Origin: Edaphochlamys debaryana
Taxonomy: Eukaryota; Chlorophyta; Chlorophyceae; Chlamydomonadales
NCBI GenBank assembly: GCA_016858145.1
Contig: JAEHOE010000009.1
Coordinates: 1,178,001-1,242,000, forward strand
DNA length: 64,000 bases
Direction of reading: 5' to 3'
The translations under genes and the position numbers were made by a program. Below are positions 1 through 64,000 of this stretch, piece after piece (position 1 is the first letter of the stretch; each line of letters opens with the position of its first letter). Below the pieces are notes generated by a model. The model was not told where the DNA came from. It did not search any database and saw nothing but the letters and a program-made list of their open reading frames with translations.

Positions 1-1173
1 CGTGGGAACGAGGACCTGCAGGCTCCCTCACGAGGAGGCTGCCGTGGCTCAGTGAACGGAGCCTGCATCAGCAGCAGGACGTGGGGGCGAAGTGGAAGGG
101 AGACGACCGGGCGGCCAAGCAGGAGGACTGGTTTCGAGGAACTGCCCTCGGAGGTGCGGGCAGTCAGGCCAGGGGGAGCCGGACAGCGCTGCAAGTCAGG
201 TGATGGGCAGCGGGCTGGGTCAGGGGACGACTGCCGCTGGTTGATGCAGGGCAGTGCTTGGAGCTGAGCGCTGGAGCACTGGGCATGTAGTATTAGCGAG
301 CATGAGATGCACCCGGGCGGTCCTGTTAGGGCCAGAGGCATACTTGTGTGGCTGGTCATCCACTGGCTGGTCAGTCAGTCAGGGAGAGCACGTGCGGGAT
401 GTGCTTTCTTGAGGAGTTCCCGGACCGCGGGGCATACGTCAGAATTGAGAGGGGCGAATTATTGGCAGGAGCGAACAGGGTACGCTGCGGTAGGGAGGAG
501 GGGACTTTGGCGAGCAGGCAGCCGGACAGTGCGGCCACACACTCACTGGATGATAGAATATTTGCTTCTGTGCTAGCGTTGTGTAAGGCTTTGGTGAGTG
601 ACTGGACTGGCAGATCTGCAAGTTGGAATTGGGCCCTTCAGTTGTGACGAGGGCGACCGGCTCGGGGGTGGACCCAGGCTGTAAGAATCAGTCAGAGAGC
701 AATCTCCGTGTCTGAGACTCGCATCATGTGCCAAGCTGTGCGCTCACAAAGCCGCAGCGGGGCTGGCGGCTGAGGGGTCATGCGTTCAAAGCAAGCTCGG
801 CCTCATGGGCCACGCGGCGGGCTTGTGGCTGGATGGAGGGGGCGTGCAGGGCGGCCAGGCAGAAGGCTCCATGGGCTCAAGGGCAGGGCTTATGGCAGAT
901 GCTTACTAGCCACAGTCCACCACGGACCAATGAGACAATTCGACACCTGACGCAGACCCACAACGTCATCCTCCCCATGTCTGCTCCGCAACCCGGACAA
1001 CTGCATGAATTGCAACCCAACTGCACAACGGGACCGAGCCTGTTTGTAAGTTTGTCCGCCCTCATGTTGACACCGCCGCCGCCACCAGCTAGCACAGTGC
1101 AAGTTAGCCCCAGCCAACGGCCAAGGGGCCTGAGCACCTCCCCCTCCCTCCCCCCGCAGTGTCCAGGTGGCCT
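1..1173. other. Region without a supported gene
   Basis: No open frame here looks protein-coding; codon context, splice signals and recognisable motifs are lacking. The stretch next to position 1173 is presumably the 3' UTR of the minus-strand RING gene. Anything further left may be intergenic or belong to a gene outside the window. Confidence 0.5.
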
Positions 1174-1612
1174 TCACGTCGACACCGCCATCTTGACCGA
1201 GCTGAAGGGCTGCCGGCAAACCGGGCAGGCAAGCTGGCCCCGCGCTCGGAGGTCCTCCTCGCACGCCTCGCACACGCACACGTGGATGGCGCTCTCGTGC
1301 ACAAAGCCCTGCGTCGCCCTGGCCGCCATGCACACACAGCACTCGCCCCTGCCCTCAGCCGCGGAGTCAGTTGCCGCGGCGGTTGCGCCGCTCGGCTGGG
1401 GCTCCCGTGGCGTCAGCACGGGCGGGGGGCTGCCGGGTCCGTCAGGGTGCTCCTGGAGCAGAGGTTGGCGGAGTGAAGGGGTCCTGGCCGAAGGTTTCTG
1501 TGCAAGCGTCTTGCGCTGAGTGAGGAGCACAAAGCCGACCGCAAGGCAGAGCGCGGCTAACATAGCCGCTGCCGCGGTCATCAACGGGGGTACGCCACTA
1601 GAGGGCGGTGAC

Positions 1613-1644
<32 letters not shown>

Positions 1645-3687
1645 CGAAGGTAGGTGAGCGGGATCAATTCGGGCCGCCAGCACTACACGTCGCCCGGGCT
1701 CCTGCTTGGCAGCCGCATCTCTCACGGCGGCAAGGACTGCGTCCTCGGCGCGGCACAGCTCTGACACCTCCCTCCCGGTGACGGCCGCCGCCGCACGCCG
1801 GAACTGCCTGCAGGCCGCAGGCCCCAGCGGCAGCTCTGCAGGCAGCCCACTGGCAGCGCCCAAGGCCAGAGCGTCGGCTGCCATCCAGAGCAAGTCCTCA
1901 TCCGTGGCGATGGGGTAGACGTAAGTCGTGTTGGGCGTGACGAGGGTGCCATAAGGGTAGGCACCTGCGTCTGGGCTGTAGTGGATTCCCAGCATAGCCG
2001 GTCCCGCAGCACGGACGGTCCGAAGGGCGCTCTGGGGGGCGTGACCAAGCGGGGTTGTGCCCTTGCGGAGAAGCGCCCTTCGATGCAGGAGTGGGGTTCC
2101 GACGGCGTCAATGAGTTGCGGAGGAGTGTAGCCCTCGGACAGGCTCTCTGGTGACTGGGGCGACTGAGGTGGCTGTGAAGGCGGCGGCGGGGGCGGGGAC
2201 GGCGCAGGGGGCGGCGGTGGCTTGACTTGCGTCGGCAGCCAGTCGAGTAGCAGAGCACCGCGCACCGCAACAGCCACGGCCCTGAGGCGTCAGGCGGTAC
2301 AAGGAAGAAGGGGAGGGTCAGGCGCCAGTGCTCCCAACTTTACAGGAGCGGAGGTGGTCCTGCCCTCCGTCCCAGCTGCCGTGCTGGGCGCCCGCCGCTC
2401 ACCCACCTGCCGACTCGGGCATCCCGTGTGTCGCTCGCCCAGTGGGGCCACACGGCCTTGACGGTCAGGGCGGTACCGTGCAGGCCCTCGAGGTCATCGT
2501 CGAACAGTGGAGAGAGATCTAGCTGCAAGGATCTGGTCGTAAGGTTGGCTCGCGATGGCCCACCAACAAGCTGGGCTTCGGCGGCCACCCAGTCCCCTCC
2601 GCTCCATTGCCAACCGCCGGAAGCTGGCGCAAGGTGCAGCATACCGTCCGTGCACGGATTATAGATCAAGTTCTTAGCCATGCACACGAAATGCCACTTC
2701 TTGCAGCGACATTGGACCTTGACGGAGTCTGGCACGATGGACAACGCCCTGCGCGGGTTGGACGGGGGATGTCTGCTGACGCCTTCCTGAGCGGCATGCA
2801 TCCACGCAGCTCGGCTGCCCCCCTTTCCCTTCTGGACGCGGGTCCTGTCACTGCCTCCCCATCCTCACATGCCCTCCCCTCACCACACGACGCCTCCCGC
2901 TACAAAGGCGTTGGATCTGACCCGGCCGTCACAGAGGTCCCAGTTGCCGTTCACGTAATCCTGCGGCGGCGGACACAAGTACACAAATAATTCATGGGGC
3001 CCAAACCGGGAATTACGGTAGTAGGCATGTGACATCAGGAGATTCAAGGCTAGACCCTGCCAGGCCCCTGCACCCTGTCCAGCCAAGCGCTTCGCTTCGT
3101 TGTTTTCTTCTACACCCTGTCCTGGGTGGGCCCCTGCTACCGACTGCTCCCAGCCAAGCCTCACCGCCGTAAAGGATGCTGGCAGGGTGCTGAGCGGTTC
3201 AGTGGGGGTCACCACAATGGCGGGGCAGGCCGGGCCGGTGGGGTCGGGAGGTCCGAAGCCCAGGGCCGGCAGGCTGGCCCGGAGCTGCTCAGCCGCCATG
3301 GCCTTTTCCCGCTCCCGGCTTGCCTCAAGGAGCTGTCGAAAGGGCTCCGCCAGGGCTACCGAGCAGGCGGCTGCAGGGGGAGGAGGGAGCGAGGGGCAGG
3401 CAAAGGTCGGTGTCGCGGAAGTTGCGGCCTGCACAGCTGCGCGTGTCCTTGCCTGCGTCCGAGGCTGGTAGGCCGAGCTCCGCGCCGAGCTTGGCGCATA
3501 GCGAGGCGCCATCGTCCAAACTTGGCTGCCCCAGCGGCCAAGGTCCCGTCAGAACACCGCTACCGCTTGCTTCCACGACCGGAGCCGTGTGCGCCTGGAC
3601 GTAGGCGCATGCGAGGAACAAGGCTAGCGCAAGTAGCGCGAGGGATGGGACCCGGCATCGGGCTTGTTTGCTCGCCAACCGCAGCAT
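1174..3687 (-). CDS. Secreted-ectodomain, single-pass membrane protein with MDM2-type RING finger
   Basis: Four exons, 723 residues: 3687-3453, 3370-2884, 2748-2407, 2281-1174; phases match at every junction. Residues 1-32 form a signal peptide (MLRLASKQ then a Leu/Ala core). A Cys-containing ectodomain follows, with two poly-Pro stretches (about 371-398, and one just before the membrane). A hydrophobic helix lies at about 588-610, and the RING at about 668-723. The RING has CxxC, HESAIH (H-x4-H), CEAC and CPVCRQPF: the C2H2C4 arrangement of MDM2 rather than C3HC4. Known of the family: RING fingers bind ubiquitin-conjugating enzymes. Inferred: a type I membrane E3 ligase with the RING in the cytosol. 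Intron 1 appears to use a GC donor (gcaagg); a GT donor a few codons downstream in the same phase is possible. I do not recognise the ectodomain. Head-to-head with the MYND gene. Confidence 0.82.
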
Positions 3688-4476
3688 ACTGGTATACTAG
3701 AATTGGGCGTATTGGGGCTAAAGGTTGCGAGTATGGAAGAGCTAACGCAAGCTAGGCTAGGCGTTGCAAACTCTGTCGGCCTTGTCTCTGTAAAGTTGTG
3801 ATTCACTCAGGCACAGCTGCTCAAGCTGCAGTTGAAAGCACAAGCGCTGCACTAACGCCGGAGACTTGCGCGAAACAATGGGCCTCACGGGTCCCGGACG
3901 GACCCGTGACGTGCCCGTGACCGTTCGTGGCAGGGCCACTTCACGGCGTGGTCATGGCCTGGCCCGTCAGCGCTCGCCCCCACCAATCCCCTGCTGCATT
4001 CCCCGTCAGTGGACCTGGCAGTGTGGTCCACGAGCTGTGCAGTCGTCTGGCTGTCGTTGGCCACAGGACAGGTCCTAGTGAAGCCACGAGAAGCCAGGGG
4101 AGGCCAGGGGAGGCCAGGGGTCTCCACCCTCCTGTCTCCCCCAACCCCTCCTCAGGCCACCCCAGGCCTCCCCGGCATCCCTGGCGGGAGGGGCGAAAGT
4201 CAGTCCTGTGGTGCATGCGATCGGTCCGGGGTCTAGACTTCAGGACTCTCGGACTTCAGACCCTCAGTATGCTCAGTACGGCGGAAGACGAGGAGCCGCA
4301 TCCACCTCGTTAACCACTTGTCTACAGAGCCTATAAAGAGGAGCCTGTACAGAAGAGCCTGCCATTCCATATCCACATACGTCGCTCCGGGCTTCGCCTC
4401 AACCCGCCTCAACATGCTCATCCACACGAGTCTCACGGCGACCTAACAACAAACAGTAAACCTGAGCGTCCATCTC
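3688..4476. promoter_or_regulatory. Shared upstream region of RING (-) and MYND (+) genes
   Basis: This 789-bp spacer between two divergent start codons must hold both promoters. A TATA-like TATAAAG at about 4332-4338 lies about 140 bp before the MYND ATG, inside a small triplicated GAGCCT motif (4327-4360). A short tandem repeat (ccaggggagg units) occurs at about 4092-4120. No conserved coding frame is seen. Confidence 0.5.
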
Positions 4477-7400
4477 ATGGACACCTCGGCGCTGGTGCGA
4501 GGGGCGTCGGCCTGCGCGGACCGGCTCCTGGGTCTTCCCGCAAATGGAAACGCCACAGCGCCACCGCGTGCAAACGAGCTCAACGATCTGGGCATCAAGC
4601 TCGAAGGAGCTCGTTCGCAAGCGCTGCTTGGTGGACCCCGCGCGCGCATGCTGGCGGAGAGCCTCCTAGTCAACGAGGCGTTTCGGGTGGCGCTGCTCAA
4701 GCTGATTGCCTTCGCGACCCGACTGCCGCCTCCAGACTCGGGTGGCGACTCCGCAGCTCTGGAAAGAAAGCGGGCATTGGGGTTTGTGTCGTGCGAGCTC
4801 GCGATGGTGTTGCTCGAGGTGTCCAACATCGACGATAGCCCGGCGCTCATTGCGGCAAGGGCTGCCTTCACAAGGAGCCTCTTGAAGATGCAGATGCTCC
4901 ACGCCGCAGCTCGTCAGCTCGCCGACGCCGCCAACACGCTGCCGGTGCCGGGAGGGGCCCCGAATGCCGGACAGGGCCCAGGCGGCAGCGGGGCGGCCGG
5001 TGCAAACCCGCGTCTGGACCGGGCCCACTGCAACTCGCTCTACGGCTGCCTTGCACGTGCCATGATGCTGCCCCTGTGCATCACGGCCGCCAGCGACCGC
5101 TTGACTGAGGGCGACAAGGAGCGGCACGACCTGCTCGCGGGCCTGGCGGAAACGTTGGCGGCGACCCGCCTGACGGAGCACGCGGCGAGGCTGCTGCTGC
5201 TGCTGCGCGGCTCGCAGCCGGACAACCTCAACTGCAACCCGACCGCTGCGGTGTCGTACTTCCTCTACACCTACAAGTTCTGCTACCGGCAGGTGCACTC
5301 CAACGCGGCGGCACACGGGGACGCCAGCATGCCGCCTGGCGTGCTCGCGCAATACCGCGAGGTCCTCCAGGGCCCCTGCGCGAGGCACGCGGTGATGGTC
5401 CTGGGTCTGACCGCCCTCGACCGCATGGACTGCCTCCCACCCGACGCCAACACCGCCTGCCGGTGCCTGCGCGCGGGCCCGCCCGACAAGGACCTCAACG
5501 GCTTTGTGCTCCCGGCGCTGATCGCGGCCCTGGACGCTGCGGTGCAGGGGCCGGAGGAGGCCCCCTGCAGCCCACGCGCCACCTCCGCCACGCTCTCCCG
5601 CGCTGCCTATGTGGTAGTGGCAAGCATGCTGAACGACGGCTCCCCGCCAAAGCCAGGCGACGACCGGCGCTGGCTGTCGCCGGAGGAGCGACTGGAGGTG
5701 GCGATCTACCTGCTGCCCGTGGCCGTCTCCAACGCCCGGCACTTCGACGCTCGGGGCCGGCCGCAGAAGGGGCTGTGGCGCGAGGCGTGGGACGCGGCGC
5801 ACCTGCTCGTGAAGCACGAGGTGTGCGGGCAAGGCATGACGAAGCCCCAACGCGGCGCCCTGTCCAGGGCCCTGGGCGAGCTGGTGGGGGCGACCGTGGC
5901 ACCCCTGCGGGTGGAGGGCGCGGGCGGAGGTACGTATTCGGTGTACATGGCGGCGGGGCACAAGGCAAAAGCTGCCCACTTGAAAGGGCTTGCACTTTCC
6001 GTCTTGCTTCCAAGCAGCGTTGCTATCTTATTTTGGCGTAGCTAAGTCTTCCAGGGACAAGCCCCCTGGGTGGGTCGGATTAGCTAAGTGCATGTAAGGA
6101 CTGTGGCGCTGCAGCCGGCCTAATTAGCCAAGTGACGGCCCAATTAGCCAAGTGACGGACAGGGGGCGGCGCAGGCACAATGAGTCCTTTCTCTCAGGTA
6201 GGGTGCCAACAGGTCTTCGCAGGTTGCGACACACGCCCTACGCCCACAAGAAGGCGCTTCATCCATGCACACACCCTGCTGCGCGGCTCTGCGGGTTGCC
6301 AGCCCTACCTATCGGGTCCACGCCTTGCTCACACCCCAAAGGTTAGCTAAGTACTAGCAAGGAAACGAGGTGCCTTGGCCGGAGAATTAGCCAAGTTCCT
6401 CAGGGACAAAAGTCTCAGATTCCAGGAACTAGTTAGCCAAGTTCACTTGGCTACAAGACGTAAACTTAGCTAAGATAGCAACACTGCTTCCAAGCCCTCT
6501 TACGGTACTGTCTGCCTGAGCTACGCGTTGCAGCGCACCTTCTGCCGGGTGCTTGCCTACTGCCCCCAACCGCCTCCGACCCCCACCGCCTGCACTGTGC
6601 ACTCCCCCACCCCGCAGGGACCTGGCGCCTGCCGGCCCAGCCGCCTGCCATCGTGGACTGCGCGCTGCGCGGCAGCGCCCTGCCCTGCCTGGACCGCATG
6701 CTGCGCCGTGCTTCGCTCGACCCCGGCAGCATGGAGGCCAAGCTCCTGTGCAGCGAGCCCATGCTCTCGCCCGACCTCTGGGCGGGCGCCCTGGCACTCC
6801 TGGCCTACGCCAGCCCCAGCCAGGCAGCGGCCTTTGCGGCCAACGCCACCAAGCTTCTGAGGCGCACCGATGCACGCCTCCTGCTGCGGGGTGCCGCTGA
6901 GCCTGACACAGTGGGGCTTATCGCGGTGGTGGAGATGTGCCGCGCCGTGCTCTGGGTCTCGAGCGCCCGGCACGACGGCGCCAGCACCGAGGGCCTCCGC
7001 CGCCTGACCCTGTTCCTCTCGGCTGCCCTGCCCGACTGCCTGGCGGAGCTGTCACGGCTGGTGCTGGAGGCGGCGGCCCTACACACGGAGGCGTGGCGGG
7101 AGGGGCGGGGCAGGCCGGGCGAGGTCAAGGGCGAGGGTGACGAGGAGGCGGGGAAGGGGCGACCGCCGTACCTGTGCCGAGCTATGGAGGCGCTGATGCT
7201 TGCGTCCAAGGCGTACTGCCCCGGCCGGCCCCCGCCCTCCGCCCCCTCCGCCGTTGCCACTGCCGCTGCCGCGGAGCCCAAACTCGGTGCCCACGGCGGC
7301 GGCCCATGCAAGGACGGCGAGGGCTCGAGCTCCAGCGGTGGCGGTGGCGGCGACGGCAGCGGGCGCAGTAAGGGCCTGACCGCCGGCAGCAGCGAAGATG

Positions 7401-7993
7401 GATCCGTTGAGGGTGCAGACGACAGCGACTGGCGGTGGGCCGTCCTGGAGGGGGCGAAGCTGGTGGCGGTGGTGGGGGCGGCCCTGGGGCTGCAGGGGGG
7501 CCGCACGTCCAACACCGCGCCGTACGCCGACTTGCGCGGCCTGGCAAGCACCACGGCGCTTTCGCTGGTCTTCGAGCGGCCGCAGGCTCTGCGGGGATTG
7601 GTGGAAGCGCTGCGGACCAGCAAACGTGATGCGTCTCTCGCGCCTGCGCTTGAGTCTCTGGCGGTCCTCCTCGAGGCAGCGCCGGTGGCGGGGGCAGTGC
7701 GGGCGGAGGGCGACGTGGGGAGGACTCATGTGGGGCAGGGCAACGGCGAGCGCCCAAGGGAGGCGACCCTTGCGGACTTCATGCTCCCGCCCAGCGAGGC
7801 CCGGAGCTGCCTGGGCTTCCGGCCCTGCTCCAGCCCCGCCTGCGTGGAGCTGGAGCGAGACAACGACTCGCCGCCGCGGCTGCGGCAGTGCGGGGGCTGC
7901 GGGCGGGCCTCGTACTGCTGCCGCGCGTGCCAGACCGCCCACTGGCGGGCTGGGCACAAGGCCGAGTGCGGAGGCGGCCCCAAGGCCGGTTAG
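4477..7993 (+). CDS. MYND-type zinc-finger protein
   Basis: Two exons, 942 residues: 4477-5929 and 6618-7993, joined in phase 1 (donor gtacgt, acceptor cccgcag). Most of the protein is a helical, Ala/Leu-rich region of no recognised fold. A Ser/Gly-rich insert (about 7230-7420) precedes the C-terminal MYND finger at roughly residues 890-938. The finger shows C-x4-C, then RQCGGCG, SYCCRAC and HWRAGHKAEC, giving the Cys/His ligands of the family. MYND fingers bind proline-rich peptides in partner proteins and often sit in transcriptional regulators; many chlorophyte genomes carry sets of MYND-only proteins like this one. The intron (688 bp) contains an inserted MITE-like element. The role beyond protein-protein interaction is unknown. 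Confidence 0.88.
6015..6485. mobile_element. MITE-like element with 9-bp target duplication in the MYND intron
   Basis: A 471-bp non-coding insert is flanked by the identical 9-mer gcttccaag at 6006-6014 and 6486-6494. Terminal inverted repeats read agcgttgctatctta at the left and, as reverse complement, agtgttgctatctta at the right (14 of 15 identical). The interior carries at least six copies of TTAGCYAAGT, clustered toward both ends, as expected of subterminal transposase-binding repeats. A 9-bp duplication is typical of Mutator-like elements. No transposase frame is present, so it would be non-autonomous. The host gene's splice sites lie outside the element. Confidence 0.75.
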
Positions 7994-8627
7994 GGGGGTG
8001 CGCTGGGGGGGCGGGCTTGAGCAATACATCAACGAAGGGGAAGACATGATGACTAAGACGAAGCAAGGGCCAGGCATGATTCCTAATGGCAGGCGAGACT
8101 CCTTATGCAGCGCTGTTGCTATGCTGCATAATTAGGCAAGCAAAAGAAGGGCAACGTTTGATCCGTCCGCTAGGCGTCTAGGCGTGACGACGGCTTGGGA
8201 TGACACACGCCCATGCTCCAGCTGTGAGCAGGCAACTTGGTAGCACGGACCCTTGCCCGGTCATCGCTTGCACGTTGCTGACCGAGCTGAATGCCTTTCT
8301 TAACCGGAGAGAGGGGGCGGGGATGGTACAGGGAGGAGGTGGAGGTCAAAGGCGGCTAGGGGGCACGGCGGGAAAGCGAGGGAAGGCGATGGCGTGCCAG
8401 CAGTGCACGCGGGAGCTGCGGGGAGCTGTCCTTGTCGCACCATTCCACCCTCAAGCAGGTTACCCTGTAGCTCTACGAATACTGTTGAAACATCTCAAGA
8501 GTCGCAGTATTCACGCGCGCGCAATCTTGTGGCCCATCAATCCTCACGAACCTGTGCCGCGTTATCAGCAAGTATTTTCCTCTAACATCAGCACAAACTA
8601 GTCGATTACCCGAGCATAGTCGCGACG
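7994..8627. other. Spacer between two plus-strand genes
   Basis: It holds the 3' UTR of the MYND gene and the promoter of the next gene. I see no coding frame, RNA gene or clear promoter element. Confidence 0.45.
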
Positions 8628-10606
8628 ATGCGGCAGCGCGCTGCTGCAAAAGACTCAGCCGCGGAGGAGCCAGTGGAGTTTCTGGATGAGCAGGAACAGG
8701 AGCAGCTGATCCGCGAGTTCGAGGACCAGCAGCGGGACTCCCAACGCACCTGGCGTGTAGGGCGGGGCCGCGGTCGGGGCACCATGGGCAGGGCCCACCG
8801 GTCCTGGGCAAGGCCGGGGACAAGGTGCTCCAGAGCACACACCAACTGGGACTGGCCTCCCGGGGCGGGGCCCACAGCTCCACCCTTTTGCGGCCATTCT
8901 CGCGCCCACGAAAGCTTCCCCCTGCGGCTACCTACGCCGTCCAACTCCCCCAGGCCATCTTCGGCACGGGGTGCCTAGCCATGGGCCTCTTCTTCCTCTA
9001 CGCGGCCTGCAGGCAGCAGCTGGAGCCGTTCGGAGTGGTCAGTCGGAGCGGAGGGCAGGAGCCACAACGGGTCACGTCCAGGGTTTGGCGGGGCCCCGGG
9101 CAGGGAAGGGGCAGGTACTCCGACCCGATCATTCCCTTGGTCGGTTCATCGTGCTCTCGCGTTGCCCCTCCCTTGCCGGCCCTCCACCCCACCCCAGCGC
9201 TTCACGGGCGAGCTCCGCAGCGCCGCCCCCGCCGGCCCCTGGGTGGCAGCGGTGCTGGGGCTGCAGGTGGGGCGGGGGCCGCAGGGGCGGGGCCTTGGGG
9301 TTGGAGGCGGGGTTTAGGGGCCAGGGGCGGGGCCTTGGGGTTGGAGGCGGGGTTTAGGGGCCAGGGGCGGGGCCTTGGGGTTGGAGGCGGGGTTTAGGGC
9401 CCAGGGGCGGGGTATGGGTCCTGGCCTTGACACCCGACCAGCCGCAGCGCTGGGGTGGTGCTGGGGTGGGGCGTTGCCCGCGTTGGGCTGCCTGGCGTGG
9501 GATTGACGCCCTGGCCTTGGCACCTGACCGACTGCACAGTGTAGCGCTCCACGCCATGCGCTCACCTGAGGCCAGGCTTCACGAAGCCACCTCAAGCTAG
9601 TCCTGCCTCTCTGCCACCCCACTGCCCGGCCCCCTCCCCCCCGCAGGGCGTGGCTCTGCTGCTGAGCGGCTGGGGGCTGCTCAGCGAGGTGCCCCCGAGG
9701 AAGCTGGGTGAGCGGCAAGCAGGGGTGGAGGATCAGGGCGTAGGGACGCCAGACAATCGGGAAGAGGCCCAAGGGGGCCCGTCCGGGGCATCCGACGGCC
9801 CGGCTTCAGCGGCAACCCTCTCCCCCCTGCCACCCTCTCTCCGCAGCCCTGGGCGCCGCCCGCACCGCCTGCCTGCCGTACAGCGCCCGCCAGGCGGCGC
9901 TGCTGTGGAGCGGCGTGGGCGCTGCGGCGGTGGGGGCTGTGTTCTGGAGCTGTGTCATGGGCCACCTGCTGGCCAAGGAGGGGGCCAAGGTGGGAGGGTT
10001 GTGGGGGTGGGGCGTGGGGGTAGGGGGAGGGATCGCCGCCGGTGTGCTGGAAGCAGCATGTACGATACTGGATAAAGCGTTGCGCCAGAGAGCTTAGCTG
10101 TGCAGTCGCTTTGGCTGCTGTCATCCTCCCAGCCGTTGTGAGCTTACTGCCCGGGAGTCAGCCCCCAGGGAATCTCGCTAAGCTGCTCTCGTCCCCCTGC
10201 CCCTGCACGCTAGGTCGGCGCCCGCTGGGAGCTGCTGTGGCTGCCCGCCGGGCCCCTGGCCGGCTGCCTGCTGTGCTGCCACGTGGCGTCCTCCCTGGCG
10301 GACACGGAGAAGGAGGCGAGTGGCGGCGGCGGTTTGGGATGGGGCGTGGGATAGGGGCAACGTCAATCCCTCGGTCGGGAGTCCTTGTCAACACTCGCCG
10401 TCACACACAGCCGTTACTGAGGCCGGCAATGCGTCGGCGTCGTCTTCAGTTCACTCGGTAGTGTACATTACACAGCGCACCTCAAGCGGCCCGCCAGCGA
10501 CAATGTCTCCCTCCTGCCCGGCCACCCCCTGTTCCCGTCGTCTGTTCCCTCTTTCCTGCAGATTCAGAAGCTCAAGAGCCAGCGGTACAACTACAAGAAG
10601 CTCTAG
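8628..10606 (+). CDS. Small four-helix membrane protein, unknown function
   Basis: Seven exons, about 210 residues: 8628-8756, 8954-9037, 9198-9266, 9647-9707, 9847-9989, 10214-10315, 10562-10606. The N-terminal 43 residues are charged and acidic (EQEQEQLIREFEDQQ). Four hydrophobic segments follow: exon 2 (AIFGTGCLAMGLFFLYAA), across the exon 3/4 junction (VAAVLGLQGVALLLSGWG), exon 5 (LLWSGVGAAAVGAVFWS) and exon 6 (AGPLAGCLLCCHVASSL). The short basic tail reads QKLKSQRYNYKKL. Both ends probably face the cytosol. Exon 6 must leave through a GC donor (gcgagt), because no GT keeps the frame. Exon 2 could end three bases earlier. I do not recognise the family; it resembles small conserved eukaryotic membrane proteins in size and layout only. 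Confidence 0.75.
9281..9410. repeat. 40-bp minisatellite, about 3 copies
   Basis: A G-rich unit beginning ggccttggggttggaggcgg recurs at 9291, 9331 and 9371 with near-identical copies. It lies in intron 3 of the small membrane-protein gene and does not touch its splice sites. Confidence 0.9.
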
Positions 10607-11093
10607 ATCCAGGACGCGTGGCAACTACGGCTGCAAACTTGGACAACTTCCCAGTAACGAATGAAGCTGCTGCTGCTAGGGAGGAATCCAGTGCTACCTC
10701 ACCCCAAGCCATGCACCGGCGACGGCGGCCGCCCCGTCAGGCCCCACTCCGGCGTTCTGGGGGAGCACGGCCCTCGGCCCCCCGTCGCGGGCCTTCCCAA
10801 TTGTGCCTCCGCCAGCGTTAACGTCGCTACGGCCCCCCTGCCTCCGCCACATCGTCGAAACCTGGCAATGGCCCGCGCTGCCCGCCCCGCTCCCACCAAC
10901 ACACGCTGGACCCCCCTGGGAGGGGCTGAGACCATCGCCCGACCGAGCAGTCGCGGAGCTCGAGGGGCCTCCGCTCCGCGCCACCCCACCACCGCCGACT
11001 ACCCCGGTCTCTCCGCCGCCGCTGCCGCCGCTGAACCCTGGCTCCCGGCTCCTGGCTCCAGGGTTCCGGATCCTGGATCGTGGGATTCCAGGA
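10607..11093. other. Convergent 3' spacer
   Basis: It lies between the ends of the small membrane-protein gene (+) and the heme oxygenase gene (-). It is C-rich with no coding frame I can support and presumably holds two 3' UTRs. A short self-similar stretch of ggatcctgg/ggattccagg units lies at about 11066-11098, next to the heme oxygenase stop codon. Confidence 0.5.
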
Positions 11094-13338
11094 TCAGGAG
11101 ATGAAGCCCTGCCGCTTGGCCCAGCTCAGCACCAGGCCCAGCAGCAGCCCCAGCAGGCCCAGCAGCACCAGCCGGGCCCCGGGCGGCACCACGCGCATCA
11201 CGCCCAGCAGCACGGCGTGCGCCGGGATGGGGAAGGCGCGCATGACGGCGTTGTTGCGGCGGAAGGCGCCCACGTGCTCGGCCACCAGCTGGCGGGGGGG
11301 GGGACGAGAGGAGGGGGGGTGATGGGAGCAGCATGAGGGAGAGGAGGGTAGGTGGGTGAGCGTCTTGAGGGTGGTGGCAGGCAGTGAGCTGGGCGTGTGG
11401 ACGGGAGCTAGCGGGGGTACGAGCTGCAGGAGAGATCCTGGCCTGGAGTGTAACAACGCCTCCCAAGTGCGGACAGGTCTGGGCGCCAGCCTGAGCCTGC
11501 TTGTCCTGGAGCCCGCATCCGCCACACCAGCTTCCGTTGCTACCTAGCCATGGCCCGTAACCCATGGCCACCCCGGCAGCTCGTTCTGCAGCCACTCCGC
11601 ATGCAGACGCAGTACCACACCCTGCCCTGCCCCGCCGGCCCCCGCACCTGGTCCACCTCCTCCGCCGACAGCCCCCGCCCCCACTCGTCCAGAGCGGACT
11701 TGAACTGCGTCCGCAGCGTGTTGTTGCTCTCGCCCTGGGTGGCGGCATTGGGGAGGGCAGCGACCGGCGAGGCGGGAATGCAGCTCGTGGGGGACCACAA
11801 CAACCGCAGCCGCAATCGGTACCCAAGTGTTTGTGCCCCAAGCGAGGCCCCGCCCAATGCAGCTGTTCCGCTGTCGCCCAAGCCCCGAGTCCCCAGCCCC
11901 TCCCCCCTCTCCCAAGCTCCAAGAGACACGGCAGCACTCGGCACGTGCTCCTGCGCCCCAAGCGACGACCCCCCTCTCCCACGTGACTGCTCCATGCCCA
12001 AGGCCATGCACAAGGCTGCGCTCAAGGCCGGGCCCAAGCCCGGGACCAAGGCTGAGCCCAAGCCCCACCGCCCCGCCCGCGCACCGGGTAGTCGAAGGCG
12101 GCCGTGCCGCGGTCCTCGGGCAGCTCGAAGAATCTGCGGGCCCAGCGCTTGATCTGCTGCCCCCCGCTAGCGGCCGCCAGGTGCTGCGTGTAGGCGTGCA
12201 CGATGAGCAGCCGCGGGTTGGCGGCGGGCAGGGAGGCGAGGTACGCCTGGCGAGGGGTGGTGGGAGGGGAAGGAGGCGCGTCGCAGGGCGGCCTTGTGGG
12301 CTGGCACAGGTGGTTGTTGGCCGCACGAGTTACATAGGTCCTAATAATGTGACTTGGGAGCGGGGGGAGGCTCTGCGCACCTCGTAGTCTTTGAGCGCCT
12401 GGCTCTTGGGCCCGCACTTGGCCTCCCAGTCCTTCCTGATGGGCAGCAGGGGAAGGGGAGCAGGACACGGCAGTTGTGAGGGCGAGAGCCTGGAGGTGGG
12501 GAGAGCATGGTGCAAGGAGCTTGACGGGCGTGCACGAGCTTCAAGTGGAGCGGGGTAGGTCTGGCCGCGGGGAAGGGGGTGCGTGAGGCCTCGGGTGTCG
12601 GGCTCCCTGATAGCAGAGAGCACGGTGGTTGCTCTCATGCGCAAACAGGTGTCCGTCCTGCGGTGTCACCCGTGTGGCTCGTGCGTGTCTCACCCCAGCT
12701 CCCCAGGTGCACCCAAGTACCCCAGCTCACCCCAGCAGGTACTCCAGGTCCGTGCGGAAGCCCGGGGCGCGGTAGAGGCCGCCCTTGAGGGGCCGCTCAA
12801 AGAGCGCCACGTCTGCGGACGGAGAGGGACAGAGGTGGCGTGGCGCTCCCATACACACGCCCATTCCCCGACCCCCCCCCCTCGCGCTTCTCAGCCGCAT
12901 TTCTGATACGTCACCGGCGACCTTGATAGAGTGCGTCTAAAAAGTCCCCTGTGTCCCAGTTGGTGGCCTGAGCGTGCAGTCTCAGGGTCTCGAGATTGAA
13001 TCCCGAGAACCCCGAGGAGGTCCTTGCTCAGCCCAGGATTTCCCGCAAGGTGCGGCGCACCTGCGGCACCTTGCTGCAGAGCCTGCGTTAAGGGGGCGAT
13101 ACGGGCATGAGCAGCGCAGCTCCGGCACTGCGCTTGCATGTTGCGCAATCTTGCTCACCTCGTCAAGCGCCTTCTCGAGAGCAGCAAACACGTAGTAGAA
13201 GACGCCCAATGAGCGCGCGTAGAGGGTGGCCGAACTCAACAGGCCGAAAAGCTTCGCCATGACAAGATTATTCGACGTCTGATGTATGCTCCGCGAGGCC
13301 TTGTTAAGCCTCGCGGTGAGCGGGACTCTCTCTGACAT
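11094..13338 (-). CDS. Heme oxygenase, animal-type, tail-anchored
   Basis: Seven exons, 260 residues: 13338-13159, 13082-13061, 12812-12731, 12435-12381, 12246-12085, 11734-11648, 11288-11094; all phases agree. The family cleaves heme to biliverdin, CO and iron. The proximal heme ligand is His19 in ASRSIHQTSN. The signature helix is LLIVHAYTQHLAAASGGQ (126-143), collinear with the human HO-1 helix. A C-terminal hydrophobic helix (about 235-252) followed by KRQGF suggests a tail anchor in the ER or another membrane; no plastid transit peptide is seen, unlike plant HO1. Oddities: residues matching human Gly139 and Asp140 are both Ala (137, 138), and exon 2 is only 22 bp (a 13-bp version with an earlier donor keeps the same phase). 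Reduced or altered chemistry is possible. Confidence 0.9.
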
Positions 13339-14198
13339 GGTTGTTAGGTGGAGGTTCTGACCCGTGAAGAATTTCTCGGGGCCTGTTGGGGCTGTGGGCT
13401 CCAGAGGCGGGGCTGTCGGCTCCAGCACGGTCTCTGCCGTACGAAGCCGTACGTTACAGCACGGTCTCGAGGAACTCTACTGCACCGCGCTTCAGAACAT
13501 ACAGCTCAACGCCCCTGTCTGCAACCGAGGCCCCCGAACGCCGCGAATGACGTCCTCACACAAGACGAAGCTCTGCCTACCCCTGCACTACCGTCCCTGC
13601 TGCCAGCCGCCTCAGCCAGCCTTGCGTGGTTCGGCGTCTTGCCTTCTAACCCTATTTCAAGCTGCCAGTCAGCCCACAACCCACATGCCCGCCCTGCCCC
13701 GGATGCATCTGAACCCGCAGTTGGCGGTGCCATTGGGCTCAAGACCCGCTGGCCGCATCCCTAGGAACGAACGACATTGGCTTGCCACGACGGCACCTCG
13801 CCGCCCCTCGAGCATGCCCCTAAACCTGAAGCCCACTACGCTAGGAACACACCCCACCCCCTTCGCTCTCTTCCTATGGCCCAAAGAAAGCACAGTGCCC
13901 AAACCAAACAGCTCCGAGGCCCGATGAAACTACCGCCTTCCGTATTGGCCAGGGCCACGTCACGCACAGCACGCCTGCATGGCCCCGCACCGGCACCCCA
14001 CAGTGTATGCACACACTGCACAGCGAAGCCATGCATCGCACGCGTAGCGCGCGTGTCAAATGGCGGAACAGCCCCCGGCTCATCGTAGACAGTCAAAGAC
14101 GTGGGCCGACGGCTGCCTACTTGTCCAACGCTAAGCCCAAGCCCAAGCCCACGCAACCCATACCCGTCTGTGCTTACTCCACTCCACTACATACTGCA
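13339..14198. promoter_or_regulatory. Upstream region of heme oxygenase and 3' flank of coiled-coil gene
   Basis: Two minus-strand genes follow each other here. The stretch next to 13338 is the heme oxygenase promoter/5' UTR. Open frames on both strands have no recognisable sequence and no splice context. Confidence 0.45.
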
Positions 14199-17100
14199 TC
14201 AATGCGCGCTGCTGCTGGGCGATCGGCGCAGCACGTCCGACACGTTGAGCGGCTTGACGCCGGGCGAGGGCGGCCTGCGCAGCTGCAGCCAGTCACCGCC
14301 GGCGCCGCCACCGCTGCCGGCGTAGCTCAGCCCCCCGCCGCCGCTGCTGAAGTGGCTGACGAGGCCCATGCCGGGCAGCGGCGCGACGGAGGCGCCGCCG
14401 ACGGAGCCGGCGGCGGAGGCCAAGGAGGGCCGGGGCCCGATCGGGCCCGTCGGGCCCAGCAAGTGCAGCTGCAGCGGAGGCATCTGCGGCGGGGCGGTGC
14501 GCTCCCGGAGCGCCAGCTCGGAGCGTGCGGCGCCCCAGCCCTGCGACCGGGCCGGGGTCCAGAGGCCGGAAGTCGAGGAGGGGGGCGCACCGGCGGCGGA
14601 GGCGGAGGCAGCGGCGACGGCTCGCGCGCCGGCGGCGGAGGTGGGGCCGGGGAGGGAGGGCGCGGGGTCGTCCGCGAGCGGGTCGGTGGGCGGTGCGTAG
14701 GAGGAGTTTGAGGCGCCGCCTTCGGAGCCGGGCGCAGGGCCTTGCGGCTGCGGGGCTGCGGCTTGCGACGTGGGGTGCTGCGGGAGGGGCTGCGGCAGGG
14801 CGGGCTCCTGGTCCGACCAGCCGCCCAGGGCGGCGGCTATCGAAGCGGCCAAAGAGCCGTGCGCGGAGGAGGAGGACGAGGGCGGCCGTGTGTCCTCAAC
14901 CACAGCTGCGTCCGCCTCTGCCCGCTCGAGCGCTGCCTCCTCGTGCGCGGCCCCAGCCCCGGCCGCAAGACCCTCGCCGTGATGTGAGGTGCCTCCTCCC
15001 AGTGCCTCCGCCGTGGACGCGGCCGGAGCCGGTGCCTGCTCAGCGGCGATGCCGGGGGCGGGGCTGGGTGACGGCGGCAGCAGGCGGGTCCCCTGCTCGG
15101 TCTTGAGGCGGGGCCGCTTGGGCGGCTCGGGCTCGGCGGGGTAGCCCCCCTCCGAGTAGAGCGTCGGCTGCTCCGCCGACCAAGCCTCTGCCGCCGTGGC
15201 CTTCGGGAGGGGCTCGCCGCCGTTGGCGGACAGGGCCGTTGCTGCCGCCGCCGCTGGCGGGTGCGATGTCGCCGCCGGCCCTGGCCCGAGAAGTTGCACG
15301 GTCACGTCGAGGGAGACGACCTCGAGCCCTGGAGGCGGCCCCAGGACCCCGCCGCTGCCGCCGTTGTCGGGCGGAACCCAGTCGGTGGGGTCGTGGTAAG
15401 CGCCGTGCGGGGCGCAGGCCTCAGACTCTGAGACGTCAATGCTGGCGTCCAGCCGGCCCTCGTCGCCGCCGCGACCGTTCGACGCCGCCGCCGCCGCCAG
15501 CCACGTCGGCACCCGCACTGGCTCCATGGCCGTCGCCGCCGCCACCGGCCGCTTGCCATCGGCAGCGCCGCCGGCGTGGTCGCCCGAGCTCGCGGCGTAC
15601 GGGTGTACGGCGTGGTTATGGTCGATGAAGAGGTTGTTGTCGTACAGTGACACCCCGAGCCGTGCAGATTCCAGATCCAAGTAGTTGCCGACGGAGCTGA
15701 CGTCGTCAAGGATGTCCGAGTGGCCGTCGCCGGCGAGCATCGGCGGCAGCGCCGCCGCCGTCGCGCGATCCCGTGCCGCCGCCGCCACAGCTTCCACGGC
15801 CGCCGCCGCTGCCGCTGTGGCGCTGTTGGGAAGCGACGCCGGACCCAATGCCGAAGCAGCGGCGGCGGCGGCCGGTGCGGCGGGGCGGGGCGCCGTCTGC
15901 ACTGCCGGCAGCACAAAGTGGGACGCAACCGCCGGCGGTGACGCGGGCTGCAGCGCCGGCCGCGGCGGGGTGGTCGGCGGCGAGGCTGTGCGCCAGGTGT
16001 CGCCGCCGCTCTCCAGCTGGCCCAGCAGCGCCGTCAGCGGCCCGCCCACGCCCTCCCCTGCCGCCGCCGCCGCCGCTGCGGCCGCCTCCACGCTGAGCCG
16101 GTACGGGCTGCGCGGCGGGCTGGCCAGCGGCGGCGCCGCTGCCGCCACCGCCAGCGCAACCCCTGCTCCCGCTGGTTGCGGCCCCGCCTGCTGCTGCTGC
16201 TGCCAGGGTGGAGGGAAGGCCAGGCCGGCGGCGGGTGGCACCCAGCCAGGCAGCGGCAGGTTGGCGAAGAGTCCTGACGCGGCGGCGGGAGCGGAGGCCG
16301 CAGGAGCCCCGCTGCCCACCAGGGCCACCCCCGGAGGCCCGCGGTACTCGTCAGCGTCGGCGAATGTGACGCTCCGCCGCCGCCTCGCCGCCCGCTTCCT
16401 GCTGGTACTCCCCGAGCGCGCCCGGCCGCCGCTGCCCGGGCCGTGACCGGAGTTGGAGGCGGCGGCAGCGGCGCCGCCAGGGCTGCCAGCGGCGCTGCGA
16501 GGCCGATCAGGGCTGGCGGCGCCGCCGTTGCGAGCGGGGGAGGTGGAAGACGGGGAGTCGGCGGGCTGCGTGAGGGGGAAGGAGAAGGAGCCGGCGAGGG
16601 GCTGCGGTGCTGCTGCAGGCGGGGCGCCGCCGGCGCTCGCCTTACCGCCGCCGCTGGCGGCAACGGGGCCGGCAGTGGTCGCCGCCGCCGCCGGCGCCGG
16701 TGCGGTCGCCGCCGCCGCCGGCGCTGCGCTTGCCGGCTGCTGGTCCGAGCCGGTCGTGTGGGGCTCTGCATGGGAGGCCTGGAGCGACTGAAGCAGCTGA
16801 GACTGGCGCTGCTTGAGCTGCCGCAGCTTGGCGCCCAGGGCGGCGGTGCCGGCGTCGAGCGCCTCGACCGGCCCGCCGCCGCCGCCGCCGCTGCCGCCGC
16901 CGCCACCAGCGCTGCCCGCGCCGCCGCCAGACGAGGACTGCGCCTGGCGCGCGGAGGGAGAGGTATCAAAGGCGTAGCTCGCACGGAAGACCTCGCCCGG
17001 CGGACCCGACCCTGCGCCGCCGCCGCCGCCGTCGGCCCTCAGCCCGCCGCCGCCACCGCCGCCGCCAGCGCGCTCCTGGTAGTAGGCTCTTGCCAGCTTG

Positions 17101-20100
17101 ATGGGGGACCCCATCTCGGTGCCGTCATCCTCGTCAATCGGGAGCGTGCTGGGGATGCGGATGGGCTCGTCGCTGCCGCCGCCGCCGCTGGTGCTGGTAC
17201 GTGCCGTGGCGTCGGCGGCCCCGGCGGTGGCGGCGCGACTGGAGCGATGGCCGCCGACAAACAGGTCGTCGAACGTGGGCTCGCGCTGCAGGCCGCGGCC
17301 TGCCGGCGCCGCCAGCCCGCCGCCGTCGTCGTCGACGTCCAGGTCGTGGGTGCTGGCGAAGAGCGCTGACGTGGGCCGCAGGATGGCGGCCAGCTCGACG
17401 GCGGCACCGCTTGCGGCAGTCGCCGCCAGGGGCGGTGGCGGCGGTGGCGGGCCCCGGCGGACGGCCCCGCGGCCCGTGCTGCTGATGCGGACGCGGGCGT
17501 CGGGCGTAGTGCTGCGCTTGCGGACGCCGCCGCCGCCGCCGCTGCTGTTGCCGCCGCCGGTGCTGCTGGCGGGGCGGCGGTTGAGCTTGGTCCAGGCGGA
17601 GGACGTCATGGGCTCAGGGGTGCTGTGGAGAGGGCAGGGGGCAGGGCGAGCAGGAATTCAGCAGGGAGGGGAAGGTATCACGCGAGCAGACAAAGTGCAT
17701 GACGCGACGGTCGACTGCATGACTACATCCGGAGTACATGGGGCCCGAGGGAAAAGGAGCTCAAATCCGCATGGTGAACCCAGTCCGGGCTTACCCTGCG
17801 CGGGGAGGCGCCTGGGGCGAGGAGCCAGCCGCTGAGGCGGCAGGGCCATGCCACCCGGCATGGGCGCCCCCGCCCGCCCCTGCGCCTGGTATCCCCGCCA
17901 GCAGGGACGTGGCCAGGGCCCGGCGTGCGCTCATGGCCGCGTAGCTCGACTCGGCGTTGGGCGAGGGCTGGCGGGCCCGGCTGGCCGCCGCCGCGCCTGC
18001 AGCCCCCGCACCGCCGCCGCCGCCGCTGCTCGAGGTGCGGCGGCGCGGGCCGGCCCAGAGGGTGGGGCCGAGATTGGATGCCGCCACCGCCATCAGGGGC
18101 GCAGACGACGGGCTGAGGGTTTCCGGGCCCCGACCTGCGCCTGCTCCCGAGGGGCGGCCCCCGCCGCCGCCAGCGCCAGCCGCGGCAGGTGCGTGGCCGT
18201 GGCGGGGCTGCGCCGAGGCGGTGGCGCTGACGGGCGTCCAGCCCCGCTGCGGCGGCGGGGGGCTGCGGCTGGGAGGCGGCGGCGTGCGAGAGCGCGGCTG
18301 CCCCGGAGCCGCCGTGGGCTGGCGCTCCCGGCGTGGGCCGCCTGCGCCGGCGGAGCGAGAGCGGCCGCCGGCGCCAGTAGCGGAGGGTCCCGGGGACGCG
18401 GAGGGCGGTAGTGGGGAGCCGGGGGAGCGGGGCCGTCGGGCGCGGTAGACGCCGCCCGTCATGCCCTGCTTGGCGGGGTACGGCACCGCCGGCGGGCTGC
18501 CGTACAAATGCAGGATGGCGGCGGCGGTGGGATCTGAGTTGGGGGTGACGTCATCGTGGTGCGCATGGCCGGGGCCGTGGGAGCGGTGGGCCAGGGCAGC
18601 GGTGGGGGGTGGGGCCCGGACGCTCAGCGCCGCTCCGCCCGGGAGGGGCGGGGGCTCGTATGCAGTCCCGCGTTGGTGGGAGCCGGCGGACACACCGCCC
18701 GTGGAGCCCCGCTGCTGCGCCTCCTGCTCCTCGCCCGTGCCTGTACCTCCGCCGGCGGCTCCGAACCCCGAAGTCGATTGCCGCCGGCTGTCCCCGTCGT
18801 CCGCTGTCAGGGTGAGGACGGAGTGGCCCTCCGCAATGGGACCGCTGCCCCCCGATTCGGCAGCTTCGTGGCCCATATTCGCTCGGGACTCGTCCTCCTC
18901 CTCCTCCTCCTCCGGGATAGAGGCGCCGGACCGAGAGGGCGATGCGAGCATCGCCGCAGCCCTGGCGGCCGCCGCTGCCGCTGCCTCTACCGCCGCCGCG
19001 ACCGGCCCGCCGCGGTGCTTAGTCAGCGTCTCGAGATTGGGATCACTTTGCCGTACGATCGCCACCAGCAGGGAGATCTCCTCCTCCAGCTGACGCACCT
19101 GCGAAGGCCACACCCCCAGCCCATGAGCGATACCGCGTGGAAGTGCGGATTCCGAGTCCTGTGGGCGGTTTGCCCCGCTCGCTTGCCGCCCCTCACAACG
19201 TGGCTTCGGCCCCGTAGGAAGCCCTCTCGCACGTCTCGCTGGCTCCAACACAGCGCTTCCTTACCTCCCCGCCCACGCCCCGTCCCTACCTGGTCCTGGG
19301 CCGCCTGCCTGGCGGCCTTCTCCGCCCCCAGGGCCCGGTCCAGGGCGGTGTTGCGGTTGCGCAGCAGGGCCGCACGCGACTCGAGCTCCCGCACCAGGCC
19401 TTAGCAGGGCGGGGCATTGGGCCGCGATAAGGGGGCAGACACTGGTCAGTTTCTAGAGTGAGCGACACACCCGTCCACTGCCCGCGGCCCGGCCCCACGT
19501 TTTAGCCCTACGGGCCAGACGCATCGCCTGCAGGCCAACCCCCTCCACCACCAGTACCCGCTGCTCGCCCTGCACTGTCAGCGCTGCCCGCGCTCACCCG
19601 CCTGCTCCCCCGCCAGCCGCTCCGCCTGCCCCAGCGCCTCCTGCGCCGCGTCCAGGCGCCGCTGCAGGGCCGTCAGCTGGCGGTCGCGGTCGGCCTTGCG
19701 CGCGTGGATGGCCTGGTGCTCGCGCTGGGGGGGAGGGGGCCGGAGAGGAGGGGCGGAGCGGGGACCGGCGCAGGTGTCAGCTGCAGAGGAGAACCCGGTA
19801 CATGAAGGCTGCCGAAATGGTTGAGGACGACAGTGGTCACGGCGGGGGCTAGTTGTGCTAAGTTGTGGCCTGCCCTTTGCTGACGTTGCTCCTTGGAATG
19901 CCCATTCAGTAGCGCCGCCCACCTGCAGCTTGGCCAGCTGGGCCGCCGCCTCCGCCGCCTCCTTGGCCGCCGCCTCCACCTCCCGCCGCAGCCGCCCCTC
20001 GCGCAGGGCGCCGTCACGACGCGCCGCGTCCGCCGCGCCCGCGGCCTCCTCGTGCCGCCGGCGCAGGGCGCTGAACTCCGCCTGCACCTGCGGGGACAAG

Positions 20101-23100
20101 AGGAACACAGGCTCTTCGGCCGCCGCCCTCCCACCTGCCTCCCACCACCCCACTGATGCATGCCCAGAGCGCGGCACCGGCCCGCAGCTCATCGCTCTCA
20201 GCCCTGCCCTTGTTAAGCCTCCCCAGTCGGCACACTCACTGTGGCCATGGCCCTCTCCCTCAGCTGCAGCTCCGACGCCAGGTGCCCCGCCTCCGCCTGG
20301 GCAGCGTCCAGGGCGACCTGCGGCCTCAGGAGGCGGCGGGGGAGGGGTTGCGGTCAAGCGCGCAGCTCACGACACCCCCAGCGGACCCGCCAACCTGTCT
20401 GCTGTACACTTCTCCATACACTTCGACAAGGGTACAGCGCGGGCGAGGGACCCGCTTGAGCCCGGGCGAGGGCCCACTAAGTAAGCTGAGCAGGACCCCG
20501 AGCCGCGCTTCCGCGACTGCGCACCTGGACTGCGCTGTGCGCGTTCCTTAAGAGTGTCAGCTCAGAGGCGGCCTGCGGGGGATGGGCGGCCGAGGGCGCT
20601 TGGATCAGGGACCGCAAGCCAAGCCCGCCTCCCTGCATCCGACCAGGGCCCAACCGCCTCCAGCCACGACCCGTCTCTCTCTTCCACGCCACCCACGTGT
20701 TCGGCGGCGGCCAAGGTCTCCTCCAGCGTTCCGTAGAGAGCCCGGTTCTGCGGGGAGGAGCCGAGCGTCAATGGTAGGGATGGTCGCCAAGTTGGGCTTT
20801 TCGTGGACGAGTCATCAGATTTCGTGACCGACGGTGCCAGCCCCGAACCCACGGTGCCTCACCTGTCCCGTCAGCGTCTCGTTGGCCGCCCGTGCCGCCG
20901 CCAGCTGTCCCTTGAGCTCCGCCTCCCGTGCATCCGCCTCCCCCAGCCGCCGGCGGAGCTCCTCCTCGGTCTGACGCAGCCGTTGCTGCACCGAGTGACA
21001 ATGCACGGGTTAGCACGAAGCTACGGTTTCACCTTCCCTGCCTGCCGTGACCCCCCGCCCTCACGGCGAGGGCCTGCGGCCTCTGTATCCCAACCCCGCC
21101 CCCCCGCCCGGCGCCCCACCGTGTCTCCCGCCCGGCCGCTCCGCTGCTCCTCCACCCGCTGCGCCAGGTCCACCCGGGCCGCCCCCGCCTCCACCAACTG
21201 AGAGCTCAGGTCCTCCACCTGGGAGGGGGGTTGGGAGGACGGAGACGTGTTTGGTGGACTCATATGCCCCTCCCTCGCGCATCCAGCCGTTTACGGAGCC
21301 CCCGGCTGTAGAAGCCTGCGCACAGGAACCTTCCTCAATTCCCCACCAAGTGCTCGTGCGCTCTCTTGGCCCCCCACCTGCTGCTCCAGCCTCCTGATCC
21401 GCGCCCTCGCTGCCTGCAGCATCTCCCCCTGCCACACGTGCTGCGGCTGAGAGCCCGCGGCCGCGGCCGCGGATCCTGAACCAGCGCCGGCGGCGGAAGC
21501 GGCAGAGGAGGGCTGCGGGGGCCGGCCCGGCGACGGCTCGGGCCGGTGCGGCCCCGGCGACAGGGCCGAGGGCCTGTTGCCGCCCTTGCGCCCGGGCGAG
21601 GGCGTGGCGTTGCGGCTGAGGTGCTGCCGCTCTGCCATGCGCTGGCGCGAGGCCACGCCGCTGCCCCTCGTCCCGCCCCCGGCCCCGCCTCCATCACCAC
21701 CGCCCGCAGCCCCCGAGGCTGCAGCTGCAGCTGCTGCCGCTGCGGTCTCCTCGGCGAGGAGGAACTCCGCATCGTCCTGGCTCAGGGGCGGCTCAGAGGC
21801 CCGCTCCTCCCTGGCACCAGGCTCCTCCCTCGACCCAGCCTCGCCTGCGCCTGCGTCAGTTTCCGCTGCAGGTGGCGCCGCCGCCTGGGCCTCTGCAGCC
21901 GCCTGCCCCCGCGCCGCATGCCTCCCCTCCCCTGCCTGCTCGCTGACCAGAATCACCGCGGGGTGGCAGGGCATGTGGGCGGCGGGGCGGTGCCCGCCTG
22001 CTCCCCCCGCGGCTCGCTGAGGATGCCCCGCCGCGGCCTGGCCTGCTGACCCCGCCGAGCCTGCCCCAGCACCCTCCGCTCTGGATGACACGCCCTGTGC
22101 AGCTGGGGCGGGCTCCGTCTCGGGCCCAGGCGCGAGTACGTCTGGCGGGGCGGCGGCTTCGTCCGAGTGGGCGGACACGGTTGCTGCGGACTCGGGAGCG
22201 GGGCTGGGTGCCTCGTCCGGGCGTTGCTCGGTGGAGCGCTCGGGTGTGATGGAGCGCTGCTGCTTGAGGGCCCGGAGGGCGGCAGAGCGAGTAATGGTGT
22301 TGGGGCCGCGGGCCGCGCCCCCGCGCGACGCGGCCGCGCCCTCCGAGGCCGCTGGAGCGCCACCCGCGGAGCCTTCCCTCCGCTGCAGCCAGCCCTGCCC
22401 CGGCGGCCCCCCCTCCGACGCGGCTTGGGCCCCCCGGGGTGACCAGGCCCGTGGGGACACAGCGCGGGGGCTGCCGGCGCTGCCGCCGCCCCGCCAGGTT
22501 GCCCTCGGCGGGCTGGAGGGCCCGGCTGAGCCAGCGCCAGAGGAGCGACGCGGTGAGGATGTTTTGAGGAAGCTGGGGGCTGGGCCGGGACCGGTGGCTG
22601 CGCTGGCGGAGGCCCTCGGGCTGCCCTGCCCTCGCTGGACGGCAGGGTGTGTGGGGTGGCCGGGCGGGGGGCTGGTGTGTCGGGCTGGGGGCGGGCCGCT
22701 GCGCAGGATGGCTGAGAGGGAGGCAGCGGCGCTGGAGGCGGAGGCGGAGACAGCGGGTGCTGCTGCGCTGGCAGAGGGTCGCGGCGCCGCTGGGCCGGTG
22801 GCCGCTGAGGTGGAGGCGGCCGGGTGCGGCACAGGGGTCTTCAGGATGCCCTTTGGAAACACCACTTGGGGAACCACCTGGGAAGGAACAAGAGCATAGA
22901 GCATGAGCACGGCGTCGGGGATTGCAGGGCCGAACCCACGAACAGCTACCGGCATGCCAGGGCCCACCAGAGTGCCGGCGAGGCTTGCATCCCGGGAACC
23001 GCCTCCACCTAGTGCCAGGGAGGGACGGGGGACAAGTCAGGGAGGGCCACGGCACAGTTGCCAAACCACCCCACGAGCGTTCCCTGCCGGCCCTTCCCAG

Positions 23101-23445
23101 CACTCGCGCGAGCCCCGCCAAGTCTACAGGGCTACCCCGGAAACATTGCGGGTTCTCAACGAGACCCCTCCCCCGTCAAACCGCCGGTCTCACGTGCGCC
23201 TCCCGCCTTGGTGGTGCCGCTGCTGGCACGGCGCCGGTCGCTGTCCCGGCCCGTGCTGGCGTCCCTCTGACTTGACGTCCTGCAGCAGAGCCACCCCTGT
23301 CAGCTACTCGGTGGGACTCCGTGAAGCCACGCGGGAGGGATGCGCACCGGACTGGGGACCACCGGCTCTGCTTCGTTGTGCTGCTAGCGATGCGGGTCAG
23401 CACCCTGTCCAGGATACGGTCGCGGTCGTCGCCGTGATTGGCCAT
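14199..23445 (-). CDS. Giant (2,402 aa) disordered protein with central coiled coil
   Basis: Thirteen exons closing in frame: 23445-23363, 23279-23194, 23008-22950, 22877-21378, 21218-21120, 20995-20873, 20747-20697, 20317-20240, 20087-19923, 19724-19598, 19399-19290, 19098-17795, 17622-14199. The start is MANHGDDRDRILDRVLTR; a decayed copy of this exon lies at 28204-28279. Residues 1-560 are Ser/Pro/Ala-rich. About 565-850 form a heptad-rich coiled coil (for example QTEEELRRRLGEADAREAEL). Beyond that the chain is disordered, rich in Gly/Ala/Pro with acidic patches. At the apparent TAA near 17793 a strong donor (gtaagc) splices in phase into the last exon, which merges two large open frames. 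Exons 5-9 are all phase 0, so they could be skipped without frameshift. The architecture resembles centrosomal or cytoskeletal scaffolds, but I recognise no family. Confidence 0.8.
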
Positions 23446-23870
23446 GACGGAAGCGTCAGCTACAAGAAAGGTTGGTCAAAATCCGAAACAGAAGCGCTGC
23501 TCAGCGTCATGGCGCTCCTGGCATGAGCCGCAGTGTGGTAGGCATACTGTTTAGCGAGTTATGACTTAACACTGACTTAACGGCCCCGCAAGTGCATGAT
23601 GAAAGAGCGAACGAGCCGGACAGCCGGCTGGGCAGATAGCTACCCAACTGGAGGCCCCAGGCCAGCCGGCTTCTGGGTGCCAAAAGCATACATACAGCTC
23701 TTCACTATATAACCACCAAGCAACTTTCTAGGAAGAGGGCCAGGAGCCAACCGAGCAGCATGTTGCTTGCGCGTCTGCCTCCCGTGCCGCGCGCGGCGTT
23801 AACCAGCTGCGTGGTGATGTCAACGGGGGACGTGGTGTGCCAGGCAATCCAGCGACGCGGCAAGCCGTGA
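23386..23870. repeat. Source copy of a duplicated gene-start segment
   Basis: Bases 23386-23462 match 28204-28279 at about 70 of 76 positions. Bases 23463-23582 match 28330-28432 with small gaps. Bases 23842-23870 match 28435-28463. The segment spans exon 1 of the coiled-coil gene, the divergent promoter, and the end of Mpv17 exon 1 with its gtgagt donor. Confidence 0.85.
23446..23759. promoter_or_regulatory. Divergent promoter, coiled-coil gene (-) / Mpv17 gene (+)
   Basis: Only 314 bp separate the two ATGs. A TATATAA lies about 55 bp before the Mpv17 ATG (near 23704-23711). Parts of this spacer and both flanking first exons are duplicated, with internal deletion, at 28204-28463 inside the transporter gene. 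Confidence 0.65.
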
Positions 23871-25687
23871 GTGCAGCTGCACTCGTCGTGTGGGGGGCTG
23901 GCGTGGCGGCGGTGGGTTGGTGCCAGGCAGGGCCTCCCCGCATGCCCCCTGCCTTCAACAGCACGCGCTGTGCTCTGGGCGGGCCCCGGGCCGGGATTGC
24001 CCCCTGTCTTGGATTCCCCCACATGCTTTGGAGCCAACCCTGCGTCTCATACCCGGCGCCAACAACTATCGATCCCCTTGCCCGTGCCTCTCGTTGCGCT
24101 TGCTGCCTGAAGGGGGGCATGGAGCGATATGCGGCAACACGACTGGAGCCGGACCGCCCGCTTCGGGCTCATAGGACTCACCCTCCACGGCCCCTACTTC
24201 CTGTGGGGCTTCCGCATGATTGACAACAAGTTCGGGCCAGCGACCAACCTACTCACGGTAGGAGCCGCCCGTGCTTGGCCTTGGCGCCACGGGCCACCCT
24301 CGCAAGGGCGTTCTCCACCAAAGCCACTCCTGGTTAAGCAAGTGTACTGGATGCTGACCCTGCGGGCTACCATGGAGTAGAGGAGGGCCTTTGTGGGGAT
24401 GGTGGGTTGCACTGGGCGGCTGATGCTCCCGGTCTGTGCCCCATGCAGGCAGCCAAGAAGACGGCGTTTGGGCAGGTCACCCTCTTCCCGGTGCGTGCAT
24501 GCGCCTGCGCCTGCGCCCGGCTGCAACCATGCTGCGCTCTTGCTCGTAGCTGCCGCATGTTCGGCTCCAAGCGACCAAACTGCTTCACCAAGTGACGCCC
24601 CGCACTGAGCGCGTGCCGTGGCCTTCACATACCCACGCGTACCCCTCCGCCCGCACGCCCTGGGGCGCCCCATCCACCCCAACAAGGCCCACCACGCCCC
24701 CTCACCCTCCGTGCTCCCCGTTACCCCCAGGTTTACGTGGCCGTCTTCTACACCTACGTCACGCTGCTGGAGACGTGGAGCGGCGACCTGGGCCGCAGCG
24801 CGCAGGCGGTGCAGGCGCGTGGGGGGCAGGGGCTGGCGGCGTCGGGGATGGGAGGCGGGGTCGATGGGAGGGGCGCATGCGGGGGGCCAGATAGGGGCCG
24901 TGCTAGGGGAGGGGGCGGGGGTGGATAGGCCTTAAGGCCTGAAGCGAGGGGCAGGTGGTGACTTGGAGATTCGCACAAGCTTTTGAAGATGTATTTTCCT
25001 CCCGGTACACCCCCACCCACTCGGCGTCGCCCCCAGGACAAGCTGCGGCAGGTCTTCGTCCCCACCTACATGACGGGTGCGTGCATGCGTGCGCGCCCCA
25101 GGGTTTGGCAGCGTGGGGGCCTAATGAGACTCTAACGCCCCTGCCGTGCAGCCCCTCTGCCTTCAGAAATGCTACCATCCCGCCAAGCCGACCCTCTCTG
25201 CACTCGGTTCCGACCCCCCCCCCCCACCATCCCTGCCCCCACCCCACCCCCCAGGCAGTGTGTTCTGGCCCATCGCCAACATCTTCAACTTCACCATGGT
25301 CCCCCCCACCAACCGGGTGAGCCAGGGCCAGCCCAATGGGGCGAGCGGTGCTAGGGATGACGCGTTGCAGGGCTGCGGCCGGCGGGCAACAGTGGTGTGC
25401 CCCCTGCAGCCCAGGCCCACAGCCCCAAGCCATGCGACCCAGAGCCAGACCGACATGCCGTGTTGCTGTTTACCCCCAGCCCTCCCACTCCCCCCCCCGC
25501 CGCTCCACCACCACGCCCCCCGGCCCAGGTGCTCTACGTCAACTGCGCCGGCCTCATCTGGAACGCCATCCTCTCGGCCTACAACTCCCGCGCGCTCGAG
25601 GCGCAGCAGCAGGAGCAGCGGCCCGCGGTGGCTGCGGCCCCCGCAGCGCCGGCCGAGGCCAGCGGGAAAAAGACAAAGCGGGCGTGA
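23760..25687 (+). CDS. Mpv17/PMP22-family membrane protein
   Basis: Seven exons, 210 residues: 23760-23866, 24113-24257, 24449-24490, 24731-24808, 25037-25076, 25255-25316, 25529-25687; phases agree. Family marks are visible: MSTGDVVCQ near the N-terminus, RTARFGLIGLTLHGPYFLWG, DKLRQVFVPTYMTG, then FWPIANIFNFTMVPPTNR and YVNCAGLIWNAILS. These match the conserved WP-x2-N...VP-x2-R...YVN-x4-WN block of the family. Members have four membrane helices and sit in mitochondrial inner, peroxisomal or plastid membranes, where they are thought to act as channels or in organelle homeostasis. A short Lys-rich tail (SGKKTKRA) ends the protein. The N-terminus is short, so the target organelle is unclear. 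Exon 4 ends before gtgcag; later donors would break the frame. Confidence 0.92.
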
Positions 25688-27785
25688 GGCCGCTGCTGCT
25701 GCAGCCTTCGGACCCTTGAGCGAGGGGGAGGTCGGGAGGGGAACGGGAAGGGCGGGGAACCTTATTGTGGGCTGGGCTTACACGTACTGGAGGGGGACGC
25801 TGGCTTAATACGTGTTGCATCTGTTGCTCGGGCAATGGAGTGAGTGGGCGATGGAGAGTGGTGCATTCATGGCCTTGAGCGGCGAGGCAGGGAGCCTTTT
25901 GGGAACGAATGGGGGCTAATGCGGCGGTTAAACGATAGGTTGAAGCCTGACGACGTCTTGCAGGCTGCTCGACGGTGAGCTCGTAACTCTTTGAGACATA
26001 CGGACCGAAACTCCCTCGTAGTGCTCGTCATCTCATGCGGACGGGGGTCAAGCAGAGGAAGAAGGCATGTGGACTTGGAGTTTTGAGTGTCGATGCCATG
26101 TGCTGGGCAGCCCGCACTGGTGACTCTCGCTCCTGGGATGTCAGCAGCCAGGGCAACAAGGCCCGAGCACGGTCGCCTGCCCAGGCGGAGACGGGGGCAT
26201 TGGCGGGGAGGACGGGGAAAGGTGTATGGCGGGCTGACAGGGGGACAACCGAAGGCCTTGTCCTCGAACGCACTGGGGCGTGGGTGAGCTGCGAGCCGCA
26301 AATTGCGGAGGTGAACTTGCGCAGGTGGGGCGTTGCTGTGCGGATAGTGAGTGTCCTGCACTCCGGACTGCGGGAGCGCAAAGTGCCCCGCACTGCTGCA
26401 AGAGTGCGTCGCCTGGCCAGGGGCCCACCAGTTTAACTACGAAGGGAAGCGACAGGAGAGCGAGGATGTTGAGGAGGGCGGAGGTACTCGTCGCTCTATC
26501 TGTACGGCCTTCAGTAGTACGGCTGGTCTCAGCTAGCACCTTCCGCCTCCAACCCACGGTGGGACGGTTGCCTTGGCAGCTGTTAATCAGCATAGCAGGT
26601 CCACAGCGGGTAGTGCCGTGTGGTGCTGGATAGACCTGCTGCTGTGTGTTGCAAGGGGGCTATGTCCGCCCGTCCCGCGAAGGTGGGCATTTTGTAGAAA
26701 CGTACACCACTCAGGGGCCCATGCCTGCCCCGCGCCTGGACAACACTGTACAGGCCCAGTCTTGCAACCAGGGTTGGCTCCTTGCTAGCCGTTGCCCTTG
26801 CGCACTACACGTGCCTCCTGCGGGGACTGATCCCCGCGGTCCCGTGAGCAGAGCAATCCATCCAACAGCACACAGCCACAAACCGAGCCGCCATGCTATG
26901 CCCTAAAGCGCATGGCCCACAGAGCCGGCCGAAGGCATGACTGCATGCCCTTGCCTACGGAATGAAACGCTGTGGTTCCGGGCATGGCCGCAACCATAGA
27001 CCACCGCACACGCCACCTCAACACGCACGCTCTGGTCCTCGGCCAGAAGGCGGGAGAACACCCGCCCAGCACCGCACCACCATGGTCGTCCGCGCAGCTC
27101 GCAAACCACACACCAAGCACCCACAAACAAGCCGAGGCCCACTCGGTAGCAAGCGCACGAATTTGCTGGAACCCAAGCGAGGTCACCAGTCATAGCAACG
27201 GAGAAGTCAAATGTAGCAAGCCGCCTGACCCGTGATCTGCTGTCACAGCCAGTCGCTGCTTAGTGCAGCGCTTCTCTGCGGCCCCCTTAACCCTGACTCT
27301 AGCATACCTCGCCAGCTGCCCCCCTAAGCCCTCAAGCTCCGCACCCCAGACCCTTCACCTCCTCTGCTGTATGCCTGCCCACCTGCCCCTCAAACCTGGA
27401 TCCCATCCCCTGCTAGCTAGCCCTCAGCCCCACGCACGCCACAATCCTCGAATTCATCCAACTCCACCGTCCACACCCGGGCGCGGATGCTGCGCCTGAC
27501 CAGCGCCCCGAGCCAGGACGCCGCCCGCCCACAGCACCCGTGTGCCGCCCTTCCGCCCCGCCAGTCCGCCCACGCCCTCGCTCGGTTGCCTGCGAGCTCT
27601 GTCCAGACGCTCGCTGGCACGGCCCGCCACGCGGCGAGCCCCTATCGCCGGAGACGCAGCAGCGACCGCCACCGCCCGGGGCGGGCCCGCGCCCCGAGGA
27701 CCCGCCACGGTCCCCAGGGCCGCGGGCCGCCCCTGCTCTAGGCTTCGCGGTCCTGCTTCTTGGGTGCGTCCCCGGCGGCCGCGTT
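25688..27785. other. 2.1-kb convergent spacer without a supported gene
   Basis: It lies between the 3' ends of the Mpv17 gene (+) and the transporter gene (-). Open frames of up to about 150 codons occur on both strands, but none has splice context, low-complexity algal protein style or a recognisable motif. I see no RNA gene. It should contain both 3' UTRs. Confidence 0.5.
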
Positions 27786-30700
27786 TCATGTGGGCCGCCG
27801 CGGAGACTGCTCGTAGAATGTCCCAGCGCCGACGCTGCAGGCCGGAGAAAGAAAGAGAGGACGAGTCAGGAAGGACGGCGCCTGAGCAGCGTCGGGAGGA
27901 GCAGCAAAGCACGCGACTACAAGAAAGTGTACGCGTACGGCCCTCCTTTCCGTAGCAGGCTCAGGGGTCGAGCCGCCCGCACCCCTTCCCCTGGGAGCCT
28001 TCCCCCCCTCCCTCCAAAGGCGCGCAGCCCCCACCAGACGAGCAGGAAGGCGATGCCCGAGGGCGTGGCGTGTTTGTCCCAGATGAGCACGTTGATGACC
28101 ACAGTGATGATCTGACGGGGGTCGCGGGTGGGTTGGGGTCGGGTTAGGATGAGGTGGGGAGAGGAGGGATTGGAGAGGGCCGGCATGGGGGCCATGCTAC
28201 ACGAGCGATGCGAGTAAGAACCCTGTCCAGGATACGGTCGCGGTCGTTGCTGTGATTGGCTATGACGGAAGCGTCAGCTGCCAAGGCGTTGGACCAGTCT
28301 TCAAGACTGGTGACAGCAGCCCTGGGGACTGCAAGAATGTTGGTCGAAATCCGAAACAGCAGCGTCTGGCGCTCCTAGTTGAGCTGCAGTGTGGTGGGCA
28401 TAGTGTATAGCGAGTTGCTTGCGCTTAACGGCCTAGCGATCCAGCGACGGAGTAAGCCGTGAGTCCCACGGCGTCCCCTCCTCCGTTTCCGCCCGCACCC
28501 CTTCCGTGCCCCACCTTGCACAGGATGCCCACGATGGTGAAGAGCGTGGCCGACACCGTCTCACGCAGCAGGTAGGACGAGTGGCTCATGCACACGCCCA
28601 CCACGCACGACAGCACCAACGGGGTCACCACGGAGCCCGTCCTGCGCCAGGGGGTGCGTGGGGTTTGGGGTCGTGAGGGGTGCGAGGTTTGGGTGTGGGC
28701 CGCTTGTCCCGCAGTCCCCGCCTTCCGTCCTGCCAGCACCGGCAGACTGCCTCGCCCCGGCGCCGCCACGCTTCTACAGCCGTGGACCAGCTTCCCAGAC
28801 ATCGCCTCCCCCCTGGCATCTCTTCCCTTCCTCACCCTCACTACCCCCCCCCCTCACCATGCCGTGGTGGCCAGCACCTTGTGCTCCCCCAGCAGGGGCA
28901 CGGCGAAGGCCAGGGGGATGAGCGCAATGAGGTTGGTGTAGTAGACCTGGGGGTGGGGCGGACGGTGGCAGCAACAGCTAAACGCGCAGCTTCACAGCCG
29001 GGGCAACGTGGCGGACCCTGGACGCAGGTCTGCAGGTGCAGGGAAACAATCCGCTGCTGTTTTGTCCGCCGCCGACCCCGGCCTATGCGGCCCTGCAGCC
29101 GCCCTCCGCCGCCCCCCCTGCCCAACCACACCCGCGCCCAGTTGGTCATCTTGACGGTGTCGCACATGTGCTTCACGTACACGGTGTCGAATGTGAAGAA
29201 GGCGTACCTGGGGAATGCCGGGGTACAATGAGCAGCGCTGATCTATGCAGTCACCTCCGCATACAGCCCCCCGCCCAGCGAGCCGCCTGTCCAGTACAGC
29301 AACATGACCCCCCATCCCTCCCCCCCTATCCGCTCCGGCCCCCCCCCCGGCCCCTCCCCCGGCCCCTCCCCCCCCCACCACAGCAGCAGCCAGTAGTAGG
29401 CGTCGATCTTGTAGTCAGCATCCACCATCACGTACTGTACGGCACACGTACGGCAGTGAGTCACGGGTCTGTCGTGCAGCCCAGGCCACTGCCCTCACGC
29501 CACAACGCTGCTTATGTCCGGGCCCTCACGCATATGCGCTGGCCGGAACGGAGGCCTGCAATTGTCCTGCCCCTCTGTCTGCCCCCCTCCCCCCCCACTC
29601 ACCCCCACCGACCCCGCCAGCAGCACCACCAGGCTCAGCCATGAGCGCAGGGAGGGCAGCATGCGGCCCAGGAAGAAGTAGTCGCACAGGGACAGCACCT
29701 GGGGGGGAGGGGGGGGAAGAGGAGGGGGGTCCGACACAGCGGAATTGGCAGTTGTGGAATCCCCGGCCTCAAGATATGGGACCCCGGTACAGACACGTAT
29801 ATGGCAAGCTAGGTGGTGTCCAGCGCGTGAGGTCCCACAAAGTAAAGAGAGGCCGGGGGTAAGGCGACGAGGAGTGCACCATCGGCATGCAAGGGTCATG
29901 TCATGAGCCAAAGCCCATGCGCCCGTTTCATTCTTGCGCACCCGGCTACACAAGTGAGCGACCAGCTTCCCTAGACACGTAACCAGGGGTCCTTTGCGCT
30001 CGCGACCAGAATCTTGATATACATATTAGTCCACCAGCAGTTATGGCGCCCTGTGCCCTGCTGAAGCGTGGCAATGCGCTACCAGCGTCGCGTGGTGGCG
30101 TGCCCGTGCCCCACCCGGGGGGCGGGGGACCCACCAGGGGCGTGGAGGACCTGAAGGTGATGAAGGTCTCCACGTTGGCGTGCTGCAGCACCTTGATGTT
30201 GGCAAAGATGGTGCCCAGAAAGCTGGGGGAGGGGGTAGGGAGGAGAGAGGGGCGGGGCCTGTGAGCTAACCACCTCCTAGCATGCCTCGCAGGGCGTCGG
30301 ACGCCACAGAGGGTGTCCCCACGGAGTGTCCCACATCGGCGGGGCCCGTCCGCCGTGTCGCAGCCTCGGGCTCCACCCGGGCCGCCAGCCTGCTGCCACC
30401 AGAGCACAGACAGCTCCGCGCCTTGCCGCGCGCTAGGCGCTCTTGGACCCATGCCCAGGCACCGGCCTCACCCGACCACCACCCGGGGCCCCATCGGTCC
30501 GCGCCCCACCTCAGCCCCTGAGTCCATGCTCCGCCGACCACAACCTGAGCTCCCACGCTCACGATAGCACCCAAGCCACCGCTGGCCCACCACCGCCGGA
30601 CGACCCCCCCCCAGCCCCCGCGCCTCACCCGACCACCACCCATATGAACTTGCGCAGCTTGGCCCACTCCACCGCCTCCGCCGACACCAGCCCCGCGTGG

Positions 30701-31448
30701 TTGCCCACCGCCACGAACAGCGTGGCGGTGAGCAGCTGCACGCACAGCACCGAGGTGGGGCAGGGCAGCTGGTGGATGGCCACCTTGTTGATCACCAGCT
30801 GGGGGGCAGGCGGGGAGGGTGGGGTGGAGGGTGGCACGCGTTGGCGGGGGTAAGGAGCCCTCGCAAGGCCAGGTACTGCCAGGCCAGCAGCAGTCCCGGC
30901 GTCCAGACAGGCGCTACGGGCCCGCTAGGGAAAAGGTTCGCCCGCCCCGCGGGCCCTCCCCACCATCGTGCTACTACAGAGAGCGTAGTAGCTGATGGCT
31001 AGCGTGGCGAGACCTGTTGCAGAGGGGAGCGGGGTTTGCGTTGTGAAGGGCTCCCTGGCACAGACGGGGCGGAGCTGGCCGGAACTGGCGGGTGTTTGGG
31101 CCTGGCGGCTTGGGCACCCCTCCCCAGCCCTCCCCCCCCGATAGTTGCTTATACGAATACGCCAGTACATATAGACCTCCGGGCCTGGCGTATGCATCCA
31201 GCATCAACATAAGGCTCCTTGGAGCCGTGGGAGGGGCGCACAAGCAGTGCGGCAACTGGATGGATGCTGCAACCCCGCTTCAAGGGCTCACCCATTCCCA
31301 TGAAGATTGGCTTGCGCTTATCCACTTTGACGGGTTTGTCTGATGCAGAGTCCACGTTTGTTGCACTGGCCTTCTGCCCCTCTACATCGCCCATGGTCGA
31401 AAGAAGCGCTTGCTGCTCCTCATCCTTCTGCTGTTCCGCAGACGTCAT
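27786..31448 (-). CDS. Nucleotide-sugar transporter, GDP-fucose type (GONST4/GFT1-like)
   Basis: Eleven exons, 344 residues: 31448-31292, 31013-30964, 30798-30629, 30222-30135, 29698-29603, 29434-29379, 29207-29132, 28946-28858, 28641-28515, 28111-28035, 27834-27786; all phases fit. After a polar 50-residue N-terminus come about ten membrane helices of the drug/metabolite-transporter fold. Family blocks: YYALCSSTMVLVINKVAIHQ, HANVETFITFRSSTPL, DTVYVKHMCDTVKMTNWAR, and TVVINVLIWDKHATPSG, very close to plant Golgi GDP-fucose transporters. The likely role is to import GDP-L-fucose (or GDP-mannose) into the Golgi lumen for glycan and wall polymer synthesis. Introns 4 and 9 hold copies of promoters and first-exon pieces from neighbouring genes, in plus orientation, antisense to this gene. 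It is head-to-head with the plastid Rossmann gene. Confidence 0.93.
28204..28463. repeat. Decayed copy of the coiled-coil/Mpv17 gene-start segment in transporter intron 9
   Basis: Compared with the source at 23386-23870, this copy keeps the first coding block (about 92% identical), the upstream block and the last bases of Mpv17 exon 1 with its gtgagt donor. It lacks most of the central spacer. The coiled-coil gene's start codon has become ATA (bases gctat for gccat). A roughly 50-bp insert at 28280-28329 contains a perfect 9-bp hairpin, accagtctt-c-aagactggt. Confidence 0.85.
29728..30097. repeat. Near-identical copy of the SpoVS/VTE4 promoter and VTE4 first-exon start in transporter intron 4
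   Basis: About 370 bp matches 42002-42372 with only a handful of differences (for example gacacag/gatacag). The copy runs from the SpoVS-side upstream region through the intact VTE4 ATG (30042) and about 55 bp of the VTE4 transit-peptide exon, then diverges abruptly. It lies wholly in the intron between exons 5 and 4 of the transporter, in antisense orientation to it. Confidence 0.95.
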
Positions 31449-31743
31449 TTGTCCCTATTACGATTACTTGTATCTCCTACGGTGCAGGCGGCGCCCAGAG
31501 TGGCCCGGGCTGTTGGCGCGAAAGTAACAAGCAGGTCGCGCCCCGTATGTAGCTACCGCCTGCTATCTCCTTTGTCTTAGGAGTCAAGCCTGTGCACAGC
31601 AAATGCGTCTGGGGCGGAGGGGGGGGAGTCGAACGCCGGAACGCGGGGATGCACATGCATGAGCTGCAAGTGCACGACGACTGCGCCACGACGAGTGGGC
31701 TTATTCTTACAGCCTCATACCCAGATATCACGTTCTGTCAAGA
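31449..31743. promoter_or_regulatory. Divergent promoter, transporter (-) / plastid Rossmann gene (+)
   Basis: A 295-bp spacer separates the two start codons and must contain both 5' UTRs and core promoters. A G-rich stretch lies at about 31614-31627. No TATA-like element is obvious. Confidence 0.55.
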
Positions 31744-34658
31744 ATGCGCGTCTCAGCCTTTCAGCAATGCCTGCGTCCGCGCCAGGCGGTGCCTGCCTCA
31801 TCCCCTCGGCCATGCCCGCGAGTGACCACCCGCCGCTGCGTCGCGGCCCGCTGCCAAGCCAGCAGCGCTAGCGGAGTGGAGTCAAGTCAGCCCCAGGCAA
31901 GCATTCGGGGGCTCGCCGGGGGCCTTCCGTTCCCCCTGGGGGACACAACACAACGCATACCCCTGCACGCACCCTGCCACCCCCGCAGGCCCCCGCGCGG
32001 CTGCCCGCCTCCACTGATGCGGGCAGGCGCGGTATGCTGCGGCTGCTGCTGGGCGCCGCGGGCGTCGCTGGCGGCCTGGGGCTGCGGCTGACGGGCGGGG
32101 CTCTGGAGGCCCTGGCCGCCGAGGGCGTGACCACGGTGAGGAGCACGCCCGAATCGCTTGACGCGGGGAGCAGGTGCCTTTGGACTTTCTGTCAGACTGC
32201 GTGCACTCCACCAAGGATGAGCTGCCTTGCTGGGCCTAGATGCCGGCTGTCCCTGTCCTCCCTCCGCTCGAGGCCAGCCAGTGCGGTCCAGGGCCCCTGC
32301 GATGCCGCCAGGGGCGGCGGTCCTCCGACAGAGCGCCCCGCGAGCCACGTGTCCATGGTGATGGTCGGCTGCCCCCCCCCCCTGCAGGTCTTTGTGGCCG
32401 GTGCCACGGGCAACACGGGCCGGCGGGTGGTGCAGCAGCTGAGGGCGGCAGGCTTCGCCGTGCGAGCGGGCGTGCGGGTGGGTGGTGGGTGGGTGGGCCT
32501 GGTAACACGTACCGTAGGGTGCCGGTGCCGTGCGGGACTTGACCAGGCCTTGCATGACGAGTGCCGTTGATCCGCTCTCCCCACCTCTCACCCTCACTCT
32601 TCCTCCCCGCATACCCCGCCCCCCCCCCCGGTGCCCCGCAGTCCACCGCCAAGGCCCTGTCCCTGGGCTTCGGGGCGGACTCCGGCATTAGCGTGGTGGA
32701 GGCGGACGTGACCAAGGGCAAGGAGTGAGGGGGGGGGGGGGGGTTCGGGAAAGAATTTGCACACGGCGTGATGGGTCACCAGCGGCCTTTCCCTTGCCCC
32801 CCCACACGGCAAACCCTCTCTCCCCTGTCGATCGCTGCCCCCACCAACAACCTATCCCTGTTTTATTGCCGGCACCAACGGCCCATCTTGCCCGCCCGCC
32901 CGTCTCGCCCTCTCTGACCTGCCTTCCCTGCCCGCGCCGCGCACCCGCCATCCTGCCCCCTCCACCGTCCTCCTCCCCTCCTCCCCTCCCCCAGCTTCCT
33001 GGCTGAGGCGCTGGGCGGGGCGCAGGTGGTGGTGGTCGCCACCGGGGGGGACCCGGACAAGGTCGACCAGCAGGTGGGGGGGGGGCAGAGGGGGAGCTAC
33101 GGGTGGAGCAGGGCGCTACGGGTGTGGTTGTGGTCCCGATGCCGGCCTTACCGAGGCCAACCACCCCCTACGGACCATGCCGCCCCCCTGCCCCTGGGCT
33201 CGACGGCCGCGTTTCCCGCTCGAGAAATAGCCCCTGCCCCCCGTTGCTTTCACCCCCCCCCCCCCAGGGCACCATCGACCTGGTGGACGCGGCCGTGTCC
33301 CGGGGCGTGTCCAAGTTCGTGCTGGTCAGCAGCCTGCTCACCAACGCAGAGGCGGTGAGGGGGGGGAGGCGGGGGTAAGGGGTGAAGTGTCGGGAGGTGA
33401 GCGCAGGGGAAGAGGTGTTTGCGGGGCGTGGACCGGGGCACCTGCCTCGCCGTCATTCCCTCCGCGCCGTGAGTTGATGCCAACTACCCCCGTTTTACCG
33501 CCACCCCATCCCCCACCCCCCGCCGCCCCGCCGCCCCGCCCAGGTGGGTCAGAAGGCCAACCCCAACTACATCTTCCTGCAGGTGTGGGGGGGGGACGGG
33601 GGAGGCGGGCAGAGGGTGGGATGGCAAGCGATAGCTTGGATCCACCGATGGAGCTTGTACCGACGGGGCTGGGGCTAAAGCAATGAAGGAGCCGCCCTGA
33701 AGCCCACCCGCCTCCTCTCTGCTCCCCGCTATCTTCCCTCTGGACCCCAGCTGTTCGGCGGTGGCGTGCTGGGCAAGAAGCTGGTGGCGGAGAAGTACCT
33801 CCGCGCCAGCGGCCTCAACTACACCATCATCCGGTGGGGAGGGGGTGGTGGGGTGGGGTGGGGGTGGGATTGGGTTGGCCCGGTAGGCGTGATAAGTTGG
33901 GCGCGGCCGAGCACGGCGGCGACGGTGTCCGGCGGGGCGGGTACAGCAGCGCGGGCAAAGGGCTGCCGGCACGCCCCAACCCTGGCGACCGCCTTCCCGC
34001 TGCCCCCCTGGCCACCGTCCCGCCCCCCCCCCGCCCCCCGCGCCTGCAGCCCCGGCGGCCTGTCCAACGACCCCGAGGCCGACGTGGGCAATGTGGTGCT
34101 GCGGGGGGAGGACTCGCTGTTCGCTCTGGACACCGACCCGGGGCGGCGCATCAGCAGGGACACCGTGGCGGCGGTGGCGGTGCAGGTGGGGGTGGGGCGG
34201 GTGGGGCGGGTGCGGGCGGCGGAGGGTGGATGCTAAGCAGAATGTCGAGACAGGTTGGTGGTTGCATCAGGTGGAGACGTGTGGGGATGAGGGGCAGCGG
34301 GTTCGTGAGAGGAGGGGGCGGGGATGTTGGGGAGGCGGTCAGGCGTGGCCCTGGCGAGGTGTTGAAAGGGAGCCAGCGCGCCGGGTGTGGGGGCCGCGGG
34401 TGGTGGTGACGCCCTCGACGCCCGGCAGCCGCATGCCTCCAGCCACGGCGCACGCAGCTGGCCCTTCGCCCCTCACGGCCAGCGCCCCTGTGTACCTCTC
34501 GTCGTTTCCCATCCCTCCCGCTCCCCCCCCCCCACACACTCCCTCCCCCCCCCCAGGCCGTGCTGCAGCCGGGGGCCTCGAAGGACAGGGTGGTGGAGAT
34601 CGTGGCCTCGCCCTCGGCGCCCAAGCTGCCGGTCGACCAGTGGTTCACGGGACTGTGA
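31744..34658 (+). CDS. Plastid NAD(P)-binding Rossmann protein (atypical SDR, At2g34460-like)
   Basis: Ten exons, 332 residues: 31744-31896, 31989-32135, 32388-32477, 32642-32724, 32995-33073, 33268-33354, 33544-33582, 33751-33833, 34050-34185, 34557-34658. The Arg/Ser/Ala-rich first 50 residues (MRVSAFQQCLRPRQ...) look like a chloroplast transit peptide. The nucleotide-binding loop is VFVAGATGNTGRRV (101-114). Later blocks are DLVDAAVSRGVSKFVLVSS, AEKYLRASGLNYTIIRPGG and VVEIVASPSAP, collinear with plant plastid/plastoglobule proteins such as the Arabidopsis At2g34460 product and the TIC62 Rossmann domain. The substrate is unknown. Exon 1 appears to end at a GC donor (CAG/gcaagc); an in-phase GT donor 15 bases upstream is less likely. 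The hydrophobic segment MLRLLLGAAGVAGGLG after the transit peptide could aid membrane or globule association. Confidence 0.9.
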
Positions 34659-35228
34659 GCGGGCGGAGCTGTCCATGCTGGACGGGTTCGGCCCGTCGGC
34701 CACGACTTGTGCGAGAGTACGGCTTTGAGCAGCCGTGAGGGGGGGTTTGCCGGCAGATACCGGACCGTGTGGACATGGTGGATACTGCGTGCAGGAGTTT
34801 ATACTCGGGAGGACGGGATCCTTTTGGCTTCTGCGTGTTGCAAGTTCGCCGTGTGTGTAAGGGCAGAAGAACCGTTGATGAGCCACGGCGTGTGCATTCA
34901 GCCAGAGGTGGGGGGGTACAGGGCCCAAGGGCAGCTCAAGAAGCAGCCGCCGCCTATCTAACGGGGGCAGGGGAGGGGGGGGGGGGGGGGGTGCAGGGGG
35001 GAGCCACGCGGGAGTTCAGTGATTTCAGTCGAAGAGGTGGGCAGCACGAGAGACAGTTGTCTTTAGAGGGAACAGCAGAGAAGGGGGCGAAGCAAGCAGC
35101 CATGAAGAAACCGCGGGATCCAGGCGTCTTAGTGCGACGGCGAGCTCGAGGTGCCGCCTCCATCTCTTTATCGTTTATTCTCAGCATACAAATTCCTTAC
35201 TGTAAAGCGCACCAAGGAGCATGTAGCG
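34659..35228. other. Spacer between Rossmann and GT92 genes
   Basis: It holds the 3' UTR of the upstream gene and the promoter of the GT92 gene. A long G homopolymer run (about 34975-34992) is the only distinctive feature; its length is probably unreliable in assembly. Confidence 0.5.
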
Positions 35229-38200
35229 ATGCGCACTTTGCTGCTGCTGCTTCTGGCGCTGCTCGCGCTGGAATGCGCTGCCCTGCCCGGACTGATACGT
35301 AGTGGAGACTTGGGTATCACACGATGTACACTGGAGGTCAGCACGGGCGATGCGTTCTGTCGCGGCAACAGCTGCGCGAATACGCTCTTCCGCGGCTTGG
35401 CCCGGACAGCGGCGACGCGGCCCATACGTCCATATACGCCTGAGGAGTAACAGAGGCATCGGAGAGGCATCTGGCGCGTGCCCCAAAACTCGCGGTGCAC
35501 CTCCCATCACCTGCCACCCCTCCATCCGTGCCACCCGCACGTTGTCCCCGCACCGCTCGCAGGGCGTCCTCATGGGCTCCCCCGTGCTGCTGCATATATG
35601 GCTGACGGCATGTTCGGAAGACAACGACAAGCTGGTCGTTTCGGGCATGCTATTCATGGCGGACCCGGCGAAGACGGTGGAGACAACCCAGATGGAGCAG
35701 GTGCCTGGGGAAGGAGATAGCAGGACTGGGGGGGATGGGACTTCCTTCCTTCATTCCTTCTTTCAGCGTGGGGACTGGGGACAGCCTGGGGACTGGGGAA
35801 TGCGTTCCATCCGCTTACGGGGGGATGGGGGGGCTGGGGACTGGGGACTTCCCGGGGACTGACAGTGGCCCCGACTGTGGCCCCGACCCGCAGGTGGAGC
35901 CCGCCAAGGACAAGTGGGCGGACAAGCCAGACGCACTCGTGCTGAGGTGGGGAAGCTGGTCACAGATTGAGGGCTCTTCGCGCCAGTTCTGCGGTGACAG
36001 GGGCAAAGGCGGAAAGCCCTGCACGGGACGCACGGGACCTACCCAGCGTTGTGCCTCACCGCCCCAAACCCTCAGAAGTGGGCACACGGGCAAGCGGTGG
36101 CCCCTGGACATAACCTTTGCCCATCCCTGGACCAATTCTCACCGGCGGAGGTGGGATCCCGTGTCGGTGGGCTTGGCAGGAGGGCAGGGAGCTCGAAGGG
36201 CATCCGCCGGATACCAAGCCCCAGGAGGACCTCGCTGGGGGACACCTTGGCCCAGGCTTGGCTGCGGGCTTTGTGGGTTATACCTTTAAGGGGCGCCCCC
36301 TTCGCACGGGCCTCATAATCTCGTTCCCAATGCGAGTTGCTCTTGTCCTTCATCCATCCCCTACTCCCCTCATTTAACCACCTGCAGATACACGGGGCGC
36401 ATCAGCGGCACCCTCACGCTCGAGCCTCTGGATGCGCGGCTGATGGAGTTCCAGGTGCTGGCGGGGCCCCGCTTCCACACCTTCTGCACCTTCCACGCCG
36501 CCGACTCTGTCAGCCCCCCCTGGCCCGACCCCTCCGCCCCGGAGGCGCCACAGCCGCGGCCGCAGCTTGCAACGGCCATGGGGTTAGAGGGCCTGCGGCG
36601 CTGCGAGTGGAAGGAGGGCAAGAAGAAGGACCGGACGTCGGTGCGTGTCGGCCGCGGGGCGAGGGTGTTGGCGGCGTGGGCGAGACCGGCAGGATCGGCA
36701 GTCGGCGCATGGACCGGGTTTGGGACAGGGGTCTGGGCACCGTGAAAGCAGCCCACACCGAGTGTGACGGGGAGCGGGGGAGCCATGGTCGTGCCTCGCA
36801 GCCTTCCGCCTCCCCCCCCCCCGACCGAGCGCCCTCCCGCCCGCTCGGCCGCGCCCACGCCCCGCCCCTCCAACCGCCAACCGCCAACCGCCACCCCGCA
36901 GTACATGATCATCTCGCCGTACTTCGACATGCCCGCGGGCGAGTACGTCACCCTGCTGGAGCAGCACATGCGCTTCCACGCGCACCTGGGCGTGCGGCGG
37001 TACCTGGTCTACGTGGAGGGGGGCGCGGCGGCGCTGGCGGCGGAGCCCCGCGTGCAGGTGGGGCGTGTGGAACTGGGTAATGGAGAGTGGGCGCCGTGAA
37101 GGAGGCCGGCGGCGAAGGCTGGGACCCGCCTGGCGACAGGTGCAGCCTGGAGGGGCCTCCGCTGGCTCTGGGGGCTCAGGGTCGGGTGTGTGCGCCGGGC
37201 TCGTCAGTACCTCCAGTCGGGGAGGCAGCCTGCGGCAGCGTGCGGCTCTTTGCGCTTTGGCAGAGGTTGGCAGACTCCGGCCTCGCACCTGCGTGCACCT
37301 TACGCGCCTGACCCCTTGTCCGACTGCCCCTGCCGCAGGGCATGATTGCCGCGGGGCGGCTGCGTGTGGTGGTGTGGGAGGACCTGCCGCACTACTTTGA
37401 GGGCAACTCGACCACGAGGCACCCCTACGCCTCGCAGGTGGGGGCATCGGGCCGGGCTAAGGGCCCCACTAGCCCCAGTGGTGCACGCCGCACTCATCCA
37501 CAGGGACCACAACTCCCAGGCGACGACCGGCACCTCTTGCTTTGGTGGACCCCTGACCGGTGGCCGAAGCCTGACGCGACTGGGCCCCCACGCCTCCTCC
37601 CGTGTTTCGGCCGGACTTGCGCCCATGCGCTGCTGCCAGCATCGCACGCACCGCACATGCTTGCCGACATGCCCCCTCCACGGCTTTCGAGCGGCTTCCG
37701 CTGGAGCCAGCACCCGCCCACGCATACGCTCCAGTGCAGCCCCTGCATGCCCCCCCCCCCGGCCTCCCCCCAGTCCCTGACCTACAACCATGCGCTGCTG
37801 GCGCTGTGGCATGAGAACGCCCTGGCCGCCATTGCTGACGTGGACGAGTACCTGCTGACCGTCAAGCAGGGCGGCCTGGCCGATGTGGGTTGGGGCGCGG
37901 CTGGTCGGGGGCCCGGAGGTGACCGTCGGCCGACTGCGCCTGTTGGAGATATTGTGATGATCAGCAGAGCCTGGGGGTGGGGCAACCTTTAGGCGGGGCC
38001 AGGGTGTTCCGAGGTGACGCGAGTTGGCCATGTGGGTCGGGGCTCGAGGGGGGCAGAACCGTGGCAGGGGAGGCAGCAAGGCTCTTTGCGGGCTGGACCC
38101 CCAGGCCAGCCCACACGAGTGGTGCGTGCAGTTGCCTGTGAGCTCTGAACCCAATTGGCCTTGCCTGCCCACTCCAGCGATGGCCATGCTGCAGATTGGT

Positions 38201-39493
38201 GGGCAGCCTTCCTATGACTGCTACCCCTGCTGTCGCCTGGCAGGTCCCCACGGTCCCGTTTCCTCCCCCTTCCCTGACCGCAGGTCATGTACGAGTGCGA
38301 CGAGAAGGGCAGCGGCTCGCCCGCCTCGCTGCAGGTCAACCGCCGCGTGGGGTTCTGCACCGGCTGCGTGCAGGTGGGGGTTCCAGTTGGGGCAGGGGCA
38401 GAGGGAAGGAGGAGTGGGGGGTTGCGCTGGTTGCGGAGGAGGGGAGTGGAATGGGTGTCGCGGCACTTGCGGGCGCGGAGTCTGGCCCTGGGAAGAGGGA
38501 AGCCGAAGGAGACGTTCAGTGGGCATGCTCAAGCAGCCTGCGCCCCTGCTCCGCCCGCCCATGACGGCACTCAGGTGATCTACAACCGGGAGAACGACGT
38601 GTCATTCCACGAGAAGCTGGACCGCCCGGCACTCAACAAGGCCCACCCGCTGGAGCGGGCGCTGTGGCTCAACGGCAGCGCCGCTATCACGGATGAAGTA
38701 CGGCAGGCGGCGCCCTTTGGCATCGTACCGCACCCGGTGGCCATGTACAACGTCAGGTAAGGGTTGGGCGGCGGACGCAAGGCACCAGGGAAGGATTGGA
38801 AACTTCAGGTTACAGCAACGGTTCTCGCTCAGTCTCCCCAGAGTGAAGGGCTCCCTTCCTCCCTCCCCGCCATGTATACCTCAGCACTGGCGACACCGAG
38901 TTCAAATCAATTGTGGTCGTACACCAGATCTCAACCACCAACCCCCACATCGCCTACCCCGTGGAGGGCAAGCGCGGCACGGGCTGCTCCTCGCGCAAGG
39001 CGTACTGGCTCCACATCCGCAGCCAGGTGCGGCACCGGGTCCCTTGCTGAGGCGGGCTTAGGAGGAGCTCACGTGCAACCAAGCACGCCGGTATGCGGCT
39101 CCCGAAGAGCAAGTGGGCCCCGCCCAACGGTCCGTTGGGCAGAGCAGGGGCCCGGTTCGGTGCGTAAATTGCCCATGCCTGCACTCGTGCGCTGGCGGGA
39201 GTGGGATGGCGCCAGCTTGATCCCAGGCCCTGGCTAGTGCTGCCAGGCTGAGGCTAAACCATCCCTCAGCTTCCGGGCGCTGGCCTAAGCTTTGCCGCGT
39301 GGCCTCCCCCCCCCTCCCCCAGGTCGCTATGCGGCTGCGGAGCAGCTTTACGGACGTGCGGGACGTACGGGCTGACGTCATGTGGGTCGTACGGGAGATG
39401 GAGGACGCTGCGAAGGGGGAGCAGGACGGCGGGAGCAAGAAGGGCGAGGACCGGCGGTTACGAGTGGGCACATCCCGAGTGGGGCGCGCATAG
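35229..39493 (+). CDS. Glycosyltransferase family 92-like protein
   Basis: Eleven exons, 500 residues: 35229-35336, 35563-35700, 35894-35946, 36388-36640, 36902-37057, 37339-37437, 37774-37884, 38284-38373, 38575-38756, 38885-39026, 39323-39493. The N-terminus (MRTLLLLLLALLALECAALP) is a signal peptide or short signal-anchor. The catalytic region begins at YMIISPYFDMPAGEY (about 185). It includes LLEQHMRFHAHLGVRRYLVY, where GT92/DUF23 enzymes have their conserved E-x2-LGV-x-h-Y block. The metal-binding DxD-like motif is AIADVDEYLL (about 288-297). GT92 enzymes transfer galactose or related sugars to glycans in the Golgi. Together with the nucleotide-sugar transporter it suggests a secretory glycan role; donor and acceptor are unknown. 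The exon 1 donor (gtcagc) is inferred from phase. Confidence 0.82.
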
Positions 39494-40761
39494 CAAGCCT
39501 AGAGCACTGATCGAGCGGAAGGACTGATTTGGTCGCGCGGGGGCGAGACGGGGGGCTACAGTTAGGCTGGGACCGAATGCGAGGCAGCGGGACGCTGAGC
39601 AGCGAGCAGCGTGGCAGGGTTTTGCAGGGCAGGGCCAAGGGCAGGGAAGACGGCTCCTGTCGGCATTTCGGCCCTCGGCACGACTGCGTCGGATGCATGT
39701 AGTAGATGCGTATCAACAGGCAGGTCTAGACGGGGCGCGCTAAGAGTCGGTACGAGGATAGAGAGTGGGGCGCGAGTTGTGGGCTCAGTTGGCTTGGGTA
39801 GAACAGGAGGCTTGGTCGGCGTTTGGCGGTGCCTGCATGCCGGGGATACCGGTAGATTGACAAGGGGGTCCAGCACGGATCCAGGTCACCATCCTGGCTA
39901 ACGAATGGGACAAGGCGGAGACGGGGAATGTGCGCAAACGTCATCCCTGGGCGCTGCATTGAGAGCCTGCTATACGCCGGTTCAGACAGAGTCGTGACTG
40001 TGGGCGTCTGTCATAATGCACCTGATGGCACGGGGGCTACATGCTCCCACCGATGTTACACCACAGTATCCTCCGACCGCTGGGGCAAGCCCGTCCGTGT
40101 GGTCGCACCCTTCCCTGTGGGCATCCTGTCTACCACCTAAAGCCCATGGTGCCACCGATGGCAGAATCCCTCCCTGCAAGCTCTACATCCCATGTCTATA
40201 CACCCCCCCCACACCACTCGCCCCCGGCTTACTCGAGCAGTCCTTCACACCACTCGCCCCATTCCCGAGCACTAAACCTCCGCCTATTTCGTCGCCCACT
40301 TGCCCGCATGCCACCTTGCGCATGCTAGTAAGCGCGCTGAGCCTCGTTCCTGATCGCTGCTGCTTCGGCCACGGGCAGTTGTGTCTGTACCGCTGGCCTT
40401 CGCATGCCCCCCATCCATGCGCAGTTATCACACCCACGCATCCAGTTAATCACCGTAGCCTTATCCCGCCCTACGTTACTGCCCTTCCTACGAATGAGCT
40501 GAGCTGTTCCCCCCCCAGCTCGCTCAGCCCTACCGCTCACCCCCAGTCCCGATTCACCCAGTGCCGATGCAACCGTTCTGGGCTTAAGCCCTCGTCACTT
40601 CAGCATGCCGACGCCACTGCCGCCTGCCGTCAGACCCACAACAACAAACGTACTCGGTCGAACGCACTGCCTCCTCTGCGGGGCCTCCAGTGAGCCTCCT
40701 CCTCGGAGCTCGTCGTCATCGCTCCCGCTTGTCCCCAGCGGGTCCCCGGCGGGTCAGGGTT
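39494..40761. other. 1.3-kb convergent spacer
   Basis: It lies between the 3' ends of the GT92 gene (+) and the SpoVS gene (-). The right half is C-rich, with the phrase cacaccactcgcccc at about 40210 and 40248. No coding frame or RNA gene is supported. Confidence 0.5.
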
Positions 40762-41943
40762 CTACAATGCCTCCGCAATCAGGGAGAACTTCATCGAGGT
40801 CATGATCTGTCCGTGCTTCTCCACCTGCGGCGAACACACATGAGCCAACGAGGGACGAGGTCAGAAAAGGGGGCGTGGTGGCGCCCCAGTGTACGGGATA
40901 GCGACATGAGCCCCGTCCTCCACAGCCTTGTGCGAGGCCCCCGCTGACCTACCCCTCCCGCTGTGAGCAAGATGAGGCAGGCAGCCCAGTGGTGAAGTGT
41001 CGGGGCCAAGAACCCCGTCCAGCATGCGTGAGCCCGCGCACCAGCCCGGGCCCACCTTCTCGAACTCTGGCTCCACGCGGATGTCGTAGTTGTCCTGCTC
41101 CAGGAACAGCCGCGCGTTCCCGATGGCCAGCACGGCGTTGGTCACGGCGTCCACCCCGATGGCCAGCAGCGAGATTTTCAGCTGCTCCCGAATTTTGCCC
41201 GCGATGGCACCCGCCACGGGCACGATCTTTGATCCGGAGGCCACGGTCAGGACCACGTCATCGCCGTGCGCCTGCGGCCGTGCCCGCTCCTTGGAGACGT
41301 AGAAGGCGATCAGGGGTTTCGTGCGGTCCGTGTGGCGGAAGGCCGGCTGGAAGCTCAGCTGCAGGTTCTCCTTGCTGAGGTCGTAGCGGGCGATGGCGAT
41401 GGCCTTGACGGCCTGGTTGATGGATTGCCCGCCGATGGTCAGGAGCGCGGGGGGATCGCCCACGCGGCATGCCTCGCAGATGCGGTGCGCTATGTCCTTT
41501 GCGTCCTGCCCGCCGCCAACTTTGATAGCGTTGTGCGGCGTGGCAGTGTCATCTAGCGTCTCGCTGATGCGCTGGTTCTGGTTCTGCTGGCGGTCGCCAC
41601 CACCGCGACCGCCACCCCCGTCGCGTCCGCCGTAGGGCTGCACGCGCTGGCCTGCTCCGCCTCCACCGCGACCACGAGGTGCCTTTCCGCCGTAGCCTTG
41701 CGCCTCTATGAGGTCGTCCAGCGAGGTGTTAAGGCGCCCGTCTGCAACGGACCGGCACATGGCGATGGACTCGGCGACGGGTTATCGCCACGCAGAGGCA
41801 ACGCGAGCAAGCCGGCGCGAAAAATACATCGGGAGATAGGAGACATCCTGGCGTCGGCAAGGCGCGCGGAAGGGAACGCCGTGGCGAGGCTCTCTGGCGC
41901 ACGCAACAGCTGCCCATAACAGGTCGGCCGACTCACCCGCCAT
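40762..41943 (-). CDS. Tandem SpoVS-domain protein with UAP56-binding-like motif and RGG tract
   Basis: Three coding exons, 251 residues: 41943-41937 (only ATGGCGG), 41741-41056, 40824-40762. Residues 7-17 (NTSLDDLIEAQ) resemble the UAP56-binding motif of ALYREF-type mRNA export factors (SLDDIIK). A Gly/Arg tract (22-56) follows. Two SpoVS domains come next: 73-140, with the diagnostic INQAVKAIAIAR and FQPAF; and 164-231, with VAGAIAGKIREQLK, AIGVDAVTNAVLAIGNAR and VEPEF. SpoVS is a small Alba-like fold known from sporulating bacteria and scattered eukaryotes; its function is poorly defined, with nucleic-acid binding suspected. Inferred: an RNA-binding or mRNP-associated protein. The 7-bp first coding exon was chosen because ATGGCGG/gtgagt gives exact phase and avoids an ATG lying inside the acceptor region. 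Confidence 0.88.
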
Positions 41944-42317
41944 TCGCCGCACACGGATCCGGCTCTACCAGATCTAGCGTAGAGCGCGCGGCGGGGCCGT
42001 CGGTCCGATACAGCGGAATTGGCAGTTGTGGAATGCCCGGCCCAAAGATATGGGACCCCGGTACAGACACGTATATGGCAAGCTAGGTGGTGTCCAGCGC
42101 GTGAGGTCCCACAAAGTAAAGAGAGGCCGGGGGTAAGGCGACGAGGAGTGCACCATCGGCATGCAAGGGTCATGTCATGAGCCAAAGCCCATGCGCCCGT
42201 TTCATTCTTGCGCACCCGGCTACACAAGTGAGCGACCAGCTTCCCTAGACACGTAACCGGGGGGTCCTTTGCGCTCGCGACCAGAATCTTGATATACATA
42301 TTAGTCCACCAGCAGTT
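41944..42317. promoter_or_regulatory. Divergent promoter, SpoVS gene (-) / VTE4 (+)
   Basis: A 374-bp spacer lies between start codons. All but the 58 bp nearest the SpoVS ATG is duplicated nearly unchanged at 29728-30041 in the transporter gene. No strong TATA-like element; ATATACATATTAG at about 42293-42305 lies 13-25 bp before the VTE4 ATG. Confidence 0.65.
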
Positions 42318-42372
42318 ATGGCGCCCTGTGCCCTGCTGAAGCGTGGCAATGCGCTACCAGCGTCGCGTGGTG
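42002..42372. repeat. Source copy of the SpoVS/VTE4 promoter duplication
   Basis: This 371-bp segment includes the promoter spacer and the first 55 bp of VTE4 coding sequence. Its near-identical partner is 29728-30097. Because VTE4 continues in frame from here into a full gene, this copy is the original. Confidence 0.93.
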
Positions 42373-45300
42373 CTGCGCGTGTGAGCATTGGAAGGAGGAG
42401 ATGCGTGATGGTCCGTGCAGGGCCCTTCGAAACGCTTGTCAAGCCCCTCACGACGCTTGGCAAGGTGAGTCAAGTGCATGAGCCATGGTTGCGTCAGCGG
42501 GTTCTCGTATGACGGCGAGGGGAGGGGCGGGAGGGCATCGGGGCCGCTGGAGCGGGTTCGAGGCAGGCGCAAGCGCCACGCCCTGCATTCCCGGGCGCCC
42601 CCCTCACCCTGGCAACGCCAGATCCTTTTGCGACCCTAGACCATCCCCGTATTTGTCGGGGCCGAGGGAGGCTGGGTGCGCGGGTCCACAGCACGCACCT
42701 GCCGAGTCAGCCTGCTGGCCCCAGACGCCCTTCTCATGCCGTGCGTGTTGGTGCCCCCAGATGGATGACCTCAAGTCCGGCATTGCCAACTTCTACGACG
42801 AAAGCTCGGAGCTGTGGGAGAACATGTGGGGGGAGCACATGCACCACGGTGGGACAGGGGCTTGGAGGGGGGGCGTGCCGGGACGGCGGGAAGGCATTGC
42901 ACAGAGAAAGCGTCAGGGCCTGCGTGGACGACGGCACACGGCAGGGGACGAGGTGGTGGCATGGCGTACTCGGTGTGATACCCCCGGCAGCTCGACAGGG
43001 GTGCCAGCCGTACGACTCGCCCCGCTGACCCCCTGCCGCCTGCCCCCGACCCTGCTGCTCCCTTCTGCACGCAGGCTTCTACCCCAAGGGCGGCCCGCGC
43101 CGCACGCACCAGGAGGCGCAGGAGGACATGATCGAGCAGACGCTGCAGGCAGGGCAGGGGGGGGGAGGGGCGGGGTGGGGTCAGGGGGGGGTGCGGGGAG
43201 GGCTGGGGTGCGGGGAGGGCTGGGGAGGGTCGGGGAGAGAAGGCGGGTGAGGGAAGGTAACCCTCGAGGACGGGGAGACGGCGTGGTGCAGAGGAGGACT
43301 GAATGGAAGAGGGAGCAGGGGCATGGGGGGAGAGGGGAGTGAGCAGGGGGTCTAGGGACCAGGGCAGGGGATGCAGGGCGGGGCCTCAGGAGGAGGTCTC
43401 AGCCGCGCTCCGCGCTAGGGAGGCGCAGTAGGGAGTGGTACATGCAGCGAGGGGCCGTCACAAAGGGGACAAGTGGTCCTGGGCTGGTAAAATCAGACCC
43501 AGGGGGCTGATGTTTGAGCCCCTTCGGTTAGCTGCTCTGATCTACAGTGTACAGAGTGGTTCTTGACTTAAAACTGCCCCACTGCTGCCCTAACCGCGCC
43601 CCAACTGCGCATGCCTCTCCTTGACTCCTCCTGTGTTGGCCCCCCCGGGATGCTGCCCGCCTGCCCCCCCCCCTACCCACAGGTGGCAGGCGTCACCAAG
43701 GTCCAGAACGTGAGTCAGCTGACGGACGGGTGGGCTGGGAAACCGCAGGACCGCACGCCGGGGCGTGACAGGAGGAGCATGGGTGTTCGTCTGATGGGAC
43801 TCAAGACACCCTCGTCAGCCTGACCCTACTCCTCCGCACCTGGACTGTGTAGCCCACTCGAGCTTGGCACATGGCAGCCCCCCCGCGTACATGCCTGCGC
43901 CTCAACAGTATGTCCGCGATTCTATGCGTCCAGCCTCCACCAAGAGCGCGCCCCTAAACCTGGATGCACCCCTCCCCGCCCCCTCCGTTCTTCCCTCGCT
44001 ACCCCCCCCCCCCGCACCCAGATGGTGGACGTGGGCTGCGGCATCGGCGGCAGCTCCCGCTACATCGCACGCAAGTTCGGGTGCACGTCTCGGGGCATCA
44101 CCCTCAGCCCCAAGCAGGCGAGCGGGCACCGTGGGGTCCGAGATGGGGGGCCGCTTCGATGGGGGGCGAAGACATCCTGACTCGGCAGAAGCGAAGGAGG
44201 CTTGGCAGGTGCTGTACTCCCAACCGTAGACCTCTGGCGATCTTCCGGACTCATGGGGACCTCGGACAGGTGGCTGCGTGAGGGCGGGTCGTGTCCCCAT
44301 AACGTAACGGTTTATGTTGTGGCGTGATGGAGTTGGCGCCGTCCCTGCTCCTTTGCCGTCCCTGCAGGCAGCGCGTGCCAACGCCCTAAGCGCGGAGCAG
44401 GGCTTTGGCGACCGCCTGAGCTTCCAGGTGCGCAGGGGAAGGGACGGCTAGGGAGCGTGGTAGACTGGTGAAGCTGAAAAGCCTTGCCCGCCCGCCCGCC
44501 CCCCGCCTCGACCCACAAGCTCACTGCCCTGCCGATAAACGGTGCCATCAAGCAAGCCTGATCGCCTCGCCCGCCTGCCCCTTGCGGCCCGGTCCGTGGC
44601 GCGGCCCCGACCGCCACCCCAAACCTCGCCCCTGCCTCGTATACACGTGCGGGCCCCTTCAGGTCGGGGACGCCCTGGCTCAGCCCTTCAAGGACGGCTC
44701 CTTCGACCTGGTCTGGAGCATGGAGAGCGGGGAGCACATGCCGGACAAAAGGTGCCTCAGGGCCCTCGGCTACGCGGGAATTGCAATCGCGTGGAGAGCT
44801 GAACTGGGGGCTCGTCCCTGACGGTCGTGCTCCCGGCCGGTAGCCCCTGCCCTTGACCGTGAAGTGCACGCGCACTCCGCCTCGCTGCACTCAACGGCCA
44901 CCTGCACCCTCGCCCCGCGCAGGCAGTTTGTGTCGGAGCTGTGCCGCGTGTGCGCACCGGGGGGGAAGATCATCGTGGTGACGTGGTGCCACCGCGTGCT
45001 CGCCCCCGGGGAGTCGCTCAAGCCGGACGAGGTGGGCCGGCGGCGCGCATGCTCATGGGGGCAGGGCCGCTGGCAGCTGCGGCAATTCATACCGCACACC
45101 TTTTGTACCAGTCAATCGGGCGGGGTTTTGGGGCCACGCTCCGACTCAGCCCCCTCAGCTGCTCTCCTCCGGTCCCGGCCCACCCCTGACCCTCGGGGTG
45201 TTGGTGTGCAGGTGGCACACCCAGTAGATGGCGCTCTCGCTCAATTCCACCCCTTCTGGAGGCGGTCTGCGCTGTAGCCATCGCATCCTGACCTCTCCGA

Positions 45301-45835
45301 CCTGCACCCCGCCCCACCGTTAGGTGTCCCTGCTGGACCGCATCTGCGAGGCCTACTACCTGCCCGCCTGGTGCTCGGTGGCGGACTACCAGAAGCTGTT
45401 CGGTGGGTGCGGGCGGGGGGCGGGGCGGCGTAAGCACGCAGCCCAAGGTCGCGCGCTGTGAATGCGCGTGTGGACGGATTCATGGCCCAGGGTCGAGGGA
45501 GTCGGCAGGTTTTGCAGCAGCAGCAGGAGCCCTGCCGACCTCAACTGCACAACCTGCCTTCGTTCGCATACTCTTGCCCCGTGCCCCCTGCCTCCCTGAC
45601 CTTCTCTCCGACAGAGGAGAAGGGTATCGTGGACATCAAGACACGGGACTGGTCGGAGGAGGTGTCTCCCTTTTGGGGCGCTGTCATCGCGACCGCGCTG
45701 ACCACGGAGGGCCTGGCGGGCCTTGTCAAGGCGGGGTGGACCACCATCAAGGGCGCCCTGGTCATGCCGCTCATGGCAGAGGGCTTCCGCCGGGGTCTCA
45801 TCAAGTTTGTGCTCATCACGGGGCGCAAGGGCTAA
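42318..45835 (+). CDS. VTE4: Gamma-tocopherol C-methyltransferase, plastid
   Basis: Ten exons, 329 residues: 42318-42464, 42761-42848, 43075-43148, 43683-43709, 44022-44117, 44368-44427, 44663-44751, 44923-45031, 45324-45402, 45615-45835. Exon 1 encodes a 49-residue Arg/Ala-rich chloroplast transit peptide. The enzyme methylates gamma- to alpha-tocopherol (and delta to beta) using S-adenosylmethionine. Family blocks: [23 protein letters not shown] motif [14 protein letters not shown] (114-126), [37 protein letters not shown] and [13 protein letters not shown]. Introns 3 and 5 need GC donors (gcaggg, gcgagc), fixed by phase and by collinearity with plant VTE4. Exon 4 is 27 bp. The promoter and first 18 codons are duplicated in the transporter intron 4. 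Confidence 0.95.
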
Positions 45836-47355
45836 ATAATGTTTGAGTCGGGCTCCGTGAACCCCTCCGGCCCAGTAATGGCGTTGGGGGCCGCGGTCGG
45901 CATCACGCAGGCGGCTGGCCGTAGGAAGGAAGAGGAGCCTCCGCTTCGGTCGTTTTGGGGAGCGCTCAGCCTGCCGAGTAGCTGGGACACAATACCGTTG
46001 GAGACGCAAAGCCTGCGGACAGTGTCGGATTTGGCTTGGGGCCGTGGCGAGCTCAGGGGAAGGACGGGAAGCGCAGGGAAAAGCTACCGCAGGGGGCGGG
46101 GAGCGAAGCGCTCGGTCCTGTGTTGTCGAGACGATTGAACCTGCCAAGTGCCGACACCCCGCCGTCCGGAAACGTTCCTTCCATGCAGCCTAGTGGGAGC
46201 GCTGCCCAATACTGGAAGCAGTAGAGGACTGAGGCCCAGCGGCAACGGCGTTAGAAACCACTGAGCTTCGCAGCAGCTCGGGCTTGGCCCCCTTTTTGGG
46301 GAGCGGGACTTCGTTGGGTGTGCAGGGCGGGTGGGTTGCCGGTGGGTCGCGGGCGGCGCAGGGGGCCGCGGGGGGCGTGAGGCCGCATGGCGCGAGCGTT
46401 ACGGCACGTGCACGCCGCGTACGCGACAAGCAGAATGCAGCATGGCACGCGCGGCTCGTTCGTTGCAGGAGCATCTTCCCGCCAGGAAGGAACTAACTAA
46501 GGAAGGGCTTCTCGCGGCCCCTGCGTTCTGCATGCACAATGTTTAGACGGTTCTACACTGCGGCGCGGCCTGGCGGTGAGAGCGCGTCCCGATTTCGTGT
46601 CATTCACCAACGCGACCCCTTGCGATGTGACTTTTAGGCGTGACTGCATAGGCGTAGCCCCCAGCTCCGCCTTCCGGCGGAGGCTGGGGCAAGGCAATGG
46701 GGTGGGGCAAGCATGAAGGAACCGTGCCTGATCATGCTGTAATGAAAAACTTTCTGGTACTGACACAGTCCACTGAGTCGGAGCTTTGGGGACGGGACAA
46801 GATCACACCGAAGATTGTACCGAATCAGGTACTTACACGCTGTGGCGACCAGGCGCTTATCAACCCAGAGCCAGCTATCGTTTCACTATGGGGGAGAGAG
46901 AGAATCAAGAGGGCCCTTCCACAATCTGGAAAGAATCATTGCAATCGGTCGTAGCGCGGCGCGTAACGGCGGGGTACAAATTAATGTCGTCCTAATCAGA
47001 ATTGTCGTTACGCTCGCGCTCCGCCGTATGCTCCACCCTCGCCCTGGCAGGCACAACAGACCAGACCAACACCGCGCAAGCCCCCAGTAACGCTGCTGCT
47101 CCCGGCACACTCTCGCATGCAATCATTGCGAGGCCCGAGCTCCTTAACCTCTGTCCGTGCTCGATTTACCTGGCAGCCCTTTCCAGGCCTGCCTAGAACC
47201 AGTCATCCTTCAACGCTACCCTTAACCCAAAAGACCCTTGGCAACTGAAGTACCCACCGGCACAACATCCGCATGGGCACCCTAAATGCCATCCCTCCGG
47301 ACATGGTTCACCAATCTACTCTCACTACTAACCATAACACCTGTGCGCTACAGGC
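45836..47355. other. 1.5-kb convergent spacer with an AT-richer island
   Basis: It lies between the 3' ends of VTE4 (+) and the FAS1 gene (-). A near-perfect hairpin (cccagctccgcc / ggcggaggctggg) lies at 46660-46690. From about 46735 to 46995 base composition falls to a visibly lower GC than the rest of the window. That part carries an 86-codon open frame (46697-46954) I do not recognise. Confidence 0.5.
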
Positions 47356-50300
47356 TTAGGGGATGCATCCGGCGGCAGGGGTCACGGCCACGGTTCCCTT
47401 TCCGAGAGCGTTGGCAGCAGCGACGGCCTCAGAGTTCACAAAACCACCGTTCACGAGGTACACGTTGCTCCTCTGCCCAGAGCCGAGCACCTGCGGGGGA
47501 AAATAGGCAAAATACGTGAGATACTGGAGAGGCTGGAGAGGACAAGACGCTGAGACAATTGACACGCCTACTCACAATGCCGACAGGCGTAGGTCCAGAG
47601 GTGGTCAGCGCCGGGGCGGAGCAGTCAGTGTAGGTGCGGAACTGCAGGGAGGTAGTCGGCGGGGGGCTAGTGGCGGTGTCCAGGAAGTAGTAGAGATTGC
47701 TGGCGGCATTGGCAGAAGACTTGGTTCCGACGGCGGCGAACTTCTTTCCAGAGGTGTCGATGGTCATGTTGTACGGGCCAGTGCCGGGGGCGGCGAAGGA
47801 GGGCAGGAAGTCGATGTTGGGAAGGATGGAGTTGGCAATCAGCGAGGTGCAGATGACGTTCTGCGGCGAGGCAGGAACGAAGCACTCGCCCCACTGGATG
47901 GGGACGCCGTTGACAGTGTAGCGCGCCAGGGTGGCCGCGATGCCGGCGTCGCTGATGGTCAGCACGGTGAATAGGGAGAACTGGTTGGACAGCAGGGCCA
48001 GGTAGCTCTGGAAAGCCACGCTAGAGTTCGGGACCTGCAGGTTGAGCAGGGTGGTGTAGATCGGAGTCAGGCCCGAGGTGAGGATGTAGTCGCCGACCGA
48101 GGTGCGGTTGCTGCCCGGGGGCGGCGGCGGGGGAGGCGACGGGGGCGCGGGGGCCGGGAAGGAGAGCACGGAGGTGATCATGTGAGCGACGGAGTAGGCG
48201 GTGTTCGGGCGAGACACGTTGCTGAAGAGGATGGTGTCGTACCGGCCGGCGACCAGGTTGGCACTGACAGGGGGAGAGGGCACGCGGATAACCAGGCTCG
48301 AGTTCGTTGCGTTCATGAACAGCTTGTAGTTCGTCAGGCCAGCAACGGTGGGGCCGAAGAAGTAGTTGTAGATCAGGTACTGGCCAGCCTGCGAGTTCTG
48401 CAGGATGAGCCAGGTCGGCTGGGCACCGTTGACGACGTGGGCCTGGAGCAGAGCGAAGGTGGTGGCGTTGCGAGCGGGGCTGCACAGAACGCTCAGAGCG
48501 GTGGGCAGGTCGTTGGTAGGCAGGCCGTTGGCAGCGAACCACTGAGTGAAGGCGGTATCGGTGGGGGCCAGGATGGTGGCGGCGTTACCGGTGTTGTTCA
48601 GCAGGCGGTCCATGTACACGTCAAAGAACGTGCAAGAGCACAGGGACGCGAAGACGTTGAGGTTGTCACCGTTGTTCTTGAGGTAGTCGAGGAAGCCACC
48701 GGGGTAGGCAGGGGGGGGAGGGGGCGACGGGGGCAGAGGAGGCGACGGCATGGCCGGAGGAGGGGGAGGAGGGGAAGGAGGCTGCAGCTCGGGGTACAGC
48801 ATGGTCTGGGTCTGCTGCAGCCAGCCGCCGCGGCCCTGGCCGAAGGGATGACCGGCGGGGCGGTCGACAGGGATATCAATGAAGGGACCGACGGCAGCGG
48901 ACTGCTCAGGGTAGCCAGCGAAGTTCTGAAGGATGGTGATGGTGCGGACGTTGCCGGAGCCAGTGACCAGGGTGGTCAGAAGGCCGTCGAAAAGGAGGCC
49001 GAGGTTGGTAGCAACGCGGGTGGTGTTGCCGTTCTCGATCAGGCGAGCCGTGGGCAGGTCAGCCTGGGGAACAAACATGTTCCTCACGATCGAGAAGCCG
49101 GTGCCAGAGGGGATGGCAGGGATGGCAGAGCCCGTGATCAGAGCCTGGACGCAAGCAGCCAGGTTGGCGAAGGCACCGGGATAGCGGTTCTGGCAGGTGC
49201 GCCAGCAGCCGTCGTCGCTGGGGACGAACAGGGTGTAGCCCGAGGTAGCGAAGTTCTCAACAACGGGGTAGTAGTTGTACTGGTTGAAGAGGACAGCCGC
49301 GCACGAGTTGAAGCCAGGGGTGCGGTTGAGGATCTCCTTCAGGCTGTTGGCGCCCAGAGGGAAGGGAGGCGGAGGAGAGGGGGCCGGAGGGGGGCTGGGA
49401 GGCAGAGGAGACGGAGGGGGGGGCGGCAGCACCGGCGACTGCACGATGCGGTCAACCAGCTGGATGTACGAGTCACCAGCCACGATGTCGTGGGGGAGCC
49501 AGTAGATCACAGGGAAGCGGCCGCGAGTGTAGAAGGCGTTGTTGTTGATCTGGGTCTCGACGCCGGAAGCACCAGCAGTGAACAGGACGTACACGTAGAA
49601 CGAGCAGCCGTTGTACCCAACAATCGGGCGGGAGGGCTGGGTGTCGTCCAGGACGGCGTTAGCGCACTGGGAGCAGTAGCCCATCTCGAAGAGGTTGACG
49701 TCAACGACCTCCGCCGGGACGGTGCCCGTAGGCATCGAAACGGGCTGAGTGCCGTTGGTGCAAGTACCAGTGAACCTTCATAGGGGGTGAGGAGCACGAG
49801 GTCAGTCAGAAGGTCTTGACAGCGAGGGCCTGGGCGATTTCTCGACCCTAAATCACGGTCTGCCCTCTGGGCCTGCCCTATACCAAGCTCAAAACTCACA
49901 GGTTGGAGCGGACGATGCGGATGCCAGTGGCGTCCCTGCCCGGGTAGGCAGCGGTCGGGTAGGTGAAGTCGCCGGGGCCGCCAGTCGTGGCCAGAGGACG
50001 AGCGACGGAAGCGCCGCCCGGGGCAGGGGGAGCGTAGCAGCTCTGCAGCAGAGTCTTGCGCAGGAGCTCCAGAGTCAGCGAGTTGGTGGTGTTCTGCAGA
50101 ACCACGGTCCAGCTCAGGTGGTCAATGAACATGTTGCCGTCCACGATGTTGGGGATCTGAGTCTGAAGGCGACGGCGGCTCTCAGGGACCTGCTTGAAGC
50201 AAACCTCAAAGATGCAGAACTTCTCGGGCACCTCATCAATGGAGAGGCGGCGGCGACCAGCCCACGGGTTGCCGGTGCCGTTGTTGCCGGTGATAACGAA

Positions 50301-52679
50301 CTGGCCGCGGTCAACGACGTCCTGGGAGAAGTAGTACCAAGCAACGTTGGAGGGGAAGTAGCAGGTGGTCTGGCGCATGCCGTTCTCAGCGCGGAACAGA
50401 TGAGTGACATTCAGGAGGGTGTTGGCGACCAGCTGGCGGGTGACGGACAGAGAGCTCTGCAGGTTCAAAGCAGTGACAATGTCCAGGTAGACGGGGGGAG
50501 GAGGAGAGGGAGCCGGAGGAGTAGGCGAGGGAGGGGGAGGGGGCGGCGGGGCCGTCGCAGCCACGCCGGGCGTGCCGATGGTCACTTGCACAATAGAGCG
50601 CGCAACCAGGTTGTCCCGCTTGCGAACGGTGGCAGTGTTGGCCAGCACGGAGGCGCTAACAGCGGCAGGGCCATTCTGCGAGGTGGTGACCCAGAAAGTG
50701 TCGCCGGACTGGTAGGCGTAGACGAAGGCCCAGTTCTGCATAGTAGCCAGGAACGAGCCGTTAGGCCAGTTCAGGGGGTTCGCCGTGGTCAGCAGGCCAA
50801 CCGGAGCAGCGGAGGGGATGCACCACTGCAGCAGGTTGTTGCGCATGAAGCCCTGGTAAGTGAGGATGGTGGAACGGCAGCCAAGCTGGCCAGCGCCAGT
50901 GACGTTGCCCGCGTTGATCAGGTTCCAGCAGTTGACGGCAGCCGCAGTTGCCTCGCTGATGGGCACGTAGGCGGGGGCAGCAGGTGGGTAGCCCACGCTC
51001 CACCAGTTCGACTGCGCGGTAGGAAAGGAACTTGCATCAGTACATAGCACTCGGTAAGAAGCCGTTGTAAAGGCCAGCCACAATCACAGGTCTGCACGGA
51101 TGGCATCAAACCGCTTACCGAGTCGTCGGGGAAAAAGCAAGTGGCAGCAATCTCCGGGTTGTTGAAGAACTCATCCATGTCAGCACCGTAAATGGCGGCA
51201 CGGGTCTGGCGCAGGTCAATCACACGCTGGCTGACGAAGTCCCAGATGGAGTAGAAGCCGGTGTAGGGGGACGGAGGAGGCGCAGGGGACGGCGGGGGCG
51301 GGCTGGGAGGAGGGATGCTGAAGCCGGGAGAAGTGGGGGGAGACGGGGGAGGAGGGTTCGGCGGCGGGGGAGACGGGGGCGGGGGAGAGGGGGGAGGCGG
51401 GGAAGGAGGCGGCGGAGACGGGGGAGACGCCGGGCCATCAGAGGGGGTGGGAGAGGGCGAGGGAGTGGGCGAAACACCAGGAGAAGGGGTGGGCGAGGGG
51501 CTGGAGGGCAAGTCGCCCTTGGGAATGTAGCGGTTCTGCATCAGGAACAGGCTGATGGTGTGGATAACCTGCAAGGGAGAGCAGAAAGTTAGCTTTGATG
51601 ATCGATTCTGCCCTCAGCTGCTCCTTGCTCTGCTGTTGACAACTCCGTCCGCTCTGATTTCAATGGGTCCAAACCGCACGCACCCGGCCGGCAATCTTGA
51701 CATCCGAGCGCTCAGTCTCCCAGTCGCCATAGACGTCACCGTAGGCCAGCTTGTCAGCGTTGAGGGCGCCCATCACGTAGGTGGAGACATCGTCATCGCC
51801 AACCCAGATCACATCGCGCAGACCCTTCTTGCCAGCGGCAGTCGTGGTGTAAGCGCAGTAGCCGCCAGGGTTGAGGTCAGTGACAGGGCACCCGGCAGGC
51901 AGCTGCGCGATGGTCCTGGCACCCTCAAGGATGTGGTACTTAATGACCGTGTTGCGGGTCATGTTGGCCTTCCGGGTCTTGATGTTAGTGCACCAAGCCT
52001 TGATGATATCCTCAGTAATGCGGTTGGTCCTGTTAAACCCGTACGCATTAAAGGTCTCCACGAAGGCCTGTGGCGGGGAGCGCACAAACGGGGGGGTTAC
52101 ATCACGCTCAACCCGCCCGGAGGGCACACGGGTAGCACCCAGACGGTGGCTACAGACACTAGCTGACATCGCTGGCCCTGCAGCTCGACTGGTGCTATCA
52201 GTATTTATGTCCTCACCGCATCGGTGACGGCGAACAGGGTGAGGTCCAGGCTCTTCTTAGCGAACCAGGGGTTCTGGTTCTTCTTCGTCAGGTGGTCCAG
52301 GCAAGTCTTGAAGAGCGTCATATCAGGCTGAGCAGACACCCACTCATAGGGAGTGTTCTGCGCCTCGACGCCTGCGAGCGAACAATCCAACGAGCTGCGT
52401 TAGCTCTCGGTGACCTTTCGCCATTGGGCGCGTATGCTGAAGGCCACTGAGCCACACCCATGCTGCTGGCTGGGATACCAGGCCCTAAGGTAAGGCCCGG
52501 TGCACCCCGCCATCGATCAGCTGCTGATCGTCGCGACCCAGTAGTGCGCGCCAGTAGTGACCCCTATCGCCAGCGCCAAATGCTGCTCCCTCGCCAAAGC
52601 TGCTCCAGCAAGTCTCACCGCTGGTGGCGGCCACAAGGGCCAAGGCCACCACGGCCAGGGCAGCTGCGAACCGCCCCAT
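47356..52679 (-). CDS. Secreted multi-FAS1 (fasciclin) wall/adhesion protein with SPPPP linkers
   Basis: Seven exons, 1,498 residues: 52679-52619, 52371-52217, 52067-51684, 51568-51119, 51011-49900, 49775-47576, 47490-47356; phases agree. MGRFAAALAVVALALVAATS is a signal peptide (an in-frame ATG at 52718 would add 13 residues). Six FAS1-like units are separated by five proline-rich linkers of SPPPP type, encoded near 51300-51510, 50495-50560, 49365-49440, 48700-48790 and 48110-48160. Unit 1 is clearest (LTLFAVTDAAF ... VIKYHILEG ... VIHTISLFL); units 2-4 are divergent; 5 has ILAPTDTAFTQWFA ... LLQAHVVNG. Many NxS/T sites are present. FAS1 proteins mediate extracellular adhesion; Volvox algal-CAM also joins FAS1 to hydroxyproline-rich segments. 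Third positions are less GC-extreme than in neighbours, suggesting selected codon use and high expression. Confidence 0.92.
52599..52658. repeat. FAS1 exon 1/donor segment, source of copy at 56824
   Basis: Sixty bases spanning the signal-peptide exon and its GTGAGA splice donor match 56824-56883 at about 52 of 60 positions in the same orientation. Confidence 0.7.
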
Positions 52680-52973
52680 CGTGGCTACGTGCCGCCAAGA
52701 GCTGACGGCTTTCGCCAAGCTGAAGGATATGCTGTTAAGAGGGTACCCTTGCGACTCTGTTATGGAACAAGGAGCTGCTACCTAGGCACCACCGAAGTGT
52801 GCCGGTAAATTTGACAAAGAGAACTGTTCCGCGAGTGACGCTCACGGGCTCTTTGGCCCCTAAGAATTCCACTAGCCTCTAAGCAAGAGGCAATAGAGAT
52901 GCTTGAGTTACTACTAAGAGGCTGCGATGAGAGCGCAGCGCTGCTTGCCGTGCTGGTCCAAGCAGCCTGTTTG

Positions 52974-53128
52974 GTCAATATTTGGAGCGCGGTTCGTCGC
53001 ATAAGGCCCTGGCTACTGTCGGTCAACGATGAGCCGGTAGCGTTGACCAAAAGTCAACGAATGGTTGACTGGCCTGGGTCGCTCGTCCCGAGTCAACCAT
53101 TTGTTGACCGGTCAACCATACGTTGACC
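52974..53128. promoter_or_regulatory. Cluster of nine TTGACY (W-box-like) sites upstream of FAS1 gene
   Basis: TTGAC/GTCAA occurs at 52974, 53022, 53043, 53053, 53065, 53092, 53104, 53111 and 53123. All nine extend to TTGACC or TTGACT, the core bound by plant WRKY factors. A random 155-bp stretch would hold well under one. The cluster lies 295-450 bp upstream of the FAS1 ATG. Adjacent sites are often inverted, giving palindromes such as gttgaccggtcaac. Confidence 0.7.
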
Positions 53129-54333
53129 CCTCACTCCTCACTCCTCACTGACCCGAAGTACCCTGCGGCCAGATCGTCGCGACCGTCGCCGAACCTGTAT
53201 CTTGTGTCAGGTGTGATATCTACGCGCCGCTGCGCTGCAGCTGAGGATGCTCTGCTAGTCGCGGGTCCCGGGTCGCACGTCATTGGTGCACCCAGATCGC
53301 ACCAACTGTTCCCCGAGGGGACCCCGTCACGTTTGGGTTCGGCCAGCCAGTCCCATGGGGATCTCTCTTGCAAGCTTGGGTGGTCTAGACGCACAGAAGG
53401 GCGATGATGCAAGGCTAGGGAGCCGCCAGGCAGCCAGCCAATGAACCCGTCCCCTGCTGCTCTGCTGCCCACCCCCATCAATTTTCTACCACCGTGTCTT
53501 CACTCATCGTCAACAATGCGAGGACACCTGCTTGCCCAGCTTGTCACGACCCCGCGTGTAACCGCTCCCACTTGGTGCACCGACGCGCGGAGCAGCCTGG
53601 GGTTGCTCTTGGGGGGGACTTTCAGCCTGGAAGCCAATTTCGGCGACCAGGTACCCCGTTCACAGGCACAGGCAGTTTTGCGTCGGCCAACATAATGCGA
53701 CGCCAGTCACCGCGGCACTACGCCCCGTTGTCTATAATATCCGCTCCCACACCGACGATAGGGGGGTTTAAAGCAAAGCGCTATGCAGCGCAGAGCACGA
53801 TGGCACGCTTGGCTCCGGACCGCCAGTCACCTCACGGCCGTGGCAAAGCAGGAGATAAAAGTGAGGTGTGCAAGTAGCCCAGCGCGCGCGCATGTTACCG
53901 TATGGGGGTTACACGGGCAGGCCAACAGGGCGGTTCCACCAACACCCCCTGTTCGGTCAGGCTGCCAGGGCACTCCTGCAGCGCAGGAGAAGACTTGGGA
54001 ATCCGGCAAGGCCTCCTCTGCCCCCGGAACAGACCCCCACATGTCAGCCGCCAGCCCTGGCGGCTTCCTGGGTCAAGACAGCGCTGGGTTGTGACAAGCT
54101 CACCCCCATCAATAATCTACCGCCGTGTCTTCACTTATCGTCAATCAATGCCAGGACACCGGGGGCTTGCAAGACAATCTACCATCGGAGGCTTGCAAGA
54201 AAGGGTGATCCGCCGGTGTTGTCTCCCAACCTCTTGGTGGCCTGAGCGCCGCAAAGGTGCAGCCCCCCCCAAAAGAGATCCCTTGCCTCCTTGCCCTCGC
54301 GGGCCCTCCCGTTCCACGGCGACGACGAAACTA

Positions 54334-54375
54334 AGGTAGGGTAACCAGAGTTTGCGACACACGCCCTACGCCCAC
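54334..54375. repeat. Segment shared with the MYND-intron MITE-like element
   Basis: The 24 bases at 54352-54375 are identical to 6224-6247 (core cgacacacgccctacgccca). Similarity continues upstream as aggtagggt. Downstream, cttagctgac at about 54423 resembles the element's TTAGCY repeats. It may be a related or truncated element. Confidence 0.55.
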
Positions 54376-54406
54376 GACAAAGCTCCTTGCGCTACGTTGA
54401 TGTCCT

Positions 54407-55144
54407 CTACCCCCCAAGAAACTTAGCTGACATCAGCACACGTCCTCGGTTCAGCACCCCCGAGTGCCCGAGACGGTTCCCATTCTCCCTTGTCGCGTAA
54501 AGACATCGGCGCCCCTTTTCCATGGCTGTGGTGGCGGCGAAACACACTACATCCCACACCCTCTGATCCACTCCCTCCGTTGGCCGACCAAGCCCAAAGT
54601 TGAAACGGCGGGCTGAGGGCGGAGCAGCCAGGTCCACGTCATTGTCCAGCCCGTACTTGCGCTTGAAGGGCCATGCGCTGCAGCTGCACCGGCGGGGGCT
54701 GGGGTGGCAGCGCAGGCGCCGCAGCGCCGTTGGCTGCAGCCGCCTCGTGCAGGGCAAGCGCCGCGTGGGGTTAGAAGACATGGGGGCCGCGTGGGGCTGG
54801 CGGTGCTGCGGCCGAGCAGGGGCCGGGGGCGGCTGCCCAGGCCTCACAGCGCCATTGGATGCAGCCGCCGCGGGCAGAGTGAGGGCCGCGTAGGGCCTGC
54901 TGCGGCGGCGAAGGCCCGTGCTGCTGCTGAGCAGTGCCCGGGGGAAGGGAGGAAGGGCAGGGTTCCAAGAAAGGTTAGGGGCAGGGCGAGGATATGTTTG
55001 CGAGGATATGCAAGGCCTGTGGCTATGGATGACTGGCCAGCTGGAGCTGCACAGGAGTGTAGTATAGCGCAACGCCAGCGGCCGGGGAAGCGTCGCGCGT
55101 TCGGGATGAGCCGGTCGCGGGTTGGCGACGTCGCGTCGACACAT
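54407..55144 (-). other. Uncertain 245-codon open frame, possibly a retroelement remnant
   Basis: The N-terminal two-thirds is Pro/Ala/Arg-rich low complexity of the kind GC-rich DNA gives by chance. The last 70 residues (for example VDQRVWDVVCFAATTAMEKG) look more protein-like and faintly recall C-terminal tails of LINE-type reverse-transcriptase proteins. No catalytic motif is present. It is followed by a segment shared with a mobile element. I would not call it a gene without expression evidence. Confidence 0.2.
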
Positions 55145-55255
55145 CTCTCTCTCTCGACACGGGTTTCTCCGCGAACGTCCAAACAGGTTGCCGTTAGCGA
55201 CAAAGCTGACAGCACTTTTGTTTGTTTAACCTTGACGGCTCCTATTGTCGCGACG

Positions 55256-58213
55256 ATGGCCAGCCACTGTGATAGCGCTTTAGGAAGCGAGCAATATGAG
55301 GAGGAGCTGGACCTGGATGGCGAGCGAAGTAGACTGTGAGTTGGCAGGGAGGGGAGCCAACGCCAGGCGTGCGTGTTAACGTGCGGTCCTGGCAATCGCA
55401 GGATGGCGAGAAACCGCGCCAAGCTGCTCGCGCTCGGCATCGCTCTCGACGTTTCTGAGCTCCGCCACCTGTCCGAGCAGCACAGGCAAGCCATTACGGC
55501 TGCCTAAAGCCTGACACAGGTCTCAGGCTGGCGACCGGGACAAGGTTATCAGGCCCAAGGTGGTTGCCCTCCCCTCCGCTGTTGCAGGCAAGCCCGTGCA
55601 AAGCACCGCACCCCAAGCAGCAGGGTCCCCCGCGAGCCACTGGAGCCAACGCGCAGGCGAGAGTTGCGGAACGTGCGGGAGGAGAAGGGTATGGACGAGC
55701 GGGGCAGGAGGTTGAGGGGCAGTGAAGGGGGGCGCGGAAGAGGCAAGAGCGCGAGTTATTGCTTGCCCCTCTCCCTCTCGCACACACCCTTGTCCCAACT
55801 TGTCGACAGCGCCCGGTACTCAGTACTTGCTGGGTCTTCGCGTGCCCTTCGACCCCAGGTCCACGCGCCTCGCTGCCTCAGCCGCGGGCGGCGGTGCTGC
55901 GGCCGCCGCTGGCGAGGGGTTGGTGCAGCTGGGGGAGGGGGGCGGGGCGGAGGCGCAGGCCGCGGGGTCGCAGGCACACGAGGCGGGGCCCAGGCGGAGG
56001 CGCGACCCGCTAGAGGGTCTTAGCCCAGAGGAGATCGAGACGCGGGTGAGGCTGGGGCGAGCGGGCGGGGACTGCAAGCGGGAGCAGCGGGCATGGAGGG
56101 CGCAGCTGCGGGGGCGTGTTGGGGCACAGACGATCGGGCATTCGGCAGGTGATCAAGGGAAGGGAGGGCCGTTCGGGGCAGGGGCGAGGGGTACTTGGTG
56201 ACTCAGCAGGTGAGCACGGGGTGGTGACTGCATGGAATCCTGGCTACCTATGCGGGGCCGTGACGCATAGCAACCACAAAGGCGGCTCCGCGCCACACCC
56301 GCAAGCACCCGCTTTAAGGTTGGTTGACTTCTTCTGAGCGTGTTTCTCCTGGTTTCCTTTGCGTTTCTGTATCGCCGCTGCGTGCGGTCAAATCCAATTG
56401 AGTAGTCGCGGGGGGGATCTGTCGGCAGCCCGCAGCGACGCACTGGGTTTGAGGAGGGGTGATGTGGGTACTGGTCAGTTTGGCCGTCGCTGGCGCTTGC
56501 TCCCAGAGCGTCTTACCGTACGCAGATTCCTTTGTTTCCTGCGGCGAGCTGGGCGAACCCAACTGCAACCGTTGTTGGGGCTACTCATGGGGATCTAGGT
56601 TTCAGCACGCAGGGGCGGGAATAGTTCCGCGGCGGGCCCCAACCGCGACGACCGGGGCTTGTGAAGGGTTCTTCCGCCGGCCGCCCCGGCCCCCTCACTG
56701 CCTCAGGCCGCCGAGCTGAGGGCGCAGCAGAAGGCGCGGCTGCGGGATCTGGAGCTGGAGGGGCTGGTCGACCTGACGGAAGGTGCGCGGAGGGGGAGGG
56801 GCGCGTGGGGGACGGGGGGGAACGCTGCTCCGGCACGTCTCACCGCTAGAGGCCGCCACAAGGGCCGAGGCCACCACTGCCAGCCCCACCTACCCCCTGC
56901 TCTTTCTCGGCGAGGCGACGCAATACTGCTCAGCTCTCGCGCCCCCTCTGACCCTCGCCCCCGACCGCCCCAGACGCTGCCACGTTCGTTGTCATCGGCT
57001 CCACGGGCAAGCACTACACCGTGCGCCTCACGGGCTCGGCGCGCAAGTGAGGAAGGGCTGCCGCCTGCTCCGGCCTCTTGCGCCCCTGCGCCTGCCTCCT
57101 GTGGGGTCGAGGCCGGCAGCAGCGGCCCGCACACGGCAGCCCCCTTCCACAGCCCGCGCTCAGGCGGACCTGCGCGCCTACCCCCGTGCCGCCGCCCTGT
57201 CCCTGCCCTCCACCCCGCCCCCCCGCAGGTGCAACTGCATGGACTGCCGCATCCGCAAGCGCGACTGCAAGCACATCCGCCTCATCATGGAGCAGCTGGG
57301 GGTGAGGCTGCGGGCTGGGGCCGCCGCGTGAGGGATGGGACGGAACGGGGGGCGCTGAAGGCGGCCAGGGGCACGGCTGCTGGGAGGGGTTGCGAAGGGG
57401 ATGGCCGCGGGGGCAGGTGTGCGGATCTGCGAGCCGGCTCGGAGCCAAGGTTGGAGGGTTGAGGTGCGCTCCAATCACGGCGAAGCGAATGCAAGGGTTG
57501 GGGCTCTGCGCTAGGCCAGAAGCCGAACTCCCTGCCGTGGCCGGGTCTACTCTTGAGGGAATGCCAGGCTGCGGACGGAACCCCCCACCCAGCACCTCTC
57601 CCCAGCCATCGGCGCATACCCTTAACCTGCATTCCAACGCTGCGGCCCCTCACCCGCGTCCTTGCTTCCGCAATCTATAGATCGAGGGCCGGCCGGCGCA
57701 GTGGCACCAGGTGAGCGCACGCTGAGCTGCAATGCATCGGGCGGAAACAGGGCGCCCAGCACCTTACTGTCTTCTGCGTGTGATGCTTGCTTTGGTGTGA
57801 GCTCCATCAGCTGTCATGACGGGTGCTTCATGTTCGCTGCGTGCTGTGCGGCGCAGGCGGTGGAGGAGCACTTCAGCCGCCTCGCGGGCGGCGGCGCGGG
57901 GGCGGGCGGCGCGACGGCGGCGGAGGGCGAGGAGGCCGGCGCGGCGGTGGCGCACGGGGGTGCGGAGGCAGAGGAAGCAGTGCCTGAGGCCCAGCCGCCC
58001 GCAAAGCGCGGGCGCAGCAGGAAGCGTGTGGCGGGCGACGCCGAGGGCGGAGCCGGCGCAGGCCAGGGCGGGGAGGGCCCCGCGGCCAAGGCGCCCAGGC
58101 GGGGTGGCACCAGGCCAGCTTCGGAGGCCGAGGCAGGGGCGGAGGCAGAGGCGCAGGGCGCTGCTGGCGGGGCCGGGCGGAGGCGCAGCTCCAGGCGGTC
58201 GGTGGCAGCTTAG
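55256..58213 (+). CDS. SWIM-type zinc-finger protein
   Basis: Nine exons, 369 residues: 55256-55335, 55402-55485, 55588-55688, 55810-56045, 56707-56782, 56974-57046, 57229-57301, 57681-57710, 57857-58213. An acidic start (EQYEEELDLDGERSR) is followed by a basic helix (MARNRAKLLALG; TRRRELRNVREEK). The SWIM domain lies at 193-241: FVVIGSTGKHYTVRL, then C218-x-C220-x9-C230-x-H232 within KCNCMDCRIRKRDCKH. The C-terminal 118 residues are Ala/Gly-rich with basic nuclear-type patches (AKRGRSRKR, GRRRSSRR). SWIM fingers mediate DNA or protein binding and occur in ubiquitin ligases and transposase-derived factors; here no RING or kinase accompanies it. A nuclear role is inferred. Intron 2 uses a GC donor and is flanked by a 9-bp direct repeat. 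Intron 5 contains a FAS1-derived segment. Confidence 0.85.
55486..55587 (+). other. 102-bp GC-AG intron bounded by a 9-bp direct repeat
   Basis: The sequence aggcaagcc occurs at 55484-55492, across the donor, and again at 55586-55594, across the acceptor. The intron therefore looks like an insertion with target-site duplication, in which one repeat supplies the GC donor and the other restores the exon. This is the arrangement known from introner elements of some algae. Confidence 0.5.
56824..56883. repeat. FAS1 exon 1-derived segment in SWIM intron 5
   Basis: About 87% identical to 52599-52658 over 60 bp without gaps. It includes the reverse-complement of the FAS1 splice donor (gtctcac) and of the signal-peptide codons. 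It lies in the 191-bp intron 56783-56973, antisense to FAS1 reading relative to the SWIM gene. Confidence 0.7.
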
Positions 58214-59962
58214 GCTCTCCGCCTAGCCGATCGATGACACATACTCCGTACATAGGGCGCCTACGGCATACCAACATGCGCAACCATTTTGCGCTGGGAA
58301 AGGCAGTGTTTAAGGATTCGGGAGTGCTGAGACATGCACTGATTGGTTGCGACGCGTTGCAGGGTTGCGGCCGGCTGGCAGAGGAGCTGCCGGTTGTTGG
58401 GTATTCAAGTAACCGAAGGCACGTGGTCGTTGTGACACGGTAAGGGTCATGCAGGCTGGCCGGCTGCGCAGCCGGGGGTTGCTGGTGTGCTGGGCCGACA
58501 GCGCATTGCGGGCTGAGCGCACCAGCACCGGGGTCTGCAAGGTGTCATTGATACCGAGCTCATGGATTGAGTTCGGTGGTTGTGGTTTGGCTACGTTGGA
58601 CCGACCTTGGGAGGGCCGGAGGGGTGATGTCGACCAGCCAGGTGAAGCCGTGAAGGCCCGATAGGGCCCGGGGAGTCCGTTTGGGGAGCGTTGCAGGGAG
58701 ACACGGTGTTACCGTCCTTGTGGGCTTGAAGCGCACCTGCTTGTGGTGCTGCCTCGGGCACTGGGTTATTCGTCTCAGATGGGCTGGGCAACCTGAGGCC
58801 GCGGTCATCGGCAAGGAGCAGATGCGAGGCGAAGCCCAGGGCAGGGAGCCTTGTGTCAACCGATATGTTGCAGAAGTCCGACGCAACCCAACGTGCACAC
58901 GGTCCAAGACGTGCTGCCCTGCACACACCACACAGCCCACGCCCCTCGCTAGGGCCACAGCGACAAGTTCCACGCACGGAATCTACACATGGCGTCAGAC
59001 CGAAGCAGGGCTTGCCGCCTGACCGCCGTGGACAGCCCTTGGTAATGGTCCCTCCCAACATGGCACAATTGCCGCCCGAAGCAGGGCTTGCCGCCAGCCC
59101 CGCCTCCGAGCAGCCCTAACGCACAGAGCCCTCAAGCTAACACCCTATGCCACTCACCGGTCACGCGGCCCGCACTCCCGCCCTCAGGGTCCTCGCACGT
59201 CCCAGCAGAACCAACCTCCCAGTCCCACACGTGGCCATGGGCTCACGCATCAAGTCTGAGCGGGGACCTTGCCGTCGACTGCCACTCCCTTGACCCCGCC
59301 GCCCAGCTTGCCCGCTGCCCGAGCAACTGCCACCTAGCAACAAGGATGGCCGGTGCTGAGGGGTTAACCCCTTCAAAACTACCAGACCCGCACCCGTCAC
59401 TCATCTCTTATACTGACACGTCCCCTTACTCATGTGGCTTGCGGGGCTTCGGCTCACACAGCCATGAATTGCTCAACGCCCCTCACATGCGGGGCAGGGC
59501 AGGCCCAGACGCCAACACTCTGTACCCTGCACCACCCACGCAGGCCATGACCAAAAGCGCAAGAAAGAGAATGCAACGGAACATTTAACCATCAAGATGC
59601 ATGGAATCACTGCGGCGCAGTCATGATGCAAAGGTCTGCACTGTCCTACTGTGTGTCCCTACTGTCAATCCTTAGTACTGGTTAGGTCAGATGGACCATT
59701 AGCAACCGTGGCTGCAAAACCTAAGCCTCCTACGACAGCCCCCCAATGTGCAGTTGTGCACTGGGTAGACATACTGAGCCGCCACAGCTCTGGGCGAGGT
59801 GTGTTCCCTGCCGAGTCAAAGTTCTGGGGGCCGTAAGGAATGGATAAAGTGGCTCCAGCCCGCAATCAAGCAAGGGTGGTTTCGGTTCTTGAGAATCCTA
59901 GGTCCGTGCCGGACCTGCTGCGTTCGTTCTCTCCTATCTCCGTTTCAAAAGGGGTTGATAGC
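58214..59962. other. 1.75-kb convergent spacer
   Basis: It lies between the 3' ends of the SWIM gene (+) and the Myb-like gene (-). The 18-mer gaagcagggcttgccgcc is repeated at about 59001 and 59077. The phrase acgcgttgcagggttgcgg (58353-58371) nearly matches 25360-25378 in Mpv17 intron 6. No coding frame is supported. Confidence 0.5.
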
Positions 59963-61797
59963 TTAGGCAGCCCACTGCATGGGTGGGTCGACACGGAGCG
60001 GGCAGTCCATGTGCATCTCCTGGCCGGAACCTCCGAGGGGCGTGGCCGCTGTAGCGCTCGGCCAGCTCATAGCTCCCTCCCCGTGGAGGAAGGCCTCCAC
60101 CTCCAGCCGAATTGACTCATCCTCTGCCGCTGCCGAGGCGTACGCCTGCGTGACCTGGCCCTGGCGGCCCCAGCTCTGGTCCTCGTCCTCATGGCGCGCC
60201 CGCCCCTGCTCCCAGTTGCAGCTGAAGCTCGTGCATGCACCCCAGTTCCCGCTGCCGCAGCCACTCTCTCTGTGTCCCTGGACCTCCCCGAAGCTGCAGC
60301 GCGGGGGCAGGGCCTGGGATGGACCTGAGACGCCGGGCCCCGGGCCCTGCCACATGGGCAGTGAGGTGGGCAGGCTCGCCGCGCTGCTTGCTGGGCCGTA
60401 GTGGTCTCGCGGAGGGGCCCAGGAGCCGGGCTGGGGGTCCCAGCAGCCGGGCTGGGGGTCCCAGCAGCCGGGCTGAGGGCCCCAGGGGCTGGGCTGCGTT
60501 TGCGTGCAGGCCCAGCCCCAAAGCTGTGGGTAGGCCGCGTGAGGCGGCGCCGGGCCCTGTTGGACCATGGGTTGGCGGGGCAGGTTGTTGGCTGGGTGGA
60601 TCTGCGTCCAGCCTGGGCTGGGGCCCCAGGGACCCGTAGCGCTTGGGATGGGGCTGGCGCAGGAAAGCGGGCTCCAAGCGGCCTGCCGGATGGAAGGCAC
60701 AGGGAGCCATGAGGCGCCGCCCGGGCTGAGGCCAGCGCTCAGGCTGAGGCCAGAGCTGAGGCGGGGGCTGCCCGCGGGAGCCGCAGCCGGGGTAGACGGC
60801 CAAGGCGCGGGGCGGAGGGGCGACGAGGATGCCGAGGAAGCGGCCGCCACGGCGGCGCGAGGCCCTGCCGGTGGGCTGCCTGCGCTAGCACTGGGGCCGC
60901 GGGCCTGGAATGCCTCTTGCGGTGGCATCGGTAGCGGCAGCGGCAGGGCCAGGGGCAGCGGCAGCAGCAGCTGCTGTGGCGGCGACGTCGGCGGCAGAGG
61001 CCGTGTCCTTCTTGACGCCGCCGCCCCGCCGCCGTGCCCGCGCCCTCTCCCCTCCACCGAGTCCATCCCTTCGACCCGCTGCACGTCCTCCTCGTCCTCG
61101 TCCTCGTCCTCCTTGGCCTCGGCTTCGGCCTCCGTTTCCTCAGCTCTGGCCTCCTCCATCGCGCCTTCTGTGGCCGCCACTGGCACCGCCTCCGCTCTCG
61201 GGGCGACCCCGCCCTGCACCTGCCGTGCCTCAGCATACGCGGCGTCGAGAGCAGCAGCCCGGTGGTCCGTGGTCTTGAGGATGCGTGCGTAGGCGCGGAG
61301 CAGGCAGCGGCCCCAGTTGCTGCGGTCTGCGACGGAGGACTTGCCGCGGGCGGCGGAGGCGAAGATACTCTGCAGGGTGTGGGGCGAGGACGAGGGAAGC
61401 ACGGTGCGTACAGTAAGAGGACCGCAGGGCGCGCTATTACTAAGCAAAGGTGCTGGTGCCCTGCATCCCCCCTGCCCCCCACCGCCCACCTTGACTCCGT
61501 GGCGGTCTCGCTTGAGCAGCTTTCCGAGGGTGGCCCACCTGGGGGGGCGCGGGGCACAGTCACCTCGGTGTCACCCCGTGCCGCTCCCCCACGCCATAAC
61601 CCCGCGGGGGCAGCGGTGGCCCAGAACCATGGTTACATCCTTGCTACACCCCCCTCGTTCCTCTCTTACGAGTTGCCGTGCTCGGCGTGCAGCTGCACCA
61701 GCTGCACCAGCTCTGCCGAGCGCCAGTGCTTGCTCCAGTTCGGGTTGGTGGCCAGAGGCGGCGGCCTGCCGCTACGAGCTGCGAGACGACTGCTCAT
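59963..61797 (-). CDS. Myb/SANT-like DNA-binding protein with low-complexity tail
   Basis: Three exons, 527 residues: 61797-61670, 61538-61490, 61369-59963; phases agree. The N-terminal domain (about 18-95) has Trp-spaced helices typical of Myb/SANT folds: NPNWSKHWRSAELVQLVQLH, AEHGNSWATLGKLLKRDRHG and SNWGRCLLRAYARILK. After it come an acidic block (TEAEAEAKEDEDEDEEDVQ) and a long Pro/Ser/Gly-rich tail. The tail includes a tandem WDPQPGC heptad encoded by 21-bp repeats at about 60420-60485. A nuclear transcription or chromatin factor is inferred from the domain and acidic region; the target is unknown. The two introns interrupt the domain, so the track of any single open frame misses it. Confidence 0.78.
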
Positions 61798-62766
61798 GGT
61801 TTCGGCCAGACAGATGAGGCCGCTCGCCTGCGACAAGGACCGAACGCAACGTTACGGTGTTAGCGCAGCGAGAGCACGAGGAGCGCGATGCGGTTCAATC
61901 GACATGTGCGAGTACTGAGTAAGCGCGACTCAGGAACCACAGTTCAGGTTGCTTGGCCGCACCGTTGTACCTACCAGCGAGGAGAGCGTATCTCCAGTGC
62001 GCTGTCAGCGCTCAGTCGGGTCGGACTCGTCGCCCGGCGCCGGGTTTTGCGTCCGCAGCCTGGACGTTGATTGGGCGCCCGCGTGCGCCGGTATGGGTTC
62101 CTGCTGTCTATTAGTCTCGATATCTGTGCCCGGCGTTGTGCCGCTCCGTTGGCGTATGGGTGTGCGTAACGGCACGGCAATTGGCGCACTTCGCCCTCGA
62201 CTTCCGCGCTGTGACTGACGGCTATGACGGCTATGACTAGTAGTGCAGGATGTCCGGCTAAACGGTAATGGGCATCGAGCGGGCCATCGGGTCATCGGGC
62301 CGCCTGACTGGCCGCGCCAAAGGGTGCTTCCTGGGTTTTGGCCAGGGCTGCCCGAGCTTGCGCGCAGTGCAGCAGCGCATCATACGACGTTACAAAAGCT
62401 AAGCCCGCAGCTCGGCCCTGTCCACTTGAGGACACTCGCCCACCGTATTCACGAAGAGCGGGCACGCGCAAAACCTTTGGGTCAGCCGAAGGTCCGGCGC
62501 TGAGGCCCTGCTGAGGGGGCCGCCGGGCCGGAGGTCCCGCTACCTCAACCTCGCCGTGTCACAAGCAAGTGCACGCGCTGAGGAGCGGACCTCACTTCCA
62601 TACGCTTCCTCTGCTTTGCGCGCCGGACCCGCCAAATGCAACCAGAGTACGTGGGACTGGCTTCCGCCTCTTACTCCTACCGCTCACACGCCCACCTTGC
62701 ACTCGCGCTCATGCTTCCTAACCCTCTCCGGCCTAACCGTCAAGCCGCACACCGCCTCGACACTCC
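61798..62766. promoter_or_regulatory. Upstream region of the Myb-like gene and 3' flank of the last gene
   Basis: About 970 bp between two minus-strand genes. GC is slightly lower around 61940-62480. No coding frame is supported. The Myb promoter should lie just right of 61797. Confidence 0.45.
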
Positions 62767-64000
62767 TCACAGCCCCGGCGAAGCAAATAGGTCCCCCACG
62801 GTCCACGACAGCAGCCCAGCCAGCTGCTCCTCAGTCAGAGCGCCAGCGTAGCCACCCGCCGCTCCACCCCCGCTGCCGCCACCGCTGCGCCTCCGGACCG
62901 GCGAGCGCACCGGGCTGCCATCAAAGGCGGTGAAGAAGCGCGGCGACAGGGGCAGCGGGAGGAAGGGCGGGGAGCCGCGGGACTCGCGTGGGGAGGGCGA
63001 GGCCTGGGTCTGGGGCGAGGCGTGCAGAGGGCTCTGGTGCTGAGGGGAGGGCGTGCCCTGGGGGGTGCCCGTGGCCTGTCCTTGCGGCTCATCCACCACG
63101 CCCAGCGCAGGCCCGGGCTGGGGCTCAGGCTGGGGATGAGGCCGGTCATCCGTGTCGGGTTCGATCTCGGGCTGTTGCTCGGGGTGGTGGTGGGAGTCGC
63201 GGGCGGAGTGGTGGTGTCGTTGGGAGCCGTGGTGGTGGTGGTGGTGATGGTGGTGGTGGTGGTGGCGTTGCGGGGGTGAAACGCCAGAGGCGCCGGGGGA
63301 GGATGCAGTGGGGGATCCCTGGGGGCCGGCGCGCGCTGGTCCAGCCGGGACCAGCGAAGCAGGGATGTCCACTTGTAGCCCCTGGGGGTCCAGCAGAGGC
63401 CGCCGCGTGGAGAGGGGCTGCTGCTGCTGGGATGGTACCTCGGATGCCGCCGGGTTAGCCTCCCGTTCGCGCCCCTCCTCGCTGAGCCTGCGCTCTGCGT
63501 GCGCCGCGGGGCCCCCGGCAGCCACCAGCGGGGCGAGGGGAGCGTCGTAGGCGCCGGACCAGGGCTCGTGAGGGTCCGTGGTCAGCGAGAGGTTGGAAGA
63601 GGACACCCTCTGCAGCGGCTCGTACTGGATTGGCATGGGACTCCAGCCCGCCGGGCCGCCGGCATCCGGGCCGCCGCCAGCAGCGGCGACGTCGCCCAGA
63701 GCCGCCACCGCAGCCACCACCGCATCGCCGAGCTCCCTGGCGCCGCCGCCGCTGACCGAGGGCGAGGGTGAGCCCAGGGGCGAGTGGTTCACGCCGCCGA
63801 ACTGGGGGTACGTGGCGAGTGCCACGGGATCCGTCACGGATCCGGTGGACGAGAGGGCTGACTCGGAATCGGACCCGGATCTGGACCCGGGACTGATGCG
63901 GGCGCGAGCTTCGGGACTGGTGCGTGGCGGGCTGTCGGCGCCTGAGTCGGCCCCCGAGTGCGCCGCGGAGGACGGCATGCGGCCGCGCGTGAGCGAGGCC
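62767..64000 (-). CDS. C-terminal part of a disordered Ser/Pro/His-rich protein (5' end outside window)
   Basis: The frame is open to the right edge, so at least 410 residues are visible and the start lies beyond the window (the first internal Met is at 63978). The chain is rich in Ser, Pro, Ala and Gly, with SP and RSPVR motifs that could be phosphorylation sites. A histidine tract (12 in a row, encoded near 63235-63272) is followed by more His clusters. The conserved-looking end is RFFTAFDGSPVR ... LTEEQLAGLLSWTVGDLFAS. No known domain is recognised. A single uninterrupted exon of this length suggests the last exon of a large algal regulatory protein. Confidence 0.6.
   Translation of the reverse strand, partial: ASLTRGRMPSSAAHSGADSGADSPPRTSPEARARISPGSRSGSDSESALSSTGSVTDPVALATYPQFGGVNHSPLGSPSPSVSGGGARELGDAVVAAVAALGDVAAAGGGPDAGGPAGWSPMPIQYEPLQRVSSSNLSLTTDPHEPWSGAYDAPLAPLVAAGGPAAHAERRLSEEGREREANPAASEVPSQQQQPLSTRRPLLDPQGLQVDIPASLVPAGPARAGPQGSPTASSPGASGVSPPQRHHHHHHHHHHHHGSQRHHHSARDSHHHPEQQPEIEPDTDDRPHPQPEPQPGPALGVVDEPQGQATGTPQGTPSPQHQSPLHASPQTQASPSPRESRGSPPFLPLPLSPRFFTAFDGSPVRSPVRRRSGGGSGGGAAGGYAGALTEEQLAGLLSWTVGDLFASPGL

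What the first reader, a model, noticed from the sequence alone, without database searches (positions are those of the whole stretch)
29728..30097. A working-looking bidirectional promoter and transit-peptide start of VTE4 copied into an intron of a sugar-nucleotide transporter
Seen directly: about 370 bp at 29728-30097 is nearly identical to 42002-42372, the SpoVS/VTE4 divergent promoter plus the VTE4 ATG and 55 bp of coding sequence. The copy sits inside transporter intron 4, antisense to it, with the ATG intact. Inference: it could drive antisense RNA across transporter exons 1-4 or donate a plastid-targeting exon to chimeric transcripts.
Basis: partly seen in the sequence, partly recalled or inferred. 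Interest (0 to 1): 0.75.

Follow-up and report, generated by a model that had tools for sequence, protein, structure and literature searches.

The report
Gene promoter copied into neighbour's intron
In a green alga, a 370-base piece carrying most of the shared promoter region of two neighbouring genes was recently copied into an intron of a transporter gene 12,000 bases away, most likely as a chance patch during DNA repair; nothing yet shows that the copy is active.

Summary
29728-30097 matches 42002-42372 at 365 of 371 columns, same orientation, and these are the only two matches found in the 142 Mb genome, so it is not a dispersed repeat. The organism is Edaphochlamys debaryana: the three encoded proteins match HYH03_003462, _003465 and _003466. 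The copy lies in intron 4 of a TPT/EamA-family transporter gene, antisense to it. The donor is the SpoVS/VTE4 divergent intergenic region: 316 of 374 bp between the two ATGs plus 55 bp from the VTE4 ATG. Four paralogous transporter genes have intron 4 at the same place, 138-180 bp long, without the copy; the host intron minus the copy is 66 bp. No target-site duplication, terminal inverted repeat or poly(A) was seen. This fits a break-repair patch (filler DNA / class 2 templated sequence insertion), probably with loss of native intron. A second short, two-copy, nearly identical duplicate lies in the same 262 kb. Promoter activity of the copy is untested; a neutral intron passenger is most likely. 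The plastid-targeting idea is weak: 18 codons, no VTE4 splice donor.

The parts
29728..30097 (+). 370-bp copy of the SpoVS/VTE4 divergent intergenic region plus first 55 bp from the VTE4 ATG
   Evidence: 365/371 identity to 42002-42372; only 2 matches in the genome
42002..42372 (+). donor segment at the SpoVS/VTE4 locus
   Evidence: 316 bp lie between the two ATGs, 55 bp from the VTE4 ATG
30043..30097 (+). copied VTE4 start: ATG, 18 codons and one base; the frame continues into flanking intron and antisense of exon 4, 73 codons to stop
   Evidence: translation
29699..30134 (-). intron 4 of the transporter gene (436 bp; 66 bp without the copy)
   Evidence: gene model identical to HYH03_003462; four paralogues have the same intron at 138-180 bp
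27786..31448 (-). transporter gene, 11 coding exons, TPT/EamA family, HYH03_003462
42318..45835 (+). VTE4-like (tocopherol O-methyltransferase) gene, 10 coding exons, HYH03_003466 (deposited start is M31)
40762..41943 (-). SpoVS-domain gene, HYH03_003465, 3 coding exons; ATG at 41943 (stop codon read by eye)
   Evidence: model identical to the deposited 251-aa protein; PF04232 E 5.7e-34
41944..42317 (.). 374-bp divergent intergenic region (bidirectional promoter by position only); TATA-like words at 42072 and 42293

Best explanation
A recent local templated insertion. A break in the native intron 4 of the transporter gene was repaired by non-homologous or polymerase-theta-type end joining that used a 370-bp patch copied from the SpoVS/VTE4 intergenic region 12 kb away, probably with loss of some 70-115 bp of native intron. 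The intron kept its own splice sites and pyrimidine tract, so splicing is expected to be unaffected and the copy is most likely a neutral passenger. Shown: donor, recipient, orientation, number of matches, ends, paralogous introns without the copy. Inferred: break, patch mechanism, loss of intron sequence, neutrality.
For: Two matches only in 141.9 Mb, while a dispersed repeat at 46255-46418 gave 39 other matches with the same tool. Donor polarity: VTE4 continues from the copied ATG into a full gene, while in the intron the frame is cut after 18 codons. SpoVS and VTE4 carry consecutive locus tags in Volvox reticuliferus (Vretimale_1888/1889) and Chlamydomonas sp. UWO 241 (FOA52_010987/010988), so that pairing is older than the copy. 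Recipient: four in-genome paralogues have intron 4 at the same site, 180, 179, 138 and 151 bp, none with the copy; DNA similarity to two of them runs from exon 5 to 29725 and 29729, i.e. to the left end of the copy. The flanks share no repeat longer than a G-run, the ends match as inverted repeats at 5 of 20 positions; by eye junction overlaps are 1-2 bp of G. Class 2 templated insertions are described with no TSD, no poly(A), microdeletion and microhomology (PMC5110952, passages); [quoted passage not shown] A second two-copy 449-bp duplicate, 448/449 identical, inverted, about 9 kb apart, lies some 53-63 kb downstream of the copy.
Against: At 370 bp it is longer than the maize filler sizes quoted in PMC2686159 (1-131 bp). 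The pre-insertion allele was not seen, so break and deletion are inferred. Four of 6 differing columns fall in the first 43 (simulated P about 0.004 for either end, a test chosen after seeing the data), which a simple copy followed by uniform mutation does not predict. The SpoVS/VTE4 pairing is not universal: in Gonium the two carry tags of different scaffolds (GPECTOR_16g546 and GPECTOR_17g883).
Confidence: 0.7

Rival explanations
1. Tandem duplication of the roughly 12-kb block from intron 4 to VTE4, followed by a deletion that left only the promoter piece next to the intron.
For: The right junction (VTE4 codon 18 joined to intron 4) is what a tandem duplication would give; larger direct duplicates 12-16 kb apart lie in the same 262 kb.
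Against: Needs two events and two chance breakpoints; the search with 27000-34000 showed no other match to C9 sequence of the intervening block beside the copy.
Confidence: 0.13
2. RNA-derived patch: a reverse-transcribed transcript of the promoter region was inserted.
For: Templated insertions in human cells are reported as RNA-derived (PMC5110952 passages).
Against: The segment is mostly the region between the ATGs of two divergent genes, so one ordinary mRNA is not expected to cover it; no poly(A), no splice junction inside.
Confidence: 0.07
3. Capture by a DNA transposon or Helitron.
For: Such elements are known to carry gene pieces (general knowledge; a MULE example is in PMC2686159, passages).
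Against: Only 2 matches in the genome; no target-site duplication, no terminal inverted repeats at the ends of the copy.
Confidence: 0.04
4. Assembly or polishing artefact.
For: The assembly was error-corrected with Illumina reads; short reads can be misplaced between near-identical copies and could have altered the 6 differences.
Against: Copies differ, flanks are unrelated, PacBio reads from a 15-50 kb size-selected library can span both.
Confidence: 0.03
5. The copy is an active bidirectional promoter retained for function: antisense RNA over exons 4-1 and a 5'-truncated sense transcript of exons 5-11. (This concerns effect, not origin, so it does not compete with the rows above.)
For: 316 of 374 bp between the ATGs are present; the last 112 alignment columns, with the TATA-like word nearest VTE4 and the ATG, are identical.
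Against: No expression data; identity is explained by recency; incomplete transit peptide and no donor. A look for the poly(A) word TGTAA (recalled) found none from 30043 to 32500 on the plus strand nor from 29728 to 27500 on the minus strand, but this says little, since none was found just past the transporter's own stop either.
Confidence: 0.1

Closest known systems
Class 2 templated sequence insertions (human TSIPs, PMC5110952, passages)
   Same: unique sequence templated from elsewhere, donor intact, no TSD, no poly(A)
   Different: here the donor is only 12 kb away, the organism is a green alga, and the event is seen in one assembly, not as a polymorphism
NHEJ filler DNA in plants (maize p2/p1, PMC2686159, passages)
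   Same: patch copied from a nearby site into an intron, native sequence probably lost
   Different: 370 bp here against 1-131 bp quoted for maize; one donor, not a mosaic
Spontaneous insertions and duplications in Chlamydomonas reinhardtii mutation-accumulation lines (summarised in PMC10910851, passage; the primary paper PMC9977147 is not held)
   Same: 125 insertions averaging 263 bp among 238 structural mutations in 8 lines of a related alga
   Different: the source of those insertions was not stated in the passage I saw
Introner elements (recalled)
   Same: inserted sequence within introns
   Different: introners are multi-copy and carry splice sites (recalled); here two matches only, and the intron is present in four paralogues

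Membership tests
Class 2 templated sequence insertion / filler DNA | insert copied from a unique donor that stays intact | tested here: met
Class 2 templated sequence insertion / filler DNA | no target-site duplication and no poly(A) | tested here: met
   (25 bp outside and 6 bp inside each end); only a 6-base G-run is shared by the flanks
Class 2 templated sequence insertion / filler DNA | microdeletion at the recipient site | tested here: inconclusive
   66 bp of native intron against 138-180 bp in four paralogues; direct ancestor not available
Class 2 templated sequence insertion / filler DNA | junction microhomology or non-templated bases | tested here: inconclusive
   by eye 1-2 bp of G at the junctions, in a G-run, no more than chance would give (flanks printed)
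Dispersed repeat / transposable element | many copies with common ends | tested here: not met
   2 matches in the genome
DNA transposon | terminal inverted repeats and target-site duplication | tested here: not met
   5 of 20 end matches, no TSD
Introner element | creates a new intron, multi-copy (definition recalled) | tested here: not met
   intron 4 present in four paralogues; 2 matches
Bidirectional promoter | divergent transcription starts within the segment | not testable with these tools
   no transcript data were available

The most novel reading that the evidence does not exclude
The repair patch delivered a working bidirectional promoter into an intron in one step, creating an antisense transcript over transporter exons 4-1 and an alternative sense transcript of exons 5-11, i.e. 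promoter birth by break repair caught at 98% identity.
Probability: 0.1. Interest if true: 0.6.

Novelty: new member of a known kind. Interest (0 to 1): 0.27.

Why it matters
It is a clean, recent case of most of a promoter region moved as a probable repair patch into an intron, with an intact donor next door and four paralogous introns as controls. If the copy is transcribed it would be a natural test of how promoters and antisense transcripts are born; if not, it shows how introns absorb such patches without harm.

Tried and rejected
Intron gain through the insert: rejected, intron 4 is in four paralogues at the same site. Dispersed repeat: rejected. Start of VTE4 at M31, as deposited: left open; of the eleven VTE4 proteins whose N-termini I printed (of 120 listed), eight start well upstream and three at or next to this Met, one of the three being the window's own deposit. 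Exact 40-base pattern in the prokaryote genome collection: nothing, as expected for an algal sequence. Bacterial-type promoter/terminator scan of 29600-30200: nothing, and not applicable to a eukaryote. Rfam over 29500-46600 and tRNA scan of the window: nothing. Dating: 5 substitutions in 370 bp at C. incerta rates of 7.6e-10 to 11.56e-10 (PMC8383909 passages) gives about 6-9 million generations; only an order of magnitude, since the clustered differences may be one event. A background survey on other contigs could not be done; the survey rests on one 262-kb stretch around the window, which also holds large tandem and inverted duplicates, so it may be richer than average. Literature: ten searches; no listed title or abstract concerned this locus, but the one aimed at it was loose (3,325 papers, 10 listed), so no claim is made that it is not in print.

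Full report
Check of the observation. The window stretch 29728-30097 aligns to 42002-42372 over 371 columns with 365 identities, five substitutions and one gap, in the same orientation, and the alignment does not extend on either side. A search of the window's own assembly (141,892,200 bases, 502 contigs) with the copy returned two matches, the copy itself and the donor, 12,274 bp apart start to start on the same contig; both candidates of the first look were scored. A search with 7,001 bp around the copy gave only the same cross-match for this segment (28 of 28 candidates scored). The search with 6,501 bp around the donor also did, but scored only 40 of 516 candidates; there a stretch at 46255-46418 took up 39 of the 42 matches, which shows that the tool does find dispersed repeats when they exist.

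Identity of the organism and genes. The transporter model (11 exons, 31448 to 27786, minus strand, ten introns GT-AG) is identical to HYH03_003462 of Edaphochlamys debaryana; Pfam gives TPT (2.3e-10) and EamA (1.7e-7). Its substrate is not tested; some relatives are named GDP-mannose transporter. The VTE4 model (10 exons, 42318-45835, two of its nine introns with GC donors) is 100% identical over 91% to HYH03_003466, whose start is M31 of my model; Pfam's best match is Methyltransf_11, and named relatives include tocopherol O-methyltransferase of Pleodorina starrii. The SpoVS-domain gene was first modelled with a wrong start; guided by the first residues of the deposited protein I found a 7-base first coding exon, and the corrected model equals HYH03_003465 exactly, with ATG at 41943. 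The published E. debaryana assembly has 142.14 Mb, 527 contigs and 67.1% GC (PMC8226300 passages), close to the 141.9 Mb and 502 contigs here and the window's 67.2% GC.

What was copied. The two ATGs are 374 bp apart; the copied segment takes the 316 bp nearest VTE4 and 55 bp from the VTE4 ATG, and leaves out the 58 bp next to the SpoVS ATG. It therefore holds most of a divergent promoter region, if that stretch is a promoter, which rests on position. SpoVS and VTE4 have consecutive locus tags in Volvox reticuliferus and in Chlamydomonas sp. UWO 241; the transporter's closest relative has a tag next to VTE4 in Astrephomene (Agub_g6567/6568), near VTE4 in Volvox carteri (VOLCADRAFT_105162/105165) and near SpoVS in Pleodorina (PLESTB_000576000/000576200). 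Against a universal linkage, in Gonium the three carry tags of three scaffolds (GPECTOR_16g546, 17g883, 30g226). Orientation in those species was not checked. Of the eleven VTE4 proteins whose N-termini I printed, eight start well upstream of the deposited Met and three at or next to it; this favours the upstream ATG as the true start but does not settle it.

The recipient. Intron 4 is 436 bp; without the copy 66 bp remain, the other nine introns of the gene being 165-406 bp. Four paralogous genes in the same genome have an intron at the same place, 180, 179, 138 and 151 bp (distance printed minus 15 bp of exon), none with the copy. DNA similarity to two paralogues on contig C269 runs from exon 5 into the intron as far as 29725 and 29729, the left edge of the copy; on the other side similarity to paralogues stops at 30132, within three bases of the exon 4 boundary. 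So the intron is old, the insert is new, and some native sequence was probably replaced.

Mechanism. The flanks share no repeat beyond a G-run, the ends match as inverted repeats at 5 of 20 positions, and by eye the junction overlaps are 1-2 bases in G-rich sequence and there is no poly(A) (flanks). This is the signature given for class 2 templated sequence insertions (PMC5110952, passages) and for plant filler DNA, often copied from near the break (PMC2686159, passages). In related C. reinhardtii, mutation-accumulation lines held 125 insertions averaging 263 bp and 41 duplications among 238 structural mutations in 8 lines (PMC10910851, passage). In the 262 kb around the window there were 49 self-similar pairs at E up to 1e-10, of which 19 have at least 100 bp and 85% identity; eight of the 19 belong to three larger direct blocks. 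Outside those blocks two of the 19 reach 95% identity: the finding itself and a 449-bp inverted pair with one difference, about 9 kb apart, which again has two matches in the genome. Short proximal duplicates are therefore not unique here; a rate cannot be given from one stretch.

Age. Five substitutions in 370 bp give a Jukes-Cantor distance of 0.0136, some 6-9 million generations at C. incerta rates. That is within the roughly 2% genome-wide diversity quoted for C. reinhardtii (PMC8226300 passage), so the copy could still be polymorphic. Four of the six differing columns lie in the first 43 at the SpoVS side, which may mean one error-prone end, a later event, or polishing error.

Function. 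From the copied ATG a frame of 73 codons runs antisense into exon 4; only 18 codons are VTE4's and the VTE4 exon-1 donor is outside the copy. A chimeric plastid-targeted product is thus unlikely. Antisense RNA is possible by orientation; so is a 5'-truncated sense transcript from the SpoVS-facing side. Neither is shown. The default is a neutral passenger.

Verdict.

Noticed in passing
window 28204-28416 (transporter intron 9) and 23386-23560: A second, older local copy: parts of intron 9 match a stretch 5 kb away at 92% over 76 bp and 78% over 93 bp, with no other match in the genome. The same gene may thus hold two patches from neighbouring DNA; which of the two places is the source was not settled.
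   Followed up: partly
L012:8918-9366 (C9:1260918-1261366) and C9:1269984-1270432, outside the window: 449-bp inverted duplicate, 448/449 identical, two matches in the genome. Two of its six frames have no stop, so whether it is coding is open.
   Followed up: partly
window 46255-46418: Dispersed repeat downstream of VTE4 with at least 39 other matches at 80-89% identity (40 of 516 candidates scored); no Rfam or tRNA match.
   Followed up: no
C9:1112068-1130109 and C9:1157969-1179470 (the latter reaches window 1-1470): Large direct duplicates 12-16 kb apart at 89-97% identity, upstream of and into the window.
   Followed up: no
window 42318-42464: The deposited VTE4 protein HYH03_003466 starts at M31 and may lack its transit peptide; C. 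schloesseri HYH02_001154 also starts next to this Met.
   Followed up: partly
window 43149 and 44118: VTE4 introns 3 and 5 in my model begin with GC instead of GT.
   Followed up: no
G000 contig C269 46019-48377 (+) and 52000-49857 (-): Two paralogues of the transporter lie tail to tail as an inverted pair.
   Followed up: no
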